DNA of 61,606 bases from a virus, in IMG/VR virus record IMGVR_UViG_3300018418_000018, positions 1-61,606 of that record. One strand, given 5' to 3'. The notes under the pieces are model-generated. The model ran no database searches, was not told where the DNA came from, and saw nothing but the letters and a program-made list of their open reading frames with translations. The translations under genes and the position numbers were made by a program. Of the stretch, positions 1 to 61,606 are shown in pieces (within the stretch, counting starts at the first letter, position 1; every line of letters starts with the position of its first letter).

Positions 1-251
1 ATTGCCATATCTACTTCAGGATGCATGGCTACACCACGATAGCGCAAAATAAGATGATGGTTGTCTTTCGACTCATCTCCATCCATATTAATGTACTGAC
101 CAAAATGACCCGCCGTCGCAGTTACATAACCCGCGCCGTCAGCGTCAGTTGGAGGGACAATAGACTGTAACTTCTCTTTGTCCTTTTCGTCTTTTTTGGC
201 TCGCTTAATTTCGAAGCCAAAAATTTTCAATGTGTTTACGTTATCTGCCAT
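1..251 (-). CDS. 20: Portal protein gp20, N-terminal part (runs off the window)
   Basis: The first 83 codons of a minus-strand gene are present; the rest lies beyond position 1. The protein begins MADNVNTLKIFGFEIKR and continues with a charged segment and then the stretch YVTATAGHFGQY, a pattern I recognise from the N-terminus of T4-like portal proteins. In the family, gp20 forms the dodecameric ring at the head vertex through which DNA enters and leaves. It directly follows tail tube gp19, the same order as in T4-like late operons. The ATG at 251-249 is preceded by an AGGAA ribosome binding site, which lies immediately after the T-tract of the hairpin at 262-299. Expression may therefore depend on read-through of that hairpin or on a separate promoter. 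The identification rests on the N-terminus and gene order only. Confidence 0.85.
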   Translation of the reverse strand, partial: MADNVNTLKIFGFEIKRAKKDEKDKEKLQSIVPPTDADGAGYVTATAGHFGQYINMDGDESKDNHHLILRYRGVAMHPEVDMA

Positions 252-261
252 ACGTATTCCT

Positions 262-299
262 AAAAAATTATATAAGGGAGCCCGAAGACTCCCTTATAT
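262..299 (-). terminator. Hairpin with T-tract between gp19 and gp20
   Basis: A perfect 11-bp inverted repeat (270-280 with 289-299, arms ATATAAGGGAG and CTCCCTTATAT) encloses an 8-nt loop. On the minus strand it is followed by six T residues (complement of 262-267), so it has the form of an intrinsic terminator for transcripts coming from gp18-gp19. The core GGGAG...CTCCC with an intervening CGAAG is nearly the same as the hairpin at 56251-56274. It lies only about 10 nt before the gp20 start codon, so it may attenuate rather than fully stop transcription into gp20. Confidence 0.75.
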
Positions 300-310
300 T
301 TAGTACACCA

Positions 311-838
311 TTAAGATGTCGTATTGCTTTCCCAATACTGATACGAGAACGTGATATCAAACGTTTCGATCTGATCTCTCTGATCGTAGTCAAGAGTGAT
401 TGGTCCAACAACCGTTGGAAATGCACCTCTAAACGTGTAACGCTTGATTACAGACTCATCACGATCCAACTGATCTACAAGCAGGTCTGCTTGATAGTCA
501 ACTGGATTCGTCAAGCCAGTATTTGCACTGTGCGCGTTGATGCCGTTCATCCATCGCTCAAACGAATCACGAATGGTAAAGTCAGTATCGTTAATGATAG
601 TAACAGTCCAATCTTCGAATGTGCGATCACCCGCAACCTTTAGTTCACGACCGCGAAACGGTACTGCAAACGAGTTGGTTGAAGACTGAGGCAACTGCGC
701 AGTTTTGCAAAGAAACGATGTCAATTCGACATCGCCTCCTGCGTACGCTGGAAAGTTGAGTGTCGCCTTGAACAGATTTGGTCTAGCGCCACCACCTCTC
801 AGCTTTGACTTGAAGTCATCTACTCCTAAAATAGCCAT
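311..838 (-). CDS. 19: Tail tube protein gp19
   Basis: This 175-aa protein matches the T4 gp19 family in length (T4 gp19 is about 163 aa) and character. It starts MAILGVDDFKSKLRGGGARP, with the glycine/arginine-rich N-terminal loop typical of these proteins, and ends in the strand FDITFSYQYWES that resembles the C-terminal strand of tail tube proteins. In the family, stacked hexameric rings of gp19 form the rigid inner tube through which DNA passes. It lies 18 bp downstream of the sheath gene, as expected for the gp18-gp19 pair. An AAGGAG ribosome binding site sits 8 nt before the ATG. A terminator-like hairpin follows the gene. Nothing looks unusual. Confidence 0.93.
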   Translation of the reverse strand: MAILGVDDFKSKLRGGGARPNLFKATLNFPAYAGGDVELTSFLCKTAQLPQSSTNSFAVPFRGRELKVAGDRTFEDWTVTIINDTDFTIRDSFERWMNGINAHSANTGLTNPVDYQADLLVDQLDRDESVIKRYTFRGAFPTVVGPITLDYDQRDQIETFDITFSYQYWESNTTS

Positions 839-856
839 TAGTTATTCTCCTTGCGC

Positions 857-2599
857 TTAAACCAGTCCAACGACTTCATCAAAGTCTACACCAGTTCTAA
901 CTGCTACGAAGTTCAGTGTTACGTAGTTGATAGAACGTGCAGGCTTAATAAAGACCGATGCGACAAATTGATTGTTATCAATGATGTTTGGAGTGTTGTT
1001 TGTTTCGTCACACACCACTCTAAAATCAGTGATACCCCGTCGACCCTTAATCTCTCTCAAGAAAGGCTCGATAATATTAACGAATTCCGCACGAGTGAAT
1101 TCATCATTGAATTCGAACATAACGTTCTGTGCGGCGCCTTTGATTGCTCGCTCGATCACCAAGAAGAGGCGACGAACGTTGATGCGATCAAATGCTGAAG
1201 GACGACCTAACTTAGTCTTATCTCCGTACAACAAGATTCCTTGACCTGGCAAGTTAACAATTGGGTTAACACTGGCTTTATACAAAGTATCTCTTTGAGC
1301 CTTAGCGGGATTGTACGCTAGAGAAGTTACTCCGAAGTATTGTCCTCTCCTAGAGCCTGCTGGCGAGAACCACGGATCTGCATTCAGATCAGTAGATGCC
1401 ATCACACCCGCTGTTGCGGCTGCGGCAGGAATGTTTACATACTCATCGTTATACTTATCGTATACTTTCAAGTAGTTGCCATCGACAATCAGGTAAGAAG
1501 AAGCATTTAGCGTATTTGCCCAAGCCGCAGTTGCAGTAGCAATTACACTGGTATTTGAGCCTTGTCCTGTCACAATCGATGAAGGTGGTGAAGTCACAAC
1601 AACACAATCTTTACGTGTTACCGCTTGTGCAGTCAATGTGTTAGCCATTGTTCTACAGTCAGCACTGTCAACAACTTCTGGTGCAACTAAGAAATCCACT
1701 TGAATTACGTCAGGATCGTTATACTCACCAAAACTGATCAGATAATTGTTTATATCTGGATTAGCCGCTCTACCGCGATCAAGAGAGTAAGTACCAACTT
1801 GACCTGACGCTGAGCCTGTGAACGATGCCGCACTCGTAATTCCTGGGAACGCATCTGACAAGTTAGGTGCCCAAACATACTCGGACTGATTGTTCAGAAC
1901 GTTTTGAATAAAGTTAGTTGAACCATTGTCAGTTTTAGCGTCCGTTGCCAGAGAAAGATAAGAATACTTTTCTAGCACTGTTCCTGGCGTTCCTGTGATT
2001 TTACCATCCTCATCGAGAATGATACAGTGAACTTCGTCGCCAACTTCAGAGTCAGCCGCAAAGCCGTAGCCTGCTACGTTAGCAGATGATCTTGGCGGAC
2101 CATCAAACAGTGTAGAGATATCAGCGCCGTCAACAGTCCAGTTGTTAAACGCACTATCAGCTTCGCTATATGGGCACATTGAAATCTTAAGGCTGTTACC
2201 TAAAGTGCCAGGATATTTTGCGATAACATAGTTGTTTAGAGTGGTAATGCTACGCGCATCCCAATCATCACGATTTTTAATCAACACCTGATCAGCACCA
2301 GCCGCGATTGCGTTTTGTGCTGAATCGTCTACGGTACGTGTTACGTACGCGCTACTTGAATACTTCAAAAACATTGAAGCAGAGAGAAAATCCGATACTG
2401 CTGCCGCAGAATCGTTAGAAGGAGATCCAAATTGCGAAGCCAGTTCTGCTTCAGTGCTTACCAGAATAGGCTGATCGGCTGGACCCCAGTTAAAGTCTCC
2501 TACAAACGCTCCCGTTGAAGAAGTAACTGCCGGCACTACACCAGACAGATCGAATTCCTTCACGGTAATGTTGGGAGACTCAGATGGTAGTAATGCCAT
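857..2599 (-). CDS. 18: Tail sheath protein gp18
   Basis: The product is 580 aa, somewhat shorter than T4 gp18 (659 aa). The N-terminus MALLPSESPNITVKEFDLSG and the segment SSTGAFVGDFNWGPADQPIL are typical of phage tail sheath proteins (sheath subtilisin-like family; the name refers to fold, not protease activity). The C-terminal third contains INVRRLFLVIERAI and the final FVAVRTGVDFDEVVG, the conserved tube-embracing region that exchanges strands with neighbouring subunits in the family. The sheath contracts to drive the tail tube through the host envelope. It is followed by the tail tube gene. An AAGGA ribosome binding site precedes the ATG, and a TATAAATA late promoter lies 64 bp upstream in the 85-bp gap. 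Confidence 0.95.
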   Translation of the reverse strand: MALLPSESPNITVKEFDLSGVVPAVTSSTGAFVGDFNWGPADQPILVSTEAELASQFGSPSNDSAAAVSDFLSASMFLKYSSSAYVTRTVDDSAQNAIAAGADQVLIKNRDDWDARSITTLNNYVIAKYPGTLGNSLKISMCPYSEADSAFNNWTVDGADISTLFDGPPRSSANVAGYGFAADSEVGDEVHCIILDEDGKITGTPGTVLEKYSYLSLATDAKTDNGSTNFIQNVLNNQSEYVWAPNLSDAFPGITSAASFTGSASGQVGTYSLDRGRAANPDINNYLISFGEYNDPDVIQVDFLVAPEVVDSADCRTMANTLTAQAVTRKDCVVVTSPPSSIVTGQGSNTSVIATATAAWANTLNASSYLIVDGNYLKVYDKYNDEYVNIPAAAATAGVMASTDLNADPWFSPAGSRRGQYFGVTSLAYNPAKAQRDTLYKASVNPIVNLPGQGILLYGDKTKLGRPSAFDRINVRRLFLVIERAIKGAAQNVMFEFNDEFTRAEFVNIIEPFLREIKGRRGITDFRVVCDETNNTPNIIDNNQFVASVFIKPARSINYVTLNFVAVRTGVDFDEVVGLV

Positions 2600-2663
2600 G
2601 GTCGTGTCCTTTTTTTCGTTAATATATGATAAGAGAACATAATACGGATAATTTCAATGTATT

Positions 2664-2671
2664 TATTTATA
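2664..2671 (-). promoter_or_regulatory. T4-type late promoter upstream of gp18
   Basis: The minus strand reads TATAAATA, the exact consensus of T4 late promoters recognised by gp55 sigma. It lies in the 85-bp non-coding gap between gp17 and gp18, 64 nt upstream of the gp18 ATG, and would give the abundant sheath and tube proteins their own transcript. Confidence 0.7.
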
Positions 2672-2684
2672 AATTACCTGTTTT

Positions 2685-4304
2685 TCAGTACGGTTCGTCC
2701 CATGTTAACTGCCAGGGTTCGTACTTCATACGTTCTCTGTCTTCGATCTCTTGAATGGCACTAGACCCATCATCAACAAATCCAAACGGCACTACATCTT
2801 CTTCGATACGTCTCATCTGCTGTTCAAACATCATCTGCTTAAGATTGATGTCTGTCATGTCTGAGAACATCTGTGTCGATATAAAGTAACCGAGCATCAC
2901 TAAGTTCATCATCAAATCGTCATGATTGCCATCAGCGGCTTCGTAAGACTGTCCTTTTGAAACAAACGTAGAAATCTCTAAGATAGTATCATCGTCAACG
3001 ATATCTAATTTGTTGTTTTCAAGAAGGTCTTTGATGCCAGAACAACCAAGACGTTTTGTCTTTCGTGTCATTTCAATGCCAACAGCATTTGCTTTGACTG
3101 TTGACTCCACGTGAACATTTTCGTATTCTAGATCATAATACAAACCTCTACAAACTACGCTACCCTGGTCATTTGATTCAACGATCACATATGCGTTGTT
3201 GTAGACTTTCGCAAACTTATAGATAATGTCTGGGAAGAGTATTGGAGAAATAGTATTGTTCCGATACACAGCGACCTGTTTGAAGGGTCGCACAGATATA
3301 TCGATTACGTTAAACGTCGAATAGTCCTGTCCTCTTCCTTTTGCTACGTCGACCATCATGAGATATTCGTGATTCTTTGATGTTTCTTCGTAGATTTTTA
3401 CATCACCGCCCTCAAGCATTTTGAGTGGTGGCATTGATCTTAGATTAAGCAGTGTTTCTGCATTGATCAGTGTATCGCCCGTTCCGAAAAACGTATTGCC
3501 AAATTCTTGATCGAACTGCATCTGTGACGTGTTCGAAATTGTCTGCTTCTTCCACTCTTCATCACGTCCTGGCACGTCCCACCAATTAACTGTAAAGGCT
3601 TGATATTCGTTGATCTTTTGTACAGCGCCTTCCCAGATTTTGTGAAACGTATTACCGATACCGTTAGCGGTAGATGTTATGATAACTTTTGTATCTTTAC
3701 CAGCAGAGATTACCGGATATGTCGAGGTATAAAACTCACTAGCTCTTTCAACAAAAGCAAACTCGTCAAGAAACAGTAGATTGACAGACATACCACGAAT
3801 AGAACTGCCTGAAGTAGCAGAAGCAATAATGCGAGAATTATTTGAAAACTCAATACTACCTTTGTTGAGAGCGCGGCAGCCAGGTTGTAAAAAGAAGGGT
3901 AAGTTTTCAAGAGCCAACGTGACCCGTGCAAGCATTTCTCTTGCAGTTGCGCCTTTGTTGGCAAGCACCGCAATCGTTTTCTCAGGATGGAATATAGCGT
4001 ACCAAAGTAAGTAAACAACTGACGAAATACTTTTACCAGACTGACGACAAGCCAAGACGATAGAAAACCGATTATCGTTAAAATGGTTGAACATTTTTTC
4101 TTGATATGGGTATAGGTCAAAGTTGACAAGTCCTTTATCAAGTGATATAATCTTTACGTAAGTCTTTGCAAAATATGCAGGATCTTTCATGCACTTCGCG
4201 TACTCTAGCACTTCATGCTGAGTCCACTCTTGCTGTACTCCATCACGTTTTACATTGACATTACCTAGATAATGTTCATGGTCACTCATTCGATGGGCTA
4301 ACAT
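2685..4304 (-). CDS. 17: Terminase large subunit gp17 (packaging ATPase/nuclease)
   Basis: From the ATG at 4304 the product is 539 aa. The Walker A motif is CRQSGKS (residues 86-92), the Walker B motif is LLFLDE with Asp180/Glu181, and a coupling-type motif ITSTANG follows around residue 210. The C-terminal half holds the RNase H-fold nuclease signature: VDVAKGRGQDYS, then IVESNDQG, and a late acidic DD pair near the end. In T4-like phages gp17 pumps DNA through the portal and cuts the concatemer. An AAGG ribosome binding site lies about 7 nt before this ATG; a second ATG at 4289 is possible. The gene overlaps the end of gp16 by 23 bp, the normal terminase arrangement. Confidence 0.95.
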   Translation of the reverse strand: MLAHRMSDHEHYLGNVNVKRDGVQQEWTQHEVLEYAKCMKDPAYFAKTYVKIISLDKGLVNFDLYPYQEKMFNHFNDNRFSIVLACRQSGKSISSVVYLLWYAIFHPEKTIAVLANKGATAREMLARVTLALENLPFFLQPGCRALNKGSIEFSNNSRIIASATSGSSIRGMSVNLLFLDEFAFVERASEFYTSTYPVISAGKDTKVIITSTANGIGNTFHKIWEGAVQKINEYQAFTVNWWDVPGRDEEWKKQTISNTSQMQFDQEFGNTFFGTGDTLINAETLLNLRSMPPLKMLEGGDVKIYEETSKNHEYLMMVDVAKGRGQDYSTFNVIDISVRPFKQVAVYRNNTISPILFPDIIYKFAKVYNNAYVIVESNDQGSVVCRGLYYDLEYENVHVESTVKANAVGIEMTRKTKRLGCSGIKDLLENNKLDIVDDDTILEISTFVSKGQSYEAADGNHDDLMMNLVMLGYFISTQMFSDMTDINLKQMMFEQQMRRIEEDVVPFGFVDDGSSAIQEIEDRERMKYEPWQLTWDEPY

Positions 4305-4632
4305 CAATCACCTTTTCATCTTCGCTTTGTTGCAACAAACGTTGCAGATCAGTAGTACTTCCTATAAAAACATTATTATTGGTAATTGCTTTAGGCTCTT
4401 CTTTTTCTTGCGTTATGTCTTTGGTCTTCTTATTTAGTTCCATCAATTTATCGTTGACATCTGAGATGTTTTTGATCATGTTCGACAGAACTTCAAAAGC
4501 TCTAGGATGTTCAGACTCACGAGCAACCTCAATCATCAGATCGAGTGATTCTCTTCCCTTATCAATCAACTCGTAATAAGTTGAGCGAGAATAATCGTAG
4601 TCCGATTTAATATTAGGATCATCTTTTTTCAT
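4282..4632 (-). CDS. 16: Terminase small subunit gp16
   Basis: This is a 116-aa acidic, helical protein overlapping the start of gp17. The central segment RSTYYELIDKGRESLDLMIE followed by AFEVLSNMIKNISDVNDKL is the helical region typical of T4-like small terminases, which assemble into rings and regulate gp17 and DNA recognition. The family assignment rests on position and this helical pattern. T4 gp16 is longer (164 aa). Its own start lies 13 bp after the stop of the 1359-aa gene, so it is probably co-transcribed with the fibre genes upstream. Confidence 0.85.
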   Translation of the reverse strand: MKKDDPNIKSDYDYSRSTYYELIDKGRESLDLMIEVARESEHPRAFEVLSNMIKNISDVNDKLMELNKKTKDITQEKEEPKAITNNNVFIGSTTDLQRLLQQSEDEKVIDVSPSNE

Positions 4633-4645
4633 ACTACGGCCCTAT

Positions 4646-7600
4646 TCAAGCTGGATTCACGTCAATATCAGTTCCAACATACTCAAGTTCTGAGAAGTAC
4701 GCAATACTTTGAGTGTCGGTGTTTGTCGGATCAGCATCATCAGTTATTGTAAACGATACAAGCATACTCGCTAAACGACTAGTCGGTTGACGTGCAGATG
4801 CAATGAGATCAAATTGTTGAGTACTAGACAGTGATAAGTTTGTTCCGTAACTTCCCACTGCTACACCACCATCGCTTGGAACTCCAGCGCCTTGAATTGT
4901 TGCTGTAATCGTAAAGTTACCAGTCGTTGTCGCCGCTTGATGCCACGTCCCAAGTTTAATGTATTGATCTGGAAGTGGTGTTCCTGGAATAACATTACCT
5001 TCACCGTAGATGCCACCATCAGAACGGAACTGCAATCCAGACACCGCGGTGTTAAGTATCTCATTAGTGTATGCTTTTATGGTCTGTACAGCCCACGTAG
5101 TGAAGGCAGGTTCAAGCTGGAAGTTTACAACAGATTCGTTGCCACCAACAGTGGTATCAGTGATTGTAAATCCTACACTTGCTACTGGAGATGCTGGGCG
5201 CGCTTGATCGTATACAGCCATCGTATACGTGTCATCAATCGTATCATCGTTCGTAGCTGTGACAGTAGTGAATCCACCAACGTTATTGGTCATGGTAAAT
5301 GTTCTTTCAGAGCCTGCATCGAAATCTGCTACAGTTTCAGAACTGCCAAACACTAGTCTTGTGTTCTGAACATTTGCTGTTAAGTTTTCACTCATATTAA
5401 TTTGATAGTACAGTATAGAATCACCTAGTGTTACTGCAAATTTACCAGTAACAGTTCCTGGTACATTCGCGTCATTGACGCAAACACTGCCGTTCGGAAT
5501 ATTAAGGGCTTCTGGATCACTCGTTCTAATTGCAGACTGACCTGAACCAGAGCCACTGCCATCTGTCACAACTACATCGTAGTCTGTGAGATTTGCATAG
5601 TACGTTCCATTAGGAATATTTGTGCCACCAACAGTCCACGTAATTGTATCGCCTTCATCTACAGTTGTGCTAGGTGAAGCGGTAAGCGTCCACGTAGCGG
5701 GCGCATCTAGTACAGAGAACGTCATTGTGTCAAGCACGTCACCACCGTTACTTGCAAAATCGTTTCGTGATAGATACGCTACACCAAATTGCTCGCCTTC
5801 GTATGTGCCATCAAATATTGGTCTGTTAAAGTCTGCACCACCTTGTGTCGTGAACAAAGTTTTTAACACTTGAGATGCTGGATCAGTTTCAGCAAACGGA
5901 ACATATATCTGTGCGTTGTTTATCCATTTGCTAGACCAAGGACTACCGAGAGCATCTGACTTTTGCAATTCAAAATACAAGTTTTCGTCAACTGCCGCAT
6001 TCGTCGTAAAGTTTAATACAAGACTCTCAGTACCTTCTGTAACAGCACTATCACGCACTCCTTCTTGCTCAACAACATACAGGTTATAATCAGTTGCACT
6101 AGCATCTAGAATTCTTACAGATGCGGACTGAGCGAGTGTTACACCTGAACTGTTCTTAACAATTGCCCAGAAATCTTGTTCGTCTGAATCTTCGTCTTGA
6201 CCATCATCACGAATTAGCAACGAGAACGTTCCTGTTCCACCAGAAACTACCATTCCATTTCCTGTTGATGCTTCATCTCCGTATGGCAATTGCGAAGCGG
6301 AATACAGTCCTACATTTGTAGGCTCATCGACATCCCACTCGCCTGTGGTGGGATTTAGTTTACCAAAGTCATTTGGCGTTAAGCCTCGTAATCCATCAAA
6401 AGTTAAGAAAGTGTCGAACGTTTGTACTTGCCAATCGAATATTCCATCAGCGCCAGTCGTTGTAAATGTAAACGTTAAAGTCTCACCTTCTGGAACACGT
6501 GTTTTGTTCGGAGTAAGAGTGTAAGTAGCCGCGGCTCCACCACGAATCTGATTTAATGAAGAAACAAGCGGATCGAACACTACAGGATCTGAATGAAGAT
6601 ACGCATAAAAAGATTCGTCAGCAGTTTCGGAACTGTCAGCAAAAGCAAGAGATGAACTTGTTCCACTATTGTTTGTTACCGTAATTGAAGCACGTGAGTT
6701 TAATCCTTGTCCAGGAGCTCCTCCATTGCCGGCATACGTTAAGAAATCTAAATTATTTGTGCCGACATTGCCAATCTGAAGATAATAAGTGCCGTCAGCA
6801 ATGTTGCTTCCAGACACATCGAATGTAACAGTATCACCTTCATTCGCGGTTGTAGGATTCATCGTAAGATTGTAAATTGGATTTTGATCGAACACGTTGA
6901 AACCAGAAGATGTTGCTACGAGAGCAGGACTGTACTTACTATTTGTAACTTGAAGGAATCCTCCAGTTACACCTCGTCGAATAGTATCAGCCCGAACTTG
7001 AATGCTAAAAGTAGTTGAAGTGCCTGAGTTAAGTGTAAATGATCCAGAAGTTGCAAGCGGACGTGGATCACTAGCTAAAGCGCCAGTAAATTGCCATGTG
7101 ACTGTATCGCCACCATCTTGCGAACTATGATTGATTGTAAATGAAAGAGTATCACCTTCAGTATAGCTCGCCGCGCTCGGTGTAACAGTGAACGTAGCCG
7201 CCGTGTTGTTAATCGCAACAGTTACAGAGTCTTTCTTAATTCCTTCGAACGTCTGAAGTATCACAGCGAAATGTTCTGTGCTTTCTGATACCGTGTCGCC
7301 ACGAATCGGAATAATAATATCACCATCTGAGTAAGACAGGACGTTAGGAGGAGTTGAAGCACCAAGAGTAGGTCTAATATTTACAGGTTGTGGATTATTT
7401 GAGTCGGGCAACGGCGTGACAAAATCAGAGTCAGTTGTCGAAATATGTTTGCCGTACCAGTACAGTGTTGTGCTATTCCACGCTTTTGTGTTAGGGTTAC
7501 CATTATAAAGTGAACCTGAACCATGCGATGCAACAATCAAAAGATCATCACCTTCATCAATAGGATCAAATGGAATCAACTGATATTCTGTAATTACATC

Positions 7601-8725
7601 ATTCAACACTACGCGATCAGACGCAATGGTTCTTTCACCAACATCTTCAACGAATACAGTAAACGCTTCTTGTCCTTCGGTTTCAACACTATCAATGCCT
7701 GTTGGTATTGTAAAGTAACCAAACGCAGGTCCTAACGGACTGTCTTGCTGTAACTGCAAAAATGCTTTACTGCTTCTAAGAGGCACTTCGTACGGTGGCG
7801 TATAGTTGAACGCACCCGCTGAATCGAAATTGTAGAAATCATCTGTTGACGTATCGCTCGCAAGATCGCCACCAGCAGGATCAACGAAATAACGAACCGT
7901 TCCTGTGCCAGCTGGAATGTTCGTGCCGCTAATCTTGTATCTAAAGATTGTTCCTTCTGGAACACTGTCGATATTGCCTGTCAGCGTATTGTATACAGGA
8001 TCACCGATGTAGCCTTCACGATAACGTCCCGCACTATCAAGAAAACGAGTTAACTCCCAAACAGGAGAAGGTCGTTGACTTACAGCAGAGTCTTGCATGA
8101 CAGCGTTAATTGCTGGAGTAATCACATCGTCAATCGACACTTCAGCGCCGAGATACATGCCTGCTGGATGAGCAAACAGTTTGAAAATATCACGCCATTT
8201 CGAAATGGGCACGCCGACTCGTATCAACAGAGCGAACGTCTGATACAATTTGTCGTTGGTCAGATATCTCAGTGAATCAGGACCGATTTGCGAAGAGGTG
8301 TTGTTTAATGTGAAAACGTTTTCTTTTGGATAAATTACGTCTGCGTCGAGACCATAGAATGATCTAAAGAACCACTCGATAGCAAACTTGGTACCCTTTG
8401 ATCTGAACAGCGTATTCGAAAAGTTAGCCGCCGCTCTTTTCTCAAAGTCTTCTGTGCCGAAGCCTTCGAAGTATGCTTCACCCAAAAGAAACTCGTCCTC
8501 AATAAACGAGAGAAGAGTGATGTCAGTTTCGTTAATATCACGGACAGCAAAGAGATGATTTAACAACTCATTCGGATCGTTCTGATCTTGCCACTCATAA
8601 TAATTTTTTAATAGGTCGATGAACTTAGGATAGAACTGAGCAAAATGTTCAGGCAATACGTTCTCGACCTGCATTTCACGCAGATTAAGTAGTCTTCTTC
8701 TTTTATCTAAAAATCCATTATGCAT
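4646..8725 (-). CDS. Large virion protein with Calx-beta-like tandem repeats
   Basis: The product is 1359 aa. The first ~230 residues form a distinct domain (EHFAQFYPKFIDLLKNYYEW, later FRSKGTKFAIEWFFRSFYG and WRDIFKLFAHPAGMYLG), a type of N-terminus I associate with structural proteins of marine T4-like phages. The remainder is a chain of beta-sandwich-like repeats, each opening with a version of T.TPS..SYTEGDTLSFTI (also NEGDTVTFDVSGSNI, PEGETLTFTFTT, DEGDTITWTVGGTNI). This E-G-D/E-T-h-T-F pattern is that of Calx-beta/adhesin repeats, which often bind calcium and mediate surface attachment. No enzymatic motif is seen. It abuts the protease gene directly. A fibre or baseplate-attached adhesin is the best guess. 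Confidence 0.7.
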   Translation of the reverse strand: MHNGFLDKRRRLLNLREMQVENVLPEHFAQFYPKFIDLLKNYYEWQDQNDPNELLNHLFAVRDINETDITLLSFIEDEFLLGEAYFEGFGTEDFEKRAAANFSNTLFRSKGTKFAIEWFFRSFYGLDADVIYPKENVFTLNNTSSQIGPDSLRYLTNDKLYQTFALLIRVGVPISKWRDIFKLFAHPAGMYLGAEVSIDDVITPAINAVMQDSAVSQRPSPVWELTRFLDSAGRYREGYIGDPVYNTLTGNIDSVPEGTIFRYKISGTNIPAGTGTVRYFVDPAGGDLASDTSTDDFYNFDSAGAFNYTPPYEVPLRSSKAFLQLQQDSPLGPAFGYFTIPTGIDSVETEGQEAFTVFVEDVGERTIASDRVVLNDVITEYQLIPFDPIDEGDDLLIVASHGSGSLYNGNPNTKAWNSTTLYWYGKHISTTDSDFVTPLPDSNNPQPVNIRPTLGASTPPNVLSYSDGDIIIPIRGDTVSESTEHFAVILQTFEGIKKDSVTVAINNTAATFTVTPSAASYTEGDTLSFTINHSSQDGGDTVTWQFTGALASDPRPLATSGSFTLNSGTSTTFSIQVRADTIRRGVTGGFLQVTNSKYSPALVATSSGFNVFDQNPIYNLTMNPTTANEGDTVTFDVSGSNIADGTYYLQIGNVGTNNLDFLTYAGNGGAPGQGLNSRASITVTNNSGTSSSLAFADSSETADESFYAYLHSDPVVFDPLVSSLNQIRGGAAATYTLTPNKTRVPEGETLTFTFTTTGADGIFDWQVQTFDTFLTFDGLRGLTPNDFGKLNPTTGEWDVDEPTNVGLYSASQLPYGDEASTGNGMVVSGGTGTFSLLIRDDGQDEDSDEQDFWAIVKNSSGVTLAQSASVRILDASATDYNLYVVEQEGVRDSAVTEGTESLVLNFTTNAAVDENLYFELQKSDALGSPWSSKWINNAQIYVPFAETDPASQVLKTLFTTQGGADFNRPIFDGTYEGEQFGVAYLSRNDFASNGGDVLDTMTFSVLDAPATWTLTASPSTTVDEGDTITWTVGGTNIPNGTYYANLTDYDVVVTDGSGSGSGQSAIRTSDPEALNIPNGSVCVNDANVPGTVTGKFAVTLGDSILYYQINMSENLTANVQNTRLVFGSSETVADFDAGSERTFTMTNNVGGFTTVTATNDDTIDDTYTMAVYDQARPASPVASVGFTITDTTVGGNESVVNFQLEPAFTTWAVQTIKAYTNEILNTAVSGLQFRSDGGIYGEGNVIPGTPLPDQYIKLGTWHQAATTTGNFTITATIQGAGVPSDGGVAVGSYGTNLSLSSTQQFDLIASARQPTSRLASMLVSFTITDDADPTNTDTQSIAYFSELEYVGTDIDVNPA

Positions 8726-11700
8726 TTAACTGTAAGCACCTGTGAAAGTCGATGTGAACGTGCCGATGTATCCTTCTAGACTAATACCGGCATAATCACC
8801 CACATAGCTTGTAGCCCCGGCAGATACAATATTTATAGTGCCTACCATTCCGCTATGGAATTGACAGATATAGTACAACGTGCTTGGCGCTGAAGAGTCT
8901 ACTGCAAACGTCAACGTACCTGTTTGTGCACCATTGTTAGTCACACCAGTATTGAACTGATCACCAGTTCCAGTATTTGGTGCTGTCTTAATCCAGAACG
9001 GATGACCGCTTACGCTTAAGTTGAATGTGTATGTGGTGCCTCTTTCAAGTGTCAACGTTGGATTCGACGCACTATCAATAATGTAGTTAGAAGCACCATT
9101 GTTGGTTACGTTCATCGAAGTGTTCGATCCGCCAACATAAGTTGCACCTGCATAAGTTGCACCGGTATAGTTGCCTACGTAAGTCTGAACAAAGGTGCCT
9201 ATGTAGTCTCCCGCATATATGTTAGGCGAACCTTCACCCACAAATTCATCAGTAAATGAAGTTGCATATTCTCCAATGTAACTGACTGTGTAAGTTTGAT
9301 TATAGCTTCCCGCCCCACCGCTGAGATATGATGGTACATAAGATCCAAGATAAGTCGTTTGTATAATATCTCCGCCACCACTATCGATAGATTGATAATC
9401 GGCAACGTAGGCAAGTGGCGCACCTCCTACGTAGGTCGCGGCACTGTCGCCCGTATAGGAAAGTACTTCATAATTAGTTAGATAAGAGCCATCGTAAGCG
9501 CCTAAATAGATAGAGGCATATAATTCAGTTCCAGCTTTCACATAGGATGTCTCATATGTTACCTCGCCACTGTAATCTGCTTGCAGGCCTGGAAACTCAG
9601 GATCTGGCGGGTCCAATGGACCCTCGTAATTCAAAGTTGTGGTGTAACCTGCCAAATAATCTTGCGTATATGTACTCGACGCAGAATCAACATACACAGC
9701 CGCGAAAGCGCCGGTGTAAGAACCATCATAAGCAGTAGTGTATGATGTTTCACCGCTAATGTAGTTACTGAGATATGATGTTAGAGTACCGGAGTCAGCG
9801 GTCTCTGATATGTAAGCGCCTACATATGGCGCGGCCGTAAACGCTGTTCCTGCACTATCACCGCCAGTGTATCCAGATACGTAATCGCCAATATAATTTC
9901 CTGCATATGCGGCTATGAAGTCACCTATATACCCACCGAGATATGCTGGCGAATAGTCTAGACCACTGCTGTCGTTGATATATGTTTCAACGGTTGTATA
10001 ATCAGCGGCGCCAGTGTATGTCAGCAATGCTTCAGCAGGCGCTTCAATAGGCGGTGCTGAAGGATAAAGCACGTCTCCTATGCTTCTTCTTGTTTTAACA
10101 ACTCTAGTTCTTGGCCAAATTAAACCTGAAGTTGGTCTTTCTTTGTCATTAACTTTTGGAACTGTAACACCCGATACGTATCGCTCTTCTTTGTAGCGAA
10201 GATAATAGTTAGGCGTGTTTTTTAAATCCGTTGTCAGTGCTTGCAAAGCTGGATAACTATAAGTGGTAACATCACCCCAGTCCAGAGATGAATCAAACAT
10301 TATGTCTTTAAAAGCATTACCTTGAAGATACGCTTTTGCTTCGGCTTGCGTTAAATCAGGATTGTTTTGCAAAGCACAAGCGAGTGCACCTGTGACTTGT
10401 GGTGACGCCATGCTTGTACCGCTAATCTTGGCTAGCCAAGCACTTCCTATTGCTCGGTCGTCGCCGATAGTATCATCGTAAATGCCATCAAAACGAACCG
10501 AACTCATAATTTCGTTGCCGGGTGCAAAAATGTCTGTCCGCGGACCAAAACTACTTGAAAAGTCTCTCTGATTGTTTGAGTAAATTGATGCATTACCCAC
10601 ACAGATAGATGCGATACCAGGCGGTGAACCTCGATGATAAAAGACCGCAGAGTCTCCGCCCTGATAGTATGCGCGTACACCGCCTAAAGTCTTGTCTTTA
10701 AGATAGTATTTGTTATTATAATCTGGTCCATTTTCAGAGTCTAGATATTGACTATTGTTACCAGCAGAAGACACCACAATGATGCCATCTTCAATACAAT
10801 CCAAAGTCTGCTGTTTCGGCGATTCGAACAACCAACTAACATTCGATGTACGTGCGTCAGGAATTCCTGCTCTGTCATTTAGCGATAGCCCAGCATCACG
10901 AAAAGCGCGTGTGAGTGCCCAGTAAGCGGGCAAGCCAAGGTTATATACTTGCGCGTCTGTAAAAGGTGCGCTATACTCTGTGCCGCGATATACAATTCTT
11001 TCAATCTCATTCGAATAGTCTGAAATTGTACCGCCATAACTACCATAGTTATAGCCCCAACTGTTGTTGATGATTGTGGGATTTTTGCGACCAGTTTCTG
11101 GATTAACTGCCTTGTTTCTGTGAAATGCACGTACGTAATCTAACACATAACTAGAACTGATACCAGTTGATGACCAGTTGTAATTAGTACTATAAGGACT
11201 GATCGAATAAAGATTGGCTTTTCTTGCCCAGCCTTGTCTATTACCGGCAACAGTACCCATCACGTGTGTACCGTGATTGTTATTCGACGAATCACCTAAG
11301 ACATTTGTAGTGTAGTCGTAAGTACCGTTAGAATAAGTGCCGCCAGTAACTGAGTCAGTATGCTGAAACCAGTTATATTGAATAATTCGCGATCCACCAG
11401 AACCATCAGTATTGACAGCAAATTCTGGATGATCGAGGCTGGGAATACCATCAACGACAACGACATCAACGTTAACGCCTTCTGCATTAAGTGTTACTGT
11501 GCCTGAGTCAGCATACGTGGCTGTACTAGTAAAATTAGATAGAGGAACACCAGAACTTGACGTTACTGACTGACTTTGCGTAGATTGCCATAAGCCCCAG
11601 TTTCTTTGAGTAAAAGAAGCGGCGCTTCGATCTTTTCGCCAGTATGAACTGGTTTGTTCCCAATGAGGCTCGGCAACAATGTTATGTTGCTCAAGTGCAG

Positions 11701-11914
11701 GCTCAACAACTCTAACGCGAGGGTCTTGTCTTACTTCTTCTGCTTCTTCGTCTGTTAACCGATATGCGGTAACTTTACTGAAAGGAAGCCTTGCTTCGTA
11801 ATCAACCGCGCGATCTGGTATGTGAAGATAGCCACCGGGCGTCTCCATGTCCGCATAGAATGCATCCAGATCCTCTGTACGATGCAATATGACGTGATAG
11901 ACTTTCAATGTCAT
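8726..11914 (-). CDS. Subtilisin-like protease fused to Y-x-G fibre repeats and a cupredoxin-like domain
   Basis: This is a 1062-aa modular protein. Residues 1-75 resemble an I9-type inhibitor propeptide (SKVTAYRLTDEEAEEVRQDP then VEP). Residues ~145-560 are an S8 (subtilase) catalytic domain with an intact triad: Asp155 (VVVVDG), His214 (HGTHVMG), Ser501 (GTSMASP), and oxyanion Asn386 (SSAGNN). Residues ~633-925 are repeats such as YIGDYVSGYTGG and YVGAYI, the same type as in the 2078-aa fibre. Residues ~935-1030 form a small beta domain with His971 (SGHPFWI) and CQFHSGM (Cys1017, His1020, Met1023), matching a type-1 copper ligand set. No signal peptide is present, so it is more likely a virion component than a secreted enzyme. 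Copper binding and virion location are inferred. Confidence 0.85.
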   Translation of the reverse strand: MTLKVYHVILHRTEDLDAFYADMETPGGYLHIPDRAVDYEARLPFSKVTAYRLTDEEAEEVRQDPRVRVVEPALEQHNIVAEPHWEQTSSYWRKDRSAASFTQRNWGLWQSTQSQSVTSSSGVPLSNFTSTATYADSGTVTLNAEGVNVDVVVVDGIPSLDHPEFAVNTDGSGGSRIIQYNWFQHTDSVTGGTYSNGTYDYTTNVLGDSSNNNHGTHVMGTVAGNRQGWARKANLYSISPYSTNYNWSSTGISSSYVLDYVRAFHRNKAVNPETGRKNPTIINNSWGYNYGSYGGTISDYSNEIERIVYRGTEYSAPFTDAQVYNLGLPAYWALTRAFRDAGLSLNDRAGIPDARTSNVSWLFESPKQQTLDCIEDGIIVVSSAGNNSQYLDSENGPDYNNKYYLKDKTLGGVRAYYQGGDSAVFYHRGSPPGIASICVGNASIYSNNQRDFSSSFGPRTDIFAPGNEIMSSVRFDGIYDDTIGDDRAIGSAWLAKISGTSMASPQVTGALACALQNNPDLTQAEAKAYLQGNAFKDIMFDSSLDWGDVTTYSYPALQALTTDLKNTPNYYLRYKEERYVSGVTVPKVNDKERPTSGLIWPRTRVVKTRRSIGDVLYPSAPPIEAPAEALLTYTGAADYTTVETYINDSSGLDYSPAYLGGYIGDFIAAYAGNYIGDYVSGYTGGDSAGTAFTAAPYVGAYISETADSGTLTSYLSNYISGETSYTTAYDGSYTGAFAAVYVDSASSTYTQDYLAGYTTTLNYEGPLDPPDPEFPGLQADYSGEVTYETSYVKAGTELYASIYLGAYDGSYLTNYEVLSYTGDSAATYVGGAPLAYVADYQSIDSGGGDIIQTTYLGSYVPSYLSGGAGSYNQTYTVSYIGEYATSFTDEFVGEGSPNIYAGDYIGTFVQTYVGNYTGATYAGATYVGGSNTSMNVTNNGASNYIIDSASNPTLTLERGTTYTFNLSVSGHPFWIKTAPNTGTGDQFNTGVTNNGAQTGTLTFAVDSSAPSTLYYICQFHSGMVGTINIVSAGATSYVGDYAGISLEGYIGTFTSTFTGAYS
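8830..8837 (-). promoter_or_regulatory. Possible late promoter upstream of the 1359-aa gene
   Basis: TATAAATA on the minus strand inside the 3' end of the protease gene, 104 nt before the next ATG. It is an exact consensus match, but it lies in coding sequence and at a longer distance than the other late promoters here. Confidence 0.35.
9130..10020 (-). repeat. Y-x-G-rich repeat segment of the protease
   Basis: This segment encodes about 290 residues of irregular repeats built on Y-[TVIAL]-G-x-[YF] (e.g. YIGDYVSGYTGG, YAGDYIGTF, YVGNYTG). It is shorter and less regular than the array at 28030-32790 but clearly of the same kind. Codon choice differs between copies, so the repeat is maintained at protein level rather than by recent DNA duplication. 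Confidence 0.8.
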
Positions 11915-11921
11915 ACTTCAT

Positions 11922-13445
11922 TTAGCCTTCAAGTTGTAGTGCCGTAAGTGTAACGTCGACCGCAGTTGTTCCTCCACTTAGATTTACGACCTTGATGGGA
12001 ATAGTGTCTGTGACAGGAGATGAATTATTGAAACCCGTAGGAGCAGGAGCCAAGTTGATTGTTTCCGCACCCGATGTAATTACTTCAGTCACAACACCAG
12101 AACCTGGCGTTGGATCTTCTGATTGAAGACGACCAAGATCAGCAGTGCGTGAAGCCGAGTCAGTATAAACTCTAACCCATGCCGCAACGTCTGTTTCTAT
12201 CTTGAACAGAGAATAGCCTTTAAATGCGCCAGTGATGTTTACATCTACTGAGTCGCCATCACTTAACGAAGTAGTAACAGTATTGAACGTGTCGCGTGAT
12301 TGAAGACCAGTAGGTTTAGGAACTGTTACCCAGCCCGCACCGTTGTAAGTTATGATATCATTGAATGCGGCAAGACTTGTGTTAACATCAGTCAGATCAT
12401 TTAACGCAACAGATCCACCAGCACCAACAGAGTCAGCCGCATTTACCCAGTTAGCCCCATTATACTTTAGAACTTGATTTACAGAAGGCGCTGAAATTGT
12501 TACGTCTGTCAAATCGTTGAGTGCACCCGAAGCACCGCCAACAGAGTCAGCGGCATTTACCCACTGTGAACCGTTATATTTAATAACTTGATTCGTTGTT
12601 GGCGCAGTGATTGCTACACCAGAAAGCGTGTTTAAATTTACAGATGAACTGACAAGTTGCAACGTCAACGCACTGTCAAGCCCACCGCCGCCACCGCCGC
12701 CACCTGATCCACCAGAATCATTAGCATTAGCCCACTTAGTTCCGTTCCACTTAAGAACTTGTCCAACCGTAAGAGGATTTGCAGAAAGTGCAGAGTCGAT
12801 AAAGATGTCATCCAACTCATAAAGATTAGTTGGACCGGCTGAGTCAGTTGCGTTTACCCAATAAGCACCGTTGTACTTAAGAATTTGTCCGTCAGACAAA
12901 CTAGAAATCAAAACATCATCGAGTTCTACAAGATTTTCTTTACCCGCAGAATCTACGCCGTTAATCCAGTTTGAGCCATCATACTTAAGTACTTCACCGT
13001 TAAGTGGCGTGACGATACTAACATCTGTCAACGCATTAAGCGTAACTGGTAGCGTAGCAGAGTCGTAAAGGTCTTGCAAGAAATAATCAAGATAATCGAT
13101 AACAGCCGCCGCAGTAGGCAACGCGCCGTTACTATCGTGATTCTCAATACCTGTGCCAATAAATCGAAGTGCAGTGATGCCACCAGTAACGTCAGTCAAT
13201 GAACCAAACGAGACATCGCCCGTTGCATCGATGTCACCACCAACGATTAGATCGTTGTTAACTTTTAAGTCTTGCTTTGCAACTGCGTTGTTGGCTGAGT
13301 CAAAAACGTTTCGTGTAATGCCTACAAGAAAACGATCACGGGTAATCTTTTTAGTGGTAGCCGCAGTAATATCATTGATCACAAGAACGTCACTGTCTTG
13401 AACGTTGATCAATTCCTGTAATTCTGAGATTCTAATATCTGCCAT
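11922..13445 (-). CDS. Fibre protein with tandem LxDLxDV repeats and a Gly-rich hinge
   Basis: The protein is 507 aa. Residues 1-45 carry an N-terminal domain (ISELQELINVQDSDVLVIND, then TTKKITRDRFL) shared with three other proteins in this cluster. The middle has about six imperfect repeats of roughly 35 residues, with a core like LNDLTDVTISAP followed by VLKYNGANWVNAADSVG. These are common in phage tail fibres. A run of nine glycines sits between repeats, probably a flexible hinge. The last ~100 residues (FKGYSLFKIETDVAAWVRVY) form a separate beta-rich C-terminal domain that could be receptor-facing. A TATAAATA late promoter lies 30 nt upstream. The exact position on the virion cannot be read from sequence. 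Confidence 0.7.
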   Translation of the reverse strand: MADIRISELQELINVQDSDVLVINDITAATTKKITRDRFLVGITRNVFDSANNAVAKQDLKVNNDLIVGGDIDATGDVSFGSLTDVTGGITALRFIGTGIENHDSNGALPTAAAVIDYLDYFLQDLYDSATLPVTLNALTDVSIVTPLNGEVLKYDGSNWINGVDSAGKENLVELDDVLISSLSDGQILKYNGAYWVNATDSAGPTNLYELDDIFIDSALSANPLTVGQVLKWNGTKWANANDSGGSGGGGGGGGLDSALTLQLVSSSVNLNTLSGVAITAPTTNQVIKYNGSQWVNAADSVGGASGALNDLTDVTISAPSVNQVLKYNGANWVNAADSVGAGGSVALNDLTDVNTSLAAFNDIITYNGAGWVTVPKPTGLQSRDTFNTVTTSLSDGDSVDVNITGAFKGYSLFKIETDVAAWVRVYTDSASRTADLGRLQSEDPTPGSGVVTEVITSGAETINLAPAPTGFNNSSPVTDTIPIKVVNLSGGTTAVDVTLTALQLEG

Positions 13446-13475
13446 TTTATTTCCTCAATACTTTGCGGCTGTCAC

Positions 13476-13483
13476 TATTTATA
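13476..13483 (-). promoter_or_regulatory. T4-type late promoter upstream of the 507-aa fibre gene
   Basis: An exact TATAAATA on the minus strand, 30 nt before the ATG at 13445. It overlaps the stop codon region of the preceding gene and lies mostly in a 33-bp intergenic gap. Confidence 0.65.
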
Positions 13484-14969
13484 TCGTCGCACTTTGAGTC
13501 AGTGAGCCTGTAATGGCTAGATCACCATTCTCAGAAAGACTCATCTGCTTAGTGCCATTATGAGCGAACGTTAAATTACCAGCACTCTCATAAACTTCCC
13601 ACTCACCTGTATCGAAGATTGTAGCAGAAAGTCTGCCTCTCAATGGGTTATAGGTAAGATTCGTGTTTACGTTTACGTTATCGTTACCAGAAGTTGTACT
13701 ACCAATGTGTACGTAATATTGCGCACTATCACCAACAGTTGTTATGGCAACGTTTTCTGCGTTCGTTGCATCAATCGCAGTGACGTTAGTTAAGTTCGAA
13801 CCATCACCCGAGAATGAGTTTGCGCTGAGTGTAAATGTTGAGGGATCATATGTAAGAAGTGCAGTAGTACTTACACTATCGTAACCTAGCTCTGTTGTAC
13901 GCAACATGACATAGTGTTTGCCCGCAGAGTCAATAGCCTTCGCGTCTGTTTGTTCTGTCGAAGTTGCAACTGCTGTACTTGTAATGTTCGTTAAGCCAGA
14001 ACCATTTCCGTAGAAAATACCACCAACACTTCGAATGTCGCCCTGTACAATCAGGTCACTATCTACTTTTAAATCACCTAGTGCCCTTGATCCACGAGTT
14101 GGATAAACTGTTCCGCCAGAATCGATAAAGTTGCCTAAACGTCTCGCTTCTTCTGCTATTTCAGCCAAGACTGCATTTGATGCATTGATTGCACTGTCAG
14201 CAGTGATTGCGTTTTCTGCTGTTAGTGCAGTATTTGCAAACGTAGCATTGACAGCACTATCCGCAGTTTCAGCATTACCAGCAGTTGTTGCAAAATTAGC
14301 GTTAGTTGCAAAGTCTGCACTATCTGCATCGATAGCACGAAGTGCTGTCAAAGCGGTATTTGCTAAAGTCGCGTTAACTGCACTGTCTGCTTCGGTTGCT
14401 CGGTCGGCAGTAATTGCTGAAGTTGCTCTATTCGCACTGTCAGCACCAAATGCAAAGTTTGCAGTTGTTGCAAACACAGCATTGGTCGCGTTTGTTGCAC
14501 TGTCTGCTCGCTCGGCTGAAATTGCTTGGGTTGCAAAGTCGGCACTGTCAGCAGTTGTAGCCGCATTCGCAAATAATGCTCGCTCGGCTTCAATAGCAGT
14601 GGTCGCTCTTGCGGCACTGTCAGCGAGTACGCCTGTTAATCCAGCGCCATTACCAACAAAGAATCCAGCGGTAAGTGTATTCGTAAGAGCGTTGTAGAAT
14701 AAATCGGTGTCTACTTTTGCTGAGTCTGCCGCCGGCGTGCCAGGTGCGTTAGGAAACAAGGCTGGATAAAACGTGACATCCGCGTCTGTCGCTTCGATTA
14801 AAAGTTTGTCAGCAGTGCCAGCAGAAGCCGCCGCACTTGCTGGCTCAAGCAAATTTTCAACAGTGATAAACTTAGTAGAATTTGTATCAAGATCGACAAT
14901 GACGAGAACGTCATCATCGGCAGGCGCCTGTGCTAATTCTTCTAACTCTGTAATCTTTACGCCTGGCAT
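13479..14969 (-). CDS. Fibre protein with Ala/Asp-Ser heptad-like repeats
   Basis: The protein is 496 aa. Its N-terminus (VKITELEELAQAPADDDVLV, then STKFITVENLL) is the domain shared by the four-gene cluster. Residues ~113-275 are a low-complexity repeat rich in ADSA, with spacing close to seven residues (ADSADFATQAISAERADSA and similar), which could form a long coiled-coil or beta-helical shaft. The C-terminal half has two or three copies of a GDGSNLTNV / GNGSGLTNI-type repeat, widespread in phage fibres. There is no catalytic motif. The 5' end is 3 bp from the preceding stop codon, so it is in the same operon as its paralogues. Confidence 0.7.
   Translation of the reverse strand: MPGVKITELEELAQAPADDDVLVIVDLDTNSTKFITVENLLEPASAAASAGTADKLLIEATDADVTFYPALFPNAPGTPAADSAKVDTDLFYNALTNTLTAGFFVGNGAGLTGVLADSAARATTAIEAERALFANAATTADSADFATQAISAERADSATNATNAVFATTANFAFGADSANRATSAITADRATEADSAVNATLANTALTALRAIDADSADFATNANFATTAGNAETADSAVNATFANTALTAENAITADSAINASNAVLAEIAEEARRLGNFIDSGGTVYPTRGSRALGDLKVDSDLIVQGDIRSVGGIFYGNGSGLTNITSTAVATSTEQTDAKAIDSAGKHYVMLRTTELGYDSVSTTALLTYDPSTFTLSANSFSGDGSNLTNVTAIDATNAENVAITTVGDSAQYYVHIGSTTSGNDNVNVNTNLTYNPLRGRLSATIFDTGEWEVYESAGNLTFAHNGTKQMSLSENGDLAITGSLTQSATI
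14144..14630 (-). repeat. ADSA heptad-like repeat array
   Basis: This DNA encodes the alanine-rich shaft of the 496-aa fibre protein. On the plus strand the word GCACTGTCAGC and close variants recur many times, each encoding Ala-Asp-Ser-Ala on the minus strand. The frequent reuse of the same word (not just the same amino acids) suggests that part of the array arose by recent duplication or is kept similar by recombination. A weaker version lies in the 246-aa gene (about 15950-16330). Confidence 0.7.
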
Positions 14970-14972
14970 TGT

Positions 14973-15686
14973 TTAGCTCCTAAGTTCTTCAATCTGTTTT
15001 GACAACTCTTGAATAGCAGTAATCAAAATAGGTACCAATTTATGATAGTTAATTTTTTGATAGTTAGGCTTGCCATCATTGTGTACAGCATCTTTTTCGC
15101 CAAGCACAACATAAGGAACAACCTCTTGTACTTCGTGTGCGATTAACGAATCGAAAATGCCTTCTTCTAAAGCCCCTATCTCTTTGACATATTCTGTTTG
15201 GTAGACTTTTAATTGATTGACAAGACTCAGGGCATCTTCTGTTTCACCATGCACAATTTTTGCACGATGATCAGATACAGCGCCATCTACGTAATCTTTA
15301 ACAGCCGCAGATGTAGGAATAGATGTGTCATCATCATTTGAAGCAATACCATCAGCTTCGTCTACAAGTTTCGTAATAATAATATTTTCAACAGCATCTT
15401 TTAGCGTGTCAAAAGTGATCGTGCCATTAACGGTAAGGTCCGCACCCATAGTAGTTGAGCCGTTGATAGCCGCGTCTACGTTTACATCGAGGGAGTTGCA
15501 CGTGAGCGTTTGAATGAACGCGCCATTCTCTCCAGAATCTCTTACGTTCGTAGAGTTCCGAAGAAAATTTTCCCTACTAATCTTTTTAGTAGTGGTCGTG
15601 CTAAAGTCATTGATGACGATGTAATCGTTATCTTCAGCAGTAATTAACTCGCGAAGACTCGATATTTTTACGCCTGCAATTGCCAT
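14973..15686 (-). CDS. Short fibre protein with S74-type intramolecular chaperone domain
   Basis: This 237-aa protein has the shared N-terminal domain (VKISSLRELITAEDNDYIVI, then TTKKISRENFL) and a short beta-rich middle. Its C-terminus from about residue 138 looks like a peptidase S74 / endosialidase chaperone domain: VSDHRAKIV with the conserved Ser-Asp pair at 138-139, then IFDSLIAHEVQEVVPYVV, and a final helix AIQELSKQIEELRS. In this family the domain helps fibres trimerise and then cleaves itself off between Ser and Asp. Such a domain normally ends a fibre; here it follows only ~137 residues. A TATAAATA promoter lies 29 nt upstream. The cleavage is inferred from the family. Confidence 0.75.
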   Translation of the reverse strand: MAIAGVKISSLRELITAEDNDYIVINDFSTTTTKKISRENFLRNSTNVRDSGENGAFIQTLTCNSLDVNVDAAINGSTTMGADLTVNGTITFDTLKDAVENIIITKLVDEADGIASNDDDTSIPTSAAVKDYVDGAVSDHRAKIVHGETEDALSLVNQLKVYQTEYVKEIGALEEGIFDSLIAHEVQEVVPYVVLGEKDAVHNDGKPNYQKINYHKLVPILITAIQELSKQIEELRS

Positions 15687-15715
15687 TTTAAATCCTCAAT
15701 TAAAAATCTTTCTCT

Positions 15716-15723
15716 TATTTATA
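15716..15723 (-). promoter_or_regulatory. T4-type late promoter upstream of the S74-domain fibre gene
   Basis: An exact TATAAATA on the minus strand, 29 nt before the ATG at 15686, in the 41-bp gap after the 246-aa gene. Confidence 0.65.
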
Positions 15724-15727
15724 TGGG

Positions 15728-16468
15728 TTATGCGCCAGTACCGCCATTCAATGTTCTAACAACAAGTGCCAATCTATCTAAGGCACTATCTACCGTTGTT
15801 GGCGGTGAAACACTCCAGAGGGCAGCACTGTCAGTAGAATAAGCGTTCAAATTTATTTTCAAATGATCAATTGCACTGTCAACGAATACAGGTACGTTAT
15901 CCCAGATAGTATCTAAAGCTCTTTGATCATAATATGCCTGCTGTGCCTTGGCAGCAAAATCTGTAACTATCGCTGAGGCGGCTCGGGCTGAACTGTCAGA
16001 GCGTAAGGCAAAAGTTGCGTTACCAACACTATCTAACGTTAAGTAATCCGCTCTGAGTGCAAAAGCGGCTGTTGTGGCGCTGTCGGCAGTTTCAGCCCGT
16101 TGAGCATAATTAGCGAAAGTTGCGTTTGTCGCACTGTCAGCACTGTTTGCCCTTAGAGCAAGGATTGCATTCGTTGCATTTGTTGCACTGTCAGCGGCGT
16201 CAGCAGTTAATGCATTAGCGGCAACTGCAACACTATCAGCCACAAACGCTCTATTTGCTACAACTGCAAATCTAGCGTCAAGTGCGCTATCAGCAAAGGT
16301 AGCTTGAATGGCAAGTGTCGCATTTGCAACGCTATCGACTGCTGATAACAGGTCACTGATCAGAATTTTTTTCGTTTCTGAAAGGCTGGCATCAACGATT
16401 GCAATAAAATCATCGCTATCAGGAGGACCGACTAATTGTGCCAGTTGCGATATTTTTACGGTTGCCAT
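15728..16468 (-). CDS. Fibre-associated protein with Ala-rich repeats
   Basis: This 246-aa protein begins with the cluster's shared domain (VKISQLAQLVGPPDSDDFIA, then ETKKILISDLL). Residues ~45-175 are alanine-rich and repeat ADSA/DSATNA motifs with near seven-residue spacing, as in the 496-aa paralogue. The C-terminal ~70 residues (DNVPVFVDSAIDHLKINLNA and similar) are predicted helical and end in GGTGA. No enzymatic signature is present. It follows gp15 by 12 bp. It probably forms a shaft or adaptor that attaches through the common N-terminal domain. The function is not known. Confidence 0.6.
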   Translation of the reverse strand: MATVKISQLAQLVGPPDSDDFIAIVDASLSETKKILISDLLSAVDSVANATLAIQATFADSALDARFAVVANRAFVADSVAVAANALTADAADSATNATNAILALRANSADSATNATFANYAQRAETADSATTAAFALRADYLTLDSVGNATFALRSDSSARAASAIVTDFAAKAQQAYYDQRALDTIWDNVPVFVDSAIDHLKINLNAYSTDSAALWSVSPPTTVDSALDRLALVVRTLNGGTGA

Positions 16469-16480
16469 TTCTATTCCTCG

Positions 16481-17863
16481 TTATTGTTCTAGTTCTATGA
16501 TGTCATCAGACGCTTGTTCGATTGTTAAGAGTTCGCCCGTCTCGGCTGCCATAATGTTGGCTGTTGAAATTACTGTAATAGAGACGATGCCTACTTCCGA
16601 CTTACCGCCAGCGGGCGTTGCTCTATAAACAAAACTGTCTACGCCATCAAAGCCTGCATCTGGTATATATTTAAATTCTCCAGTATTTGCGTTAGTTACT
16701 GATAAAGAACCATGATTTGGATATCCGCCAGCGGCAATAGAATATGTCACGCCGCCAGTCGTTTCGAATTGATCAGTTGTTCCCACAAAGATATCAAGAA
16801 ACTGTTCGCCCAGACCAACGTTAAGCAATTCAGATTGGTCGAATGTGTCGCGTTCAGTCGGACTCACAACAACGGTAACTGTACGCTCTACGCTACCACC
16901 ACCAGTGATGTTAGCACGAATTGTAAATGTATCAGTGCCGTGCCAATCAGCGTTCGGTGTATAAGACCACGAACCGTTCGCAGTAATGCGCCCAGTTGTA
17001 GTCGTTGTATTTGATGTCAACGATGCTGTTGCTGTACCATTTTGTGGATCTGAAGATACTTCTATTGAAGTGATTTCTCTTGGTGCAAATCGAATCTTAA
17101 AGTTATTGTTAGTTATCGTGCCACCGTCTTCTGCAATTTTTCCGTTCAAACCTTCTGTCGTAAACGAATCGAGAACAACAGAAGATAGAATATCGGTCGT
17201 ACCAAGTTCGTAAAAATCCACCTGCGCTTGCGTAATGACAGAGCTGGAAGAGGAAACGTTTTTAAAAAGACTCAACTTCATTTCAAAGTCAAGTGTGTAG
17301 ATGATTGTTCTACGCGCCTCTAGAGGTCCATCGTAATCGTCTTGGAATGTGATTCCAGTCAGCGTGATTGGCGTATCTTCTTTTGTGTCGAAGTCGGAAA
17401 GAGGCTTTACTGTAACAGTATACTGCGGTGTAAAGTAAGGCAATATTTGCTCTACGATTTGTAGTGCATCGTCCTGTGACTTAGCATATACATTCAACTG
17501 AAAGCCAATTGAGTACGGTACTGGTGTGTAAATTTCTTGTGCACTTCCCGAAAAATTATCAGGAAACGTTACGCACTTATTCATCTTAGGCAACTGTCGA
17601 GTCGGATCATAATTCATCGACAGAATCTCAAAAGACATTCTAGGCAGTTTGATTGCGATCTGACGCTCGGCTTCTTCGCCATTGTTCATTGCGTCGATTC
17701 TGGCTATAAAGTCTCTCTTAGGTGCATAAGACAAAGGCACCTTGACTTGACTGATAATGTCACCAGCGGCATTTGTTCTGAGAACATTTAAGTTATTAAA
17801 GAGTGAGCCAAACACAGCCACGGCTTTGCGAATTCTTTGATGATAGAAGTACGTGCCGAACAT
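16481..17863 (-). CDS. 15: Tail terminator / sheath stabiliser gp15 with adhesin-like C-terminal extension
   Basis: The product is 460 aa; T4 gp15 is about 272 aa. The first ~210 residues match gp15: it starts MFGTYFYHQRIRKAVAVFGS, continues with VPLSYAPKRDFIARID and LPRMSFEILSMNYDPTRQ, and contains DDALQIVEQILPYFTPQYTV, close to the T4 sequence pattern. In T4, gp15 caps the tail and contacts the neck. The last ~220 residues are two cadherin/VCBS-like beta modules (NGSWSYTPNADWHGTDTFTI and FKYIPDAGFDGVDSFVY), which T4 lacks. These may project from the neck and bind the host surface or whiskers. The stop/start overlap with gp14 is 1 bp. The gp15 identity is firm; the role of the extension is inferred. 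Confidence 0.88.
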   Translation of the reverse strand: MFGTYFYHQRIRKAVAVFGSLFNNLNVLRTNAAGDIISQVKVPLSYAPKRDFIARIDAMNNGEEAERQIAIKLPRMSFEILSMNYDPTRQLPKMNKCVTFPDNFSGSAQEIYTPVPYSIGFQLNVYAKSQDDALQIVEQILPYFTPQYTVTVKPLSDFDTKEDTPITLTGITFQDDYDGPLEARRTIIYTLDFEMKLSLFKNVSSSSSVITQAQVDFYELGTTDILSSVVLDSFTTEGLNGKIAEDGGTITNNNFKIRFAPREITSIEVSSDPQNGTATASLTSNTTTTTGRITANGSWSYTPNADWHGTDTFTIRANITGGGSVERTVTVVVSPTERDTFDQSELLNVGLGEQFLDIFVGTTDQFETTGGVTYSIAAGGYPNHGSLSVTNANTGEFKYIPDAGFDGVDSFVYRATPAGGKSEVGIVSITVISTANIMAAETGELLTIEQASDDIIELEQ

Positions 17864-18750
17864 TATACAGGATCTCCAAACGGATTGGATTCAGAGAAAT
17901 CGAGTAATCCCGTTGCTTCAGTGTCGAAGTCTACATTCTGCGCACCTTCTTCTAGCACTTCTTGATTGACTACAGTTGGTTTTCCACCAATACCATCTTC
18001 GTTTTCAATGCGATAGTCTGCACTGAATGTGTGATATACACCATCATCTGCGCCTGCGTGAGCAATATAGACTTTATACGACGAAGGAATCGAGGCATCG
18101 ATCTTTACAACATCACCTGTAATAGTAAAGCCATTTGGATTTGTCTGTGTCAGCGTGTCGCCCACTTCAAATTTACCTGTCATGGTTGCAAGATCAAATG
18201 TGACCAGTCTCTGGAATGCTTGCTGTTCGATGTCATCGAGATCAAGACCCGTATCGAAATCTTCATCATTGTATTCGAAGAGTTCTGCACGAATTCTAAA
18301 GACAGGCAAATCTTTTAACTGATAGAATGGATTCTCAGTCTCTACCTTTGTGATCTCAAAGAAAGAATCTGACAGTGTGAGATAGATCAGATCGCCCTCT
18401 CGTGGACGATACATGGGCTTGTCATCAGTATTTTCGTAAAATTGTACTTGACTTTTCCACCGACGCCGTGCTACAATAAACGTTGCGGCATCACGAATCT
18501 CTACACCAAACTTCGTAAACAAGTCGCCCTCACCGTCGAACCCTTCGACGTTTTCAATGTACATTTCTAATCGATAGGCATTATCAAAGCGCGAGGTCGA
18601 ATCGTCGCCAAAGACTGTATCTCTTTTGACTATCTCGCGAGGCAGGTAGTAAACATCTTGACCATAAATTTTAAGAGACTCGATGATTAAATCTTCATAG
18701 AGAATCTGTTCCGATGTCGCACCTTGTCTGAAATACCTATTCGTCGCCAT
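17863..18750 (-). CDS. 14: Neck protein gp14
   Basis: This 295-aa protein starts MATNRYFRQGATSEQILYED, followed by the conserved segment DVYYLPREIVKRDTVFGDD that marks T4-like gp14 neck proteins, and contains FIVARRRWKSQVQFYENTD. T4 gp14 is 256 aa. In the family, gp13 and gp14 close the filled head and provide the docking site for the tail. It lies between gp13 (1 bp gap) and gp15 (1 bp overlap), the T4 order. The C-terminus contains a moderately acidic linker (YNDEDFDTGLDLDDIEQQAF) and an additional ~90 residues of unclear role. Confidence 0.92.
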   Translation of the reverse strand: MATNRYFRQGATSEQILYEDLIIESLKIYGQDVYYLPREIVKRDTVFGDDSTSRFDNAYRLEMYIENVEGFDGEGDLFTKFGVEIRDAATFIVARRRWKSQVQFYENTDDKPMYRPREGDLIYLTLSDSFFEITKVETENPFYQLKDLPVFRIRAELFEYNDEDFDTGLDLDDIEQQAFQRLVTFDLATMTGKFEVGDTLTQTNPNGFTITGDVVKIDASIPSSYKVYIAHAGADDGVYHTFSADYRIENEDGIGGKPTVVNQEVLEEGAQNVDFDTEATGLLDFSESNPFGDPV

Positions 18751-18751
18751 C

Positions 18752-19507
18752 TTACCCTACAAAGAAATCGACCGGAAGTTCTTGTTCGTTTCTCAGTTTC
18801 TCTTCAAGTCGTTCAATGTCGGCAGTCGCGTCTTCGTAGATTTGACGACCGTTCATCGTAACTCCACCAGGCAATTGCATGCCTTCGAATTTACTGAGAT
18901 TGGCACCCCATTGTTGTTTGATCAAAGCGGTCGTATAGTCTTTGATAAACATGTCATTGTAGATGCTCGTGTGCGTTTCAGGATCAATCGTCTGAAAAAT
19001 TTCAGCAATCAGAAAATCACCTTCTTGCAAATCTTCGTCTTCAAAATCGCCGAAGATGTACAGACGATTCTGTCTCCGCGAGAACGTTACTTGAGGATGA
19101 CCATGCAACTGCATATCGATCATACTTAAGTACTGTTCCATTTGATACAGATAGGCTAAGTCACCAGCAAAGTTGATGAAGTCGCCCATATTGTTTAAAA
19201 ACATTTGGTAGCGAATATCGAAAAGATTGCCTGAGGTGCTGAATGTAGTTGAGATCGGAAATACTTTCGAAACAAAAATAATGTCAGACGAAATAGGAAT
19301 GTACTTGTTCGTCACATCGTCCGCAGTGATCTGGTGTTTCAGATAAGTTCGAATCGTGGCATCACTGTGAAACTCTTGATATTTTTGAATTGCATCATCT
19401 ACCTTATCTTCGATCTGGTCAACGTCCACATTGATTTCAAGCACAGGCTCTCCGAGTCTGCGCAAGCAAAAATCAATCAGGTCGTTGCGTGTTGTAGGTG
19501 ATGCCAT
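18752..19507 (-). CDS. 13: Neck protein gp13
   Basis: This 251-aa protein has the typical gp13 N-terminus (RNDLIDFCLRRLGEPVLEIN, then VDDAIQKYQEFHSDA) and a central IRYQMFLNNMG segment. T4 gp13 is 309 aa. In T4, gp13 joins portal-capped heads to gp14 and then to the tail. It is the first gene of the 13-14-15 group here, preceded by a fibre-like gene with a 12-bp gap containing GGAGAAATC, a good ribosome binding site. Confidence 0.92.
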   Translation of the reverse strand: MASPTTRNDLIDFCLRRLGEPVLEINVDVDQIEDKVDDAIQKYQEFHSDATIRTYLKHQITADDVTNKYIPISSDIIFVSKVFPISTTFSTSGNLFDIRYQMFLNNMGDFINFAGDLAYLYQMEQYLSMIDMQLHGHPQVTFSRRQNRLYIFGDFEDEDLQEGDFLIAEIFQTIDPETHTSIYNDMFIKDYTTALIKQQWGANLSKFEGMQLPGGVTMNGRQIYEDATADIERLEEKLRNEQELPVDFFVG

Positions 19508-19519
19508 TGATTTCTCCTA

Positions 19520-20746
19520 TTAGCCCCAAAGCACAAGTCCAGCAGAATCATAGATTACTAGTCTGAAGCCTTGTTCGTCTCGGAGTGCACCTTGGAATTG
19601 CAAGTCACCTCCAATAGATGCACTGTCAACTGTCGTGAGTTTCTGAACGGTAATTGGCTGATCAGTAGAGTCACCACGTCTTGTTACAGTTTGCAGTGTA
19701 TCTGTTTCTGAGTCAAGAAGAGAAAGACCGCCTAAGTTTCTAAAACGTACCTGATCAGAATCGTTCAGTACCAAGAATCGAGTAACGCCTTCTTGTGAAT
19801 CGAGTTGATTCAGTTCAAGTCGACCAACACTAATTCTGTCTAGACCAGGATTGTATGTGAATTGAATATCAGTGTTGATACTGTCAATGCCGATATAATC
19901 ACGTACGAATAATGGATGATATTCGTTACTGTCATTGACATTGACAACTTGCACTTGCTTCGACGCTAATGCACCTTCTGCACTATCACCCGAAGGATCG
20001 CCTGCAACTACTTCGCCTGTAATTTCGTCAAGATAAAGAACTAAAGTTGTCTGTCTGTTTTCAACGTTCTTAAGAATCAACGTGTTGTTGATCTCAACGG
20101 TAGAGTCAAAGATGGTTGCTTTGTTTAGATTCCACGTATCGCTGGCGGCTTTGTAGTAAATTTGTGCGTTTGCACCAGCAACTGTAATACCTGCACTGTC
20201 TGCGGCTGCCGCACTTAGGGCACTGTCAGCCAGTACAATGTTCTTGTCGTTAATAGACAGTTCTGTTGAGTTAATCGTGGTAGTTGTGCCGTTGACCTGA
20301 AGATCACCACCGACAATTAATCGACCAGAAATGAAAGCACTGTCAGCAATGACTCTGCCAACATCGATTGCGTTTGTTGTAGTATTACCACGAGCCGTAA
20401 CTGTATCGAGTGTGTCTTCTTCAAAAAAGGCTTCAGACAATTTTTTAACAGCAACACTATCAAGTGTGCCGTCGAAAGGATCGCCTTTGACGAATAGAGC
20501 ATATAGCGAAGCAGAATCAGCAGAATCAAGCGAGCCGGGTTTGAAAGCAAGACCGCCCAGCGCAAGTTCGTCGGTCAGTACTCTAGTACCGTCGACCAAA
20601 GAAGTGACTACGGCGCCATCGGAGTCAGGGCGCCCAAAATTTGCTTCCGCTTGATCTAGCGTGATATAAAGAAAGCGATCAGAATCTAACTGACTCGGGT
20701 CTCTTACCTTTACACGTCCGCTAACGTGTTCTATTCGTTTAGCCAT
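19520..20746 (-). CDS. Fibre-like structural protein (408 aa)
   Basis: I do not recognise a named function. The N-terminus (MAKRIEHVSGRVKVRDPSQL, then RFLYITLDQAEANFGRP) differs from the four-gene family. The middle contains LIVGGDLQVNGTTTTINSTE followed by a segment like SINDKNIVLADSA, a module common in fibre proteins of marine T4-like phages. DSA and DSE motifs are frequent. The C-terminus repeats the GGDLQFQGALRDEQGFRLVI pattern. It overlaps the preceding 122-aa gene by 8 bp, so the two are probably coupled. A beta-structured fibre or baseplate-decorating protein is likely. Confidence 0.6.
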   Translation of the reverse strand: MAKRIEHVSGRVKVRDPSQLDSDRFLYITLDQAEANFGRPDSDGAVVTSLVDGTRVLTDELALGGLAFKPGSLDSADSASLYALFVKGDPFDGTLDSVAVKKLSEAFFEEDTLDTVTARGNTTTNAIDVGRVIADSAFISGRLIVGGDLQVNGTTTTINSTELSINDKNIVLADSALSAAAADSAGITVAGANAQIYYKAASDTWNLNKATIFDSTVEINNTLILKNVENRQTTLVLYLDEITGEVVAGDPSGDSAEGALASKQVQVVNVNDSNEYHPLFVRDYIGIDSINTDIQFTYNPGLDRISVGRLELNQLDSQEGVTRFLVLNDSDQVRFRNLGGLSLLDSETDTLQTVTRRGDSTDQPITVQKLTTVDSASIGGDLQFQGALRDEQGFRLVIYDSAGLVLWG

Positions 20747-21107
20747 TTAGAGATTCCAGATAACTTAATACTAGTTTGAGTTTGCCGCTTGAGCCAGTAG
20801 AGCCCGAGCATCTAACTCTATTTGTTTCTTCTACGATCAATTTACCAGTAATTACACCAACAGCGTCTTTTGGCAGAACAGGAAGATCCTTCACAAGTTC
20901 TGTGTTCAAAACTTCGTCACGATCATAGTGAGTGAACGTTACGGTGTGTTCAGCAGAATCGAGATTCGCGATCTGCGCCATAAGCACAATCGCTGTAATC
21001 CCCTGCGGAACAACGTAGATGACATCGCTATCCCCGGTAAATCCACCAGGAGGTTCCTCTGGAACTACCGCAGTTGTCGTTTTAAATGTATTTAGTGGGA
21101 TAGCCAT
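20739..21107 (-). CDS. Small conserved structural protein (122 aa)
   Basis: A 122-aa protein beginning MAIPLNTFKTTTAVVPEEPP, then VIYVVPQGITAIVLMAQIAN and a beta-rich C-terminus ending SSGKLKLVLSYLESLNG. The pattern of alternating hydrophobic strands suggests a single beta-sandwich. Similar small proteins sit among the fibre genes of marine T4-like phages, but I cannot name a function. It is 3 bp downstream of the 1068-aa gene and overlaps the 408-aa gene by 8 bp, so all three are likely made together and may belong to one virion assembly. Confidence 0.6.
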   Translation of the reverse strand: MAIPLNTFKTTTAVVPEEPPGGFTGDSDVIYVVPQGITAIVLMAQIANLDSAEHTVTFTHYDRDEVLNTELVKDLPVLPKDAVGVITGKLIVEETNRVRCSGSTGSSGKLKLVLSYLESLNG

Positions 21108-21110
21108 TTA

Positions 21111-24100
21111 TCAACCCTCTAGTGCTAGAATGTATGGTGTTAAGATTGCGTACAACGATCTTTCGAACGTCTCGCCCTCGATTCGACCAGCCTGTCTACG
21201 AATCGTCAATTCGGAGCCGATTCTAAAGTCACCAAGTTGATCGGTACTTGTGAATACAACCAAGCCTTCGTTCGTTTCTGAATCGAAGATAACTTCTTTT
21301 GTTGCATCAGGAATACCACCATTCTGAGGAATGGCAGTAAATGTGTTTGTGCCTGAACCCACATATTCGAACGTGTGGGACGATGACGTAATCACAGAAC
21401 GTTGTCTAAACGCGACTCTCTGATTGCGTATCATGTCTTGGTTCAATGGTGGTTCAAACGTAAGATTGTATACACCAGGAGCAACTGAATCGACACCAAG
21501 AACCGTATAAAAATAGTTCTCAGAATCGAACTTCATTGCATCGCCATAGTTTGGCTTTCTATATGATCCGTATACGTTGAGCCAGTCTGAAGAGTCGAGG
21601 TTGGTAACCTCATTAACTTGAATTACATCATCAAACTTCAGATGATCAGAATCGAGTATGCCGTCATAAAGAATCGGACTACTACCAGATGCAACTAGAC
21701 CTCTATCACCGAAACTTGAGTTAGAGTTTGTGATCGAACATTGACCACCAGTTTCGGCTAAGATAGATGTTCCTGTCGAAATCGTAAAGATCGATACTAG
21801 CTGTGCGTAACCACGATTCAGTAGATACGTTCCAATACCAGCCGCGTTGTACTGAGTAAATGCGTCAGATACCATCGAACGCAGACCCCACGCTTTTGAA
21901 CCATCGATCTTCATACCAACACCGTCTGTGGTGATAGAAGTACAGTTCTGCACGTAAGGTGACTGAATGATGAACGGACCTGCTCTTGCAGAATCAACAT
22001 TTGGGTTAAACGCAACGCAAGCCGCACCACTTTGATGATCTTTAAACGTAATGTCTTTTAAGAAACAACCGCTCTTGACATAGAACAGATCGGAGTCTAC
22101 GCTTCTAGGTCGAATCGTGGTCGTTCTTAAGTTATCACCAACGATAGCGACTTTCTCAGGCAACTGAATTGGATTGTTGATTACGTAATCGCCCGACTTC
22201 AGATATACTACGATATCATTAGTAGCATTACCTCTTTGAACCGATTGCTCAATGATAAGAGGACGTTCGTCATTGATTGCTTTAATTGCCGTTCTAAGTT
22301 CAGCACTTACGCCTCTAGCCGCTAAACTAGGCTCTTGAACTGAATCAAGCGCATCTAAGTCGCCGTCTTGAATGATAGTGATTAGATTATCTAATAGATC
22401 GTTGGTAACCTGTGCTTCTGTTGCAGTCGAGTATTGACCACCATTACCAGTAGTGTCAGGACCAGGGAATGCACCAGGATAAGTTCCACCTGAGTACAGA
22501 TTTGTAGACAGGCTGTTAGAAAGCAACTCGTCTACGATCTGCTTCAAGTGCTGATAGGTCGTAGCAGTAGCCACAACCTCTGGATCACCTGCACTGTCAC
22601 CCAACTGATTCGTACCAAACGAGTAGTATGCACGTTTGACGATATCAGTAGCAAAGTTACCACCGTATAGTACGTCAAACGTCAGACCATCGACGATAAA
22701 GCCAACGTCTCTCTTACATCTTACTCGGTCATAAGTTGCAGGACCATTTTGATCAGACCATGCAATCGTGCCCGCTTTCAAATCGGCAGAATCAGCCAAG
22801 ATCAAATTGTAAGATGCAGTCGTTGTTCCGCTAATGCCTGTGAAATCTGGATAGACCAAATCTCTTAATACATTATCGTTATTCGCTTCTAATACTTCAT
22901 TAATGATTTCAATGAGGTCGTCAACACGTGCTTGCTCAGTTGAAGTTGTTACATACGTGTTTACGATATTTTTGAGTTCGTCGTATGCCGCAATCGTAGG
23001 CAATCTCTCTGAGTCACTACCCAACTGATTTACTGCGTTTGAGTAATAAGCATCTGCACTTCTACGCGACTGGTAGTTACCACCGTACAGTACATCGTGC
23101 GTTAGACCATCTAGAATATAGTCAACGTCTCGCTCACACTTAGTAGTATCATACGTAAGATCGGGATATACACTGTCAAGGAACGCAATCGTAGAGGCGA
23201 TAATCGCAGTTTTGTTTGATTGAATTGCTGTGGCAGCCGCTTGCTGATTTGCCGAAGATGCTGGTGCCGCAGGGAATGTAAGTGTGTCTCTGTTCTCAAG
23301 ACCATTTGCAAGAATATCATTGATCTCTGCAATACTAGCATTAATACTTACACGTGAATTCGAATCGATACCCAGTTCACCGATCAATCGACCTAGTTCG
23401 TTGATTGCGCCAACGGTACCATCTAACTGCTGTCCGATTACTTTCTGTGTTGATACTGTTGCTCTGTAATAAGAAGAACCCGCAACAACACTGTTAACGT
23501 TTGTGCCGAGCATCAAATCAAGAGTCACAGCATCAATGATAAAACCTGTGTCACGTGAACACAACGTACGATCATACGTTAATGCTGGGAAGTTTTCTGC
23601 AATGTATTGTACAAGTTCAGCCTTCAAATATTCTCTGTTGTTCTGAAGAATGACTGCGGCATCATCTGCGTCTGTTGTAGGCAAGACAACTGGCACTGGA
23701 TACTCAACCGAGTCAGCAAAATTTTCTGTACTCTGAGTGCCGTTGACGAAAATGTCAACAACTTCCGACCAGTGTCTATTATTTCTTTCTACTGCACCGT
23801 CATAACCAGTGCTGAGTTTTACTTCAGGAATAGAGAAGATGGCGCCTTTCGCTTCGTTGAAGGCACCTCTCGTTGCAGAAATCTGTTCATCAAGAACTTT
23901 GTTGGCTCCCGCTCTTTGATACGAAAGACCAGATGTCACTGCGTTATAGTTTGTTCCGAAAGCAATATCGAACTGCAAGCCATCTAAGATCAGATTTAAG
24001 TCGCGTTCACAAGTTGCTTCGTCAAATTCGAATTCTTGGATATCAGTAATAACACTGACGGCTGAATCGATAGTTTGAAATGCATCGCCAAGGGAAGTAC

Positions 24101-24317
24101 CCAAGTTGCCAGGCTTGCCTCCCTTAGACACATAAAAGACTCTTGGCGTAGGATCGTCACCAACTTGAACGATGTCAACAACGCCATCTCGATCTTGCTT
24201 GATGAACATCTTACCATCATGCGTGTTGATGGCAATTTCACCAAGATCAATATCGGCAATGCCCGGGCGCCTTAGCGGGACATCCGTCTTTTTATGGATA
24301 ATTTTTGTTATTGCCAT
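21111..24317 (-). CDS. Large fibre protein with four Cys-Arg-Asp repeats and a beta-helix region
   Basis: This 1068-aa protein starts with ADIDLGEIAINTHDGKMFI, a fibre N-terminus common in marine T4-like phages, then an INTHDGK/FIKQD attachment-like segment. Four repeats follow, each with a core C-x-R-D then hhhDghxxDhhxGxN and a YY/YQ pair (around residues 100, 250, 390 and 560), e.g. CKRDVGFIVDGLTFDVLYGG. Residues ~690-900 look like a right-handed beta-helix of the pectate-lyase type (GDNLRTTTIRPRS, then CFLKDITFKDH and short strands), a fold often used to bind or cut polysaccharides. No catalytic residues can be assigned. A receptor-binding or depolymerising spike is possible. A degenerate late promoter (AATAAATA) is 29 nt upstream. 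Confidence 0.7.
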   Translation of the reverse strand: MAITKIIHKKTDVPLRRPGIADIDLGEIAINTHDGKMFIKQDRDGVVDIVQVGDDPTPRVFYVSKGGKPGNLGTSLGDAFQTIDSAVSVITDIQEFEFDEATCERDLNLILDGLQFDIAFGTNYNAVTSGLSYQRAGANKVLDEQISATRGAFNEAKGAIFSIPEVKLSTGYDGAVERNNRHWSEVVDIFVNGTQSTENFADSVEYPVPVVLPTTDADDAAVILQNNREYLKAELVQYIAENFPALTYDRTLCSRDTGFIIDAVTLDLMLGTNVNSVVAGSSYYRATVSTQKVIGQQLDGTVGAINELGRLIGELGIDSNSRVSINASIAEINDILANGLENRDTLTFPAAPASSANQQAAATAIQSNKTAIIASTIAFLDSVYPDLTYDTTKCERDVDYILDGLTHDVLYGGNYQSRRSADAYYSNAVNQLGSDSERLPTIAAYDELKNIVNTYVTTSTEQARVDDLIEIINEVLEANNDNVLRDLVYPDFTGISGTTTASYNLILADSADLKAGTIAWSDQNGPATYDRVRCKRDVGFIVDGLTFDVLYGGNFATDIVKRAYYSFGTNQLGDSAGDPEVVATATTYQHLKQIVDELLSNSLSTNLYSGGTYPGAFPGPDTTGNGGQYSTATEAQVTNDLLDNLITIIQDGDLDALDSVQEPSLAARGVSAELRTAIKAINDERPLIIEQSVQRGNATNDIVVYLKSGDYVINNPIQLPEKVAIVGDNLRTTTIRPRSVDSDLFYVKSGCFLKDITFKDHQSGAACVAFNPNVDSARAGPFIIQSPYVQNCTSITTDGVGMKIDGSKAWGLRSMVSDAFTQYNAAGIGTYLLNRGYAQLVSIFTISTGTSILAETGGQCSITNSNSSFGDRGLVASGSSPILYDGILDSDHLKFDDVIQVNEVTNLDSSDWLNVYGSYRKPNYGDAMKFDSENYFYTVLGVDSVAPGVYNLTFEPPLNQDMIRNQRVAFRQRSVITSSSHTFEYVGSGTNTFTAIPQNGGIPDATKEVIFDSETNEGLVVFTSTDQLGDFRIGSELTIRRQAGRIEGETFERSLYAILTPYILALEG

Positions 24318-24346
24318 GTTAAGTCTCTATCCTATCCATATTGCTG

Positions 24347-24354
24347 TATTTATT
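24347..24354 (-). promoter_or_regulatory. Late-promoter-like AATAAATA upstream of the 1068-aa gene
   Basis: The minus strand reads AATAAATA, one mismatch from the T4 late consensus, 29 nt before the ATG at 24317 and in the 35-bp gap before that gene. The distance fits the other late promoters here. Confidence 0.45.
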
Positions 24355-25504
24355 AAAAGTCGCCGCCTTCGAATTCCAACAGTGAAACCTGCCCGTTAGA
24401 ATCGATAGTGAACTGTGCAGAATCGAAAAACGCTACGCCAGGCGTAGTTGAAGTAGCCGTTGGAACTGAAATGGTTAATTTGTCGCTATCGTCTGCGTAT
24501 GTTAAAATGATAGCCTGACCTGCACGTAACAATTGGAACACATCGCTGTCAATAAACTCGCTTAGTGTTCTTTCACCAATATTGACTTCACCATTGAACG
24601 TTGCAGTAGAATCGAATGTAGTTGTACCTTGAATCGTTAATGCGCCAGGAATATCAAGGCTTGAATCGATTCTAAGATTATTGACGATAGCAGAGTCGAG
24701 TGTAGTAAGTCCTGATACATCGAGCGTATCATCAAATACACCAGCACCACTTACAGTGATTTTACCAGCAAAGGTAGCACTGTCGTTGAATGCGGCTAAA
24801 CCTAAAACACTTAAATTACTATCGACTGTGAGATTATCAACGTTGATACGATCAGCAATAATCTCTACGATGGTTTGTGTGCCAAGCACTTGCAGATCGT
24901 TAAAGATTGCAGAATCAGATACCGTCAGTCTACCCAGCGTAGCACTGTCTAAATCGATTGAACCGGCTTTTAATTCGTTGACTTTACCTTCGGAGTCTGT
25001 TATAATAGCACTAGAAGCAGTTAGTACACCATGTGGATGATTCAGTAGATCAGTAAAATACTTACCACCGATTACATCAATGCGTTCTGCTTGTAGTACG
25101 CCCGCAACTGACGAATCGCCGCCAGCACCAATGAACAGACGATCACCGCCTAAGCCGAAGCCATCTGCGGAACTACCAGAGTCTGAAAGATATGAGTATG
25201 CTAATTCACCTGTTCTTAAAACAAGTGGATCGCCCTGAGTGCCCGAGCGACGAATAAGAATCTGTGCACGATCTGAGTCAGATGGATAAACACGCCCATC
25301 GACGATCTGCTTTCGAAGTGTTAGTGTGGCTTTCCAGTTACCTGACGCCGAGTCGTATTCGAAGAGTGAACCGTCTACTGCACCCGATGTGACAAGACCT
25401 GTGATTGCATCAATGTCGGCACTAGCAGAAATAACAGCAGTACGATATGGAGTACCGTACGTTATCTTGCTTACTAATGTCCTGTTTCCTACTTGTACTG
25501 ACAT
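24353..25504 (-). CDS. Fibre-like structural protein (383 aa)
   Basis: The 383-aa protein contains LRTGELAYSYLSDSG followed by DRLFIGAGGDSS and IGGKYFTDLLNHPHGVL, a module frequently found in fibre proteins of marine T4-like phages. The second half is a beta-rich chain of short repeats (LTVDSNLSVLGLAAFNDSAT, then SGLTTLDSAIVNNLRIDSS) rich in Asp-Ser. Such repeats typically form trimeric shafts. No enzymatic motif is seen. It starts 7 bp after the 117-aa gene and may form a fibre with the 1068-, 122- and 408-aa products. Confidence 0.6.
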   Translation of the reverse strand: MSVQVGNRTLVSKITYGTPYRTAVISASADIDAITGLVTSGAVDGSLFEYDSASGNWKATLTLRKQIVDGRVYPSDSDRAQILIRRSGTQGDPLVLRTGELAYSYLSDSGSSADGFGLGGDRLFIGAGGDSSVAGVLQAERIDVIGGKYFTDLLNHPHGVLTASSAIITDSEGKVNELKAGSIDLDSATLGRLTVSDSAIFNDLQVLGTQTIVEIIADRINVDNLTVDSNLSVLGLAAFNDSATFAGKITVSGAGVFDDTLDVSGLTTLDSAIVNNLRIDSSLDIPGALTIQGTTTFDSTATFNGEVNIGERTLSEFIDSDVFQLLRAGQAIILTYADDSDKLTISVPTATSTTPGVAFFDSAQFTIDSNGQVSLLEFEGGDF

Positions 25505-25511
25505 ACTGACC

Positions 25512-25865
25512 TCATGTTACCGAAGGCGTTACTGTTATAAGTCCTTCAAGAACTCTTTCTACGATAGTGTTGGCATCGCTGTCTTGATATGAGATTTCCA
25601 TATCATAGACATATTTTCTCTTACTATTTAGCGTATCTGTGACGGTGTTTGTCAAAGATAAGTTAACGATACCTGCGGTCGGAGGAACAGTGACATAAGC
25701 GTCGAATGAAATTTTGTCAGAACTGTCAACATCATATCGCGTACTCATTTTAGCCGCGGCTGAATAGCCTGACAAATCTTTTGCCGAACCATCGATGTTC
25801 GTAAGATACACGTCCAGGGAAACGTCTGTTCCCTGATCGATAGTTAATTCTTCATACCTTGCCAT
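25512..25865 (-). CDS. Small beta-sandwich structural protein (117 aa)
   Basis: A 117-aa protein (MARYEELTIDQGTDVSLDVY, then SGYSAAAKMSTRY and KRKYVYDMEISYQDSDANT) with the strand pattern of a single immunoglobulin-like domain. It resembles the small baseplate/fibre-adaptor Ig domains found in many phages (BppU N-terminal type), but that likeness is by eye. A TATAAATA late promoter lies 33 nt upstream. It is the first gene after the oxygenase and is separated from it by a 46-bp gap, so it probably starts the transcript for the next fibre group. Confidence 0.55.
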   Translation of the reverse strand: MARYEELTIDQGTDVSLDVYLTNIDGSAKDLSGYSAAAKMSTRYDVDSSDKISFDAYVTVPPTAGIVNLSLTNTVTDTLNSKRKYVYDMEISYQDSDANTIVERVLEGLITVTPSVT

Positions 25866-25898
25866 AAGTCTCTAACCTAAAAATGAATCTTATGGCTC

Positions 25899-25906
25899 TA
25901 TTTATA
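25899..25906 (-). promoter_or_regulatory. T4-type late promoter upstream of the 117-aa gene
   Basis: Exact TATAAATA on the minus strand, 33 nt before the ATG at 25865, in the 46-bp gap after the oxygenase gene. Confidence 0.7.
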
Positions 25907-25911
25907 ATAAT

Positions 25912-26589
25912 TTAGGCGTGAATGTCTTCAATAATCCAATCTTGCATTCCTACAGCCATCTCTGATCTGTCGAGTACAAATGCAACTGTCATACGTAAAC
26001 CTGTGTCCCCGTTCCGTGCTGTATGATATACCAGCTTCTCTTCAGGATCTTCGTATGCACCAAAGTAACCAACTTTACATTGCCAGCCTTTTTTATCAGG
26101 TATTGTTACCATTTCTTTCTTTTCATTGTCCCAGTGCTTCCACCAGCCGTCGCCAGTTTCGCTCCAAGTAAACACACAATTGAATGCTGAAGCATTCGCA
26201 TTGTTGTGCCAAGAAATATATCCACCTGGCGGATAAACCGCAAATAGAGCATTACGTTTCAAATTGAACGTAGTTTGTATTTTTTGTAAAAACGCTTCCT
26301 GTTTTAGAGAGACTTCAGGAATTTTTGCTTGCGAAACTTTCTCTTTAGAGAAATGCATTTGTCCGATACCAAAGCCATGCGACACAACAACTTCTGGAAA
26401 TCCACCGTGACCCATACCTTGTGACTTAATAAGTTTAAAATATGCATCACCTGTATAATAGTCGGCGTCTTCTTTATTATGTTTGTCGGCTTTTGTCTTT
26501 ACGACAGCCTCGTAATTTTTATCTCTGGTAAACCAAAGTGCATCGTTCAAAATGTCGATAGCAAAATCGTTTAACGGTATGTCTCTCAT
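25912..26589 (-). CDS. 2OG-Fe(II) oxygenase-like protein
   Basis: From the ATG at 26589 the protein is 225 aa. The core FAVYPPGGYISWHNNANASA, then FTWSETGDGWWKHWD, and later LVYHTARNGDTGLRMTVAFV matches 2-oxoglutarate/Fe(II) dioxygenases of the prolyl-hydroxylase type: proximal His128, distal His189 and an arginine (Arg199) that would hold 2OG. The usual Asp/Glu two residues after the first His is Asn130 here, so the metal site is unusual. The gene overlaps the glycosyltransferase by 1 bp (TGATG) and lies inside the virion gene block, which suggests that it hydroxylates a structural protein. The substrate is unknown. A sequence-level TATAAATA occurs 69 nt upstream. Confidence 0.75.
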   Translation of the reverse strand: MRDIPLNDFAIDILNDALWFTRDKNYEAVVKTKADKHNKEDADYYTGDAYFKLIKSQGMGHGGFPEVVVSHGFGIGQMHFSKEKVSQAKIPEVSLKQEAFLQKIQTTFNLKRNALFAVYPPGGYISWHNNANASAFNCVFTWSETGDGWWKHWDNEKKEMVTIPDKKGWQCKVGYFGAYEDPEEKLVYHTARNGDTGLRMTVAFVLDRSEMAVGMQDWIIEDIHA

Positions 26590-27326
26590 CAAAACTCCAT
26601 GTGCTTCGCTTCCGAAGCAGAATAATGTCTAATAACAACAGGCTTCTTGTTGTGAGCATATTTATAGCGCGAGAAATAGTTCCATCTGGCATCATCTTCA
26701 AAAATGCCCACTTTCAAGTCTTGATACTTTGGCTCTTTGTTTACAAGCCACCAAAGAGAAAACTGATCCCATCGTGACAATGATTTAGGATGAGTTTCAT
26801 AATCTGCTTCGCCTTTTTCATTTATTGGCCACCATGTACCAGCATACTGTCGTACAGTGAGATCATACCAATCGTCCATAAACTCACGTACCAATGGATT
26901 GCGCATGTCATACAGACAGACTGCTCCGCATAGTTCGAACTGACCACCAGGCCATTTTAGTTCTGCATAACAGTAAGAGCGTTCTTCGGGCAGACCAGTG
27001 TACATCACATCATAGCCATTCAGTTCGTCAAAGACATGTTCAATGTCTTCATGCTCGACCTCAGTGTCGGCGTCAATGTAAAATGTAATATCCCACGGTG
27101 ATTTTGCCATACCCCAAAGCTTGGCTCGCTTGTGATCGTTGCAGAAAATTATTTCGTCTGCGAGTCTTCGTCCTCGATCATCAAGAAATCTTTCTTCGCA
27201 GACCAAACAAATATTTGCGTCAGGATAGAAATCCCGAATTGAGTCCATTAAATTACATGCAGAAGCATAAAAGAAACTTCGCCGTGACGCAACGATTACG
27301 TAACCTTTAGTTGGCTCCTGCGTCAT
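26589..27326 (-). CDS. GT-A-fold glycosyltransferase
   Basis: From the ATG at 27326, which has a GGAGA ribosome binding site 7 nt upstream, the product is 245 aa. It begins GYVIVASRRSFFYASACNLM, and a DxD motif occurs in ITFYIDADTEV (Asp85 and Asp87), the metal/nucleotide-sugar site of GT-A enzymes. Further on GGQFELCGAVCLY and SRWDQFSLWWLVNK resemble GT8-type transferases. No membrane segment is present, so it should act in the cytoplasm, perhaps on a virion protein or nucleotide. It overlaps the end of the 158-aa gene by 20 bp and is coupled to the oxygenase. The sugar and acceptor cannot be inferred. Confidence 0.75.
   Translation of the reverse strand: MTQEPTKGYVIVASRRSFFYASACNLMDSIRDFYPDANICLVCEERFLDDRGRRLADEIIFCNDHKRAKLWGMAKSPWDITFYIDADTEVEHEDIEHVFDELNGYDVMYTGLPEERSYCYAELKWPGGQFELCGAVCLYDMRNPLVREFMDDWYDLTVRQYAGTWWPINEKGEADYETHPKSLSRWDQFSLWWLVNKEPKYQDLKVGIFEDDARWNYFSRYKYAHNKKPVVIRHYSASEAKHMEF
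26659..26666 (-). promoter_or_regulatory. Possible late promoter inside the glycosyltransferase gene
   Basis: Exact TATAAATA on the minus strand, 69 nt before the oxygenase start. It is in coding sequence, so it may be chance. Confidence 0.3.
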
Positions 27327-27783
27327 CTTTGTCTCCATAATAGCCCAATTCTTTCGCAATCAAAACTGCACATAGCGCATTCATTTCCACTGCACTTTGC
27401 GCTCGACGGATTTTGCCACGTAATATACGATCTTCAGAATTTTTAATTTGCTCAATTTCAAAAGCCTGAAGTTTGAGATTAAAAAGTTGCTCTAGTTCAG
27501 CAGTCTTTTTCTTTTGCTCGTGATGTGCGCGTTTTTCTCTGTTCTCGCGCTCTTTTCGCTCTTTGCGTTCAGCGGTATTTTCGTCGATCTTTACGACACC
27601 AACTTTGTCAACCACTTCTTTATAATGAGGGCATTCAGAACCGTCCGGACGAATCTTGCGAAACTCCATTACGTCTTTTTTCTTACCCTTTTGACCTTCA
27701 AGCGTAGTTAGCCTAATACATTTTAGAACTGAGCGATCCTCCGTTTCCCAAAATGCATTATCTAAGTACTCATACTTTGCCAT
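27307..27783 (-). CDS. Conserved coiled-coil protein (158 aa), function unknown
   Basis: The first ~65 residues (MAKYEYLDNAFWETEDRSVL, then IRLTTLEGQKGKKKDVMEF and IRPDGSECPHY) form a small globular domain. Residues ~70-115 are highly charged (ERKERKERENREKRAH, then AELEQLFNLKLQAFEIEQI), predicted to form a long coiled coil. I recognise similar proteins beside fibre genes of marine T4-like phages, but no function is established to my knowledge. It starts 15 bp after the 2078-aa fibre gene and overlaps the glycosyltransferase. It might be a fibre-assembly helper, which is a guess from position and the coiled coil. Confidence 0.6.
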   Translation of the reverse strand: MAKYEYLDNAFWETEDRSVLKCIRLTTLEGQKGKKKDVMEFRKIRPDGSECPHYKEVVDKVGVVKIDENTAERKERKERENREKRAHHEQKKKTAELEQLFNLKLQAFEIEQIKNSEDRILRGKIRRAQSAVEMNALCAVLIAKELGYYGDKDDAGAN

Positions 27784-27798
27784 AATTTACTCCATATT

Positions 27799-30700
27799 TT
27801 AAGCAACACGTACGTATAATGTATATGTCTCAATTGTTACCGGTGTTGATGTTAATTTAGCGTCATCCAAATATGCTTCTGCAATGTTAACTACCAAGTT
27901 GTAATCAGATTCGTAACTAGAACCTTCGTATGGTGAACCGCCATAAACTTCTAAGTCGCCTGTGCCTTCAAACGCACCTATGTATTCTTCAGCATCATCG
28001 CCAGTAATATAAGTGCTGTAGTCTTGAGTCGATTCGAAATCGGAAGAGTAAGTCTCTACATATGCATCACCAGTATAACTGACTTCAATGTTTCTTGTAT
28101 AGTCTAATGATATGTAGTCAACCGAAAACTCTTGGGAATACGATTGTTCAGTGTAGTTTGAAAGATACTCGCCAACATAATCTCCTGGTGCACCTTCATA
28201 GTCGGGCGTATAGTCACCAGTATAAACTGTTTCGTATGTCGGAGTATAGTTACCGATATATGCAGTAACATAAACGTCTTGTGCTATGTAGTCTTCAAGG
28301 TAATCAGACTCATAATCTTGTACATATGTTTCAACAAAATCACCAGTGTAGTCAACTTCATAATTGCCTGTGTACGTTACGATAAAGTCGCCTGTATACT
28401 GTCCTTCAAAATTAGAAAGGTAATCGCCTGAGTAATTCGCTTGATAGTTACCAGTGTAATCGGACAAGTAATCGCCAGTATACTGACCTTCAAATATTGA
28501 TACAAAATCGCCTGTATACACAGATTGATAGTTACCGATATATGCTTTTACGTAATCGCCAACATATTGACCTTGGAAAATCTGTAAGAAGTCCCCAGTG
28601 TAAATTGCGACATAATCGCCAGTATAGTCAGACTGATAATTGCCAGTATACTGACCTTCAAAGTCTTGTACGAAGTCTGCTTCATAAGTTTCTAAGAAGT
28701 TGCCAGTGTAGTTTACGTTAAAGTCGCCGACATACTGTCCTTCAAACGTAGCAAGAAAGTCGCCTGTATAGCCTGATGTATAATCGCCTGTGTACGTAGT
28801 TTCATAGTTTCCTTCGTATTGGCCCGCAAACCCTTGCAAGAAATCGCCAGAGTAAACCGCAGTAAAATCACCAGTGTAGTCTTGCAAGAAGTTTCCAACA
28901 TACTGACCTTCAAACGTGGCAGTGAAGTTACCTTGATAATTTGATACGTAGTTACCAGAGTATTGTGCCTGAGCATATGTCGAAATATAATCACCAGTAT
29001 AGATGTTGGTAAAGTCACCCGTGTAAACTTGAGTAAAGTCACCGCCATATACTTGATCAGCATAATTTCCTATGTAGTCACCAGTATATCGAGAAATATA
29101 ATCGCCTTGATAATTACCAGTATATTGAACAGCAAAATTGCCAGTATAGTTCGATATGTAATCACCAGTATACTGTTGCGAAACAAAGTTGGCTGTAAAG
29201 TCGCCAGTGTAATCAGAGATATAATCGCCAGTATATGTTGTGACGAAGTTACCAGTGTAGTTTGCTTGAACGTATACTGTAGTATATGTGCCAGTATATG
29301 TTGCTAAAAAATCACCAACATATTGACCCTGGAAAGTCTGAGTAAAGTTTGACTGATACTGAGTGTTAAAATCAGCATTGTATGTCTGTAAGAAATCACC
29401 AACGTACTGCCCTTGGAATGTGGCTGTGAAACTAGAAACATAGTTGCTGAGATAATTACCAGTATACTGTGCCGCAAAGTTACCAACATATTGTCCCTGG
29501 AACGTAGCAAGAAAATCACCAACATAGTTTCCAGTATAAGCCGCCGTAAAATCGCCAGCATATTGTGAGATATAGTTACCAGTGTATGGTGCAGTAAAGT
29601 TGCCGACATATTGACCCTGGAAAGTCTGAGTAAAGTCGCCAGTATATTGTTGAGTAAACGTTGCGACATAACCTGATACGTAGTTACCTTGATACTGACC
29701 TTGGAAAGTCTGTAAGAAGTCGCCAACATACTGACCTTGGAACGTACCCAAGAAGTCTCCCACGTAATTCGATACGTAGTTACCCACATAGTTCGCATCA
29801 ACAAAGGTCGCTAAGAAATTGCCTTGATAGGTTCCAGTGTAGTTACCCGTATATGTTCTTAAAAAGTTACCTGAGTAGTTTGCATCAACGAACGTCTGAG
29901 TGAAGTTGCCCGTGTATCGTGACACATAGTCTCCCGAGTAACTTGCAGTAAAGTTACCCGTATAGTTTGCATCAACGAACGTCTGGGTAAACGAACTGGT
30001 ATACGATTGATTAATTGTTCTTGTATACTGACCAGTATAGTTACCAGTATAGTTTGCGTCAACGAATGTTATGTTGACAGCAGAAACGTAACTACCAACG
30101 TACGACTGTTGAATCGAGCCAACATAGGTTTGCTGAATCGAGCCAACATATGTTCCTGTATAAGTGCCACCACCACCGGTATATCCGCCAGTGTATGTTA
30201 ATCCAGTTAAAAGGAATCTTCTTCGAACTTCATAATATCGATAGGTCCCGCTGAAGCTGCCAGTGCCGAATCGGAAATTACCTCTATCATATTCATAGCC
30301 TCCTCGAACAACCGGAGTTGTCAATCCAGGTTCGGTCAGTGCGTAAATGGTGCTAGCCCAACGAAGCTGGTTATTACTTTCTATTCCGCTATTTCGAGGC
30401 TGAAAAGTCCGCCAGTAATATTGAGGAGAACTAAAAGTGAAGAAATACGCTGAATAGGCACCTGGACCAACGTAGCCGCCTTGATAAGAGGTTGCGGCAC
30501 TTGCATAACCACCAAGATAGTTTCCGACATATGTGCCAGTGTAGTTACCGACATATGTGCCTGTGTAAGTCCCTTGATAATTTGCAGAAAACGAACCCGT
30601 ATACTGCCCTTGGAACGTAGCGGCAAATGAACCTGTATAACTTTGGTTGATTGTTCTTGTATACTGACCAGTATAGTTACCAACATACTGTCCCTGGAAT

Positions 30701-33700
30701 GTGGCTAAGAAGTCGCCCAAATAAGCCTGAATAAAGTTGCCATCATAGTTGGCTAAGAAATCACCAACGTACTGACCCTGGAATGTTCCTAAGAAGTCAC
30801 CAGTATATCGAGCAACAAAGCTACCAGCGTATCCAGATACGTAATCGCCTTGATACTGACCTTGGAACGTAGCAGTAAAGTCGCCTGAGTAAGTTGCTAA
30901 AAAGTTACCAGTATAGTTCGCGTCAACGAACGTCTGTAAGAAGTTGCCTGTATAGTTCGCTTGTGCGTAATTCGAAATGTAATCACCAGCATATGTTACG
31001 TTACGACCTCCAGTATATTGAGCCGTAAAGTTGCCCACATAGTTCGCATCAACGAACGTTGTAACAAAGTCACCGGTATAACGGGCAAGAAAATCGCCAG
31101 AATATTGTGCGAGGAAGTTACCAGTGTAAGCCGCACGAATATAATCCGAAGCATAATTACCAGTGTAGTTTGCATCAACGAATGTAGTTAGAAAATCGCC
31201 TTGATAGTTTGCGGTAAAGTCGCCAGTGTAAGTAGCGGCAAAGTTACCAGTATAGTTGGCTTGCACATAAAGCGAAACGTAGTTACCAGTATATGCCTGC
31301 AAGAAATTACTCTCGTATTGCGAGATGTAATCGCCTGTATAGTTAGCAGAAATAAATGTGTTTACAAAGTTACCAGTGTACGGCTCTTCGTAAACAGTAA
31401 CGTACTGCCCTTGGAATGTCTGAACAAAATCACCGACATAATTCGAAGTGTAGTTACCAGCGTACGTCGAAAGATAGTTACCAGTGTACTGACCTTCAAA
31501 CGCTTGAGTGAAGTTGCCTGAATAAGTAACTAAGAAGTCACCAGTATAGGTAGCTGTGACGTAATTTGATACGTAGTTACCGTCATAGTTGACTTGATAA
31601 TTGCCCTGATACTGACCCTCGAAGCCTTGAATGAAATTACCAGTATAATTCTGCGTAAAGTTACCAGTGTATTGAGACTGATAGTTACCTTGATACTGTC
31701 CTTCGAACGTTGCAATAAAGTCGCCAGAATAACTTACAATGAAGTCACCGGTGTATTGTGCTTGAGCGTAGTTTTGTGTAAAGTCGCCAGAGTATTGAGA
31801 CTGATAATTTCCTGTATAGTCAGAAATATAGTTACCGGTGTAAGTCTGTTGCTCATAGGTACCAATATAATCGCCAGAATAGTCTGACTGATAGTTACCC
31901 TGATATTGAGACTGATAGTTACCAGTGTACTGCGCTTGAGCATAAGTCTCAGTGAAATTGCCAGTATAGATGTCAGTAAAGTCACCGGTATACTGTTCTA
32001 TGAAATTACCACCGTAGACTAGCTGAATATAAGTTTCTAAGAAGTCGCCTGTATAGGGCACTTGATATTCAGAAGCGTATTGTGACTGGTAATTACCAGT
32101 ATAATTTTCTTGTGCGTAAGTGACTGTGTAAGACGTTGAATATGCCTGAAGAAAATCACCCGTATAGGGCTGAGTAAAGTTACCAGCATACTCTGTCTGA
32201 ATATAGTTGACAGTAAAATTGCCTTCGTAATTTTCTGTGTAGTCACCAGTGTACACATCGATGTAATTGCCAGTATAGACATCATCGATATAATTCTCTG
32301 TAAAGTTACCGCTGTAGTCGATAACATAATCACCGACATATAGCTCAGTGAAGTTACCTGTATATTCTTCTTCAACATAAGCGGCAACGTAGTTACCAGT
32401 GTAGATAACTGGCGCATCACCATACAATTCAGCATAGTCTGCGGCATACACTTCAAGCGTATCATCCGCTTCGTAGATAGTTGTATACTGCTCTTCGACT
32501 GTAAGACCAGAATAGTTAGGAATATATTCTCCTTCGTAACCGCTCTCATAGGATTGTGCGTACGTAAGAAGATAATCACCTATGTAACTTTGTGCGTAGT
32601 CGCCGCTAAACGTACCAATGTACGTAGCCTCATAATCACCAGTATAGGAAGATGAATACGTAGCACCGTATTCGCCAACATAGTTCGATTCATATGTGTC
32701 TACGTAATTTCCGATATAGTCAGGAACATAAGACCCTTGATACTGTGAAGTGTAATTGACATCATACGAATCAACTGAGACATAAGCAGTCTCAGATTCG
32801 TATGTCAAGTTGGTATCAATCGCAGAACCACGTGCTTCCCAAGTTCCCGGAGCAGTCGGTGGACCATCAGCAGAAGATCGAAGTTGATATTTACCAATGC
32901 CAGTGTCTTGAATGACTTGCTTCATTCGCTCGCCGAAGGTCATCTCAACTTCAGCATCACCAAGATGCTTGATTCCTTCAAACTTGTTAGTCACTGCTTG
33001 ACGTAAAGGCGAAATGGGCTTAACTACTGCTGGAACAGTTGAGTCTGTCTTAACCCAGATAGAATATGTTACAAGAGATCCATCGCCTCGAGTGTCTTCG
33101 AATACGTCTGCGATAAACTCTGACCACTGTGCGCCTGGAGATACTGTAGCAAGTCGATACTGACCAGGATAATCGTTCGAAAATATTTTTAAAAGAAGTC
33201 GTTGTACTACAACGTCGAGTTCTGCATCGCTCATTTCTTTCAAGCCAGCAGGCGTTGCAGTTCTATCCCAGTAAAGTGGATTCTTTTTCAGATCACTGTC
33301 GTTGTCAATTATTGCTACAGCCGTATCGTTCTGATATAACTCATACAGAGTGGCAGAAGTAGTTGGCTTCAACTGTGGCTCTACACGCACAGAGGTTAGT
33401 ACCTCAGCATCGCTCGCACCAGCAACACTATTTTGCAGATCAGTAGTAGAACCGTTGATAGTAAAGTTGATTACGCCATCGTCAGTGATGGGAACAGTCC
33501 ACGTGACTTCATAAGAGCCAGTGAGATTGCCATCAGGATAATTTTCCCACGAAACAGAACGACCGTTTGAAGTTGTGTGAGTCGCAGTAGGCGTTGTCGA
33601 TGTTGTAATCGTGCCTATTGCCGCAGAACCCGAAATACCCAACTGATATTCGATTTCTTCAAATCCAACACCAGTATTTGTTGCGGTGCCTTGGAGCGTT

Positions 33701-34035
33701 AGTTCAATGGTGTCGCCAACATAGACAACACTAGGCAATGGCGTATAAGAACCAATGGTAACTGTATGCGTTGATCCTGCTGGATCAGATGCGTGAGTAA
33801 TCGTAAATGTTCGACTAGTCGTAGTGCCAGGAATAGGACCTATACCAGATGTATAAAAAGTGTCTTCAAACGTGCCAACAAGTTCGGCTGCCGCGTTCGT
33901 AGAGAGCGCAGACAAATCACTTGTTGTCATTTTACTTAAATGAACACCCGCTCGATAAGCCAGATAATCTTCTTCAGAAGTCAGTAGCTCTTTGAACGCA
34001 CCTTCATTTAAGTGTTTGAGAGGACGATAAGACAT
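27799..34035 (-). CDS. Giant fibre protein with Y-x-G-[ND]-[YF] octapeptide repeats
   Basis: The product is 2078 aa. Residues 1-~75 (GAFKELLTSEEDYLAYRAGV, then TSDLSALS) and ~80-415 (an Ig-like and a mixed domain) form a conserved N-terminal attachment region. From ~415 to ~2000 the protein is almost entirely repeats of eight residues, Y-[TSVQ]-G-[ND]-[YF]-x-x-x, separated at intervals by four- or five-residue spacers such as FEGQ, FQGQ, YAQAQ or FVDAN. A non-repeat segment of ~95 residues (about 1185-1278, with SPQYYWRTFQPRNSG and YDRGNFRFGTGSFSG) interrupts the array. The regular aromatic and Gly-Asn/Asp positions suggest a beta-solenoid-like shaft. Tail-fibre role is inferred from position and length. 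A TATAAATA promoter lies 33 nt upstream. Confidence 0.8.
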   Translation of the reverse strand: MSYRPLKHLNEGAFKELLTSEEDYLAYRAGVHLSKMTTSDLSALSTNAAAELVGTFEDTFYTSGIGPIPGTTTSRTFTITHASDPAGSTHTVTIGSYTPLPSVVYVGDTIELTLQGTATNTGVGFEEIEYQLGISGSAAIGTITTSTTPTATHTTSNGRSVSWENYPDGNLTGSYEVTWTVPITDDGVINFTINGSTTDLQNSVAGASDAEVLTSVRVEPQLKPTTSATLYELYQNDTAVAIIDNDSDLKKNPLYWDRTATPAGLKEMSDAELDVVVQRLLLKIFSNDYPGQYRLATVSPGAQWSEFIADVFEDTRGDGSLVTYSIWVKTDSTVPAVVKPISPLRQAVTNKFEGIKHLGDAEVEMTFGERMKQVIQDTGIGKYQLRSSADGPPTAPGTWEARGSAIDTNLTYESETAYVSVDSYDVNYTSQYQGSYVPDYIGNYVDTYESNYVGEYGATYSSSYTGDYEATYIGTFSGDYAQSYIGDYLLTYAQSYESGYEGEYIPNYSGLTVEEQYTTIYEADDTLEVYAADYAELYGDAPVIYTGNYVAAYVEEEYTGNFTELYVGDYVIDYSGNFTENYIDDVYTGNYIDVYTGDYTENYEGNFTVNYIQTEYAGNFTQPYTGDFLQAYSTSYTVTYAQENYTGNYQSQYASEYQVPYTGDFLETYIQLVYGGNFIEQYTGDFTDIYTGNFTETYAQAQYTGNYQSQYQGNYQSDYSGDYIGTYEQQTYTGNYISDYTGNYQSQYSGDFTQNYAQAQYTGDFIVSYSGDFIATFEGQYQGNYQSQYTGNFTQNYTGNFIQGFEGQYQGNYQVNYDGNYVSNYVTATYTGDFLVTYSGNFTQAFEGQYTGNYLSTYAGNYTSNYVGDFVQTFQGQYVTVYEEPYTGNFVNTFISANYTGDYISQYESNFLQAYTGNYVSLYVQANYTGNFAATYTGDFTANYQGDFLTTFVDANYTGNYASDYIRAAYTGNFLAQYSGDFLARYTGDFVTTFVDANYVGNFTAQYTGGRNVTYAGDYISNYAQANYTGNFLQTFVDANYTGNFLATYSGDFTATFQGQYQGDYVSGYAGSFVARYTGDFLGTFQGQYVGDFLANYDGNFIQAYLGDFLATFQGQYVGNYTGQYTRTINQSYTGSFAATFQGQYTGSFSANYQGTYTGTYVGNYTGTYVGNYLGGYASAATSYQGGYVGPGAYSAYFFTFSSPQYYWRTFQPRNSGIESNNQLRWASTIYALTEPGLTTPVVRGGYEYDRGNFRFGTGSFSGTYRYYEVRRRFLLTGLTYTGGYTGGGGTYTGTYVGSIQQTYVGSIQQSYVGSYVSAVNITFVDANYTGNYTGQYTRTINQSYTSSFTQTFVDANYTGNFTASYSGDYVSRYTGNFTQTFVDANYSGNFLRTYTGNYTGTYQGNFLATFVDANYVGNYVSNYVGDFLGTFQGQYVGDFLQTFQGQYQGNYVSGYVATFTQQYTGDFTQTFQGQYVGNFTAPYTGNYISQYAGDFTAAYTGNYVGDFLATFQGQYVGNFAAQYTGNYLSNYVSSFTATFQGQYVGDFLQTYNADFNTQYQSNFTQTFQGQYVGDFLATYTGTYTTVYVQANYTGNFVTTYTGDYISDYTGDFTANFVSQQYTGDYISNYTGNFAVQYTGNYQGDYISRYTGDYIGNYADQVYGGDFTQVYTGDFTNIYTGDYISTYAQAQYSGNYVSNYQGNFTATFEGQYVGNFLQDYTGDFTAVYSGDFLQGFAGQYEGNYETTYTGDYTSGYTGDFLATFEGQYVGDFNVNYTGNFLETYEADFVQDFEGQYTGNYQSDYTGDYVAIYTGDFLQIFQGQYVGDYVKAYIGNYQSVYTGDFVSIFEGQYTGDYLSDYTGNYQANYSGDYLSNFEGQYTGDFIVTYTGNYEVDYTGDFVETYVQDYESDYLEDYIAQDVYVTAYIGNYTPTYETVYTGDYTPDYEGAPGDYVGEYLSNYTEQSYSQEFSVDYISLDYTRNIEVSYTGDAYVETYSSDFESTQDYSTYITGDDAEEYIGAFEGTGDLEVYGGSPYEGSSYESDYNLVVNIAEAYLDDAKLTSTPVTIETYTLYVRVA
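28030..32790 (-). repeat. Tyr-Gly octapeptide repeat array (coding)
   Basis: About 4.7 kb of the fibre gene encodes well over one hundred copies of Y-x-G-[ND]-[YF]. On the plus strand the repeats show as recurring words such as CCAGTATA and GACCTTGGAA, but with many synonymous changes, so copies are constrained at protein level. The internal stretch from about 30200 to 30480 does not follow the pattern. Confidence 0.9.
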
Positions 34036-34067
34036 TAATTTTCCGACAGCACAAAAACAATTATTCT

Positions 34068-34301
34068 TTATTTATAAGATTTGTGGATCAAGTGATTCAG
34101 CATACTTTTTATTTCATCCAGATCCTTTTCGATAGTCTCTACCTTTTGTTCAAGTGATTGTTTTTGGGCTTTTTCAAGTTTACGGAGGCGTTTGCGCTCT
34201 CTGGCTTGTTCGATCTCCTCAGCATTGGTGTTAATCAATGCGTTGGTTTTCATGTCACGAACTAAGCCAGAGTGCCCCTTGACAGGTACATATCTGCTCA
34301 T
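34068..34301 (-). CDS. Small conserved coiled-coil protein (77 aa)
   Basis: The N-terminus (SRYVPVKGHSGLVRDMKTNA then LINTNAEEIEQA) is followed by a charged helix predicted to form a coiled coil to the end (EQKVETIEKDLDEIKSMLNH). I recognise the pattern from small proteins between DUF4815 and fibre genes in marine T4-like phages; I know of no defined function. It overlaps the stop of the 1822-aa gene by 1 bp, and the late promoter of the 2078-aa gene lies over its last codons. It may act as a trimerising adaptor, but that is not shown. Confidence 0.6.
   Translation of the reverse strand: MSRYVPVKGHSGLVRDMKTNALINTNAEEIEQARERKRLRKLEKAQKQSLEQKVETIEKDLDEIKSMLNHLIHKSYK
34069..34076 (-). promoter_or_regulatory. 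T4-type late promoter upstream of the 2078-aa fibre gene
   Basis: Exact TATAAATA on the minus strand, 33 nt before the ATG at 34035. It overlaps the last codons of the 77-aa gene. Confidence 0.65.
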
Positions 34302-37300
34302 TATACTGCCAGATATCTGTATCTCAGATTCTTAATTGATGGTGCTCTGTCTCCACCAATAAACACGAACTTAAACTGTGCTTGCTGGAAAGGCTTCAGA
34401 TCACCACCGAGACCACCTGGTAGCCACTGAGCATCACGATAAACTTGAGAATTGTCAAACGGAATATTGTCAACAGGTTCTTGATATATCCAGTACTTAT
34501 CGTTGATGTTTTCATCACCGCCAGCAGTTCTGAAATACATTTGGATATCAGCGTCATTAGGAATGTTTACTAATCCTCTGACTTCTATACCCACAGCGTC
34601 CAAATCGAGGAATACAGGAGTTGTAATATGTTTCGAACCCGTTGTTCCTGAAGTAGGACTTGTTTCGTCTACAGGCAGAATTGCAGGCGTGACAGATGGA
34701 TCGTCAAGCTTGAATCCAGCGAGCGTAATAGAAGCCCTCTGCATGTCAACAATTGGAGAAACATAGTCATTGGCAGTCTTCATGTCAAGCTTTACGTAAA
34801 CTGAAGCAACACCAGCACCCAGATTTGCTTCTTCTGCCGCTAAGTTGTAGATCGCTTTTGGTGTATCAAAATCAATGTTTTGCATCAAAGTGATTCTAGA
34901 ATAATCAGCGTCTTGAGTCCATCTCTGAGCCTTAGTGATGCGTGTACTCGACAACATCTTGCCTTCTGTCCACTTAGCACCAGCATCGATTGATGTAAAG
35001 TTTGGTACTACAGTTTCAACCGTAGGCATTGCTGTGTTGAAAATTGCATTTCGTCTTGATAGTGTCCAGTGACTAGAACCAAGTCCAGAAGACGTTTCTA
35101 CTGGATGGGCAGCGTCATATGTGAACGAATAACCGTTAACGTCAGCAGAGTCAACCGTGTGTGCGCCTTCAATATAACTTATAATATCAGAACTGCTAGT
35201 AAAGACACCAGAACCATCAATTCTATCTGCAAATCCACCAGGACCGATTCCAGAAGTTGCAACACTATCGAGACGACAGAGATCGCCAGGCTCTAGACCA
35301 TGATTAGCATGATGGATGTAAATCTTTCTAGAACCAGCAAACGTCTGAATGTTGGGTTTATTCGCTTCTTTTGTAGGATCAACTTCGCCAATCAACTTCG
35401 GAGGTAACGGCACATTCTTAAGAATTAGACTACCGCCACCAAGATCGAACTTCGCACGATTTAGTTTGTACATCAAATCTTGATCTTTTGCTTCGATCCA
35501 AGACAAGCCGTTTTGAGGCAAGTAAAGAGAGCCTGGAGCATTTTGCGTAGATGTAATACGTGACGTAGATCCAAACACAGGCAGTAACGTCTTCGAACTA
35601 AACAGTTCATATTCGGTTGACTGAGAAGTAACTACAATCGCATATGATGTCCAAGGCTTCAGATATACTGGCTCATCAAATGTAAACGTTGTTGGTCGTG
35701 CTTGAATAACCGAAAGCACTGGATCTGTACCAACTACTTGTACATCACTTGCTTTCAAAACAACTTGCGAATCAGGAACAATCTCATTGTGCGCAGGCTT
35801 GCCATTGATTACAGGACGTAAGTGGATTTGTACTGGTAGATTACCAGCGTCTTTTGCTCTGAAGTAGAGTTGCAAACTTGTCAGTGTAACACCGAACTGA
35901 TTGTCAACAAAGAAGGTCTGAGCCATAGGATTCTGTGGCGCAGTCAACACATTCGTTTCTGTTCCTGCAAACTGATTCTGATCTACATCGATGTAATCAG
36001 AAAGAATCTGCGACATCTGACCATTCGCGTCAAGTCCTGTTAGAGCGGCACCAGATAGCGCGGCAGTGGCAGGTCCATACAAGCCAGAGAATCTAGGATC
36101 CACGAGATTTACAGCAGAAGACCGTATCTGATCCAGTGTATCTCTAAGTTCTTTTGGACTGTAAATCTGTGCCCAGTGAACCCAATACGACAACGGCCAC
36201 CAGTAACCCCAAGGTCTTGAAGTGATCATATTGTGCCAGTGATGCCAAATCGCACCAACTGCGGCATAATATGCAAAGCACTTACTATCAGCGTTGCCCC
36301 AATCATTACGTGACGTGTCAAGCAATTTAAATTCGCGAATACCTGTTTTAAAGCAAATGTTCGGAGAGTTTGCTTGTGTTTCTCGATCGGTCGCTCTAGT
36401 ATTCCAACGCCTCGCAGTGTTCGGAATCCAAAGAGAACCAATGATTTCTCCGTTAGCGTCAGAAATTAGATCAGTAGAGCCATCGGGATGTTCAGTCTGC
36501 CAGTACGGGTCTTGTGGATCTGTTTGATCAGTTCGATCAGACCATCGTAAAAATGCTGGCTCTTCACGCACAAAACTAGCCATGTTGTCGCCGTCAAAGA
36601 AAGCGTAGTGTTTGGTGTTTGGCTTAAGACCCTTTGCGTGAAAGAAAATCTTTCTGGAACGCAACCAAGGAATCAACGCAACGTCGATGATACGATTACC
36701 AACAGCTTGTCGTAGTGTTTCAGATGGAACAACGCGAGAAACGAATCGACCTCCAAATCGCGTAAACGAACTTCTGCCAGAGAAGTAACGTTCTCTTAAC
36801 TCGACCAATCTACGGCGACGAATTCCAATAATTGACGTTTCTCTTTCGTAGTATGGATTCCATTGTTCAAGGTCTTCAGCACTTCTGCCTGCCCAGTTCC
36901 ATACCCAGTTGTTCCACAGATATGCTTGTCTACGGTCGAGACGACCTTGACCAGGCACTGCTCGATCAGCACGAGCTGGATCTTTCCATTCATCACTCGT
37001 GGGTGAAAGCTTTAGTGTTCCCACGTTATCGACCAAGCCAAATGGATTGATTTTAACTGAAGTAGACGCAAGGTCTTGAACCGCCCATGCTTCTGAGTCA
37101 TGAGTCAGATAAACATTGTCACCTTTCTTTACAATGCCACTAGACTGTGTGTTATCAACAACCAAACGAATGTTGTTTTCGTCGAACATAGGACGAATCA
37201 GTTTGCTTTCAGGATCCAAAGATGCTGAGTAGTCTGGATTGTTGGTATCTGCTCCCGTTTGATCGTTATTATCATCGCAAAGATTACCACATTCCGTTCT

Positions 37301-39769
37301 TGCATTGCCAGCACTGTCGAGCGCGGCAAACAGTTTTTGTTCAAGCTCGAGGAGACTGAGTTCTGTGTATTCTTGCAGATCATCTATCTTCGCTTCAAGT
37401 TTGGCAATATCTGCCATCGTATAACGTCGATGCTCGATTGGTGTGATTCGACAATCATCAAAGCCATGCATGTTGCCGTTGACCAAAACCTTTGCAAGTT
37501 CTAACGTATTGTCTGGCGTTGGCTTGTACTGCGGATTGCCTGCAGGCTGACCCATCAGTACTTGAACTTCACCCTCTTGCGTCAGAAGAATTTTGTCTGC
37601 TCGTGGCAGCCAGTAACTGACTGTGGCTGTTACACTTGATCCGTTTCGTGGCAAATCAAACGTACTAAAGGGTGATCCTTCGTCAGGTCTAAAATCAAGA
37701 TAGTTCTTAGGATTAATTACGGTACCGTCTTGTTGAATCTGATCTAAAGTACCACCAAAATTATTGCCTGCGACAAGAAATTCCGAATACGAAGTTGCAT
37801 CAAAGAAGTCGCCGCCAGCACCACGCGCATAATAGTCATAATAAACATTTAATGTTGTGGGAACACTATCATAATCGCTATTTAAGATTAATCTACTTTT
37901 AGCATAATAGTTGTCACGTACGCCACAATCTAATCTAACGTCACCAGTCATATCACGACCGTTAATGTTATTGACGTTTACTTCGCGAACTTCGTTGACA
38001 TCAACGTAAGGAAACTCGTAGTAATACTGCCTAGCCGCTGAATCGTATGCTACAGTCAGCTTGCCGTTGTTAACTGTGGTTAACGTTTTGGATTTTCTCG
38101 TAGCAGTTTTCTGAACATAGCAGAGAACTTCGTAAGTGCTGGATGGAGTTAGACCCGAAATTGTAACGTCACGTCCACTGTTAGTGGGCGTTCCGACTGT
38201 ATGTGCTTCAGCAGAGGCTGAACTTGTTGATACGACCCAAAGAGTAGTGTCTGTATATGATGAGCCAGTCGGAAGTGTAGCAAGAGTAATTTCTCCGCTA
38301 CCGTTTGCTACGAGTCCGCTTTGATGTTGCTGTATCGTAATTGTAATATCAGAGAACGACTCGGGTCGAGGACGTGACAGAGGGAACAACAGATTATTAT
38401 TATCAACTGTTCCGTTAAGAGTCGCACCTTGAGTGCCTTGCGTTATATTGAAAACATCAGACGAGCCAGAGCCGATACTTTTAATGCTTCTTAGTGAGCT
38501 GGCTGAATCGACGCGAACATCATACACATAGACACGATAATTTGCACCATCTTCTTCGACAGCACGAATTCTTGCAGTGCCTAACGAAGATCCACCAGCC
38601 TGAAAATCGTCATATAGATTGACTTGTGCATGATCCAGATCAGGTAGACCACGATTACTGTCTGCTAAGAAGTAATTACCATAACTGATCGGAATGACAT
38701 CATTATCGACAGTCTCAGTTACTAGTGGCTTAGGAACACTCAAACGAGTAGCAGTTGCTCTTTCGACACGATAACCATTGACATATGCCATACCTGGTGA
38801 TACAATCACATCGAAATTAGAATCCCTTGCACTGAAAGTTCTTTCGTCTACACTTACTCTGAATGGATCGACGATGTAGTTACCAGACTCTTCGAACGTT
38901 CTTTGTGCAATTAGATCGTTGATCGTGTTGTATGCATCAATCTCTTTGACTTGCTCAACGATCTTTGAATTTTCGATATTAGCCACAAACACGAATGTGT
39001 CATTAGCAGTTACTTTACTCAATTCGGTAAGTTGCAGATTGATTCTAAGACGATCAGCACCAGGTGAAGCCGTGTTAACAATACCATTTGCGTTGTCGAA
39101 CAAAGAAGTGTCATCATTGACAGTGACAACTTCTTGAACAACCTTAAATCCTACAGTCGTAGTCGCAGAGGCTGTATATGGAGACAGAATAATAGACTGT
39201 TCAGTTGTGTGAACAAAGTGACCTAAAACAAAGAAGTCTCCTTCGCCCAAAGTAAATCTAACGCCCTTACCAGTCGCATTAGGAGTTTCAGTAGTAATCT
39301 GATAACCACCACCAGACTGATCAAACAAAACTACTCCATCATCAAACTTCTCATTTGCACCCGCGCCAGAATTTACATACTGGACATAAAGAGTATCAAG
39401 AACAAAACCTTCATCAACGTTTCTAGGCTTTAAGTCGATTACTTTCGCTTCAACACCTGTGTTGGTGTCTTTGAATATGGTACCAATAGGAATATCAGTA
39501 AACGCACCGCCAGCATTTACAGCCGAGACTTTGATATAGTCAATACTTGCATCAACAGCCATGCCTCCAGTATTGACCGCGGCACCTTCTTTGAAAACGT
39601 TTTTACCAAATCTAGCAAGTTCTTGAAAGATGATTGTCTGTAGTTGCGTCAACTCTCGCGCTTGTAGAGCGCGTCCGTTGTTAAAGAGGACTTGATGAAA
39701 ATTGTTATCCTCATTAAAATCATCTGAATAAATGCCAGATAGCGTATTGGATGTGAATTCTGTTGCCAT
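34301..39769 (-). CDS. DUF4815-type baseplate/fibre protein (1822 aa)
   Basis: The first ~700 residues match the DUF4815 type found at the baseplate of T4-like marine phages: NNFHQVLFNNGRALQARELT then LQTIIFQELARFGKNVFKEG, and later GMAYVNGYRVE. Residues ~790-900 include a helical segment (MADIAKLEAKIDDLQEYTEL) and a central Trp/His-rich region (AAVGAIWHHWHNMITS, then WGYWWPLSYWVHWAQIY, residues ~1169-1201). The C-terminus ends in a beta-rich domain (PFQQAQFKFVFIGGDRAPSI). Such proteins are virion components, probably part of the baseplate periphery or a fibre base. No enzymatic site is seen. A degenerate promoter-like CATAAATA sits 74 nt upstream in the gp8 gene. Confidence 0.75.
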   Translation of the reverse strand: MATEFTSNTLSGIYSDDFNEDNNFHQVLFNNGRALQARELTQLQTIIFQELARFGKNVFKEGAAVNTGGMAVDASIDYIKVSAVNAGGAFTDIPIGTIFKDTNTGVEAKVIDLKPRNVDEGFVLDTLYVQYVNSGAGANEKFDDGVVLFDQSGGGYQITTETPNATGKGVRFTLGEGDFFVLGHFVHTTEQSIILSPYTASATTTVGFKVVQEVVTVNDDTSLFDNANGIVNTASPGADRLRINLQLTELSKVTANDTFVFVANIENSKIVEQVKEIDAYNTINDLIAQRTFEESGNYIVDPFRVSVDERTFSARDSNFDVIVSPGMAYVNGYRVERATATRLSVPKPLVTETVDNDVIPISYGNYFLADSNRGLPDLDHAQVNLYDDFQAGGSSLGTARIRAVEEDGANYRVYVYDVRVDSASSLRSIKSIGSGSSDVFNITQGTQGATLNGTVDNNNLLFPLSRPRPESFSDITITIQQHQSGLVANGSGEITLATLPTGSSYTDTTLWVVSTSSASAEAHTVGTPTNSGRDVTISGLTPSSTYEVLCYVQKTATRKSKTLTTVNNGKLTVAYDSAARQYYYEFPYVDVNEVREVNVNNINGRDMTGDVRLDCGVRDNYYAKSRLILNSDYDSVPTTLNVYYDYYARGAGGDFFDATSYSEFLVAGNNFGGTLDQIQQDGTVINPKNYLDFRPDEGSPFSTFDLPRNGSSVTATVSYWLPRADKILLTQEGEVQVLMGQPAGNPQYKPTPDNTLELAKVLVNGNMHGFDDCRITPIEHRRYTMADIAKLEAKIDDLQEYTELSLLELEQKLFAALDSAGNARTECGNLCDDNNDQTGADTNNPDYSASLDPESKLIRPMFDENNIRLVVDNTQSSGIVKKGDNVYLTHDSEAWAVQDLASTSVKINPFGLVDNVGTLKLSPTSDEWKDPARADRAVPGQGRLDRRQAYLWNNWVWNWAGRSAEDLEQWNPYYERETSIIGIRRRRLVELRERYFSGRSSFTRFGGRFVSRVVPSETLRQAVGNRIIDVALIPWLRSRKIFFHAKGLKPNTKHYAFFDGDNMASFVREEPAFLRWSDRTDQTDPQDPYWQTEHPDGSTDLISDANGEIIGSLWIPNTARRWNTRATDRETQANSPNICFKTGIREFKLLDTSRNDWGNADSKCFAYYAAVGAIWHHWHNMITSRPWGYWWPLSYWVHWAQIYSPKELRDTLDQIRSSAVNLVDPRFSGLYGPATAALSGAALTGLDANGQMSQILSDYIDVDQNQFAGTETNVLTAPQNPMAQTFFVDNQFGVTLTSLQLYFRAKDAGNLPVQIHLRPVINGKPAHNEIVPDSQVVLKASDVQVVGTDPVLSVIQARPTTFTFDEPVYLKPWTSYAIVVTSQSTEYELFSSKTLLPVFGSTSRITSTQNAPGSLYLPQNGLSWIEAKDQDLMYKLNRAKFDLGGGSLILKNVPLPPKLIGEVDPTKEANKPNIQTFAGSRKIYIHHANHGLEPGDLCRLDSVATSGIGPGGFADRIDGSGVFTSSSDIISYIEGAHTVDSADVNGYSFTYDAAHPVETSSGLGSSHWTLSRRNAIFNTAMPTVETVVPNFTSIDAGAKWTEGKMLSSTRITKAQRWTQDADYSRITLMQNIDFDTPKAIYNLAAEEANLGAGVASVYVKLDMKTANDYVSPIVDMQRASITLAGFKLDDPSVTPAILPVDETSPTSGTTGSKHITTPVFLDLDAVGIEVRGLVNIPNDADIQMYFRTAGGDENINDKYWIYQEPVDNIPFDNSQVYRDAQWLPGGLGGDLKPFQQAQFKFVFIGGDRAPSIKNLRYRYLAV

Positions 39770-39772
39770 TTT

Positions 39773-41149
39773 TTATCCTAATTGAATAACTATTCTAATG
39801 TCTTCGGTTTGATCTGCTTCACGAGTAATTGCTTCATCGAGTGTATTTATGTATAAAATCTCACCTGAATATGCATCAATGTCGGGATCAACAACACCTG
39901 TAATCGTTGCTGTACCGCCCTGTTCGTTAACTAATGCCATTCCAGCAACAAAGGTGCCGTTTTCGGATTGCGGGCTTTCAAATCCTGTTTCAACGTCTTG
40001 ATAATAGTAAAGAGTGTTTGTATCAAGATAAAGAATCTTGCCTGTGATTGTTGCTTGTGCATTAGTGAAAGTGTCGCCTTCTATCCATACACCTGTAACA
40101 CCATCTACCGTCAGTACTTTAGAGGCTTGTCCTGTATTTCCATTGTAAGCAGAATCAGTGCCGTATCGTGTCAATCCCTTAATAATTCCCACTTGATGAA
40201 ATTCAGTGTCGTTGGCTACGATAGTGCCCTCTTCGCGACCTATGAAATCTGTTTGTAGCATGAGTTCTCGACACTTAAGATCGCTGATTGGATCAGCACC
40301 GAGTCCTATTCGTGGTGCGATTACTGGTCTGAGAGATGCACCAGAACCACCGCCTGGATCTGTAACTGTAATAGACGCATAATCATAATCTGCGCCGTGC
40401 AAGAATCCACCAAGTCCGTTTGAATCACATCGCACATTTACAATTCTATTATCGAAAATGTCTGCTATAAATCGAGCACCTGCTCCATTACCTGTGAACG
40501 TAAGTGTAGGGTTCGTATAGTTGTCGCCACCACTGTCAATGATAACGCCTAGAATCTGTCCACCAATAGCACTATCTTGCAAATTCAGTTGTTGAATCTC
40601 TTCGGGAATTGTAGTCGTTCTGTCAACTATCTGTTTGATTGGAGCGTATTGTCTAGTTTGAAAACTACCAGCCGCAAAGTTACTGATTGTGTACATGAAG
40701 CGCCAAAGATAGCCATCGTTCGTTCTAAAAGACTTTGCTTGATTTTTTGCTTGAAAAGAATTAGGCTCAGTAAATGCAGGCTGAATACTGCCATCATCCA
40801 AACGACCCTGCTCAAGGCACAAAAAGACTTCACGGGCACTGTTAATTACGTAGAAATTTGTTTGAAAAGGATCGTTGTTGTCGTAAGGCTCGTATATCTG
40901 ACCGCTTTCCCAATTGACAACCGAAATCACATACGATGCATTACTCATAATTTTAACTGATTGCAAAGTATGTCTAAACTTATCTTGATTAAATTTTGAG
41001 CCTACGATAGCCTCAGTAATCCCATCAGCGTCGGTAATGGGATCTGATCTGGCAATTCCTATATGATAAGGCGGAGAAGAACTATCAACATCTGCTTTAA
41101 ACAGAGTCAATAGATGCTCTCTCATACTGTTAGTTGCGGATGCTGGCAT
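39773..41149 (-). CDS. 8: Baseplate wedge protein gp8
   Basis: The 458-aa product starts MPASATNSMREHLLTLFKAD and has the central pattern YVISVVNWESGQIYEPYDNN, then NFYVINSAREVFLCLEQG and TNDGYLWRFMYTISNFAAGS. These match gp8 proteins of marine T4-like phages; T4 gp8 (334 aa) is more divergent. In T4, gp8 is a wedge component that binds gp10 and gp7. The order gp25-gp6-gp8 here agrees with baseplate wedge assembly genes. The C-terminal ~200 residues (VIAPRIGLGADPISDLKCRE, then IKGLTRYGTDS) contain additional beta-rich material. A TATAAATA promoter is 24 nt upstream. Confidence 0.82.
   Translation of the reverse strand: MPASATNSMREHLLTLFKADVDSSSPPYHIGIARSDPITDADGITEAIVGSKFNQDKFRHTLQSVKIMSNASYVISVVNWESGQIYEPYDNNDPFQTNFYVINSAREVFLCLEQGRLDDGSIQPAFTEPNSFQAKNQAKSFRTNDGYLWRFMYTISNFAAGSFQTRQYAPIKQIVDRTTTIPEEIQQLNLQDSAIGGQILGVIIDSGGDNYTNPTLTFTGNGAGARFIADIFDNRIVNVRCDSNGLGGFLHGADYDYASITVTDPGGGSGASLRPVIAPRIGLGADPISDLKCRELMLQTDFIGREEGTIVANDTEFHQVGIIKGLTRYGTDSAYNGNTGQASKVLTVDGVTGVWIEGDTFTNAQATITGKILYLDTNTLYYYQDVETGFESPQSENGTFVAGMALVNEQGGTATITGVVDPDIDAYSGEILYINTLDEAITREADQTEDIRIVIQLG
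39844..39851 (-). promoter_or_regulatory. Late-promoter-like CATAAATA near the start of the 1822-aa gene
   Basis: The minus strand reads CATAAATA, one mismatch from consensus, 74 nt before the ATG at 39769, inside the gp8 coding sequence. A TATAAATA match is preferred elsewhere, so this is weak evidence. Confidence 0.25.
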
Positions 41150-41173
41150 AAGTAATTCTCTTTAACGATGTTC

Positions 41174-41181
41174 TATTTATA
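41174..41181 (-). promoter_or_regulatory. T4-type late promoter upstream of gp8
   Basis: Exact TATAAATA on the minus strand, 24 nt before the gp8 ATG at 41149. It overlaps the last codons of gp6. Confidence 0.65.
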
Positions 41182-42961
41182 ACGTATCTGTAATAACTGC
41201 ACGTGCACGTGATGCTTGATTGTCATAACGAACGATATTGTTTCGTAGAGGACTAATTACTGACGGATTAGCTGGCGTTGCGACAACCCTAATGTATGCA
41301 CCATTCAAAATCGTGCCAGTAAAATTAAGTAATGTAATAGTTCCATTCACAGCATCATATGTGCCGGCATTATCGATCAAAGGATTGCCAGATGCAATCT
41401 CAATGATTTCTATAATGTTTGTGTCTAGCCTATTTTTTAAGACACACGGTTTACTTTGAAAGTTGAAAGGATCCGATTCTACAATGAAATTGTCATCGTC
41501 TGGAGCAGAAATGGCAGCCGCAAAGAAAATAGTTTGTGACGGCGAGCCATCGGGCACAAATCTCTTCTGCATTTTAATGTCCGCTCTACTAGACAATATC
41601 GCATCATCTGTTGCGTCAATTTCAGTCAACATATTTGAACGACGGAAAGCCTGATTGAATCCACCTGTGCTTGTGTCGAAATAACTCTGCATAGCCGCCA
41701 AAACTGAATTTTCTACTGTTGTTGTATCAAGTGATGTCAACTGTGGATTAAACTGAAATGTCGTAGTAACTTCAAGAAACGTTTCGACAGGATCTGTAAA
41801 TTGAACATCAAACGATGCAATCGACAAATCGTCAGCAAGCGCAGTGATGTCACTTTTCGTGTTCTCAATTACTACGGCATCATCTGTGCTAAAGACGATT
41901 GACAGATATACAGAGCCATAGTCAGCAGGTATATTATCTTCACCACCCCACGCTTTAATGTCACTCACCACATTAGAAAAGTTTCGTTTAACAAGTGCGG
42001 CGTAGTCTTGTGCTGTTACCATTCGATTCTGGGCTGCCCACTGAAATGGCGCGTTCTTTCGAATAGACTCGATCTCTTCTTTAAATGAACCACTTGAAGA
42101 AACAGAGACAGTAGTAACACTCAACGTCTTGCCGTCGATAGTTGTTGTGGGAACAAATGTTTTACCACCATTGGCTTCTGGTCCAGCAACAGCAGAGTAG
42201 ATGACTTCAATCTTGTCACCCGCTTGAGGGAATCGACCAAGTCGAACGCCATTACCAAATGTCAGTTCGTAATAGCCGTTAGGCGATTCTTTCATAACAT
42301 AAATTCGTGACGTTTCGTCAATTGTGGTTGTGTCAAAAATATTAATGTATTGATCATATCGATTAGATGTGATACTATCGTATACACGCACAACTACAGT
42401 ATCGAGATCGAGATTTTTCACGGGAAGAACGTATGTGTCATTTTCGCTCGATGGACCTGCAATGAAAGTTTTGCGCTTAGTCACTCCTTCATAAATCGGA
42501 ACGTTTCGATTGCCATTCAGAGTAAACTGATAAACGCCTGTGCCGTCTGCTAAAGCAGTTAATGCATCTCGCGTCTGAAACGTGTAACTTTTACTGTTGA
42601 TAGTAGTAGTGAATTTTGTGCCAGACGGAATAGTCATTGAGGATGGATTGTCGTTGTTTGTGACTTGCAAATTGACCACAGCAAACGAAGCCTTTCTTGA
42701 TCCTACGCTATAGCCTAGACCGCCAGCAAGACCTACGAGAGACGATCTAAGTTGCGCAGAACTTAAAAACGATTCGTTCAAAGCAAAGTTAGCCATTAAC
42801 GCATTGTAGTGCGTATTGTAAGCGAGAACATCAAGCAGATTTGAAAGACCAGACGCTTCGAAGTTATAGTCGGCAAACTCCGGTTTCTGTGCCAAAAACA
42901 ATTTCAAATTGTTCTTGATCGTGTTAAAATCTAGTTCTGTTGACTTAATGGTAGTCGCCAT
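41177..42961 (-). CDS. 6: Baseplate wedge protein gp6
   Basis: This 594-aa protein begins with STELDFNTIKNNLKLFLAQK, then FADYNFEASGLSNLLDVLAY and NTHYNALMANFALNESFLSS, a signature of T4-like gp6 (T4 gp6 is 660 aa). Two gp6 molecules form the core of each wedge and the ring that holds the baseplate together. The central region (IDETSRIYVMKESPNGYYEL, then FGNGVRLGRFPQAGD) is of the baseplate J-like type. The C-terminal region (FDVQFTDPVETFLEVTTTFQ) matches the family. It begins 12 bp after gp25, and an exact TATAAATA late promoter over its last codons serves the next gene (gp8). Confidence 0.93.
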   Translation of the reverse strand: MATTIKSTELDFNTIKNNLKLFLAQKPEFADYNFEASGLSNLLDVLAYNTHYNALMANFALNESFLSSAQLRSSLVGLAGGLGYSVGSRKASFAVVNLQVTNNDNPSSMTIPSGTKFTTTINSKSYTFQTRDALTALADGTGVYQFTLNGNRNVPIYEGVTKRKTFIAGPSSENDTYVLPVKNLDLDTVVVRVYDSITSNRYDQYINIFDTTTIDETSRIYVMKESPNGYYELTFGNGVRLGRFPQAGDKIEVIYSAVAGPEANGGKTFVPTTTIDGKTLSVTTVSVSSSGSFKEEIESIRKNAPFQWAAQNRMVTAQDYAALVKRNFSNVVSDIKAWGGEDNIPADYGSVYLSIVFSTDDAVVIENTKSDITALADDLSIASFDVQFTDPVETFLEVTTTFQFNPQLTSLDTTTVENSVLAAMQSYFDTSTGGFNQAFRRSNMLTEIDATDDAILSSRADIKMQKRFVPDGSPSQTIFFAAAISAPDDDNFIVESDPFNFQSKPCVLKNRLDTNIIEIIEIASGNPLIDNAGTYDAVNGTITLLNFTGTILNGAYIRVVATPANPSVISPLRNNIVRYDNQASRARAVITDTL

Positions 42962-42973
42962 TTTTTACTCCGA

Positions 42974-43735
42974 TTAATCGATAACTTGTTCTGGTAGCAA
43001 GAAGTCTTCGCCGTTCTGTAGTGATATCTGATCACCATCTGGCACTGTAAGAATACCCTCAAGAAGATCAGAATCAATAAGCAGTACGCCTTCAATAAAG
43101 CCATTGAACAATGCGAAGATCATATCTGAATCTGGATCTGTCAGCAGTGCATCAACAGGCGGTATTACCAGATCACGTTTGACCAAATCACCACGATATG
43201 TGGCAAGACGATCATCATTCTCTGCACGAATAATATCATTGTAGATAATAAACGGCTCGGTTGTAATCGGCAGTGAAGGAATTTCAGTTGGCGCAGATGG
43301 ATTAAGAGAAACTTTTAGTGTTTCAACTAATCCAGTAGCGACTACTCTAAACTCAACCACCACCGATACATTATTGTAATCTGGTGTTGCTACAACTTTA
43401 ACATTTAATACTTTAGCCCTAGGCTCGTAACGCTGAATTGCTTTCTTTATTTTGCCGATGATCTCTTCACCGGTGTCTTCATCCATCAACTCAAATAGAA
43501 GACCACCAAGATCAGCGCCATAATTTGGACGATACGGCTTTTCGAATCTGTTCGTCATCAACAGATTCTTAACAGCCTGTTTTACAGAAGCCGCATCAGT
43601 CTTTTTAAAAACATCTCCGTCAGAAGTTGGCGTTCTGGCATTTAAAGACAAGTCAATATCCGAGTAGTCACGCTCTTTTACAACGCGAATGCTCGTTTCT
43701 AGATTGCCGTCTTCTGTAGAGAATTTTTTAGCCAT
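42974..43735 (-). CDS. 25: Baseplate wedge protein gp25 with C-terminal extension
   Basis: The first ~135 residues match gp25/GpW_gp25: DVFKKTDAASVKQAVKNLLM, then RFEKPYRPNYGADLGGLLFE and IIGKIKKAIQRYEPRAKVL. T4 gp25 is 132 aa and lies at the baseplate-sheath junction as the trigger for sheath contraction. This homologue has 253 aa; the extra ~110 residues (TTEPFIIYNDIIRAENDDRL, then LIDSDLLEGILTVPDGDQIS) are acidic and of unknown role. A TATAAATA late promoter lies 26 nt upstream, so gp25, gp6 and perhaps gp8 can be expressed as a unit. The N-terminal identification is secure. Confidence 0.92.
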   Translation of the reverse strand: MAKKFSTEDGNLETSIRVVKERDYSDIDLSLNARTPTSDGDVFKKTDAASVKQAVKNLLMTNRFEKPYRPNYGADLGGLLFELMDEDTGEEIIGKIKKAIQRYEPRAKVLNVKVVATPDYNNVSVVVEFRVVATGLVETLKVSLNPSAPTEIPSLPITTEPFIIYNDIIRAENDDRLATYRGDLVKRDLVIPPVDALLTDPDSDMIFALFNGFIEGVLLIDSDLLEGILTVPDGDQISLQNGEDFLLPEQVID

Positions 43736-43761
43736 TGTAAACCTAAAAAGCTTTTTCGTTT

Positions 43762-43769
43762 ATTTATAT
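43762..43769 (-). promoter_or_regulatory. T4-type late promoter upstream of gp25
   Basis: Exact TATAAATA on the minus strand, 26 nt before the ATG at 43735, in the 33-bp gap after the 245-aa gene. Confidence 0.7.
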
Positions 43770-44506
43770 CAATCGTCAGGAAGAATTTCTAGCAGTTCGT
43801 TTTTAGTCTGAAGTTCGCCGTTATATGTTGTCTCTACGTTGTACGAGTACGAAACGTCATAACTCGATGGCACCTCAGGCATTTCTAAAACTATTTGGCA
43901 CGTTAAGTCACCATTTGGATCGTATGTGTCGTAATCCAGGGTTAATTTGTCGTAATCGATGTAATCTTTCCAAAACACCGCTAGATCAAATGTCTTGCGT
44001 GGATCAGTCTTGCCATTCTTATCAATTAACTGATACACAATTGCTCGACCCTCTCTGCGCAAATCGTTTACGCTACCACCGCTGGGTCGTTCACCAACAT
44101 ACAAAGGAATACGTGCAATCCATCCTTCGGGTCCTTTACCAAAAGAACCGCCATCGTTTTCACGTGCAAGTTTCTTTGCCTGATCTTTTGATCCAGCTGG
44201 TATTTCTTGAATCTCAAATTTTGGATTTGGCTCGTAGATACCTTCAGACACAATTAGTCGATGCTGTCCGAACGTCATATTGCCAATCACCGTCTTCATT
44301 GCATTTGCGTGTAACACAAGATTACGTGCAATCTGTTTTAGATCGGGCGCTCCAAAAAAGCCTTTTGCATACAGCTTTTCAAACTGTGTACGTGAGCCAC
44401 GCGCACCCAGAAACTTTGCGCACGTGATGCCTGGACCTAGTTTAGTCGATGACGTAATCTGACTTTCAAACTCAGGATTATATTGTGGATCAACTAATAT
44501 CTTCAT
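43769..44506 (-). CDS. Conserved baseplate-region protein (245 aa), function unknown
   Basis: The sequence starts MKILVDPQYNPEFESQITSS, then KLGPGITCAKFLGARGSRTQ and FFGAPDLKQIARNLVLHANA. I recognise the pattern from proteins located between gp5 and gp25 in marine T4-like phages, which have no assigned function. It overlaps the preceding spike gene by 1 bp (TAATG), so the two are likely coupled. No signal peptide or catalytic motif is seen. A structural or assembly role in the hub or wedge is inferred from its neighbours only. Confidence 0.6.
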   Translation of the reverse strand: MKILVDPQYNPEFESQITSSTKLGPGITCAKFLGARGSRTQFEKLYAKGFFGAPDLKQIARNLVLHANAMKTVIGNMTFGQHRLIVSEGIYEPNPKFEIQEIPAGSKDQAKKLARENDGGSFGKGPEGWIARIPLYVGERPSGGSVNDLRREGRAIVYQLIDKNGKTDPRKTFDLAVFWKDYIDYDKLTLDYDTYDPNGDLTCQIVLEMPEVPSSYDVSYSYNVETTYNGELQTKNELLEILPDD

Positions 44507-45969
44507 TACTTATTCACTCGGAATCGTTTGCTTCTGTTTTCAGCAGGATTGTTGCCTATCAAGTTAGTACCAAATCGAATCGTGCCCTGCTTCGAAGCAG
44601 ATCGACCAATGTTCTTTGGTATGTTCTTCTTAAAGTCTTTATTGAGTTTACCCTGTGACACAAGATAACTCGTAAACTTACCGTTATTGAAATGTTGCGG
44701 ATCACGCAACTTAGAACGTACTTCAGAGATCGTTGGATCAAAGTTAAATAGTTCTTCATAATCGTCTGACTTGAGAATCTTGTCTTTTAATTTGGGATCT
44801 ACTACTACGTTACGAACACCATAATTGCTCGATGCCAACTGCATTTCTACTACCGCTGGATTAGGAATAGGTGCAGTAGCGGGCAAAGGAATGTACGGCA
44901 TAATCCCCGGCTTGGGCGGCACAGGAATTGGAGGCTTTCCAGCGCCAAGTTTAATCGCTTTCAATGCTGTAGCGGCAGCACCTGCACTCTTTGAAAAACC
45001 AGCTTGTGATGCAAACATTGCATAGTCAGCGTGAAATGCTTCAGTCGCACGACCGACAAGTGAGCCATAAAACGTAGCCAACTGTGTGATGCCTGCAGGA
45101 AAACCACCGTACGTCTTGCCGTAGTGATCAAGCAGAGGTCCACCAATCGTGCCTTTGTGACCAATCATACTTACGTGACGTGCAGTAATGTTTGCTGTAG
45201 AAGATGCGGCTACCCACTCATTTACAGCAGTTGTGATAAGATTTTCTCCTGCTAGTATTTCAGTTGTGCCCTGAGTAAACTGATTGAGATCGCCTCCTGT
45301 AATAAGATTCTGATCACCAAGCACTGTAGACGTAGCCATCTCTACAACCTGTTCGCTTCGTGAACCACGTATTGTGTAGTTCTGATCGCGATTGACTACT
45401 TTTGTGTGTCTTCCTTTGATGTCTTCTTTCTTGTCTCCGGCAACATTGAGATTGTAATTACCAGCAACATCCACATTGAAATCACCGTCGATACGTAGAT
45501 TAACATTACCTTTGTAAACAAGTGTTCCTTCTCCCTCGACGATAGTGGTTGCGTCTCCCTGAGATACTTCTACTCGCTGAGACTTAGATGATATGACAAC
45601 AGAACCGTCAGCCCGCATTTCGATGCCAGCACCGGTACGATGCTTGAACAATACGCGCTCACCACCAGGAGTGTCATCGATTTCGATAACGTGACCAGAT
45701 GGCGTTTCTTGCACTTGATTGTATGGGTATTGTGACGGCTTCTGGTCAGGCACGTCAAGTGCGACTCCAAAGTCTCCACCACCCAAATCGAGATTGTTGA
45801 TTCTTTCGCCCGTTGCGGCTTTGTTTACACTAGTACCGAAAAAGTAATCGCGATTAGGATACTCACCAGACGCATCAGCGAAGCCTTCGTTAGGAACGCC
45901 AACAGTTTCTTCTTGACCTTCGCCAAGTTCATTGATTCTGCCTTGAAGATCGTCTAACTTATTCGTCAT
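44506..45969 (-). CDS. gp5-type beta-helix spike protein (C-terminal part of T4 gp5)
   Basis: Residues ~80-125 (SQYPYNQVQETPSGHVIEID, then DTPGGERVLFKHRTGAGIEM) match the junction that opens the C-terminal spike of T4 gp5. From ~125 to ~240 the protein has the short-period repeats of that triple-stranded beta-helix (VVISSKSQRVEVSQGDATTI, then NLRIDGDFNVDVAGNYNLNV). No lysozyme or OB-fold domain is present: those lie in separate genes (OB-fold at 47917-48786, amidase at 45959-47917). The last ~200 residues include a Pro-rich segment (PPIPVPPKPGIMPYIPLP) and a charged C-terminus of unknown role. The gene overlaps the amidase by 11 bp. It should form the membrane-piercing needle of the baseplate. 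Confidence 0.85.
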   Translation of the reverse strand: MTNKLDDLQGRINELGEGQEETVGVPNEGFADASGEYPNRDYFFGTSVNKAATGERINNLDLGGGDFGVALDVPDQKPSQYPYNQVQETPSGHVIEIDDTPGGERVLFKHRTGAGIEMRADGSVVISSKSQRVEVSQGDATTIVEGEGTLVYKGNVNLRIDGDFNVDVAGNYNLNVAGDKKEDIKGRHTKVVNRDQNYTIRGSRSEQVVEMATSTVLGDQNLITGGDLNQFTQGTTEILAGENLITTAVNEWVAASSTANITARHVSMIGHKGTIGGPLLDHYGKTYGGFPAGITQLATFYGSLVGRATEAFHADYAMFASQAGFSKSAGAAATALKAIKLGAGKPPIPVPPKPGIMPYIPLPATAPIPNPAVVEMQLASSNYGVRNVVVDPKLKDKILKSDDYEELFNFDPTISEVRSKLRDPQHFNNGKFTSYLVSQGKLNKDFKKNIPKNIGRSASKQGTIRFGTNLIGNNPAENRSKRFRVNK

Positions 45970-47917
45970 CGCTTAAAATCTCGTCAACTGTTAGTGGTGC
46001 TTGATTCAGTATGTCAGTAAACTTCGATGTCTTTCCAAAAACGTTTTCAACGTAGTTGATGACTTCAAAGCCAGGATCAACTTCTTCTTCGTCAATCTCG
46101 CTGTGACCAACGATTTGACCACCAGGAAATACTGCATAAAATGCTCGACAAAAATGATCGAATGTGTTAAGCTGGCTACGGGTCAATGACTGCGAAGACA
46201 AAAAGTTTTCTGGGTTTGGTGTACCAGACGGCACATTGATTCCACCCACAAACACAACGCCTATACTTCTTTCGTCATGATTATTCGTTGGCGCATGTTG
46301 ACCCTTAGTGTTGATCGGTCTCGCTCTTTGCAGTGATCCGTCTCGACGAATGACATAGTGGTAGCCAATTCCATCGAGTCCCAACTCCAAGTGGTATTTA
46401 TTTATTTCTTCTGAACCAATATTCTTGTCAGTGTGCGTTTCTGTCCAGTGAACAACTGCCTCAGTAATGTCGCGTTTAGCATAGCGAAGTTCTGCCTGCA
46501 ATTCTTCAATCGAAGAAATGTATGGGAATCTAGGATCATCTTGCCCTTTGTTCCATTCTTTTTCGTAATTACCAATTACATAAGGTTCATTAAACACAGC
46601 GTCCTCAGGAGACACTCTGGTCGAATTTTCTATGGTAGTGTCAATTGTCTTTAAGAATTGGCGGATCGTGTCAACTGGTTTACCTGTCTTATCAAACAAG
46701 AGGCGAACAGCCTTTGAAATTTCGTCAGAACTGCCCTGCGACCAGTTGATAATGTTATTGACTTCTTCTGAACTTAATTTGCCATTTCCAAAATCACGAA
46801 CCTGCTTCTTGACATCTGTAAGTGTTTCTGTACTAATACCTTGAATAACACCTGTCTCAGAACCTTTCGCAACACGTGTCTTCACAAGTGAGCGATATGC
46901 ATCACCCTTTGAAGTATAGTTTGCACGTGAACCCGAAGCTCCTTGTACGGAGTTTAAAACAGCTTCACCATCTTTACCGCCAGTAAGATTTTCGAAGTCA
47001 GACTTAGCGCCTTCTAGATTCTGCTTGATGTTCTTCGCATCAGTAAATGAGTTTGACAGGTCTGCAATAGGATTGGTCTTGTTCTTGAGAATGCCTGTAT
47101 TAAACTCAGAACTGTCTGTGTTGCCTGCCGTAATTCTAGACGATACTTCATTGACGGTGTTGTATATCAATTCGCCAGCACCATCAGAATCAATACTAGT
47201 AATCTTTTGTACCGTAGTGTTTAGATTAGAAATATTTGAAAGAGTATCACCGACAGCCGTTTCTAATTCATCGGTTACACTCGTGATAGCATTACTTGCA
47301 AAATCTTTAATACCTTGTGCAGAAAATGCGCCCATCTTTCCATCTAATAAATCTTTACCTGCATCAAGAATGCCTTGAGGACTACCTTCTACAATCGCTT
47401 TCTGTAGATTACCTGCGTCAACGCCCAAGCCCGTGATCAACTGTAGCACTGCGGCTACTGTGCCTGAAATGCCGCCCTCTGCATCGAGCGATGCTTCGAT
47501 AGGAAATACAATGCCGTTTGAATCTGGTTCGCTGAATGTGACTTCGACCTTAGATGCAAACTTAGAAGCAAGATTAGAAATGGCTTCTTCAACCATTTCA
47601 GTTCCCATGTTCTCAAGGCTTTCAATTCCGTCGTCGAGCAAGCCTTCTACAGTGCCAGCAGGATCGTTCAGTTTATCCTGAAACTTATCAAATTTTGACG
47701 AAAGGCTTTGAATGCCGCCTTCTACTTGTCCAGCAATACTGCCCGCAGTAGTTTCTAAAGAATTTGTGAGATCATTTGCCGCTTGAGTCGCAGTCGATTC
47801 CAACTGTGATGTGTCAATCGATGACGCAGTGTTTGCTACTTCATCCGCTAACTGTTCTTTCGCCGTCTTTGCGGCTTGTTTGACAAGCGTTTGACCCGCT
47901 TCTATTTTAGATACCAT
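45959..47917 (-). CDS. Baseplate-associated N-acetylmuramoyl-L-alanine amidase
   Basis: The 652-aa protein has a C-terminal amidase_2 (PGRP-type) domain from ~residue 480: VVHWTETHTD (His490), GYHYVIRRDGSLQRARPINT, then SIGVVFVGG, and QIVGHSEIDEEEVDPGFEV (His605 and Asp614). His-His-Asp matches the zinc ligands of AmpD-type amidases, which cut the bond between N-acetylmuramic acid and the stem peptide. The first ~470 residues are low-complexity, helical and Gly/Ser/Asn-rich (IASQ/ITAG-like patches), without signal peptide or membrane segment. The gene lies between the gp5 OB-fold and beta-helix genes, so it probably takes the place of T4 lysozyme on the needle for local wall digestion. This is inferred from position and domain. 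Confidence 0.82.
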   Translation of the reverse strand: MVSKIEAGQTLVKQAAKTAKEQLADEVANTASSIDTSQLESTATQAANDLTNSLETTAGSIAGQVEGGIQSLSSKFDKFQDKLNDPAGTVEGLLDDGIESLENMGTEMVEEAISNLASKFASKVEVTFSEPDSNGIVFPIEASLDAEGGISGTVAAVLQLITGLGVDAGNLQKAIVEGSPQGILDAGKDLLDGKMGAFSAQGIKDFASNAITSVTDELETAVGDTLSNISNLNTTVQKITSIDSDGAGELIYNTVNEVSSRITAGNTDSSEFNTGILKNKTNPIADLSNSFTDAKNIKQNLEGAKSDFENLTGGKDGEAVLNSVQGASGSRANYTSKGDAYRSLVKTRVAKGSETGVIQGISTETLTDVKKQVRDFGNGKLSSEEVNNIINWSQGSSDEISKAVRLLFDKTGKPVDTIRQFLKTIDTTIENSTRVSPEDAVFNEPYVIGNYEKEWNKGQDDPRFPYISSIEELQAELRYAKRDITEAVVHWTETHTDKNIGSEEINKYHLELGLDGIGYHYVIRRDGSLQRARPINTKGQHAPTNNHDERSIGVVFVGGINVPSGTPNPENFLSSQSLTRSQLNTFDHFCRAFYAVFPGGQIVGHSEIDEEEVDPGFEVINYVENVFGKTSKFTDILNQAPLTVDEILSDDE

Positions 47918-48786
47918 TATGAAAAGACCTCATCGTACGCTCTCTGTGCGAGCCTATCAGTTTGATTAGTTCCTTTGATATAGTCGCGATTAATAATAGC
48001 ACTCGCATCTTTAATATTTGTGGTCACAATTAATTTGCTGTTTGCGAGATTGAATCTTGTTCTCAGTTCATACAGAACGAATTGTAACTGTAAAGAAAAT
48101 AGTCTCCAGTCTGAGCTAGGAGAAAACTTAACAGCAAAGTTCAATAGATCAGCAAATCGACTACCGACTTCTGTAGTGTTCTTCCATTTTACAATTCCAA
48201 CGGTGGCAGATGTAGTATCGTCATCGTACGTTACAAAAGATGACTTACCCTCAATTGCGCCCGTAATAGCCGCGGCATGTATAATCTCGTAGCCGTTGTC
48301 AATAAAAAACTTCATACACTGTTGACGGCGAAGACCGACACCAACGTCATCTTCACGATCATCTTTTAAAGGTGTTGTGACAACATTCTGAAGTCTTTCT
48401 TGGTTATATTCGAACTTGTCTTCGAACGAAATACTACGACCGCTTTGTATAGCAGTAGGAAATTCAACACGAGGCACAGAACCCAACACTAAAGGAATCT
48501 GCGAAGAGCAACCGTCAAGAAAAACACCAAACACAAATGCGCCAGACGTTAGTTGAGGAATACGACCAATGCCAGATGAGCCGCCTTCGGTTGTCGGTAA
48601 CAAGACTTGTGCCCATGGCAGATCGCGCTCTGGTATTTCGTCTGTGACGGGATTGTGCACTCCGTAGATACGCACTTTCACGCGCCCTTCAAGACCTGCT
48701 GGCGGATGAGAGTTTACTACCGTACCGAAGAACCAGCGATAGTCATCACCGTAATACTCTTTTTGTATGGGTCTTAGTACATTCAT
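47917..48786 (-). CDS. 5: gp5-type OB-fold baseplate hub protein
   Basis: The 289-aa protein begins with a gp5/VgrG-type OB-fold: DDYRWFFGTVVNSHPPAGLE, then GRVKVRIYGVHNPVTDEIPE, DLPWAQVLLPTTEGGSSGIG and SGAFVFGVFLDGCSSQIPLV, which parallels the start of T4 gp5. It lacks both the lysozyme and the beta-helix of T4 gp5. Residues ~160-289 (LRRQQCMKFFIDNGYEIIHA and later helices) are additional and could bind the amidase or the hub. The gene overlaps the hub gene upstream by 4 bp and the amidase gene downstream by 1 bp (TAATG). Expected to sit beneath the hub and hold the needle. Confidence 0.82.
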   Translation of the reverse strand: MNVLRPIQKEYYGDDYRWFFGTVVNSHPPAGLEGRVKVRIYGVHNPVTDEIPERDLPWAQVLLPTTEGGSSGIGRIPQLTSGAFVFGVFLDGCSSQIPLVLGSVPRVEFPTAIQSGRSISFEDKFEYNQERLQNVVTTPLKDDREDDVGVGLRRQQCMKFFIDNGYEIIHAAAITGAIEGKSSFVTYDDDTTSATVGIVKWKNTTEVGSRFADLLNFAVKFSPSSDWRLFSLQLQFVLYELRTRFNLANSKLIVTTNIKDASAIINRDYIKGTNQTDRLAQRAYDEVFS

Positions 48787-50147
48787 AGTTTAAAGTTCCG
48801 AGGCAGATCGCCCAACTTAGTCAGTCGTAATACTGAAGTGTGCTTTTCGCTCACCAACTTATGATTTATAGCCAGTATTAAATAGTCACCAGATTTTCTC
48901 TTGTCGATTTGCTTCAGCGTGTCTTTGTCATCTCCCTCAACGTTTGAGTTGAGGAACAGTATTCGTATCTTTTTGCCGACTGGCACAGTTCCCTGGAAGA
49001 AAAGAGAGCCATTCATTCCAATATCAATGATATTCTTTTTCAGAATCATTCGAATGATCTTGTTCTTCACCTTCAGGCGCGACTCTATGATGGTGTTGTT
49101 GTCATCAAGAATCGAAGTTTCGTCATGATAACTCTTAAACTGATTGTATGTGCCGCTAGAGAATATTTGGTGTATGTGTAACGAGTTGTATTCGTCAGAT
49201 AACTTACCGTTAATTTCTAAAGACGGATCAAAGATGCTCTGTATCGTATCTGGCGAAATGGTCTCTGTAGAATAAAATTCGTCAACGATGTCTCTGATTG
49301 TTACATGGCTGCCTACCACAACGCCTGTGCCTGCGTCGATGTTTGCATAGTACGATCCTATTGCACCATTCTCGTACATGGCTTGCGCGTTCTCAGAACC
49401 AGCTTCACGGAATGACATGATTTCATAATAAGGTCGTAGATTATCATCTGTGTCTGGTGCTGAGTTAATTGCCGCACTGTATCGCAAAGGCAGTTTGTCG
49501 TTAATTACATCCTCTTTTAGCAGACTGTCTAGATCAGACAGAATGAGACGATCAGCATACAAAGATGCGTACAGAAAGATCGGCGAGCCTGTGCGAGTCG
49601 TAGCACGGTCACGAATCCATTGAATCGCTTCTAGTGGACTCATGTAGGGCACTAGTATTTTTCGAATGCCTTGAATTGATCCTTCGAAGAATTGCGGCGT
49701 AACTTCTTTGCCTAACTCATTGTCAGCAATTGTTCCAATAATGTTTTCAAGAGTGTCTGTGTACGATCGGCTAAACTGTTTGATCGAGTCAACGTAGAGA
49801 TGTTCTTCGACCAGATTGATCGAAAGCATCTCTGATCTTTCATTCATCTTTTTCGTATCAACGATCTGAGAGAAGAAGAAATACTTTATGACAATAGGCT
49901 CTTCTGGTTTTTCTGCATCACCTAAAACCAGCTTGAGTCTTTCTGTGCCTTGAATCGACAGAGTGTCTTTTAAGCCAAAGTCATCGATCAAAACAACATG
50001 ACCATCGACATATGGCTTATACAGATTTTCATAAAAATTCAGTTCAAGGATATTACCACGAACGTCAACAACCTTATCTTCGTCTTTGACTGACGAAAGA
50101 ATGATTGACGCTTCTAGTAGACCGAACTGAGATTGATTTTGAGCCAT
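48783..50147 (-). CDS. 27: Baseplate hub protein, gp27-like
   Basis: This 454-aa protein precedes the gp5 OB-fold gene. It begins with LLEASIILSSVKDEDKVVDV and has a pattern of beta-strand pairs (NFYENLYKPYVDGHVVLIDD; YFFFSQIVDTKKMNERSEM; HLYVDSIKQFSRSYTDTLEN) typical of the two tube-like barrels of gp27/VgrG hub proteins. The C-terminal strand-rich end (GDYLILAINHKLVSEKHTSV) fits the family too. In T4, gp27 trimers connect the tail tube to the gp5 needle and bind the baseplate. T4 gp27 is 391 aa. The match is by strand pattern and position, not by an invariant motif, so confidence is moderate. Confidence 0.72.
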   Translation of the reverse strand: MAQNQSQFGLLEASIILSSVKDEDKVVDVRGNILELNFYENLYKPYVDGHVVLIDDFGLKDTLSIQGTERLKLVLGDAEKPEEPIVIKYFFFSQIVDTKKMNERSEMLSINLVEEHLYVDSIKQFSRSYTDTLENIIGTIADNELGKEVTPQFFEGSIQGIRKILVPYMSPLEAIQWIRDRATTRTGSPIFLYASLYADRLILSDLDSLLKEDVINDKLPLRYSAAINSAPDTDDNLRPYYEIMSFREAGSENAQAMYENGAIGSYYANIDAGTGVVVGSHVTIRDIVDEFYSTETISPDTIQSIFDPSLEINGKLSDEYNSLHIHQIFSSGTYNQFKSYHDETSILDDNNTIIESRLKVKNKIIRMILKKNIIDIGMNGSLFFQGTVPVGKKIRILFLNSNVEGDDKDTLKQIDKRKSGDYLILAINHKLVSEKHTSVLRLTKLGDLPRNFKL

Positions 50148-50902
50148 TAAACCCTCTCAAGCAATCGCTTAAATTCGCCCACTACTTTTTCGATGTACTC
50201 TTTTTTAATTACACGAATTTTTCTTGCTTCGGTGTTCTGTTGCTCAAGAAACTCAAGATTGGTAATAGGTATTTTTCCTAGACCTCCTACAGCGGAATCG
50301 GTCTGATAGAAGAAGTCAACCCAATTTTCTGAATCGTCTTCGTAGTGATGAATGCCTTGATACTCATATGCAATACCGCTCAAGGCATATAGATTTGTTC
50401 CGTCAGCATATGTTACGGCGCTTTTACCTGTGATATCACTGTCCGAAGAAATAGTCATTTCGCCTAGATCGACGTTCTTTCGAACAACAACGCCTTGACT
50501 GCCTTGCACTAACACGTCCTGTCCAACAGGATATAATTTTGCAAACGTTCTTGCATCTGCACTATCTCTTTCTTGAAACCCAAGCTTGGCTGTATAGTTC
50601 GGAAAAAGAGTGTTCTGAGCATATTCATAAAGTTGCTTCGTGTCTTTTGGCCAGCCAGTTTCACGAAGTCTTTCATTCATCAAAAAGAATGTCCAATCAT
50701 ACTCACTCTTGCCGTACAATTTATATGACAGCGTGTCTGGTCTATCTCCGTCCCGAATCTCATACTCGATGTATGCGCCTTGATCGTCGCGAATCGTATC
50801 AATCAACTCAACATATTGCGTCAACTTCTGAAAGAGTACGGGCTCTTCTTCATCACCAAATAAGTAGAGTACTTTCGGAAAATTTTCAAAGTAATTCGAC
50901 AT
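50147..50902 (-). CDS. 53: Baseplate wedge protein gp53
   Basis: The 251-aa protein begins MSNYFENFPKVLYLFGDEEE, then GAYIEYEIRDGDRPDTLSYK and LYGKSEYDWTFFLMNERLRE, a pattern highly characteristic of gp53 in marine T4-like phages and shared at lower level by T4 gp53 (196 aa), which has YGNPQLYWVLLMCNDN at the equivalent place. In T4, gp53 fastens wedges together around the hub. The gene is directly upstream of the hub gene (1-bp overlap) and 1 bp after gp48. The C-terminal ~80 residues form a charged helix (EKVVGEFKRLLERV). Assignment is secure. Confidence 0.88.
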   Translation of the reverse strand: MSNYFENFPKVLYLFGDEEEPVLFQKLTQYVELIDTIRDDQGAYIEYEIRDGDRPDTLSYKLYGKSEYDWTFFLMNERLRETGWPKDTKQLYEYAQNTLFPNYTAKLGFQERDSADARTFAKLYPVGQDVLVQGSQGVVVRKNVDLGEMTISSDSDITGKSAVTYADGTNLYALSGIAYEYQGIHHYEDDSENWVDFFYQTDSAVGGLGKIPITNLEFLEQQNTEARKIRVIKKEYIEKVVGEFKRLLERV

Positions 50903-52200
50903 TAGTAACCTTCCCTAACCTTCGCTTTATCGAGCGCAACAATCTCTTGAAACGACAGCGAGATATCGACTTCGATGAATTGACCATCAGTGTGCATACC
51001 AGCCGCAGTAGCATTGAAAGAAGTCTGAATATCTCTCAAGTAACATCTCTGTATTTTAAACGCGGGATTTTCGCCAAATCGATTCTTGATGTCGATCTCA
51101 AACATATTAGGAAATTTGTAGCCAAGAGGCACGCCAGATTCACCAAGCGGAATCTTTTCAGGATATAACTCTTGTCGAAAGAACTTGACGATGTTTTTAA
51201 TTTCTCGGGCTTCCTGTTCGTTGTTCGCAATCATTTTGAAAGCAAAAGCAAAGTTTCGAATGTTGACCTGAGAGAACAGTGTTCTTTGATTAGGCGCAGT
51301 GGCGATACGTGTCGCACTTCGTACAGCGGGCGACATTCCATCGAATGTATTACCCGCAACAGACGTACCCAGAATAGCACCGGGTCCTCGTCCAACAGCG
51401 GCACCGATCGCCGCACCTGTCGCTTCACCCACACCTTTCGCAATCGCTTGCGCGGCAAGGGCAGATGCAGTCGTAAGAAATTGTCCCTGCTGTGTCGCAC
51501 CCGTAAATGGATTCTGCCCTTCTAAAGCACCTTCTAGCGCACCGCCAATCGTGCCTAAGTTCGCAGTCTCGTATTGAGCCGCATCAGAAAATCTTAAGTC
51601 TCGAGGCAAGGGAAGAGTTACTTGACCAACTGTCTCACCACCACCACTATTCTCATATGACATTAAAGATTGTTCTACTTCTTTTTCTGCTTGAGCAATG
51701 TCTTGTTTTGTTTCTGCATCGACTCCTTCGTCAGCCACTGAAGCGGTTGCGCTTTCGTCATTTCTTCCCTGTGCTAATGTTTTTCCAACAGCGGCGGCGC
51801 CCTCACCAACAATACCAGTAGCAAGACCCGCACCAATACTGCCAGCAGTCAAGCCAAGTGGAGTCGCGTTGTATGCCGCACTGCCAATTCCTTTGAGCAG
51901 AGATGAGAATCCGCTACCAATCTTTTCTGCAAGATCAACACCATCAACTTTGATTGCTTTGAAAATAATACGAGCAGGATAGTTTGCAGAGAGAGTTAAC
52001 GGATATCTGTATTTTCTGCTTGCTTCTAAGGCTTCAACTGAGGGATCAGTTGCCTGTTCATTTTCATTATCGGGCAAGGTTTCTTCTGCAAGAACAGTAG
52101 TTTCGCCTGCTGTATTAGGCTCTGCAACGCCAGCCGCTTGACGTATTTGCTCAGGTGTTAGCTTGTCACCTACTTTAACGTTGTAAATATCATCTGCCAT
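50902..52200 (-). CDS. 48: Baseplate tail-tube cap protein gp48
   Basis: The 432-aa product has the gp48 pattern in its C-terminal ~130 residues: NIRNFAFAFKMIANNEQEAR then IKNIVKFFRQELYPEKI, NMFEIDIKNRFGENPAFKIQ and GQFIEVDISLSFQEIVALDK. In T4 gp48 (364 aa), a similar ITMREIITLNRASL end anchors the start of the tail tube on the baseplate. Residues ~85-300 contain a Gly/Ala-rich low-complexity region (GEATGAAIGAAVGRGPGAIL and similar) that T4 lacks and that could be disordered or packed in the tube. A TATAAATA late promoter 38 nt upstream starts the long minus-strand baseplate operon. Confidence 0.8.
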   Translation of the reverse strand: MADDIYNVKVGDKLTPEQIRQAAGVAEPNTAGETTVLAEETLPDNENEQATDPSVEALEASRKYRYPLTLSANYPARIIFKAIKVDGVDLAEKIGSGFSSLLKGIGSAAYNATPLGLTAGSIGAGLATGIVGEGAAAVGKTLAQGRNDESATASVADEGVDAETKQDIAQAEKEVEQSLMSYENSGGGETVGQVTLPLPRDLRFSDAAQYETANLGTIGGALEGALEGQNPFTGATQQGQFLTTASALAAQAIAKGVGEATGAAIGAAVGRGPGAILGTSVAGNTFDGMSPAVRSATRIATAPNQRTLFSQVNIRNFAFAFKMIANNEQEAREIKNIVKFFRQELYPEKIPLGESGVPLGYKFPNMFEIDIKNRFGENPAFKIQRCYLRDIQTSFNATAAGMHTDGQFIEVDISLSFQEIVALDKAKVREGY

Positions 52201-52209
52201 TTAAAACAC

Positions 52210-52217
52210 TCTAAATA
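52210..52217 (+). promoter_or_regulatory. Late-promoter-like TCTAAATA upstream of gp4
   Basis: The plus strand reads TCTAAATA, one mismatch from TATAAATA, 37 nt before the gp4 ATG at 52255. It faces the minus-strand promoter at 52239-52246 in the same 54-bp gap, so transcripts would overlap in their 5' ends. Confidence 0.45.
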
Positions 52218-52238
52218 ATGGGTGAGTTGTTGTTCATC

Positions 52239-52246
52239 TATTTATA
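52239..52246 (-). promoter_or_regulatory. T4-type late promoter upstream of gp48
   Basis: Exact TATAAATA on the minus strand, 38 nt before the ATG at 52200. It is the likely start of the long baseplate operon on the minus strand. Confidence 0.75.
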
Positions 52247-52254
52247 GAGTTTTT

Positions 52255-52740
52255 ATGGCATATAAAGGAAAGTATCGAGTTAAAAACCCCACAAAGTATC
52301 ATGGCGATCACACGAACGTAGTGTATAGATCATTGTGGGAAAAACATGCGTTCAAGTGGTGCGACGATAACTCTGAAGTAGTAAAATGGTCAAGTGAAGA
52401 AACCATCATACCTTATCTATATGAAGTTGACAAGAAGATTCATAGGTACTTTGTGGATCTAAAGATAGTCTATAAATCGGGGCGAACGATCATTGTGGAG
52501 ATAAAGCCCGAAAAAGAAACGAATCCACCTGTCGGCAATCGTCGAACCAAACGTTACATCACCGAAGGCTACACTTATATTAAGAACATGAATAAGTGGG
52601 AAGCGGCGAATGAGTACGCCAAAGATCGAGGTTGGGAATTTCAAATCTGGACAGAAAAGACTCTTCAGGCTATGGGAATTATGCCTAAAGCATTGAAGCC
52701 TCTCAAACCTTACACGAGGAGAAAAAAGACGTATAAATAG
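52255..52740 (+). CDS. 4: Head completion protein gp4
   Basis: From the ATG at 52255 the product is 161 aa (T4 gp4 is 150). It starts MAYKGKYRVKNPTKYHGDHT, then VVYRSLWEKHAFKWCDDNSE and IIPYLYEVDKKIHRYFVDLK, matching T4 gp4 (gp50). The segment VDLKIVYKSGRTIIVEIKPE has the spacing of a PD-(D/E)xK nuclease-like core (Asp68, Glu82, Lys84), as noted for this family. In T4, gp4 acts after DNA packaging and before neck attachment. It is the first plus-strand gene, diverging from gp48. A longer in-frame start at 52222 is unlikely because the family begins at MAY. The stop codon overlaps a TATAAATA sequence. Confidence 0.9.
   Translation: MAYKGKYRVKNPTKYHGDHTNVVYRSLWEKHAFKWCDDNSEVVKWSSEETIIPYLYEVDKKIHRYFVDLKIVYKSGRTIIVEIKPEKETNPPVGNRRTKRYITEGYTYIKNMNKWEAANEYAKDRGWEFQIWTEKTLQAMGIMPKALKPLKPYTRRKKTYK
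52732..52739 (+). promoter_or_regulatory. T4-type late promoter consensus at the end of gp4
   Basis: Exact TATAAATA on the plus strand covering the last codons and stop of gp4. The next ATG at 52745 is only 5 nt away, so transcription starting ~11-13 nt downstream would begin inside the next gene. It might serve the following gene as a leaderless or later-starting mRNA, or be coincidental (codons for Thr-Tyr-Lys). Confidence 0.35.
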
Positions 52741-52744
52741 ACGC

Positions 52745-53335
52745 ATGAGTAATCTATTTCAGACAGTAGAGCAAGAAGCGTTTCGTGCGGGCATTCAGCC
52801 ACGTACCAGAGAATCACGTGCGTGGTTTAGGCGTAAAGTGCAGAACATGCGTAACATCAATCGACGCGAGTTGATGCGAGAAGATCCTATACAGTCAAAA
52901 GCAAAGTCTGTGTCGGGTTCGATGTACATGTTTTTCTATGACGCAAAGCACAGACAGACGCTTCCATATTGGGATTCGTTTCCTTTGATCATTGCAGTGG
53001 GACCAGCAGAAAAAGGTTTTTATGGTATGAACCTTCACTACCTGCCTATCCCGCTTCGTGCTAAGTTTCTCGATGCTCTCATGGACATTACGAACAACAG
53101 TAAGTATGATGAAACGACCAAGTTCGAAGTGTCATACGAATATTTGAATCGAGCCGCGAAGTTTAAATACTTCAAGCCATGTTTCAAGCACTACTTGACA
53201 ACTCAAGTTGAAGGTAAGTTAGCCTACGTTCCACCACCTGAGTGGGAGATTGCGACATTCTTACCCGTTGCGCAATGGAATAAGAGTTCTGCTGGTCAAG
53301 TCTACAAAGATTCACGGAGAATAATGAATGCTTAA
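52745..53335 (+). CDS. Conserved T4-like structural-region protein (196 aa)
   Basis: The sequence MSNLFQTVEQEAFRAGIQPR, then SRAWFRRKVQNMRNINRREL, MYMFFYDAKHRQTLPYWDSF and FYGMNLHYLPIPLRAKFLDA is a family I recognise from marine T4-like phages, beside gp4 and the tail-tube-fold protein. I cannot assign a function with confidence. The YFKPCFKHYLTTQVEGK segment near residue 150 is positively charged. It might be a DNA-end or tail-tube component; the context gives no more. The C-terminus overlaps the next gene by 8 bp, and a GGAGA ribosome binding site for that gene sits in its 3' end. Confidence 0.6.
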   Translation: MSNLFQTVEQEAFRAGIQPRTRESRAWFRRKVQNMRNINRRELMREDPIQSKAKSVSGSMYMFFYDAKHRQTLPYWDSFPLIIAVGPAEKGFYGMNLHYLPIPLRAKFLDALMDITNNSKYDETTKFEVSYEYLNRAAKFKYFKPCFKHYLTTQVEGKLAYVPPPEWEIATFLPVAQWNKSSAGQVYKDSRRIMNA

Positions 53336-54011
53336 GTCAGGATCAGTTGAAGAACTAAAGGGTGTTGTCACGGGCGGCAGAGGCTTTGCCCGTACGAATC
53401 TGTATTATGTCTATTTACCGACGTTGACTCCAAAGCAAGGCACTTACGATTTTGGTGTTTTGTGTAGTAGCGTAACGTTGCCTGCGCGTCAGTTGTCAAG
53501 TATCGAGCGAGTACTAGGTCCTACACAGCAATCCGTTGTTCACGGATTCGTAAACCCTAACGTCACAATGTCGTTTCGTATTCTAAACAATCAGAAAACA
53601 CGAGACTACTTCGAAGGCTGGCAAGCACTGGCTATGCAACAATACGATGACATTGAAGGACGCTTTGAAGTCAACTATCCAGATCGATATGCCAAGAACG
53701 TTCAGATCCATCAATTAGAGAAAGGCGTCAGTTATCCAATCCTCGACAGAAATGTCGAACTTGGTCCCGTCAATCTAAACTTTGATCTCGATCTTGGCAC
53801 ACCTCTTGAAAAAACATACACGTGGACATTAGATCGTGCCTATCCTGTAAGTGTCACGTACGAAACATTATCAGACCAATCTCAGAATGAGATTAGTCAG
53901 GTGAACGTAGAATTTGCTTATCACTACTGGTACGGTGAAAGCAGAGATCCGAAGAATAAAATTCAGAAAGCAATCACTGGAGTTTTAGGAACAATCGGCG
54001 CAAATATTTAA
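53328..54011 (+). CDS. Tail-tube-fold protein (gp54-like tube initiator candidate)
   Basis: The 227-aa protein has the overall layout of tail tube proteins: an early GVVTGGRGFARTNLYYVYLP loop and strand, VLCSSVTLPARQLSSIERVL, VTMSFRILNNQKTRDYFEGW and a final VNVEFAYHYWYGESRDPK, which recalls the gp19 end (FDITFSYQYWES). Tail tube initiators (T4 gp54) share this fold, and its place between gp4 and gp26, with tail assembly genes, makes a gp54-like role plausible. A second gp19-like copy is less likely because gp19 is elsewhere. Function is inferred from fold and context. A GGAGA site precedes the start. Confidence 0.6.
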   Translation: MLKSGSVEELKGVVTGGRGFARTNLYYVYLPTLTPKQGTYDFGVLCSSVTLPARQLSSIERVLGPTQQSVVHGFVNPNVTMSFRILNNQKTRDYFEGWQALAMQQYDDIEGRFEVNYPDRYAKNVQIHQLEKGVSYPILDRNVELGPVNLNFDLDLGTPLEKTYTWTLDRAYPVSVTYETLSDQSQNEISQVNVEFAYHYWYGESRDPKNKIQKAITGVLGTIGANI

Positions 54012-54025
54012 TGGAGAATTAAATC

Positions 54026-54718
54026 ATGGCATTACCCGTATTGAATGATACACCCAAGTACGAGTTGGAGATTCCTTCTACAGGACGACCCATCAAGTTT
54101 CGACCGTACCTGGTCAAAGAAGAAAAGATTCTAATGATGGCGGCTGAGACGCAAGATGGTACTCAGATGATGAACGCTATTTTAGACACCATCAAAGCCT
54201 GTGTTCAAGGCGACTGCAAAGTCGAAGAGTTGACCACATTTGATCTAGAGTACTTGTTCATCAAGTTGAGATCGAAGTCTGTGGGTGAAACGTCTAACAT
54301 CATGCTAGCCTGTAAGTCCTGCGAAGCACAAAACGAGCATACGATCAATCTAGAAGAGATCGAGTGTGTTGGATCAGGCTCAGAGAAATTCATCGAACTT
54401 GACGATAAAGTCACGGTCGAAATGAAGTATCCGGGCTACAAAGACTTAGACATTAATGCTGACGATGATGAGATGGGATTCAACGTACTTGCAAATAGTC
54501 TTAAGGCTGTCTTGGTCGGTGATGAACGGATCGAGATCGAAGATGAAACGCCTGAAAACGTTCGTGCTTTTCTGGAGTCTATGACAAAGGATCAGTTCGA
54601 AAGAATCGGTGAGTTTTTGCTGAAGATGCCGCAGGTCAAGCACGATGTCGTATACGATTGTGTGAAGTGTGGTGAGACCAATACAACAGAACTAAGAGGA
54701 ATCCAAAGTTTTTTCTGA
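54026..54718 (+). CDS. 26: Baseplate/tail assembly protein gp26
   Basis: The 230-aa protein starts MALPVLNDTPKYELEIPSTG and has KFRPYLVKEEKILMMAAETQ, typical of T4-like gp26 (T4 gp26 is 208 aa, a baseplate-hub assembly protein). It has two Cys pairs, CKSCEAQNE (mid) and CVKCGETNTTE (near the end), consistent with a zinc-knuckle. The frame ends at TGA 54716-54718 directly after T TTT TTC (54709-54715), a classical -1 slippery heptamer; slippage would add 62 residues (see next entry). A GGAGA site precedes the ATG. Its position just upstream of the tape measure resembles the gene pair encoding tail assembly chaperones in other phages. The chaperone-like role is inferred. Confidence 0.8.
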   Translation: MALPVLNDTPKYELEIPSTGRPIKFRPYLVKEEKILMMAAETQDGTQMMNAILDTIKACVQGDCKVEELTTFDLEYLFIKLRSKSVGETSNIMLACKSCEAQNEHTINLEEIECVGSGSEKFIELDDKVTVEMKYPGYKDLDINADDDEMGFNVLANSLKAVLVGDERIEIEDETPENVRAFLESMTKDQFERIGEFLLKMPQVKHDVVYDCVKCGETNTTELRGIQSFF

Positions 54719-54903
54719 TATGCCTCTCTCACGATGACTTAGCAAATTTTTTCAAAACAAACTTTTTGCTACAAAGGCATCATAAATACACATTGACTGA
54801 GATAGAAATGATGATGCCGTGGGAGAGGGAAGTACACATAATCCTACTGCTTCAGGCATTAGAAGAAGAAAAACAAGCACGAGAGCAAGCACAAAATGGC
54901 TAG
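54676..54903 (+). CDS. -1-frame extension of gp26 (gp51-like / tail assembly chaperone candidate)
   Basis: This frame is open from 54676 and ends at TAG 54901-54903, across the start of the tape measure ATG at 54896. The residues after the slip are LICLSHDDLANFFKTNFLLQ, then RHHKYTLTEIEMMMPWEREV and a final helix LQALEEEKQAREQAQNG. This has the look of a conserved C-terminal assembly-factor segment and resembles the short gp51-type proteins after gp26 in related phages. No suitable ATG lies before the conserved block (the first ATGs fall inside it, at MMMPWE), which favours expression as a fusion of about 292 aa by -1 frameshifting rather than separate initiation. Confidence 0.65.
   Translation, partial: DQYNRTKRNPKFFLICLSHDDLANFFKTNFLLQRHHKYTLTEIEMMMPWEREVHIILLLQALEEEKQAREQAQNG
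54709..54780 (+). promoter_or_regulatory. Putative -1 frameshift element: slippery heptamer plus stem-loop
   Basis: The heptamer T TTT TTC (54709-54715) matches the X XXY YYZ rule in the gp26 frame and directly precedes the TGA stop. Downstream, ATGCCT (54720-54725) can pair with AGGCAT (54775-54780), and TAGCAAA (54740-54746) with TTTGCTA (54765-54771), giving a bulged stem-loop starting 4 nt after the heptamer. Pairing was found by eye; its stability was not calculated. Confidence 0.6.
54781..54788 (+). promoter_or_regulatory. Late-promoter-like CATAAATA upstream of the tape measure
   Basis: The plus strand reads CATAAATA, one mismatch from the late consensus, 107 nt before the tape-measure ATG, just after the frameshift stem-loop. 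It may be coincidental. Confidence 0.25.
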
Positions 54904-56248
54904 TATAACCCTTAGAGACTTAGTAGAAGAGCAAGAAGAAACAAACATGCGATTGGATGAAATCGATGATCGGTTTCTTCAGTTCTTTGATATGTTGCGG
55001 GCTGATAAACTCGACATGCTTGAGATCATGTCAGAACTAAAAGATCAAAGACCAACAGTTCCTGCTGTGCCGCCCGGTGCTCCAGAAACTACACCTACGC
55101 CAGAAGTGGCTAGTGGTCTAAAGTTTGGTTTCGGAACATTAGTTACAAGTCTAGGCGTTGCACTTACAGCGGCTTGGGCAGCCTATATCAAAGAGATAGG
55201 AACGTTGTTTAGAGCCCTCGGAAGAGGACTGGGCAAAATACCAGGCGTAGGTTTTATAACAAGAACCATAGGTAACATCGGAAGTTACTTCACGAATCTA
55301 AGAAGAGTTTTTTCTGGTGTCGATAGCACAATGCGCACCGCGTCTGGTCAATTCCGAAAGATGAATTTCTTTGAAAAAGGCATCAAGTCTATAGGTGCAT
55401 TTTTCAGAAGCGTTGGTGGTATGTTCAGTGGTTTTTCTGGTGGAGGTTTCATGGAAAAAATGAAGCCGCTCTCAGACTTCTTTGCTAAATTTAAGCCAAT
55501 GTTCGGAAAACTGCTTGGCATTTTCAGAGCGATTGGTCGAATCTTTCTTCCTCTCACTGCAATCATCGAAGTCGGCTTGGGTATCTTCAGAGAAGTGTCT
55601 GCGCTTGAAGAGGGTGCTGGCTTTATGGATTATCTTGAAGCTGGCGTTAAAGGTATCATCAAGGGTCTAGGAAGATTAGTCACAATGCCTCTTGATCTGC
55701 TCAAGTCTGGCATCTCATGGATCGCTGGTAAATTAGGATTTGATCAGGTTGAAGCAATGCTGGACAAATTCTCATTCACAGAACTATTTGATAGCATGGT
55801 TGATGGCGTAGCAGAAATTGTTAAAAAGATTTTCAGATTCCCAATTGCTGTAGCAAAGGCTGGTAAAGCGGCACTTGGTGCGGCTTTCACTCCAGGTGAA
55901 AGTGCAACCGAAACGTTTGGTAAAGTCTTTAGTGAAGTGATGGCTGGTGGAGATACAGCCGAATCTGGCACTGTCACTGCTAGTGCAACGAGTGCATCAG
56001 CCGCGTCAGTAAATGAACCACCACCAGAAGAAGCCTCGCGTCCACGCACACGTGCAGACGTACGTAGACAGAGAATGGAAGCACGAGCGGCTGAAGAAGC
56101 GGGTCAAGCACCAACAGTTACAGTTGTCAATAACACTAATGCTCCGACAACAACTACAAACAATAGTACGACAACTGGCGGTGGAGCACCTCTACCACAA
56201 CCTACTCAATCAAACGGATCGCGAGCCGACGCTTACGCTGGGGCATAA
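54896..56248 (+). CDS. 29: Tail tape measure protein (gp29-like)
   Basis: The 450-aa protein has a helical N-terminus (TLRDLVEEQEETNMRLDEID), a long region with hydrophobic helices (TLVTSLGVALTAAWAAYIKE; LLGIFRAIGRIFLPLTAIIE) and a C-terminal Thr/Asn-rich tail (VTVVNNTNAPTTTTNNSTTT) that marks tape measures of marine T4-like phages. T4 gp29 is 590 aa. In the family it sets tail length and is ejected during infection; the hydrophobic helices may insert in the host inner membrane. It follows the gp26/-1-frame pair, the same order in which tail assembly chaperones precede tape measures elsewhere. The stop codon is inside the T-tract side of the following hairpin. Confidence 0.78.
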   Translation: MASITLRDLVEEQEETNMRLDEIDDRFLQFFDMLRADKLDMLEIMSELKDQRPTVPAVPPGAPETTPTPEVASGLKFGFGTLVTSLGVALTAAWAAYIKEIGTLFRALGRGLGKIPGVGFITRTIGNIGSYFTNLRRVFSGVDSTMRTASGQFRKMNFFEKGIKSIGAFFRSVGGMFSGFSGGGFMEKMKPLSDFFAKFKPMFGKLLGIFRAIGRIFLPLTAIIEVGLGIFREVSALEEGAGFMDYLEAGVKGIIKGLGRLVTMPLDLLKSGISWIAGKLGFDQVEAMLDKFSFTELFDSMVDGVAEIVKKIFRFPIAVAKAGKAALGAAFTPGESATETFGKVFSEVMAGGDTAESGTVTASATSASAASVNEPPPEEASRPRTRADVRRQRMEARAAEEAGQAPTVTVVNNTNAPTTTTNNSTTTGGGAPLPQPTQSNGSRADAYAGA

Positions 56249-56274
56249 AAAAAGGGAGCCCGAAGGCTCCCTTT
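56247..56274 (-). terminator. Terminator between tape measure and gp32 (convergent)
   Basis: A perfect 10-bp stem (56251-56260 with 56265-56274) with a CGAA tetraloop. On the minus strand it is followed by seven T residues, so it is a strong intrinsic terminator for the gp32 operon. For plus-strand transcripts from the tape measure the stem is present but the following T-run is short (three), so termination may be weaker. The core GGGAGCC-CGAA-GGCTCCC is almost the same as that at 270-299. Confidence 0.82.
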
Positions 56275-56286
56275 GCACTACTACGA

Positions 56287-57195
56287 TCAATCTTCAGCGG
56301 CGAGTTTCGCAAAGTATGAAAGAGTATCTTCTTCACCATCTGCTGAAAGGTCTGCGGTTACAACTTCAGGTTCCGCAGGAGCACTTGCTCGGATGGGCGT
56401 TGGTGCACGGGTTGCATCTAGATCAACGTCTGCTCTTGCAGTCCGAGGAGCCGCTTCACCAAGTACAAGAGCAAGACGGGCTTTGAGTTCGTCATAGGTC
56501 TTGTACTGTGCAGGATCAGTAAACTCGTTCAGATCAAAGAGTTGATCATAGACTTGCTCAAGTTCACCATCGTCACCACCAAGCAGAGGAGCAGGAGATG
56601 CAAACTCTGACTTGTCATAGTTTCGATAGCCTTCGACATTCCGAATCTTCAGTTTGAACGAAGCACCTTCCCAGAAATCAAATGGGTTTACGGGATCTTC
56701 GTCTTGGAACTGTGGTTGCATCACGTCCATGATCTTGTCGAAGATTTTCTTACCGAAGGTGTACAGAAAGACTTTGCCCTCATTCTGAGGATTCGCTGGG
56801 TCAGATTCGACAAGAACGTTTGCAACGTAGTGAAGACGGCGCTTCTGTGAACGTGCAGTTTCTTTGTCAGCCTCATTACCAGAGTTCCACAAACGAGAGT
56901 TCAATTCGCCAACAGGATCTTGCTGACCAATCGAAGTCAAAGACTTTTCGATATACCATTGACCGGTAGGACCCTTGAAGCCATGATCCCAGTATCGAAC
57001 CCAAGGCAGTTCGTTGCCTTCGGGTGCAGGTAGAAAACGCAGGACTGCGTAGCCATTGCCTGCTTTATCAACGGTGGGCTTCCATTGACGTTCATCGACG
57101 TAGGACTTCTTTTCGGTGGGGGCATCACCCGCTGTTGCGGCGGAGACTAGGTCGGAGATAGAATTGCGATTACGCTTGAGATTTGAAAAAGACAT
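56287..57195 (-). CDS. 32: Single-stranded DNA-binding protein gp32
   Basis: The 302-aa protein starts MSFSNLKRNRNSISDLVSAA, where KRNRNS corresponds to the LAST motif of T4 gp32, needed for cooperative binding. The core has GYAVLRFLPAPEGNELPWVR, then KRRLHYVANVLVESDPANPQ and FWEGASFKLKIRNVEGYRNY, which match gp32 of marine T4-like phages. The zinc-binding His/Cys set of T4 gp32 is absent: TSIGQQDPVGELNSRLWNSG replaces the Cys-rich region. The acidic C-terminus (DLSADGEEDTLSYFAKLAAED) would contact other replication proteins. It coats ssDNA during replication, recombination and repair. An AAGGA site is 8 nt before the ATG, and a terminator follows. Confidence 0.93.
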   Translation of the reverse strand: MSFSNLKRNRNSISDLVSAATAGDAPTEKKSYVDERQWKPTVDKAGNGYAVLRFLPAPEGNELPWVRYWDHGFKGPTGQWYIEKSLTSIGQQDPVGELNSRLWNSGNEADKETARSQKRRLHYVANVLVESDPANPQNEGKVFLYTFGKKIFDKIMDVMQPQFQDEDPVNPFDFWEGASFKLKIRNVEGYRNYDKSEFASPAPLLGGDDGELEQVYDQLFDLNEFTDPAQYKTYDELKARLALVLGEAAPRTARADVDLDATRAPTPIRASAPAEPEVVTADLSADGEEDTLSYFAKLAAED

Positions 57196-57224
57196 ATGTA
57201 TTTCCTTGTATAAACAGTGTATTT

Positions 57225-57265
57225 AAATTTGTCCACTTTATTCATAATATAGATGTATATAGTAT
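57225..57265 (-). promoter_or_regulatory. Possible bacterial-type promoter upstream of gp32
   Basis: In the 81-bp gap between DUF2452 and gp32 the minus strand contains an AT-rich stretch with TTGTGA followed, after 15 nt, by TATTAT, loosely matching -35/-10 elements. No TATAAATA is present, which fits expression earlier than the late genes. The match is weak and was judged by eye. Confidence 0.3.
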
Positions 57266-57276
57266 CACAAAAATTT

Positions 57277-57639
57277 TCACCAGTCAACTTTTTTCCAAAT
57301 TGAATCTGCTGTAAACTCATACGATCCTAGATACTCTTTATTCCAAGCCTGAGGTTCAATCAGACTTAGAGTAATCTTGCCACTTTCGATTCGATACAAA
57401 TGGTATGTCTGTCCTACTCGTGGCACAAAATTGTACTGCGCTTGATAGATCATTTGATTATCTTCTGCAAGCTCCACTAATTGATTGTACTCTTCGTTAA
57501 GGAGAGCCAGTTTGTTTTCGAAATAATTCTTGGCTAACGATCCACGTTCCGATTTAAATAGTTCAGTATCGGGTAGCGTTATTGCTGGCGCACTGATCTC
57601 GCCGCCATACGGAAGTAACGCTTTCTTCTTTTCGGTCAT
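57277..57639 (-). CDS. DUF2452-type protein (120 aa)
   Basis: The protein starts MTEKKKALLPYGGEISAPAI, followed by ITLPDTELFKSERGSLAKNY and a region YQAQYNFVPRVGQTYHLYR, and ends in GSYEFTADSIWKKVDW. This is the DUF2452 pattern known from marine T4-like phages and some bacteria, with no known function. It lies between gp33 and gp32 and overlaps gp33's stop by 4 bp. Its location suggests a role in DNA metabolism or late transcription, but nothing in the sequence shows this. Confidence 0.75.
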   Translation of the reverse strand: MTEKKKALLPYGGEISAPAITLPDTELFKSERGSLAKNYFENKLALLNEEYNQLVELAEDNQMIYQAQYNFVPRVGQTYHLYRIESGKITLSLIEPQAWNKEYLGSYEFTADSIWKKVDW

Positions 57640-57869
57640 TCAAGAGGCAGTTCATTTCCGCGCGGCAGAAAGTTTAGTTTCATAGCCTCAGCCTCAATCT
57701 TACTTTTGATCGGACCTGCAATAAACTTCTTTACATCGATTTCATCGAGGTTGTTCTTTTCACAGAAGTACAACACGGCATCAATGTAACTTAGATTTTT
57801 GAGTCTGACAATCTCCTCGATTCGCTTCGCAAATTTAGGCTTTGTCATAATCATACTACCAACTGTCAT
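57636..57869 (-). CDS. 33: Late-transcription coactivator gp33
   Basis: From the ATG at 57869, with a GGAG ribosome binding site 7-8 nt upstream and an ATGA overlap with the preceding stop, the product is 77 aa. The sequence KRIEEIVRLKNLSYIDAVLY then FCEKNNLDEIDVKKFIAGPI and KSKIEAEAMKLNFLP matches the conserved helical part of T4 gp33 (IEKMVEEFGMSYLEATTAFL ...). In T4, gp33 links RNA polymerase to the sliding clamp and activates gp55-dependent late promoters. T4 gp33 is 112 aa; the N-terminal ~35 residues are missing here. Its presence fits the TATAAATA promoters in this window. Confidence 0.8.
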   Translation of the reverse strand: MTVGSMIMTKPKFAKRIEEIVRLKNLSYIDAVLYFCEKNNLDEIDVKKFIAGPIKSKIEAEAMKLNFLPRGNELPLE

Positions 57870-58579
57870 TCCATTTCTCCCCAAACTGCTCCGATGTCTC
57901 TGTAGTATGTACCTTTGGTTCTTACAATACAACCATCTTTATCATACGCTGGTGCGATACAGACAGGAACAATTTTGTTTTCTCGGCGCTCGCCATAGTG
58001 TGAATCAAGCCAGACACCACTCTTAAGATATGTCTGCATGTTATACACGTATGTACGCGCGGTTATTTGTTCTTGTGTCAGTTTGTCGTTGTTCTTCGAC
58101 GCAGACACAAACTTTTTCCAGTAATCAATCCACTGCTTCACTTTCGTAGGATGAAGTTTATGATCATCATCAAGATCAGCAATCGATGGATGAATGGGTG
58201 GCTCATAAGCCATATGTTCGCGCAGTTTGTCTGATTTGTCAATCATCTCAAACAGTTGTCTTTTGAACTGCACCTTTACTTTTTCGGGCATGTACCCGAG
58301 CAAATAGGCTTTCCATCCGCTCTTACCAATAGTGGCAAGAAACACGTCTGGTATCTTCAACGTCTCTTCGTAACAGTCCCAATCAGTACGATCACGAATA
58401 AACTTTTTAGTTGAATGCAGATACTCGCGCTCAGTGACTTCGGTGTGCACAAAGGCATCACACTCTAGCCAAGCGGCAATCTGTTCTTCTTCTGTCTTAG
58501 CCTTCTTAAGTTTCTCCCAGTTAGGTTCGGGAGTCAAGGTCTTCTTTTTCTTGGGAGTAAACTTAGCGCGTTTCGGCAT
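57866..58579 (-). CDS. Conserved T4-like phage protein beside gp33 (237 aa), function unknown
   Basis: From the ATG at 58579 it starts MPKRAKFTPKKKKTLTPEPN, a basic N-terminus, followed by WEKLKKAKTEEEQIAAWLEC and DAFVHTEVTEREYLHSTKKF. The C-terminal half (KLTQEQITARTYVYNMQTYL, then YKDG-like segment, GTYYRDIGAVWGEME) has no motif I can name. I recall similar proteins near gp32/gp33 in marine T4-like phages. The lysine-rich start could bind DNA. It overlaps the 75-aa gene and gp33, so it is in the same operon. No function is assigned. Confidence 0.65.
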   Translation of the reverse strand: MPKRAKFTPKKKKTLTPEPNWEKLKKAKTEEEQIAAWLECDAFVHTEVTEREYLHSTKKFIRDRTDWDCYEETLKIPDVFLATIGKSGWKAYLLGYMPEKVKVQFKRQLFEMIDKSDKLREHMAYEPPIHPSIADLDDDHKLHPTKVKQWIDYWKKFVSASKNNDKLTQEQITARTYVYNMQTYLKSGVWLDSHYGERRENKIVPVCIAPAYDKDGCIVRTKGTYYRDIGAVWGEME

Positions 58580-58790
58580 ATCGATCTTCAGTCCATATGT
58601 TTTCAATAACAGCGTTTTCTGCTACTTCTTCGGCTTTGTCCAATGAAGTTAGACCCTCACGTAAAATCGCGACCAGTCTAGCGTCTCGATAAATCTCAAC
58701 AAAGTAACCATCGTTATCTTTGAGAACAATCGATTCAAGCGTACTGTCATCAGACCAGTAGTTGCTAATTTCTATAGGATCTCTAGCCAT
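58563..58790 (-). CDS. Small protein of unknown function (75 aa)
   Basis: The protein is MARDPIEISNYWSDDSTLES followed by IVLKDNDGYFVEIYRDARLV and a helix TSLDKAEEVAENAVIENIW. Acidic, with no transmembrane segment. It overlaps the next gene (ending at 58563, with start at 58579) by 17 bp and the preceding 54-aa gene by 8 bp, so translation is probably coupled. I cannot name it. Confidence 0.6.
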   Translation of the reverse strand: MARDPIEISNYWSDDSTLESIVLKDNDGYFVEIYRDARLVAILREGLTSLDKAEEVAENAVIENIWTEDRYAETR

Positions 58791-58947
58791 TTCTAGGGTC
58801 CTGTGCCTGTTCTTTCTTTTTACGTTTTTCTTCGTCAGTAGGAACGTTTTGATTACTTTGCTTCACAGCGAAAATTCTGTCCCAATTACTTTCGAACACT
58901 TTGCGATCAACCGAGAACGGTCTCGGTTTGCTCCCTTTTCCACTCAT
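58783..58947 (-). CDS. Small conserved phage protein (54 aa, SGKGSKxRP type)
   Basis: From the ATG at 58947 (GGTGGA 6 nt upstream) the product is 54 aa: MSGKGSKPRPFSVDRKVFES, then NWDRIFAVKQ and a charged tail. The SGKGS..RP...F..NWD.IF pattern is common in small phage and metagenomic proteins of unknown function. The frame is open further upstream, but that would overlap the 195-aa gene by more than 100 bp; the chosen start gives a 41-bp overlap, and the family begins here. Confidence 0.65.
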   Translation of the reverse strand: MSGKGSKPRPFSVDRKVFESNWDRIFAVKQSNQNVPTDEEKRKKKEQAQDPRNG

Positions 58948-59494
58948 GCGTGTTCCACCAATCTGGGGCATCACGATTAGTCCATCGAGCAAAAGCGGCT
59001 TTCGCTTCAATGTAGTAATTGCGATACGATGTTATTGAATCACCTTCGACAATGCATTGCGGGTAATGGTTCATCGCTGGTGTTGGCTCAGTAAAGCCTT
59101 CACTAGAGAACTTTTCAGGAGGTAAAAGAAGATGATAGTTCAACTTCCGATACGACTCGTGGGTTCTACCATAACGATGTTCATACTCACAGTGTAGTGC
59201 CGTCCACATGTCATACAACCACGAGTAGTTTGCAGATGAGTAGCGTACCCATTTAGCAGACGGATGGTTGATGTGACAAGCTTTATATAGCTCTTGATTC
59301 ATGGTGGGATCTGGATGAAAGTATCGCTGAATCTTGCGACCCGCAGTTGATCTACCATACCAGAGTTCGCCATCTAGCACTCGATGTGCAGTTGACATGA
59401 GTTGGGCATACTCGACCAGCATTTTGACAACATGCTTATCGCAGTGCTGTTCGGCACAAACGATAGGGTCGGGATGCAGATAAAAGACATTCAT
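58907..59494 (-). CDS. Conserved phage protein (195 aa), possibly pyrimidine-dimer glycosylase-like
   Basis: Starts MNVFYLHPDPIVCAEQHCDK, then HVVKMLVEYAQLMSTAHRVL and NHPSAKWVRYSSANYSWLYD, and ends in GDSITSYRNYYIEAKAAFAR. The CDKHVVKM...AQLMSTAHRVLDG segment is highly conserved in marine phage relatives. I have seen it compared with pyrimidine-dimer DNA glycosylases, but the key catalytic features of T4 endonuclease V are not apparent here, so I do not assert it. It sits downstream of the 49-aa gene (ATGA overlap) and upstream of small unknowns. Its many His and Tyr residues could suit a nucleic-acid enzyme. Confidence 0.55.
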   Translation of the reverse strand: MNVFYLHPDPIVCAEQHCDKHVVKMLVEYAQLMSTAHRVLDGELWYGRSTAGRKIQRYFHPDPTMNQELYKACHINHPSAKWVRYSSANYSWLYDMWTALHCEYEHRYGRTHESYRKLNYHLLLPPEKFSSEGFTEPTPAMNHYPQCIVEGDSITSYRNYYIEAKAAFARWTNRDAPDWWNTHEWKREQTETVLG

Positions 59495-59640
59495 TGCTTA
59501 GGAACTTTCCTCGTCAGTGAAAATTTGTAAACGTCACTCAACAGTTTTCTTTCTTCTGCTGATAGACTATTATACATCTTTTTATCTTTACGTTCAACCT
59601 TGCCAACTTTACGCATCAACTTGGCTTTCTTAGAATTCAT
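59491..59640 (-). CDS. Small basic protein (49 aa)
   Basis: Found by hand: ATG at 59640, preceded by a strong GGAGG 7 nt upstream, and stop TGA overlapping the next start (ATGA at 59494-59491). The product MNSKKAKLMRKVGKVERKDK, then KMYNSLSAEERKLLSDVYKF is basic and helical with no membrane segment. Gene spacing and the ribosome binding site support it; function is unknown. Confidence 0.65.
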   Translation of the reverse strand: MNSKKAKLMRKVGKVERKDKKMYNSLSAEERKLLSDVYKFSLTRKVPKQ

Positions 59641-60334
59641 AGTGAGCCTCCACTGCCTTTGCAACGTCAGGAAAATGTTGTTTCAAAACATCCCAGCATT
59701 GATCAGCGACTCGCATATGTTCTTTCTGCGTACCGTGTGCACGTCGAAGTTCACAGTAGTGAATCCACGAGCGAAGCGTACCAGCCATGTACAGCGTTGT
59801 CTCGGTGTTACCTTCGGGCAGTACAGCGCGGGCTTGCTCTTTTGCAATGCCGTTGTCTAGTGCCCACTGATAAGTGCGCTTCGCAAGATTAACCACTTCA
59901 GACTGCTTCATATTCCAGTTTTCGTACAGACGCTCTTGCGGAGTCTTATTGCCGCCTTTACCAAAGTCATCGGTGTCTTCTAGTTCAATAGAGTTCTGTC
60001 GATTCTTTGGATCTTGCAAGCGAGCCTCACGAAGAGCAAACGAATCGCTCACCGCATAGCGTTGCGAAAACTCTTGAAACGAGAACGACCGATGTCGCAA
60101 TATCTGGCGAGAAATGTCACGGGTTGTCACAATCTCCATAGTGACTGACACCATTTCAAAAGGCGACCAGTGATTCTCGCGAATCAAATATTCAATAAGT
60201 TTAGGCGCAGTTTTCTCATTGTTCTGATTGGCTGGATTACTTACACGAGCCGCATATGCAATCAATTCATTCGCAGTGTTACAGCCAGTGGACGCACTGG
60301 GCGTTGTCATGCCCACAAGTGCCACTCTACTCAT
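59630..60334 (-). CDS. thyX: Flavin-dependent thymidylate synthase ThyX
   Basis: From the ATG at 60334 (AAGGA 8 nt upstream) the product is 234 aa. It has the ThyX signature RHRSFSFQEFSQRY (residues 80-93; the RHRxxSxxExSxR motif), an N-terminal MSRVALVGMTTPSASTG and a C-terminal LRSWIHYCELRRAHGTQKEH, which matches the family. ThyX makes dTMP from dUMP using methylene-THF and FAD/NADPH, and would supply thymidylate for phage DNA. T4 itself uses the ThyA-type enzyme (Td), whereas ThyX is common in marine phages. The 11-bp overlap with the following 49-aa gene and the 46-aa gene upstream suggest one operon. Confidence 0.95.
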   Translation of the reverse strand: MSRVALVGMTTPSASTGCNTANELIAYAARVSNPANQNNEKTAPKLIEYLIRENHWSPFEMVSVTMEIVTTRDISRQILRHRSFSFQEFSQRYAVSDSFALREARLQDPKNRQNSIELEDTDDFGKGGNKTPQERLYENWNMKQSEVVNLAKRTYQWALDNGIAKEQARAVLPEGNTETTLYMAGTLRSWIHYCELRRAHGTQKEHMRVADQCWDVLKQHFPDVAKAVEAHYEF

Positions 60335-60467
60335 AGTCTTTTCCTTTATGTTTAATGTAACCAAGGCGAGCCGCTTTTTTGCGGTCCGCCATCACCTGTG
60401 CCCGATTGAACTTGCGAGCATGTTTCGCGACCAGATTGTTAATCGTCTTTTTCTGTGTAGAAGACAT
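60327..60467 (-). CDS. Small basic protein upstream of thyX (46 aa)
   Basis: Found by hand: ATG at 60467, stop TAG at 60327-60329 overlapping the thyX start by 8 bp. The product MSSTQKKTINNLVAKHARKF, then NRAQVMADRKKAARLGYIKH and KGKDYE is basic and helical. Similar 45-50-aa proteins occur in marine T4-like phages without a known function. The ribosome binding site (GGTG) is weak. The overlap suggests translational coupling to thyX. Confidence 0.6.
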   Translation of the reverse strand: MSSTQKKTINNLVAKHARKFNRAQVMADRKKAARLGYIKHKGKDYE

Positions 60468-61152
60468 GATCGTCGATCACCATTGTTTGAGTGAAACTAT
60501 TTATCCACCAAGGGCTAGAATAGTCTGCATGATAATACAAGCTTCCGCTCGTAATGTCAAGAGGCTTGTCCTCAACTATCGTAGTAACAAGACTCAATAT
60601 TCCTCGGTACGTCTCTTCGTCTTTTGGTATATCACTAAGACCATCGCACCACCAAGAGAAGTGACACTTGTTACGCACAGGCAGTTCGTTGCCCTTCCAG
60701 TTTTTATACGTAGGCCCTTGTTGAATAACATCACAGATGGTGTTTGGAAATCGAGGACTCTCAACTCGATTTAACACCACTTGAGCGACAGCGATTTGAC
60801 CAGCAACAGATTGGTTTCTCGATTCAAAGTACGAGTTAAGTGCTAGACACTCAAGCTCCCGCTCATTGTATTTAGTGACCTCCGACTCAAGAGGCTGAGA
60901 GAGAGGTGAGAGAGATGCCTCTTGAGCCGAAGGATTTTCAGAAACTTCTGGACACCATATGTCGATACAGCCATCAGATCCATAATCTGACATATGCAAG
61001 CCCTCACCAGACTCTTTGTCCACTTTTGTACCGCCAGGAAGATCGAAGATGTAACTACCGATCAATGCCGCCGATATAATCATTACACAAGCAACGCCAC
61101 CCCAGAAAAAATTTTCATCAGTCAAATCAGACTGATCTAGTTTATTTCTCAT
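60439..61152 (-). CDS. Membrane-anchored SleB-type cell-wall hydrolase (endolysin candidate)
   Basis: The 237-aa protein has one N-terminal hydrophobic segment (FFWGGVACVMIISAALIGSY, about residues 15-36) then a linker with several acidic residues, and a SleB/hydrolase_2 domain from ~residue 95: RELECLALNSYFESRNQSVA (catalytic Glu110 expected), GQIAVAQVVLNRVESPRFPN, then CHFSWWCDG and GSLYYHADYSSPWW. SleB-type enzymes are lytic transglycosylases or glycosidases that cut the glycan strand. The N-terminal segment may be a signal-arrest-release anchor, placing the enzyme in the periplasm for lysis. The start overlaps the end of the 89-aa gene (ATGA). Lysis role is inferred. Confidence 0.8.
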   Translation of the reverse strand: MRNKLDQSDLTDENFFWGGVACVMIISAALIGSYIFDLPGGTKVDKESGEGLHMSDYGSDGCIDIWCPEVSENPSAQEASLSPLSQPLESEVTKYNERELECLALNSYFESRNQSVAGQIAVAQVVLNRVESPRFPNTICDVIQQGPTYKNWKGNELPVRNKCHFSWWCDGLSDIPKDEETYRGILSLVTTIVEDKPLDITSGSLYYHADYSSPWWINSFTQTMVIDDHVFYTEKDD

Positions 61153-61418
61153 ATGCCCAACAAACCCTCAACATAAAATAATGCTTGTATGCTTTTACCA
61201 CCAACATGCCATTGATATTTGACGCCCGAGCGAGACAACTCGCCACCATCAAAATCTTTCCAATCATAGATTGTAACAGGTCCGTACTCAGACATCAACT
61301 CCCACTCAGTATTCACTTTACCGTCAGCAGAGGGATTTGAGTACGTGGGCTGACCAAGCGTCTCAACCAAATGTTGATATGTAGTATTAACGTAACCCTG
61401 TAATGAAGTGCCCATCAT
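61149..61418 (-). CDS. Conserved small phage protein upstream of the hydrolase (89 aa)
   Basis: From the first of two ATGs (61418, AAGGA 7 nt upstream) the product is 89 aa: MGTSLQGYVNTTYQHLVETL from the second Met, then GQPTYSNPSADGKVNTEWEL and VTIYDWKDFDGG, ending in YQWHVGGKSIQALFYVEGLL. This pattern is widespread in phages as a protein of unknown function. It overlaps the 46-aa membrane protein (upstream) and the SleB hydrolase (downstream) by 4 bp each, which suggests coupled expression of a cluster that includes the lysis enzyme. Confidence 0.7.
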   Translation of the reverse strand: MMGTSLQGYVNTTYQHLVETLGQPTYSNPSADGKVNTEWELMSEYGPVTIYDWKDFDGGELSRSGVKYQWHVGGKSIQALFYVEGLLGI

Positions 61419-61555
61419 CGTAGCATCCTTGCACAAGTCAAAAAAGAATTCTCATTCAAGCAATCAGACCAGATGAAGTGAACATACCAGCCCACCATAA
61501 ACACAACTATCGCTAAAGCAGTTGCATAGATTCCAAGTTGAAGCCAGTCTCTCAT
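61415..61555 (-). CDS. Small single-span membrane protein (46 aa)
   Basis: Found by hand: ATG at 61555 with a GGAGG 4-5 nt upstream; stop TGA overlaps the next ATG. The product is MRDWLQLGIYATALAIVVFM, then VGWYVHFIWSDCLNENSFL. It has one hydrophobic segment (about residues 7-29) and a short polar tail. Single-span membrane proteins beside a cell-wall hydrolase are often holins, antiholins or spanin-like proteins, but nothing here shows which. It may be in the same operon as the hydrolase. Confidence 0.6.
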   Translation of the reverse strand: MRDWLQLGIYATALAIVVFMVGWYVHFIWSDCLNENSFLTCARMLR

Positions 61556-61606
61556 GCCACCTCCGGAAGAGGCACCAATTCTCCTGCCGCCTCTTTCTTT
61601 GCGAAG
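61552..61606 (-). CDS. 3' end of an upstream gene (partial)
   Basis: The last 17 codons of a minus-strand frame are visible (FAKKEAAGELVPLPEVA, then TGA). Its stop overlaps the ATG of the 46-aa membrane protein (ATGA), a spacing typical of coupled genes here. Too little is present to identify it; a frame running straight into the 46-aa gene is also open, but the ATGA overlap and GGAGG site favour this reading. Confidence 0.35.
   Translation of the reverse strand, partial: FAKKEAAGELVPLPEVA

Follow-up and report, generated by a model that had tools for sequence, protein, structure and literature searches.

A Kyanoviridae-like phage encodes a subtilisin-family protease with a predicted C-terminal cupredoxin domain, next to a linked fibre gene

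A marine T4-like, Kyanoviridae-like phage encodes a 1062-aa protein in which an S8 subtilase is followed by a predicted cupredoxin domain with a putative metal site, and its gene lies directly behind a fibre gene whose C-terminal domain, here called fibC, recurs next to related proteases. We consider it reasonably likely that the product is a tail- or baseplate-borne protease docked on the fibC fibre, with the cupredoxin serving as a metal-binding module. The window, by which we mean the whole stretch of DNA analyzed, is the 61,606-base IMG/VR virus record IMGVR_UViG_3300018418_000018 at full length. Its structural genes lie almost entirely on the minus strand, and its genes encode tail tube, sheath, terminase large and small subunits (311-4632), baseplate, head-completion and fibre proteins, and a lysozyme. 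The terminase shares 73% identity with that of Phage C48C1 (Kyanoviridae) and about 48% with that of Synechococcus phage S-H38. In Phage C48C1 the terminase small subunit gene directly follows the sheath stabiliser gene; because these two genes adjoin there, the ~12-kb block at 4646-16468, which contains the protease gene, is accessory relative to C48C1. The ORF at 4646-8725 gave a weak Pfam match to Ig_3.

The protease and its upstream fibre gene

The protease-cupredoxin frame had been placed correctly by an earlier sequence-only reading; its strand is minus, the plus strand being full of stops. The frame and its N-terminal and central parts are as follows.

8726..11914, minus strand: protease-cupredoxin ORF, 1062 aa (propeptide-like domain, subtilase, Y-x-G stretch, cupredoxin domain, short tail)
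11666..11914, minus strand: propeptide-like domain, aa 1-83 (beta-alpha-beta-beta-alpha-beta in the AF2 model)
10190..11482, minus strand: S8 subtilase catalytic domain, aa 145-575 (PF00082 and Foldseek)
11450..11452, minus strand: catalytic Asp155 codon (subtilase motif and conservation)
11273..11275, minus strand: catalytic His214 codon (HGTHV motif and conservation)
10757..10759, minus strand: oxyanion Asn386 codon (AAGN motif and conservation)
10412..10414, minus strand: catalytic Ser501 codon (GTSMA motif and conservation)
9125..10114, minus strand: fibre-like Y-x-G repeat stretch, aa 601-930 (Y-x-G enrichment)

Peptidase_S8 (PF00082) matched aa 151-541 in Pfam with an E-value of 5e-27 and 95.4 bits against a gathering cut-off of 21.8, and a phmmer search of the PDB found proteinase K-like enzymes for the protease. 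The full-length AlphaFold model comprises a beta-alpha-beta-beta-alpha-beta N-terminal domain, the subtilase and a confident C-terminal sandwich. In Foldseek it matched the proteinase K-like structures 2b6n and 1s2n with E-values near 1e-14 and TM scores of about 0.8 on target length (5.8e-15 and 0.80 for 2b6n). An intact triad with its oxyanion residue had been claimed, and Asp155, His214, Asn386 and Ser501 were indeed found where it put them; the triad Asp and His are present in 45/45 aligned diverse homologues, and Asn and Ser in every one long enough. A broken triad in relatives, named beforehand as a sign against the reading, was not seen in this set, all 45 keeping the triad where they are long enough to show it. 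In the S8 enzyme of cyanophage S-CAM1 the Asp position is apparently occupied by Glu, and this relative, at least, may therefore be impaired. Compared with a relative (L011), the catalytic domain has a dN/dS of 0.11. Judged from these residues, the protein is very probably an active protease. PHROG_9158, annotated "unknown function", matches it over its full length (E 5.6e-111, profile positions 5-695 of 696).

The propeptide-like domain expected ahead of the triad is likewise seen in the model. Foldseek aligned the full-length model with unautoprocessed pro-subtilisin E (3whi) over ~555 columns, a match in keeping with a propeptide; the predicted beta-alpha-beta-beta-alpha-beta order of aa 1-83 resembles a subtilisin propeptide, yet a Pfam I9 hit was absent. 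Reading the N-terminus of the 1062-aa protein (MTLKVYHVILHRTEDLD) by eye revealed nothing resembling a signal peptide, in agreement with the earlier claim. The Y-x-G repeats that had been described as fibre-type are present as well: aa 601-930 contain 23 of them, whereas 2000 composition shuffles gave 6.4 on average and 14 at most. Because AlphaFold gave no confident structure for aa 579-929 (pLDDT below 50), "fibre" is a putative term for this stretch.

The sequence-only reading missed a fixed upstream partner gene, which has the following features.

11922..13445, minus strand: gene for a 507-aa fibre protein (fib507), with 7 bp between its stop and the start of the protease gene
11928..12308, minus strand: fibC, the ~125-aa C-terminal domain of fib507, aa 380-506 (conserved beside the protease)
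13476..13483, minus strand: TATAAATA, a late-promoter-like site before the fibre-protease pair (11 sites vs 2.5 expected)

Sites of this late-promoter-like type are enriched over expectation, and 10 of the 11 lie on the minus strand. Among 57 loci, each a distinct protease gene with upstream sequence, fibC ends the gene directly upstream of the protease in 52, with a gap of -20 to +7 bp; because of this linkage, the fibre and protease genes form a fixed two-gene module. As a control, fibC occurred anywhere in only 1/65 loci that had been fetched for the cupredoxin and are without the protease. In two of the five fibC-less exceptions the protease gene is a second copy that follows another one. 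The remainder of the fibC gene varies from under 200 to over 1300 aa. The fibC and protease matches were 56 bp or less apart in 11/11 checked cultured and single-cell phage records, and S-CAM1, chosen for fibC alone, has its divergent S8 protease immediately downstream. No relatives of fibC were found in Pfam or the PDB, and because fibC is without a structure or family match, "docking" is a conjectural word for what it may do. Even so worded, a complex of fibC and the protease is probable. A search of the open-licence PMC literature did not find the fibC-protease module, which is new relative to that literature.

The cupredoxin domain and its spread

The C-terminal domain and its four candidate ligands are located as follows.

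8819..9118, minus strand: cupredoxin domain, aa 933-1032 (profile search, AlphaFold, Foldseek, conservation)
9002..9004, minus strand: ligand His971 codon (position and conservation)
8864..8866, minus strand: ligand Cys1017 codon (position and conservation)
8855..8857, minus strand: ligand His1020 codon (position and conservation)
8846..8848, minus strand: ligand Met1023 codon (position and conservation)

A test of this region by AlphaFold and profile search had been suggested earlier, and it returned a cupredoxin fold with the ligands in register. AlphaFold modelled aa 933-1032 with a pLDDT of 97-99, and the best Foldseek matches were AcoP (3.6e-6), rusticyanin, Cu-nitrite reductase, plastocyanin and pseudoazurin, the top matches being cupredoxins or multicopper proteins only. 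A profile search against the PDB found rusticyanin (3.6e-4), plastocyanin (4.8e-4), Cu-nitrite reductase, amicyanin and azurin, and in these matches the Cys-His-Met loops line up. Pfam Copper-bind scored 15.4 bits, under its gathering cut-off of 21.2, and an NCBIfam match (amicyanin, TIGR02657) was absent for the window's domain. On the predicted fold and ligand register, the domain is a genuine cupredoxin with a putative type-1-like His-Cys-His-Met site of the short-loop kind.

The four ligands occupy the positions first proposed, with 46 residues between His971 and Cys1017, followed by Cys-x2-His and His-x2-Met. The likeness to plastocyanin noted at that stage stands for the His-Cys gap and for C-x2-H. 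For the loop as a whole the closest counterpart is amicyanin, whose C-x2-H-x2-M length it shares; plastocyanin's C-x2-H-x4-M is two residues longer, and alignment to plastocyanin 2plt requires a two-residue insert in plastocyanin. Amicyanin has a His-Cys spacing near 39, compared with 46 here. Capture of a host plastocyanin was considered and rejected, because the two differ in the spacing of the loop and the phage domain is carried by structural proteins, and the "PetE" of S-SCSM2R, which might be taken for a plastocyanin, belongs to the phage cupredoxin set instead. Since some relatives had been retrieved with a C-x2-H pattern, relatives were split by retrieval route. The His-Cys-His-Met ligands are kept in 17/17 domains from BLAST-found phages and in 22/22 found by the GHPF motif only; this makes 39/39 in sets independent of Cys-His-Met, which rules out ligand conservation as an artefact of C-x2-H-x2-M retrieval. 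Overall, 126 non-redundant domains include three exceptions. Cys and Met ligands in such an arrangement are a mark of copper sites. From ligand conservation and the model, the domain can be expected with good confidence to bind a metal, and copper is the somewhat favoured candidate.

Against L011 the cupredoxin domain has a dN/dS of 0.12 and a dS of 0.56, about five times the 0.10 of the catalytic domain, and against a second relative (L012) it is 89% identical where the protease is 65% identical. On account of these values, the domain appears to have been swapped through recombination while being maintained by purifying selection.

The cupredoxin domain occurs in 354 phage records, mostly at the C-terminus of the cyanophage baseplate protein gp9. 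Most homologues of the protease are without a fused cupredoxin, and the domain is therefore not needed for the core function of the protease. The two do occur in one protein in S-H9-1, ACG-2014e/h/i/j, S-CAM4 and AG-345-P14, where deposited annotations say only "subtilisin-like serine protease" or "hypothetical protein"; an architecture new to phages, as the sequence-only reading suggested, is thus not supported, albeit the pairing had gone unrecognised. The same domain order, for which it proposed to search, was found in S-H9-1, ACG-2014i and S-CAM4 (propeptide-like domain, S8, C-terminal cupredoxin), there without the Y-x-G stretch. Across cyanophages the pairing takes five layouts.

Layout 1, C-terminal fusion: S-H9-1, ACG-2014i, S-CAM4
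Layout 2, fusion with an alpha/beta-hydrolase-like domain between: ACG-2014h
Layout 3, cupredoxin inserted inside the protease: L089, L092, L094, L142
Layout 4, circularly permuted insertion in the protease: S-CAM1 (profile positions 78-97 precede 2-73)
Layout 5, separate neighbouring genes: L019, L020, L095, L106, L149, L151, P-SSM2, S-SCSM2R

A single cellular S8 protease with the same cupredoxin domain was seen, in an Opitutus MAG (L172).

A search of the open-licence PMC literature, outside which most subscription journals fall, yielded nothing relevant on a cupredoxin or plastocyanin-like domain on phage tails, and relative to that literature the recognition of a cupredoxin with a predicted intact site on phage tail proteins is new. 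The S8 enzyme itself is of a kind known in cyanophages; such subtilases are annotated, and no role assigned to them turned up in the same literature.

Proposed role and alternatives

Indirect evidence bears on the earlier suggestion that the protein rides on the virion. In S-SCSM1, gp144 (S8 plus two laminin-G domains) and gp141 (cupredoxin plus fibC) both carry the annotation "(virion protein)". Mass spectrometry detected 45 virion proteins in this phage (PMC9602691), and in S-CREM2 the same tag stands on gp122, 123 and 126, all of which are in the peptide table (PMC10665884); we read the S-SCSM1 tag as likewise denoting detection by mass spectrometry. The relative gp144 is ~31% identical to the protease, without a cupredoxin and without fibC upstream, and no cupredoxin was found among the S-CREM2 proteins with peptide counts. 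By analogy with gp144, the protease of the window phage is very likely virion-borne.

Alongside the observed domain content, fold, residue conservation, gene linkage and recurrence of the pairing, we propose the following course of events. Fibre protein and protease would be expressed, in that order, from a late unit of two genes, with fibC acting as the docking partner or adaptor of the protease and the N-terminal part of the fibre, which varies freely in length between phages, anchoring the pair to the virion. The propeptide-like domain would keep the enzyme inactive until assembly or contact, after which it may cut host-surface or tail proteins during adsorption. The cupredoxin would be one of several swappable tail modules (Y-x-G fibre, nidogen-like, laminin-G, alpha/beta hydrolase, Ig-like), most likely a metal-stabilised binding module that probably holds copper.

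The enzyme might instead act within infected cells, where it would trim the fibre encoded beside it or other tail proteins, for example by freeing fibC as an intramolecular chaperone, and only then be carried in the virion. Strict fibC-protease adjacency would also fit an enzyme-substrate pair, and the missing secretion signal and the late unit common to fibre and protease are consistent with such a maturation enzyme. We nevertheless regard it as unlikely, as fibC is conserved to its last residues with no recurring cleavage motif seen, fibC-like domains occur in phages such as PSS2, S-CBS2 and S-CRES1 where the following gene was not found to encode an S8 protease, and the changing set of adhesive modules that the protease carries (laminin-G, hydrolase, nidogen-like) points to a task at a surface. 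A host-side substrate, rather than one in assembly, is our moderately held preference.

For the cupredoxin, the alternatives concern what the metal does. The domain may be purely structural, with any thiophilic ion (Zn, Cu) stiffening a small beta-sandwich free of copper chemistry and zinc or iron filling the site in nature. This seems somewhat unlikely, given the copper-type arrangement of Cys and Met, which is established knowledge, and the fact that structural Zn sites would not need Met; on the other side, many fibre and gp9 proteins use the domain in a repeat-like manner, and iron sites have been proposed on phage tails (PMC11705849). At the opposite extreme lies a working redox or copper-delivery centre, one that acquires copper from sea water or the host and transfers it, or electrons, at the surface of the host, or that switches the protease on through its metal state. 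Such a centre would suit the invariance of all four type-1 ligands in carriers of very different kinds, and the repeated origin of coupling to the protease, in several layouts and even inside the catalytic domain; yet a redox gene that could serve as partner was not noticed in the window, most proteins with the domain belong to the baseplate or fibres and have no enzyme part, and binding domains make up the rest of the modules carried by these proteases. We hold this to be quite improbable; a metal with a redox or regulatory use would be the greater surprise. Least probable by far is a metal-free Ig-like beta-sandwich whose four residues were kept by chance or for packing: such folds abound on phage tails, and the neighbouring Ig_3 match is of that sort, but the ligands persist in every retrieval-unbiased relative and cupredoxins are the best PDB matches by both sequence and fold.

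Cyanophage S8 subtilases are now tied to a specific fibre domain, which allows a direct test of their place and role, and a domain of hundreds of phage records, mostly a marine T4-like baseplate protein, can be named a cupredoxin with an intact predicted metal site. It would be a naturally occurring cupredoxin with a short loop from outside electron transport. Should copper occupy the site, the tails of ocean phages carry this metal, much as has been proposed for iron, and infection of picocyanobacteria could be affected by copper levels. More tentatively still, and with some doubt, type-1-like copper centres may be standard on abundant ocean phage tails, with protease and cupredoxin functionally coupled in one lineage and the pairing having arisen several times independently, beside a fibre domain that acts as a dedicated adaptor; phage attachment or entry would in that case have copper as a cofactor.

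Relation to known systems

The closest counterparts are the PHROG_9158 proteins of S-H9-1 (QPB08157.1), ACG-2014i (YP_009140959.1) and S-CAM4 (YP_009320623.1), which share the order of propeptide-like domain, S8 and C-terminal cupredoxin and have the same fibC gene directly upstream. These cyanophage proteins are shorter (668-690 aa), being without the 330-aa Y-x-G stretch, are ~30-33% identical in the protease, and have a cupredoxin that their annotation does not name. S-SCSM1 gp144 is likewise a phage S8 subtilase with adhesive C-terminal modules. The Kyanoviridae gp9 "baseplate wedge tail fiber connector" (phrog_677) has the same C-terminal cupredoxin with all four ligands, but is without a protease and otherwise unrelated, the window protein matching only profile positions 279-410 of 412.

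Among cellular proteins, the proteinase K-type extracellular subtilases (1s2n, 2b6n; aqualysin) have the same catalytic fold and residues; unlike the phage protein, they are secreted from cells with a signal peptide and have no virion or fibre parts. AcoP, rusticyanin, plastocyanin, amicyanin and pseudoazurin share the fold and the His-Cys-His-Met set of the phage domain, which combines an amicyanin-like C-x2-H-x2-M loop with a His-Cys spacing closer to that of plastocyanin; whereas known cupredoxins are cellular electron carriers, the phage domain resides in structural proteins. Finally, the iron sites proposed on phage tail fibres, with HxH motifs and a "Trojan horse" idea (PMC11705849), also place metal on tail proteins, by HxH motifs there as opposed to a folded cupredoxin with Cys and Met here.

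Surroundings of the protease and a second large Y-x-G protein

The genes flanking the 1062-aa subtilase belong to a block of ~12 kb of accessory fibre and protease genes (window 4646-16468) that separates the sheath stabiliser gene from the terminase genes and is absent from the nearest phage, C48C1. Besides the protease, the following features were recorded in the window:

4646-8725 (-), 1359-aa protein that matches a baseplate wedge close to its N-terminus and then carries Ig/Calx-like repeats
13479-14969 (-), 496-aa ORF matching the chlorovirus glycoprotein repeat (Pfam PF06598, E 2e-9)
27799-34035 (-), 2078-aa ORF containing 138 units of the form Y-x-G-x-[YF], a fibre-type protein of the Y-x-G kind

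The first of these lies directly downstream of the protease, a position kept in the related loci L007-L015. For the 2078-aa ORF, no Pfam family assignment was convincing.

Variation among related proteases and cellular occurrences

Several related proteases (L045-L076, L089 and L092) carry an insert of ~360-460 aa within the catalytic domain, which appears nidogen-like by eye and in some contains a nested cupredoxin. Tandem pairs of protease genes occur in L065/L089, L092 and L094. The protein at L138:1412-4600 contains one degenerate cupredoxin copy, lacking the Cys, His and Met, next to an intact copy. The domain is also found on bacterial contigs (L161-L193) from Bacteroidota, Planctomycetes, alphaproteobacterial and other bacterial sources. 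In a cellular S8 protease from an Opitutus MAG (L172:2-4660), the same domain is located close to the C-terminus.

Layouts in named cyanophages

Protease and cupredoxin are combined differently in two named cyanophages:

L213:4395-6650 (S-CAM1), S8 protease with an inserted, circularly permuted cupredoxin
L200:1409-4330 (ACG-2014h), 974-aa single protein comprising protease, alpha/beta-hydrolase-like domain and cupredoxin

The S-CAM1 insertion point falls between the catalytic Asp position, which appears to be occupied by Glu, and the His. In S-SCSM2R, a gene labelled PetE (plastocyanin; L194:1288-1791) adjoins an S8 peptidase gene and encodes a structural cupredoxin domain protein, and the PetE label is likely a misannotation.
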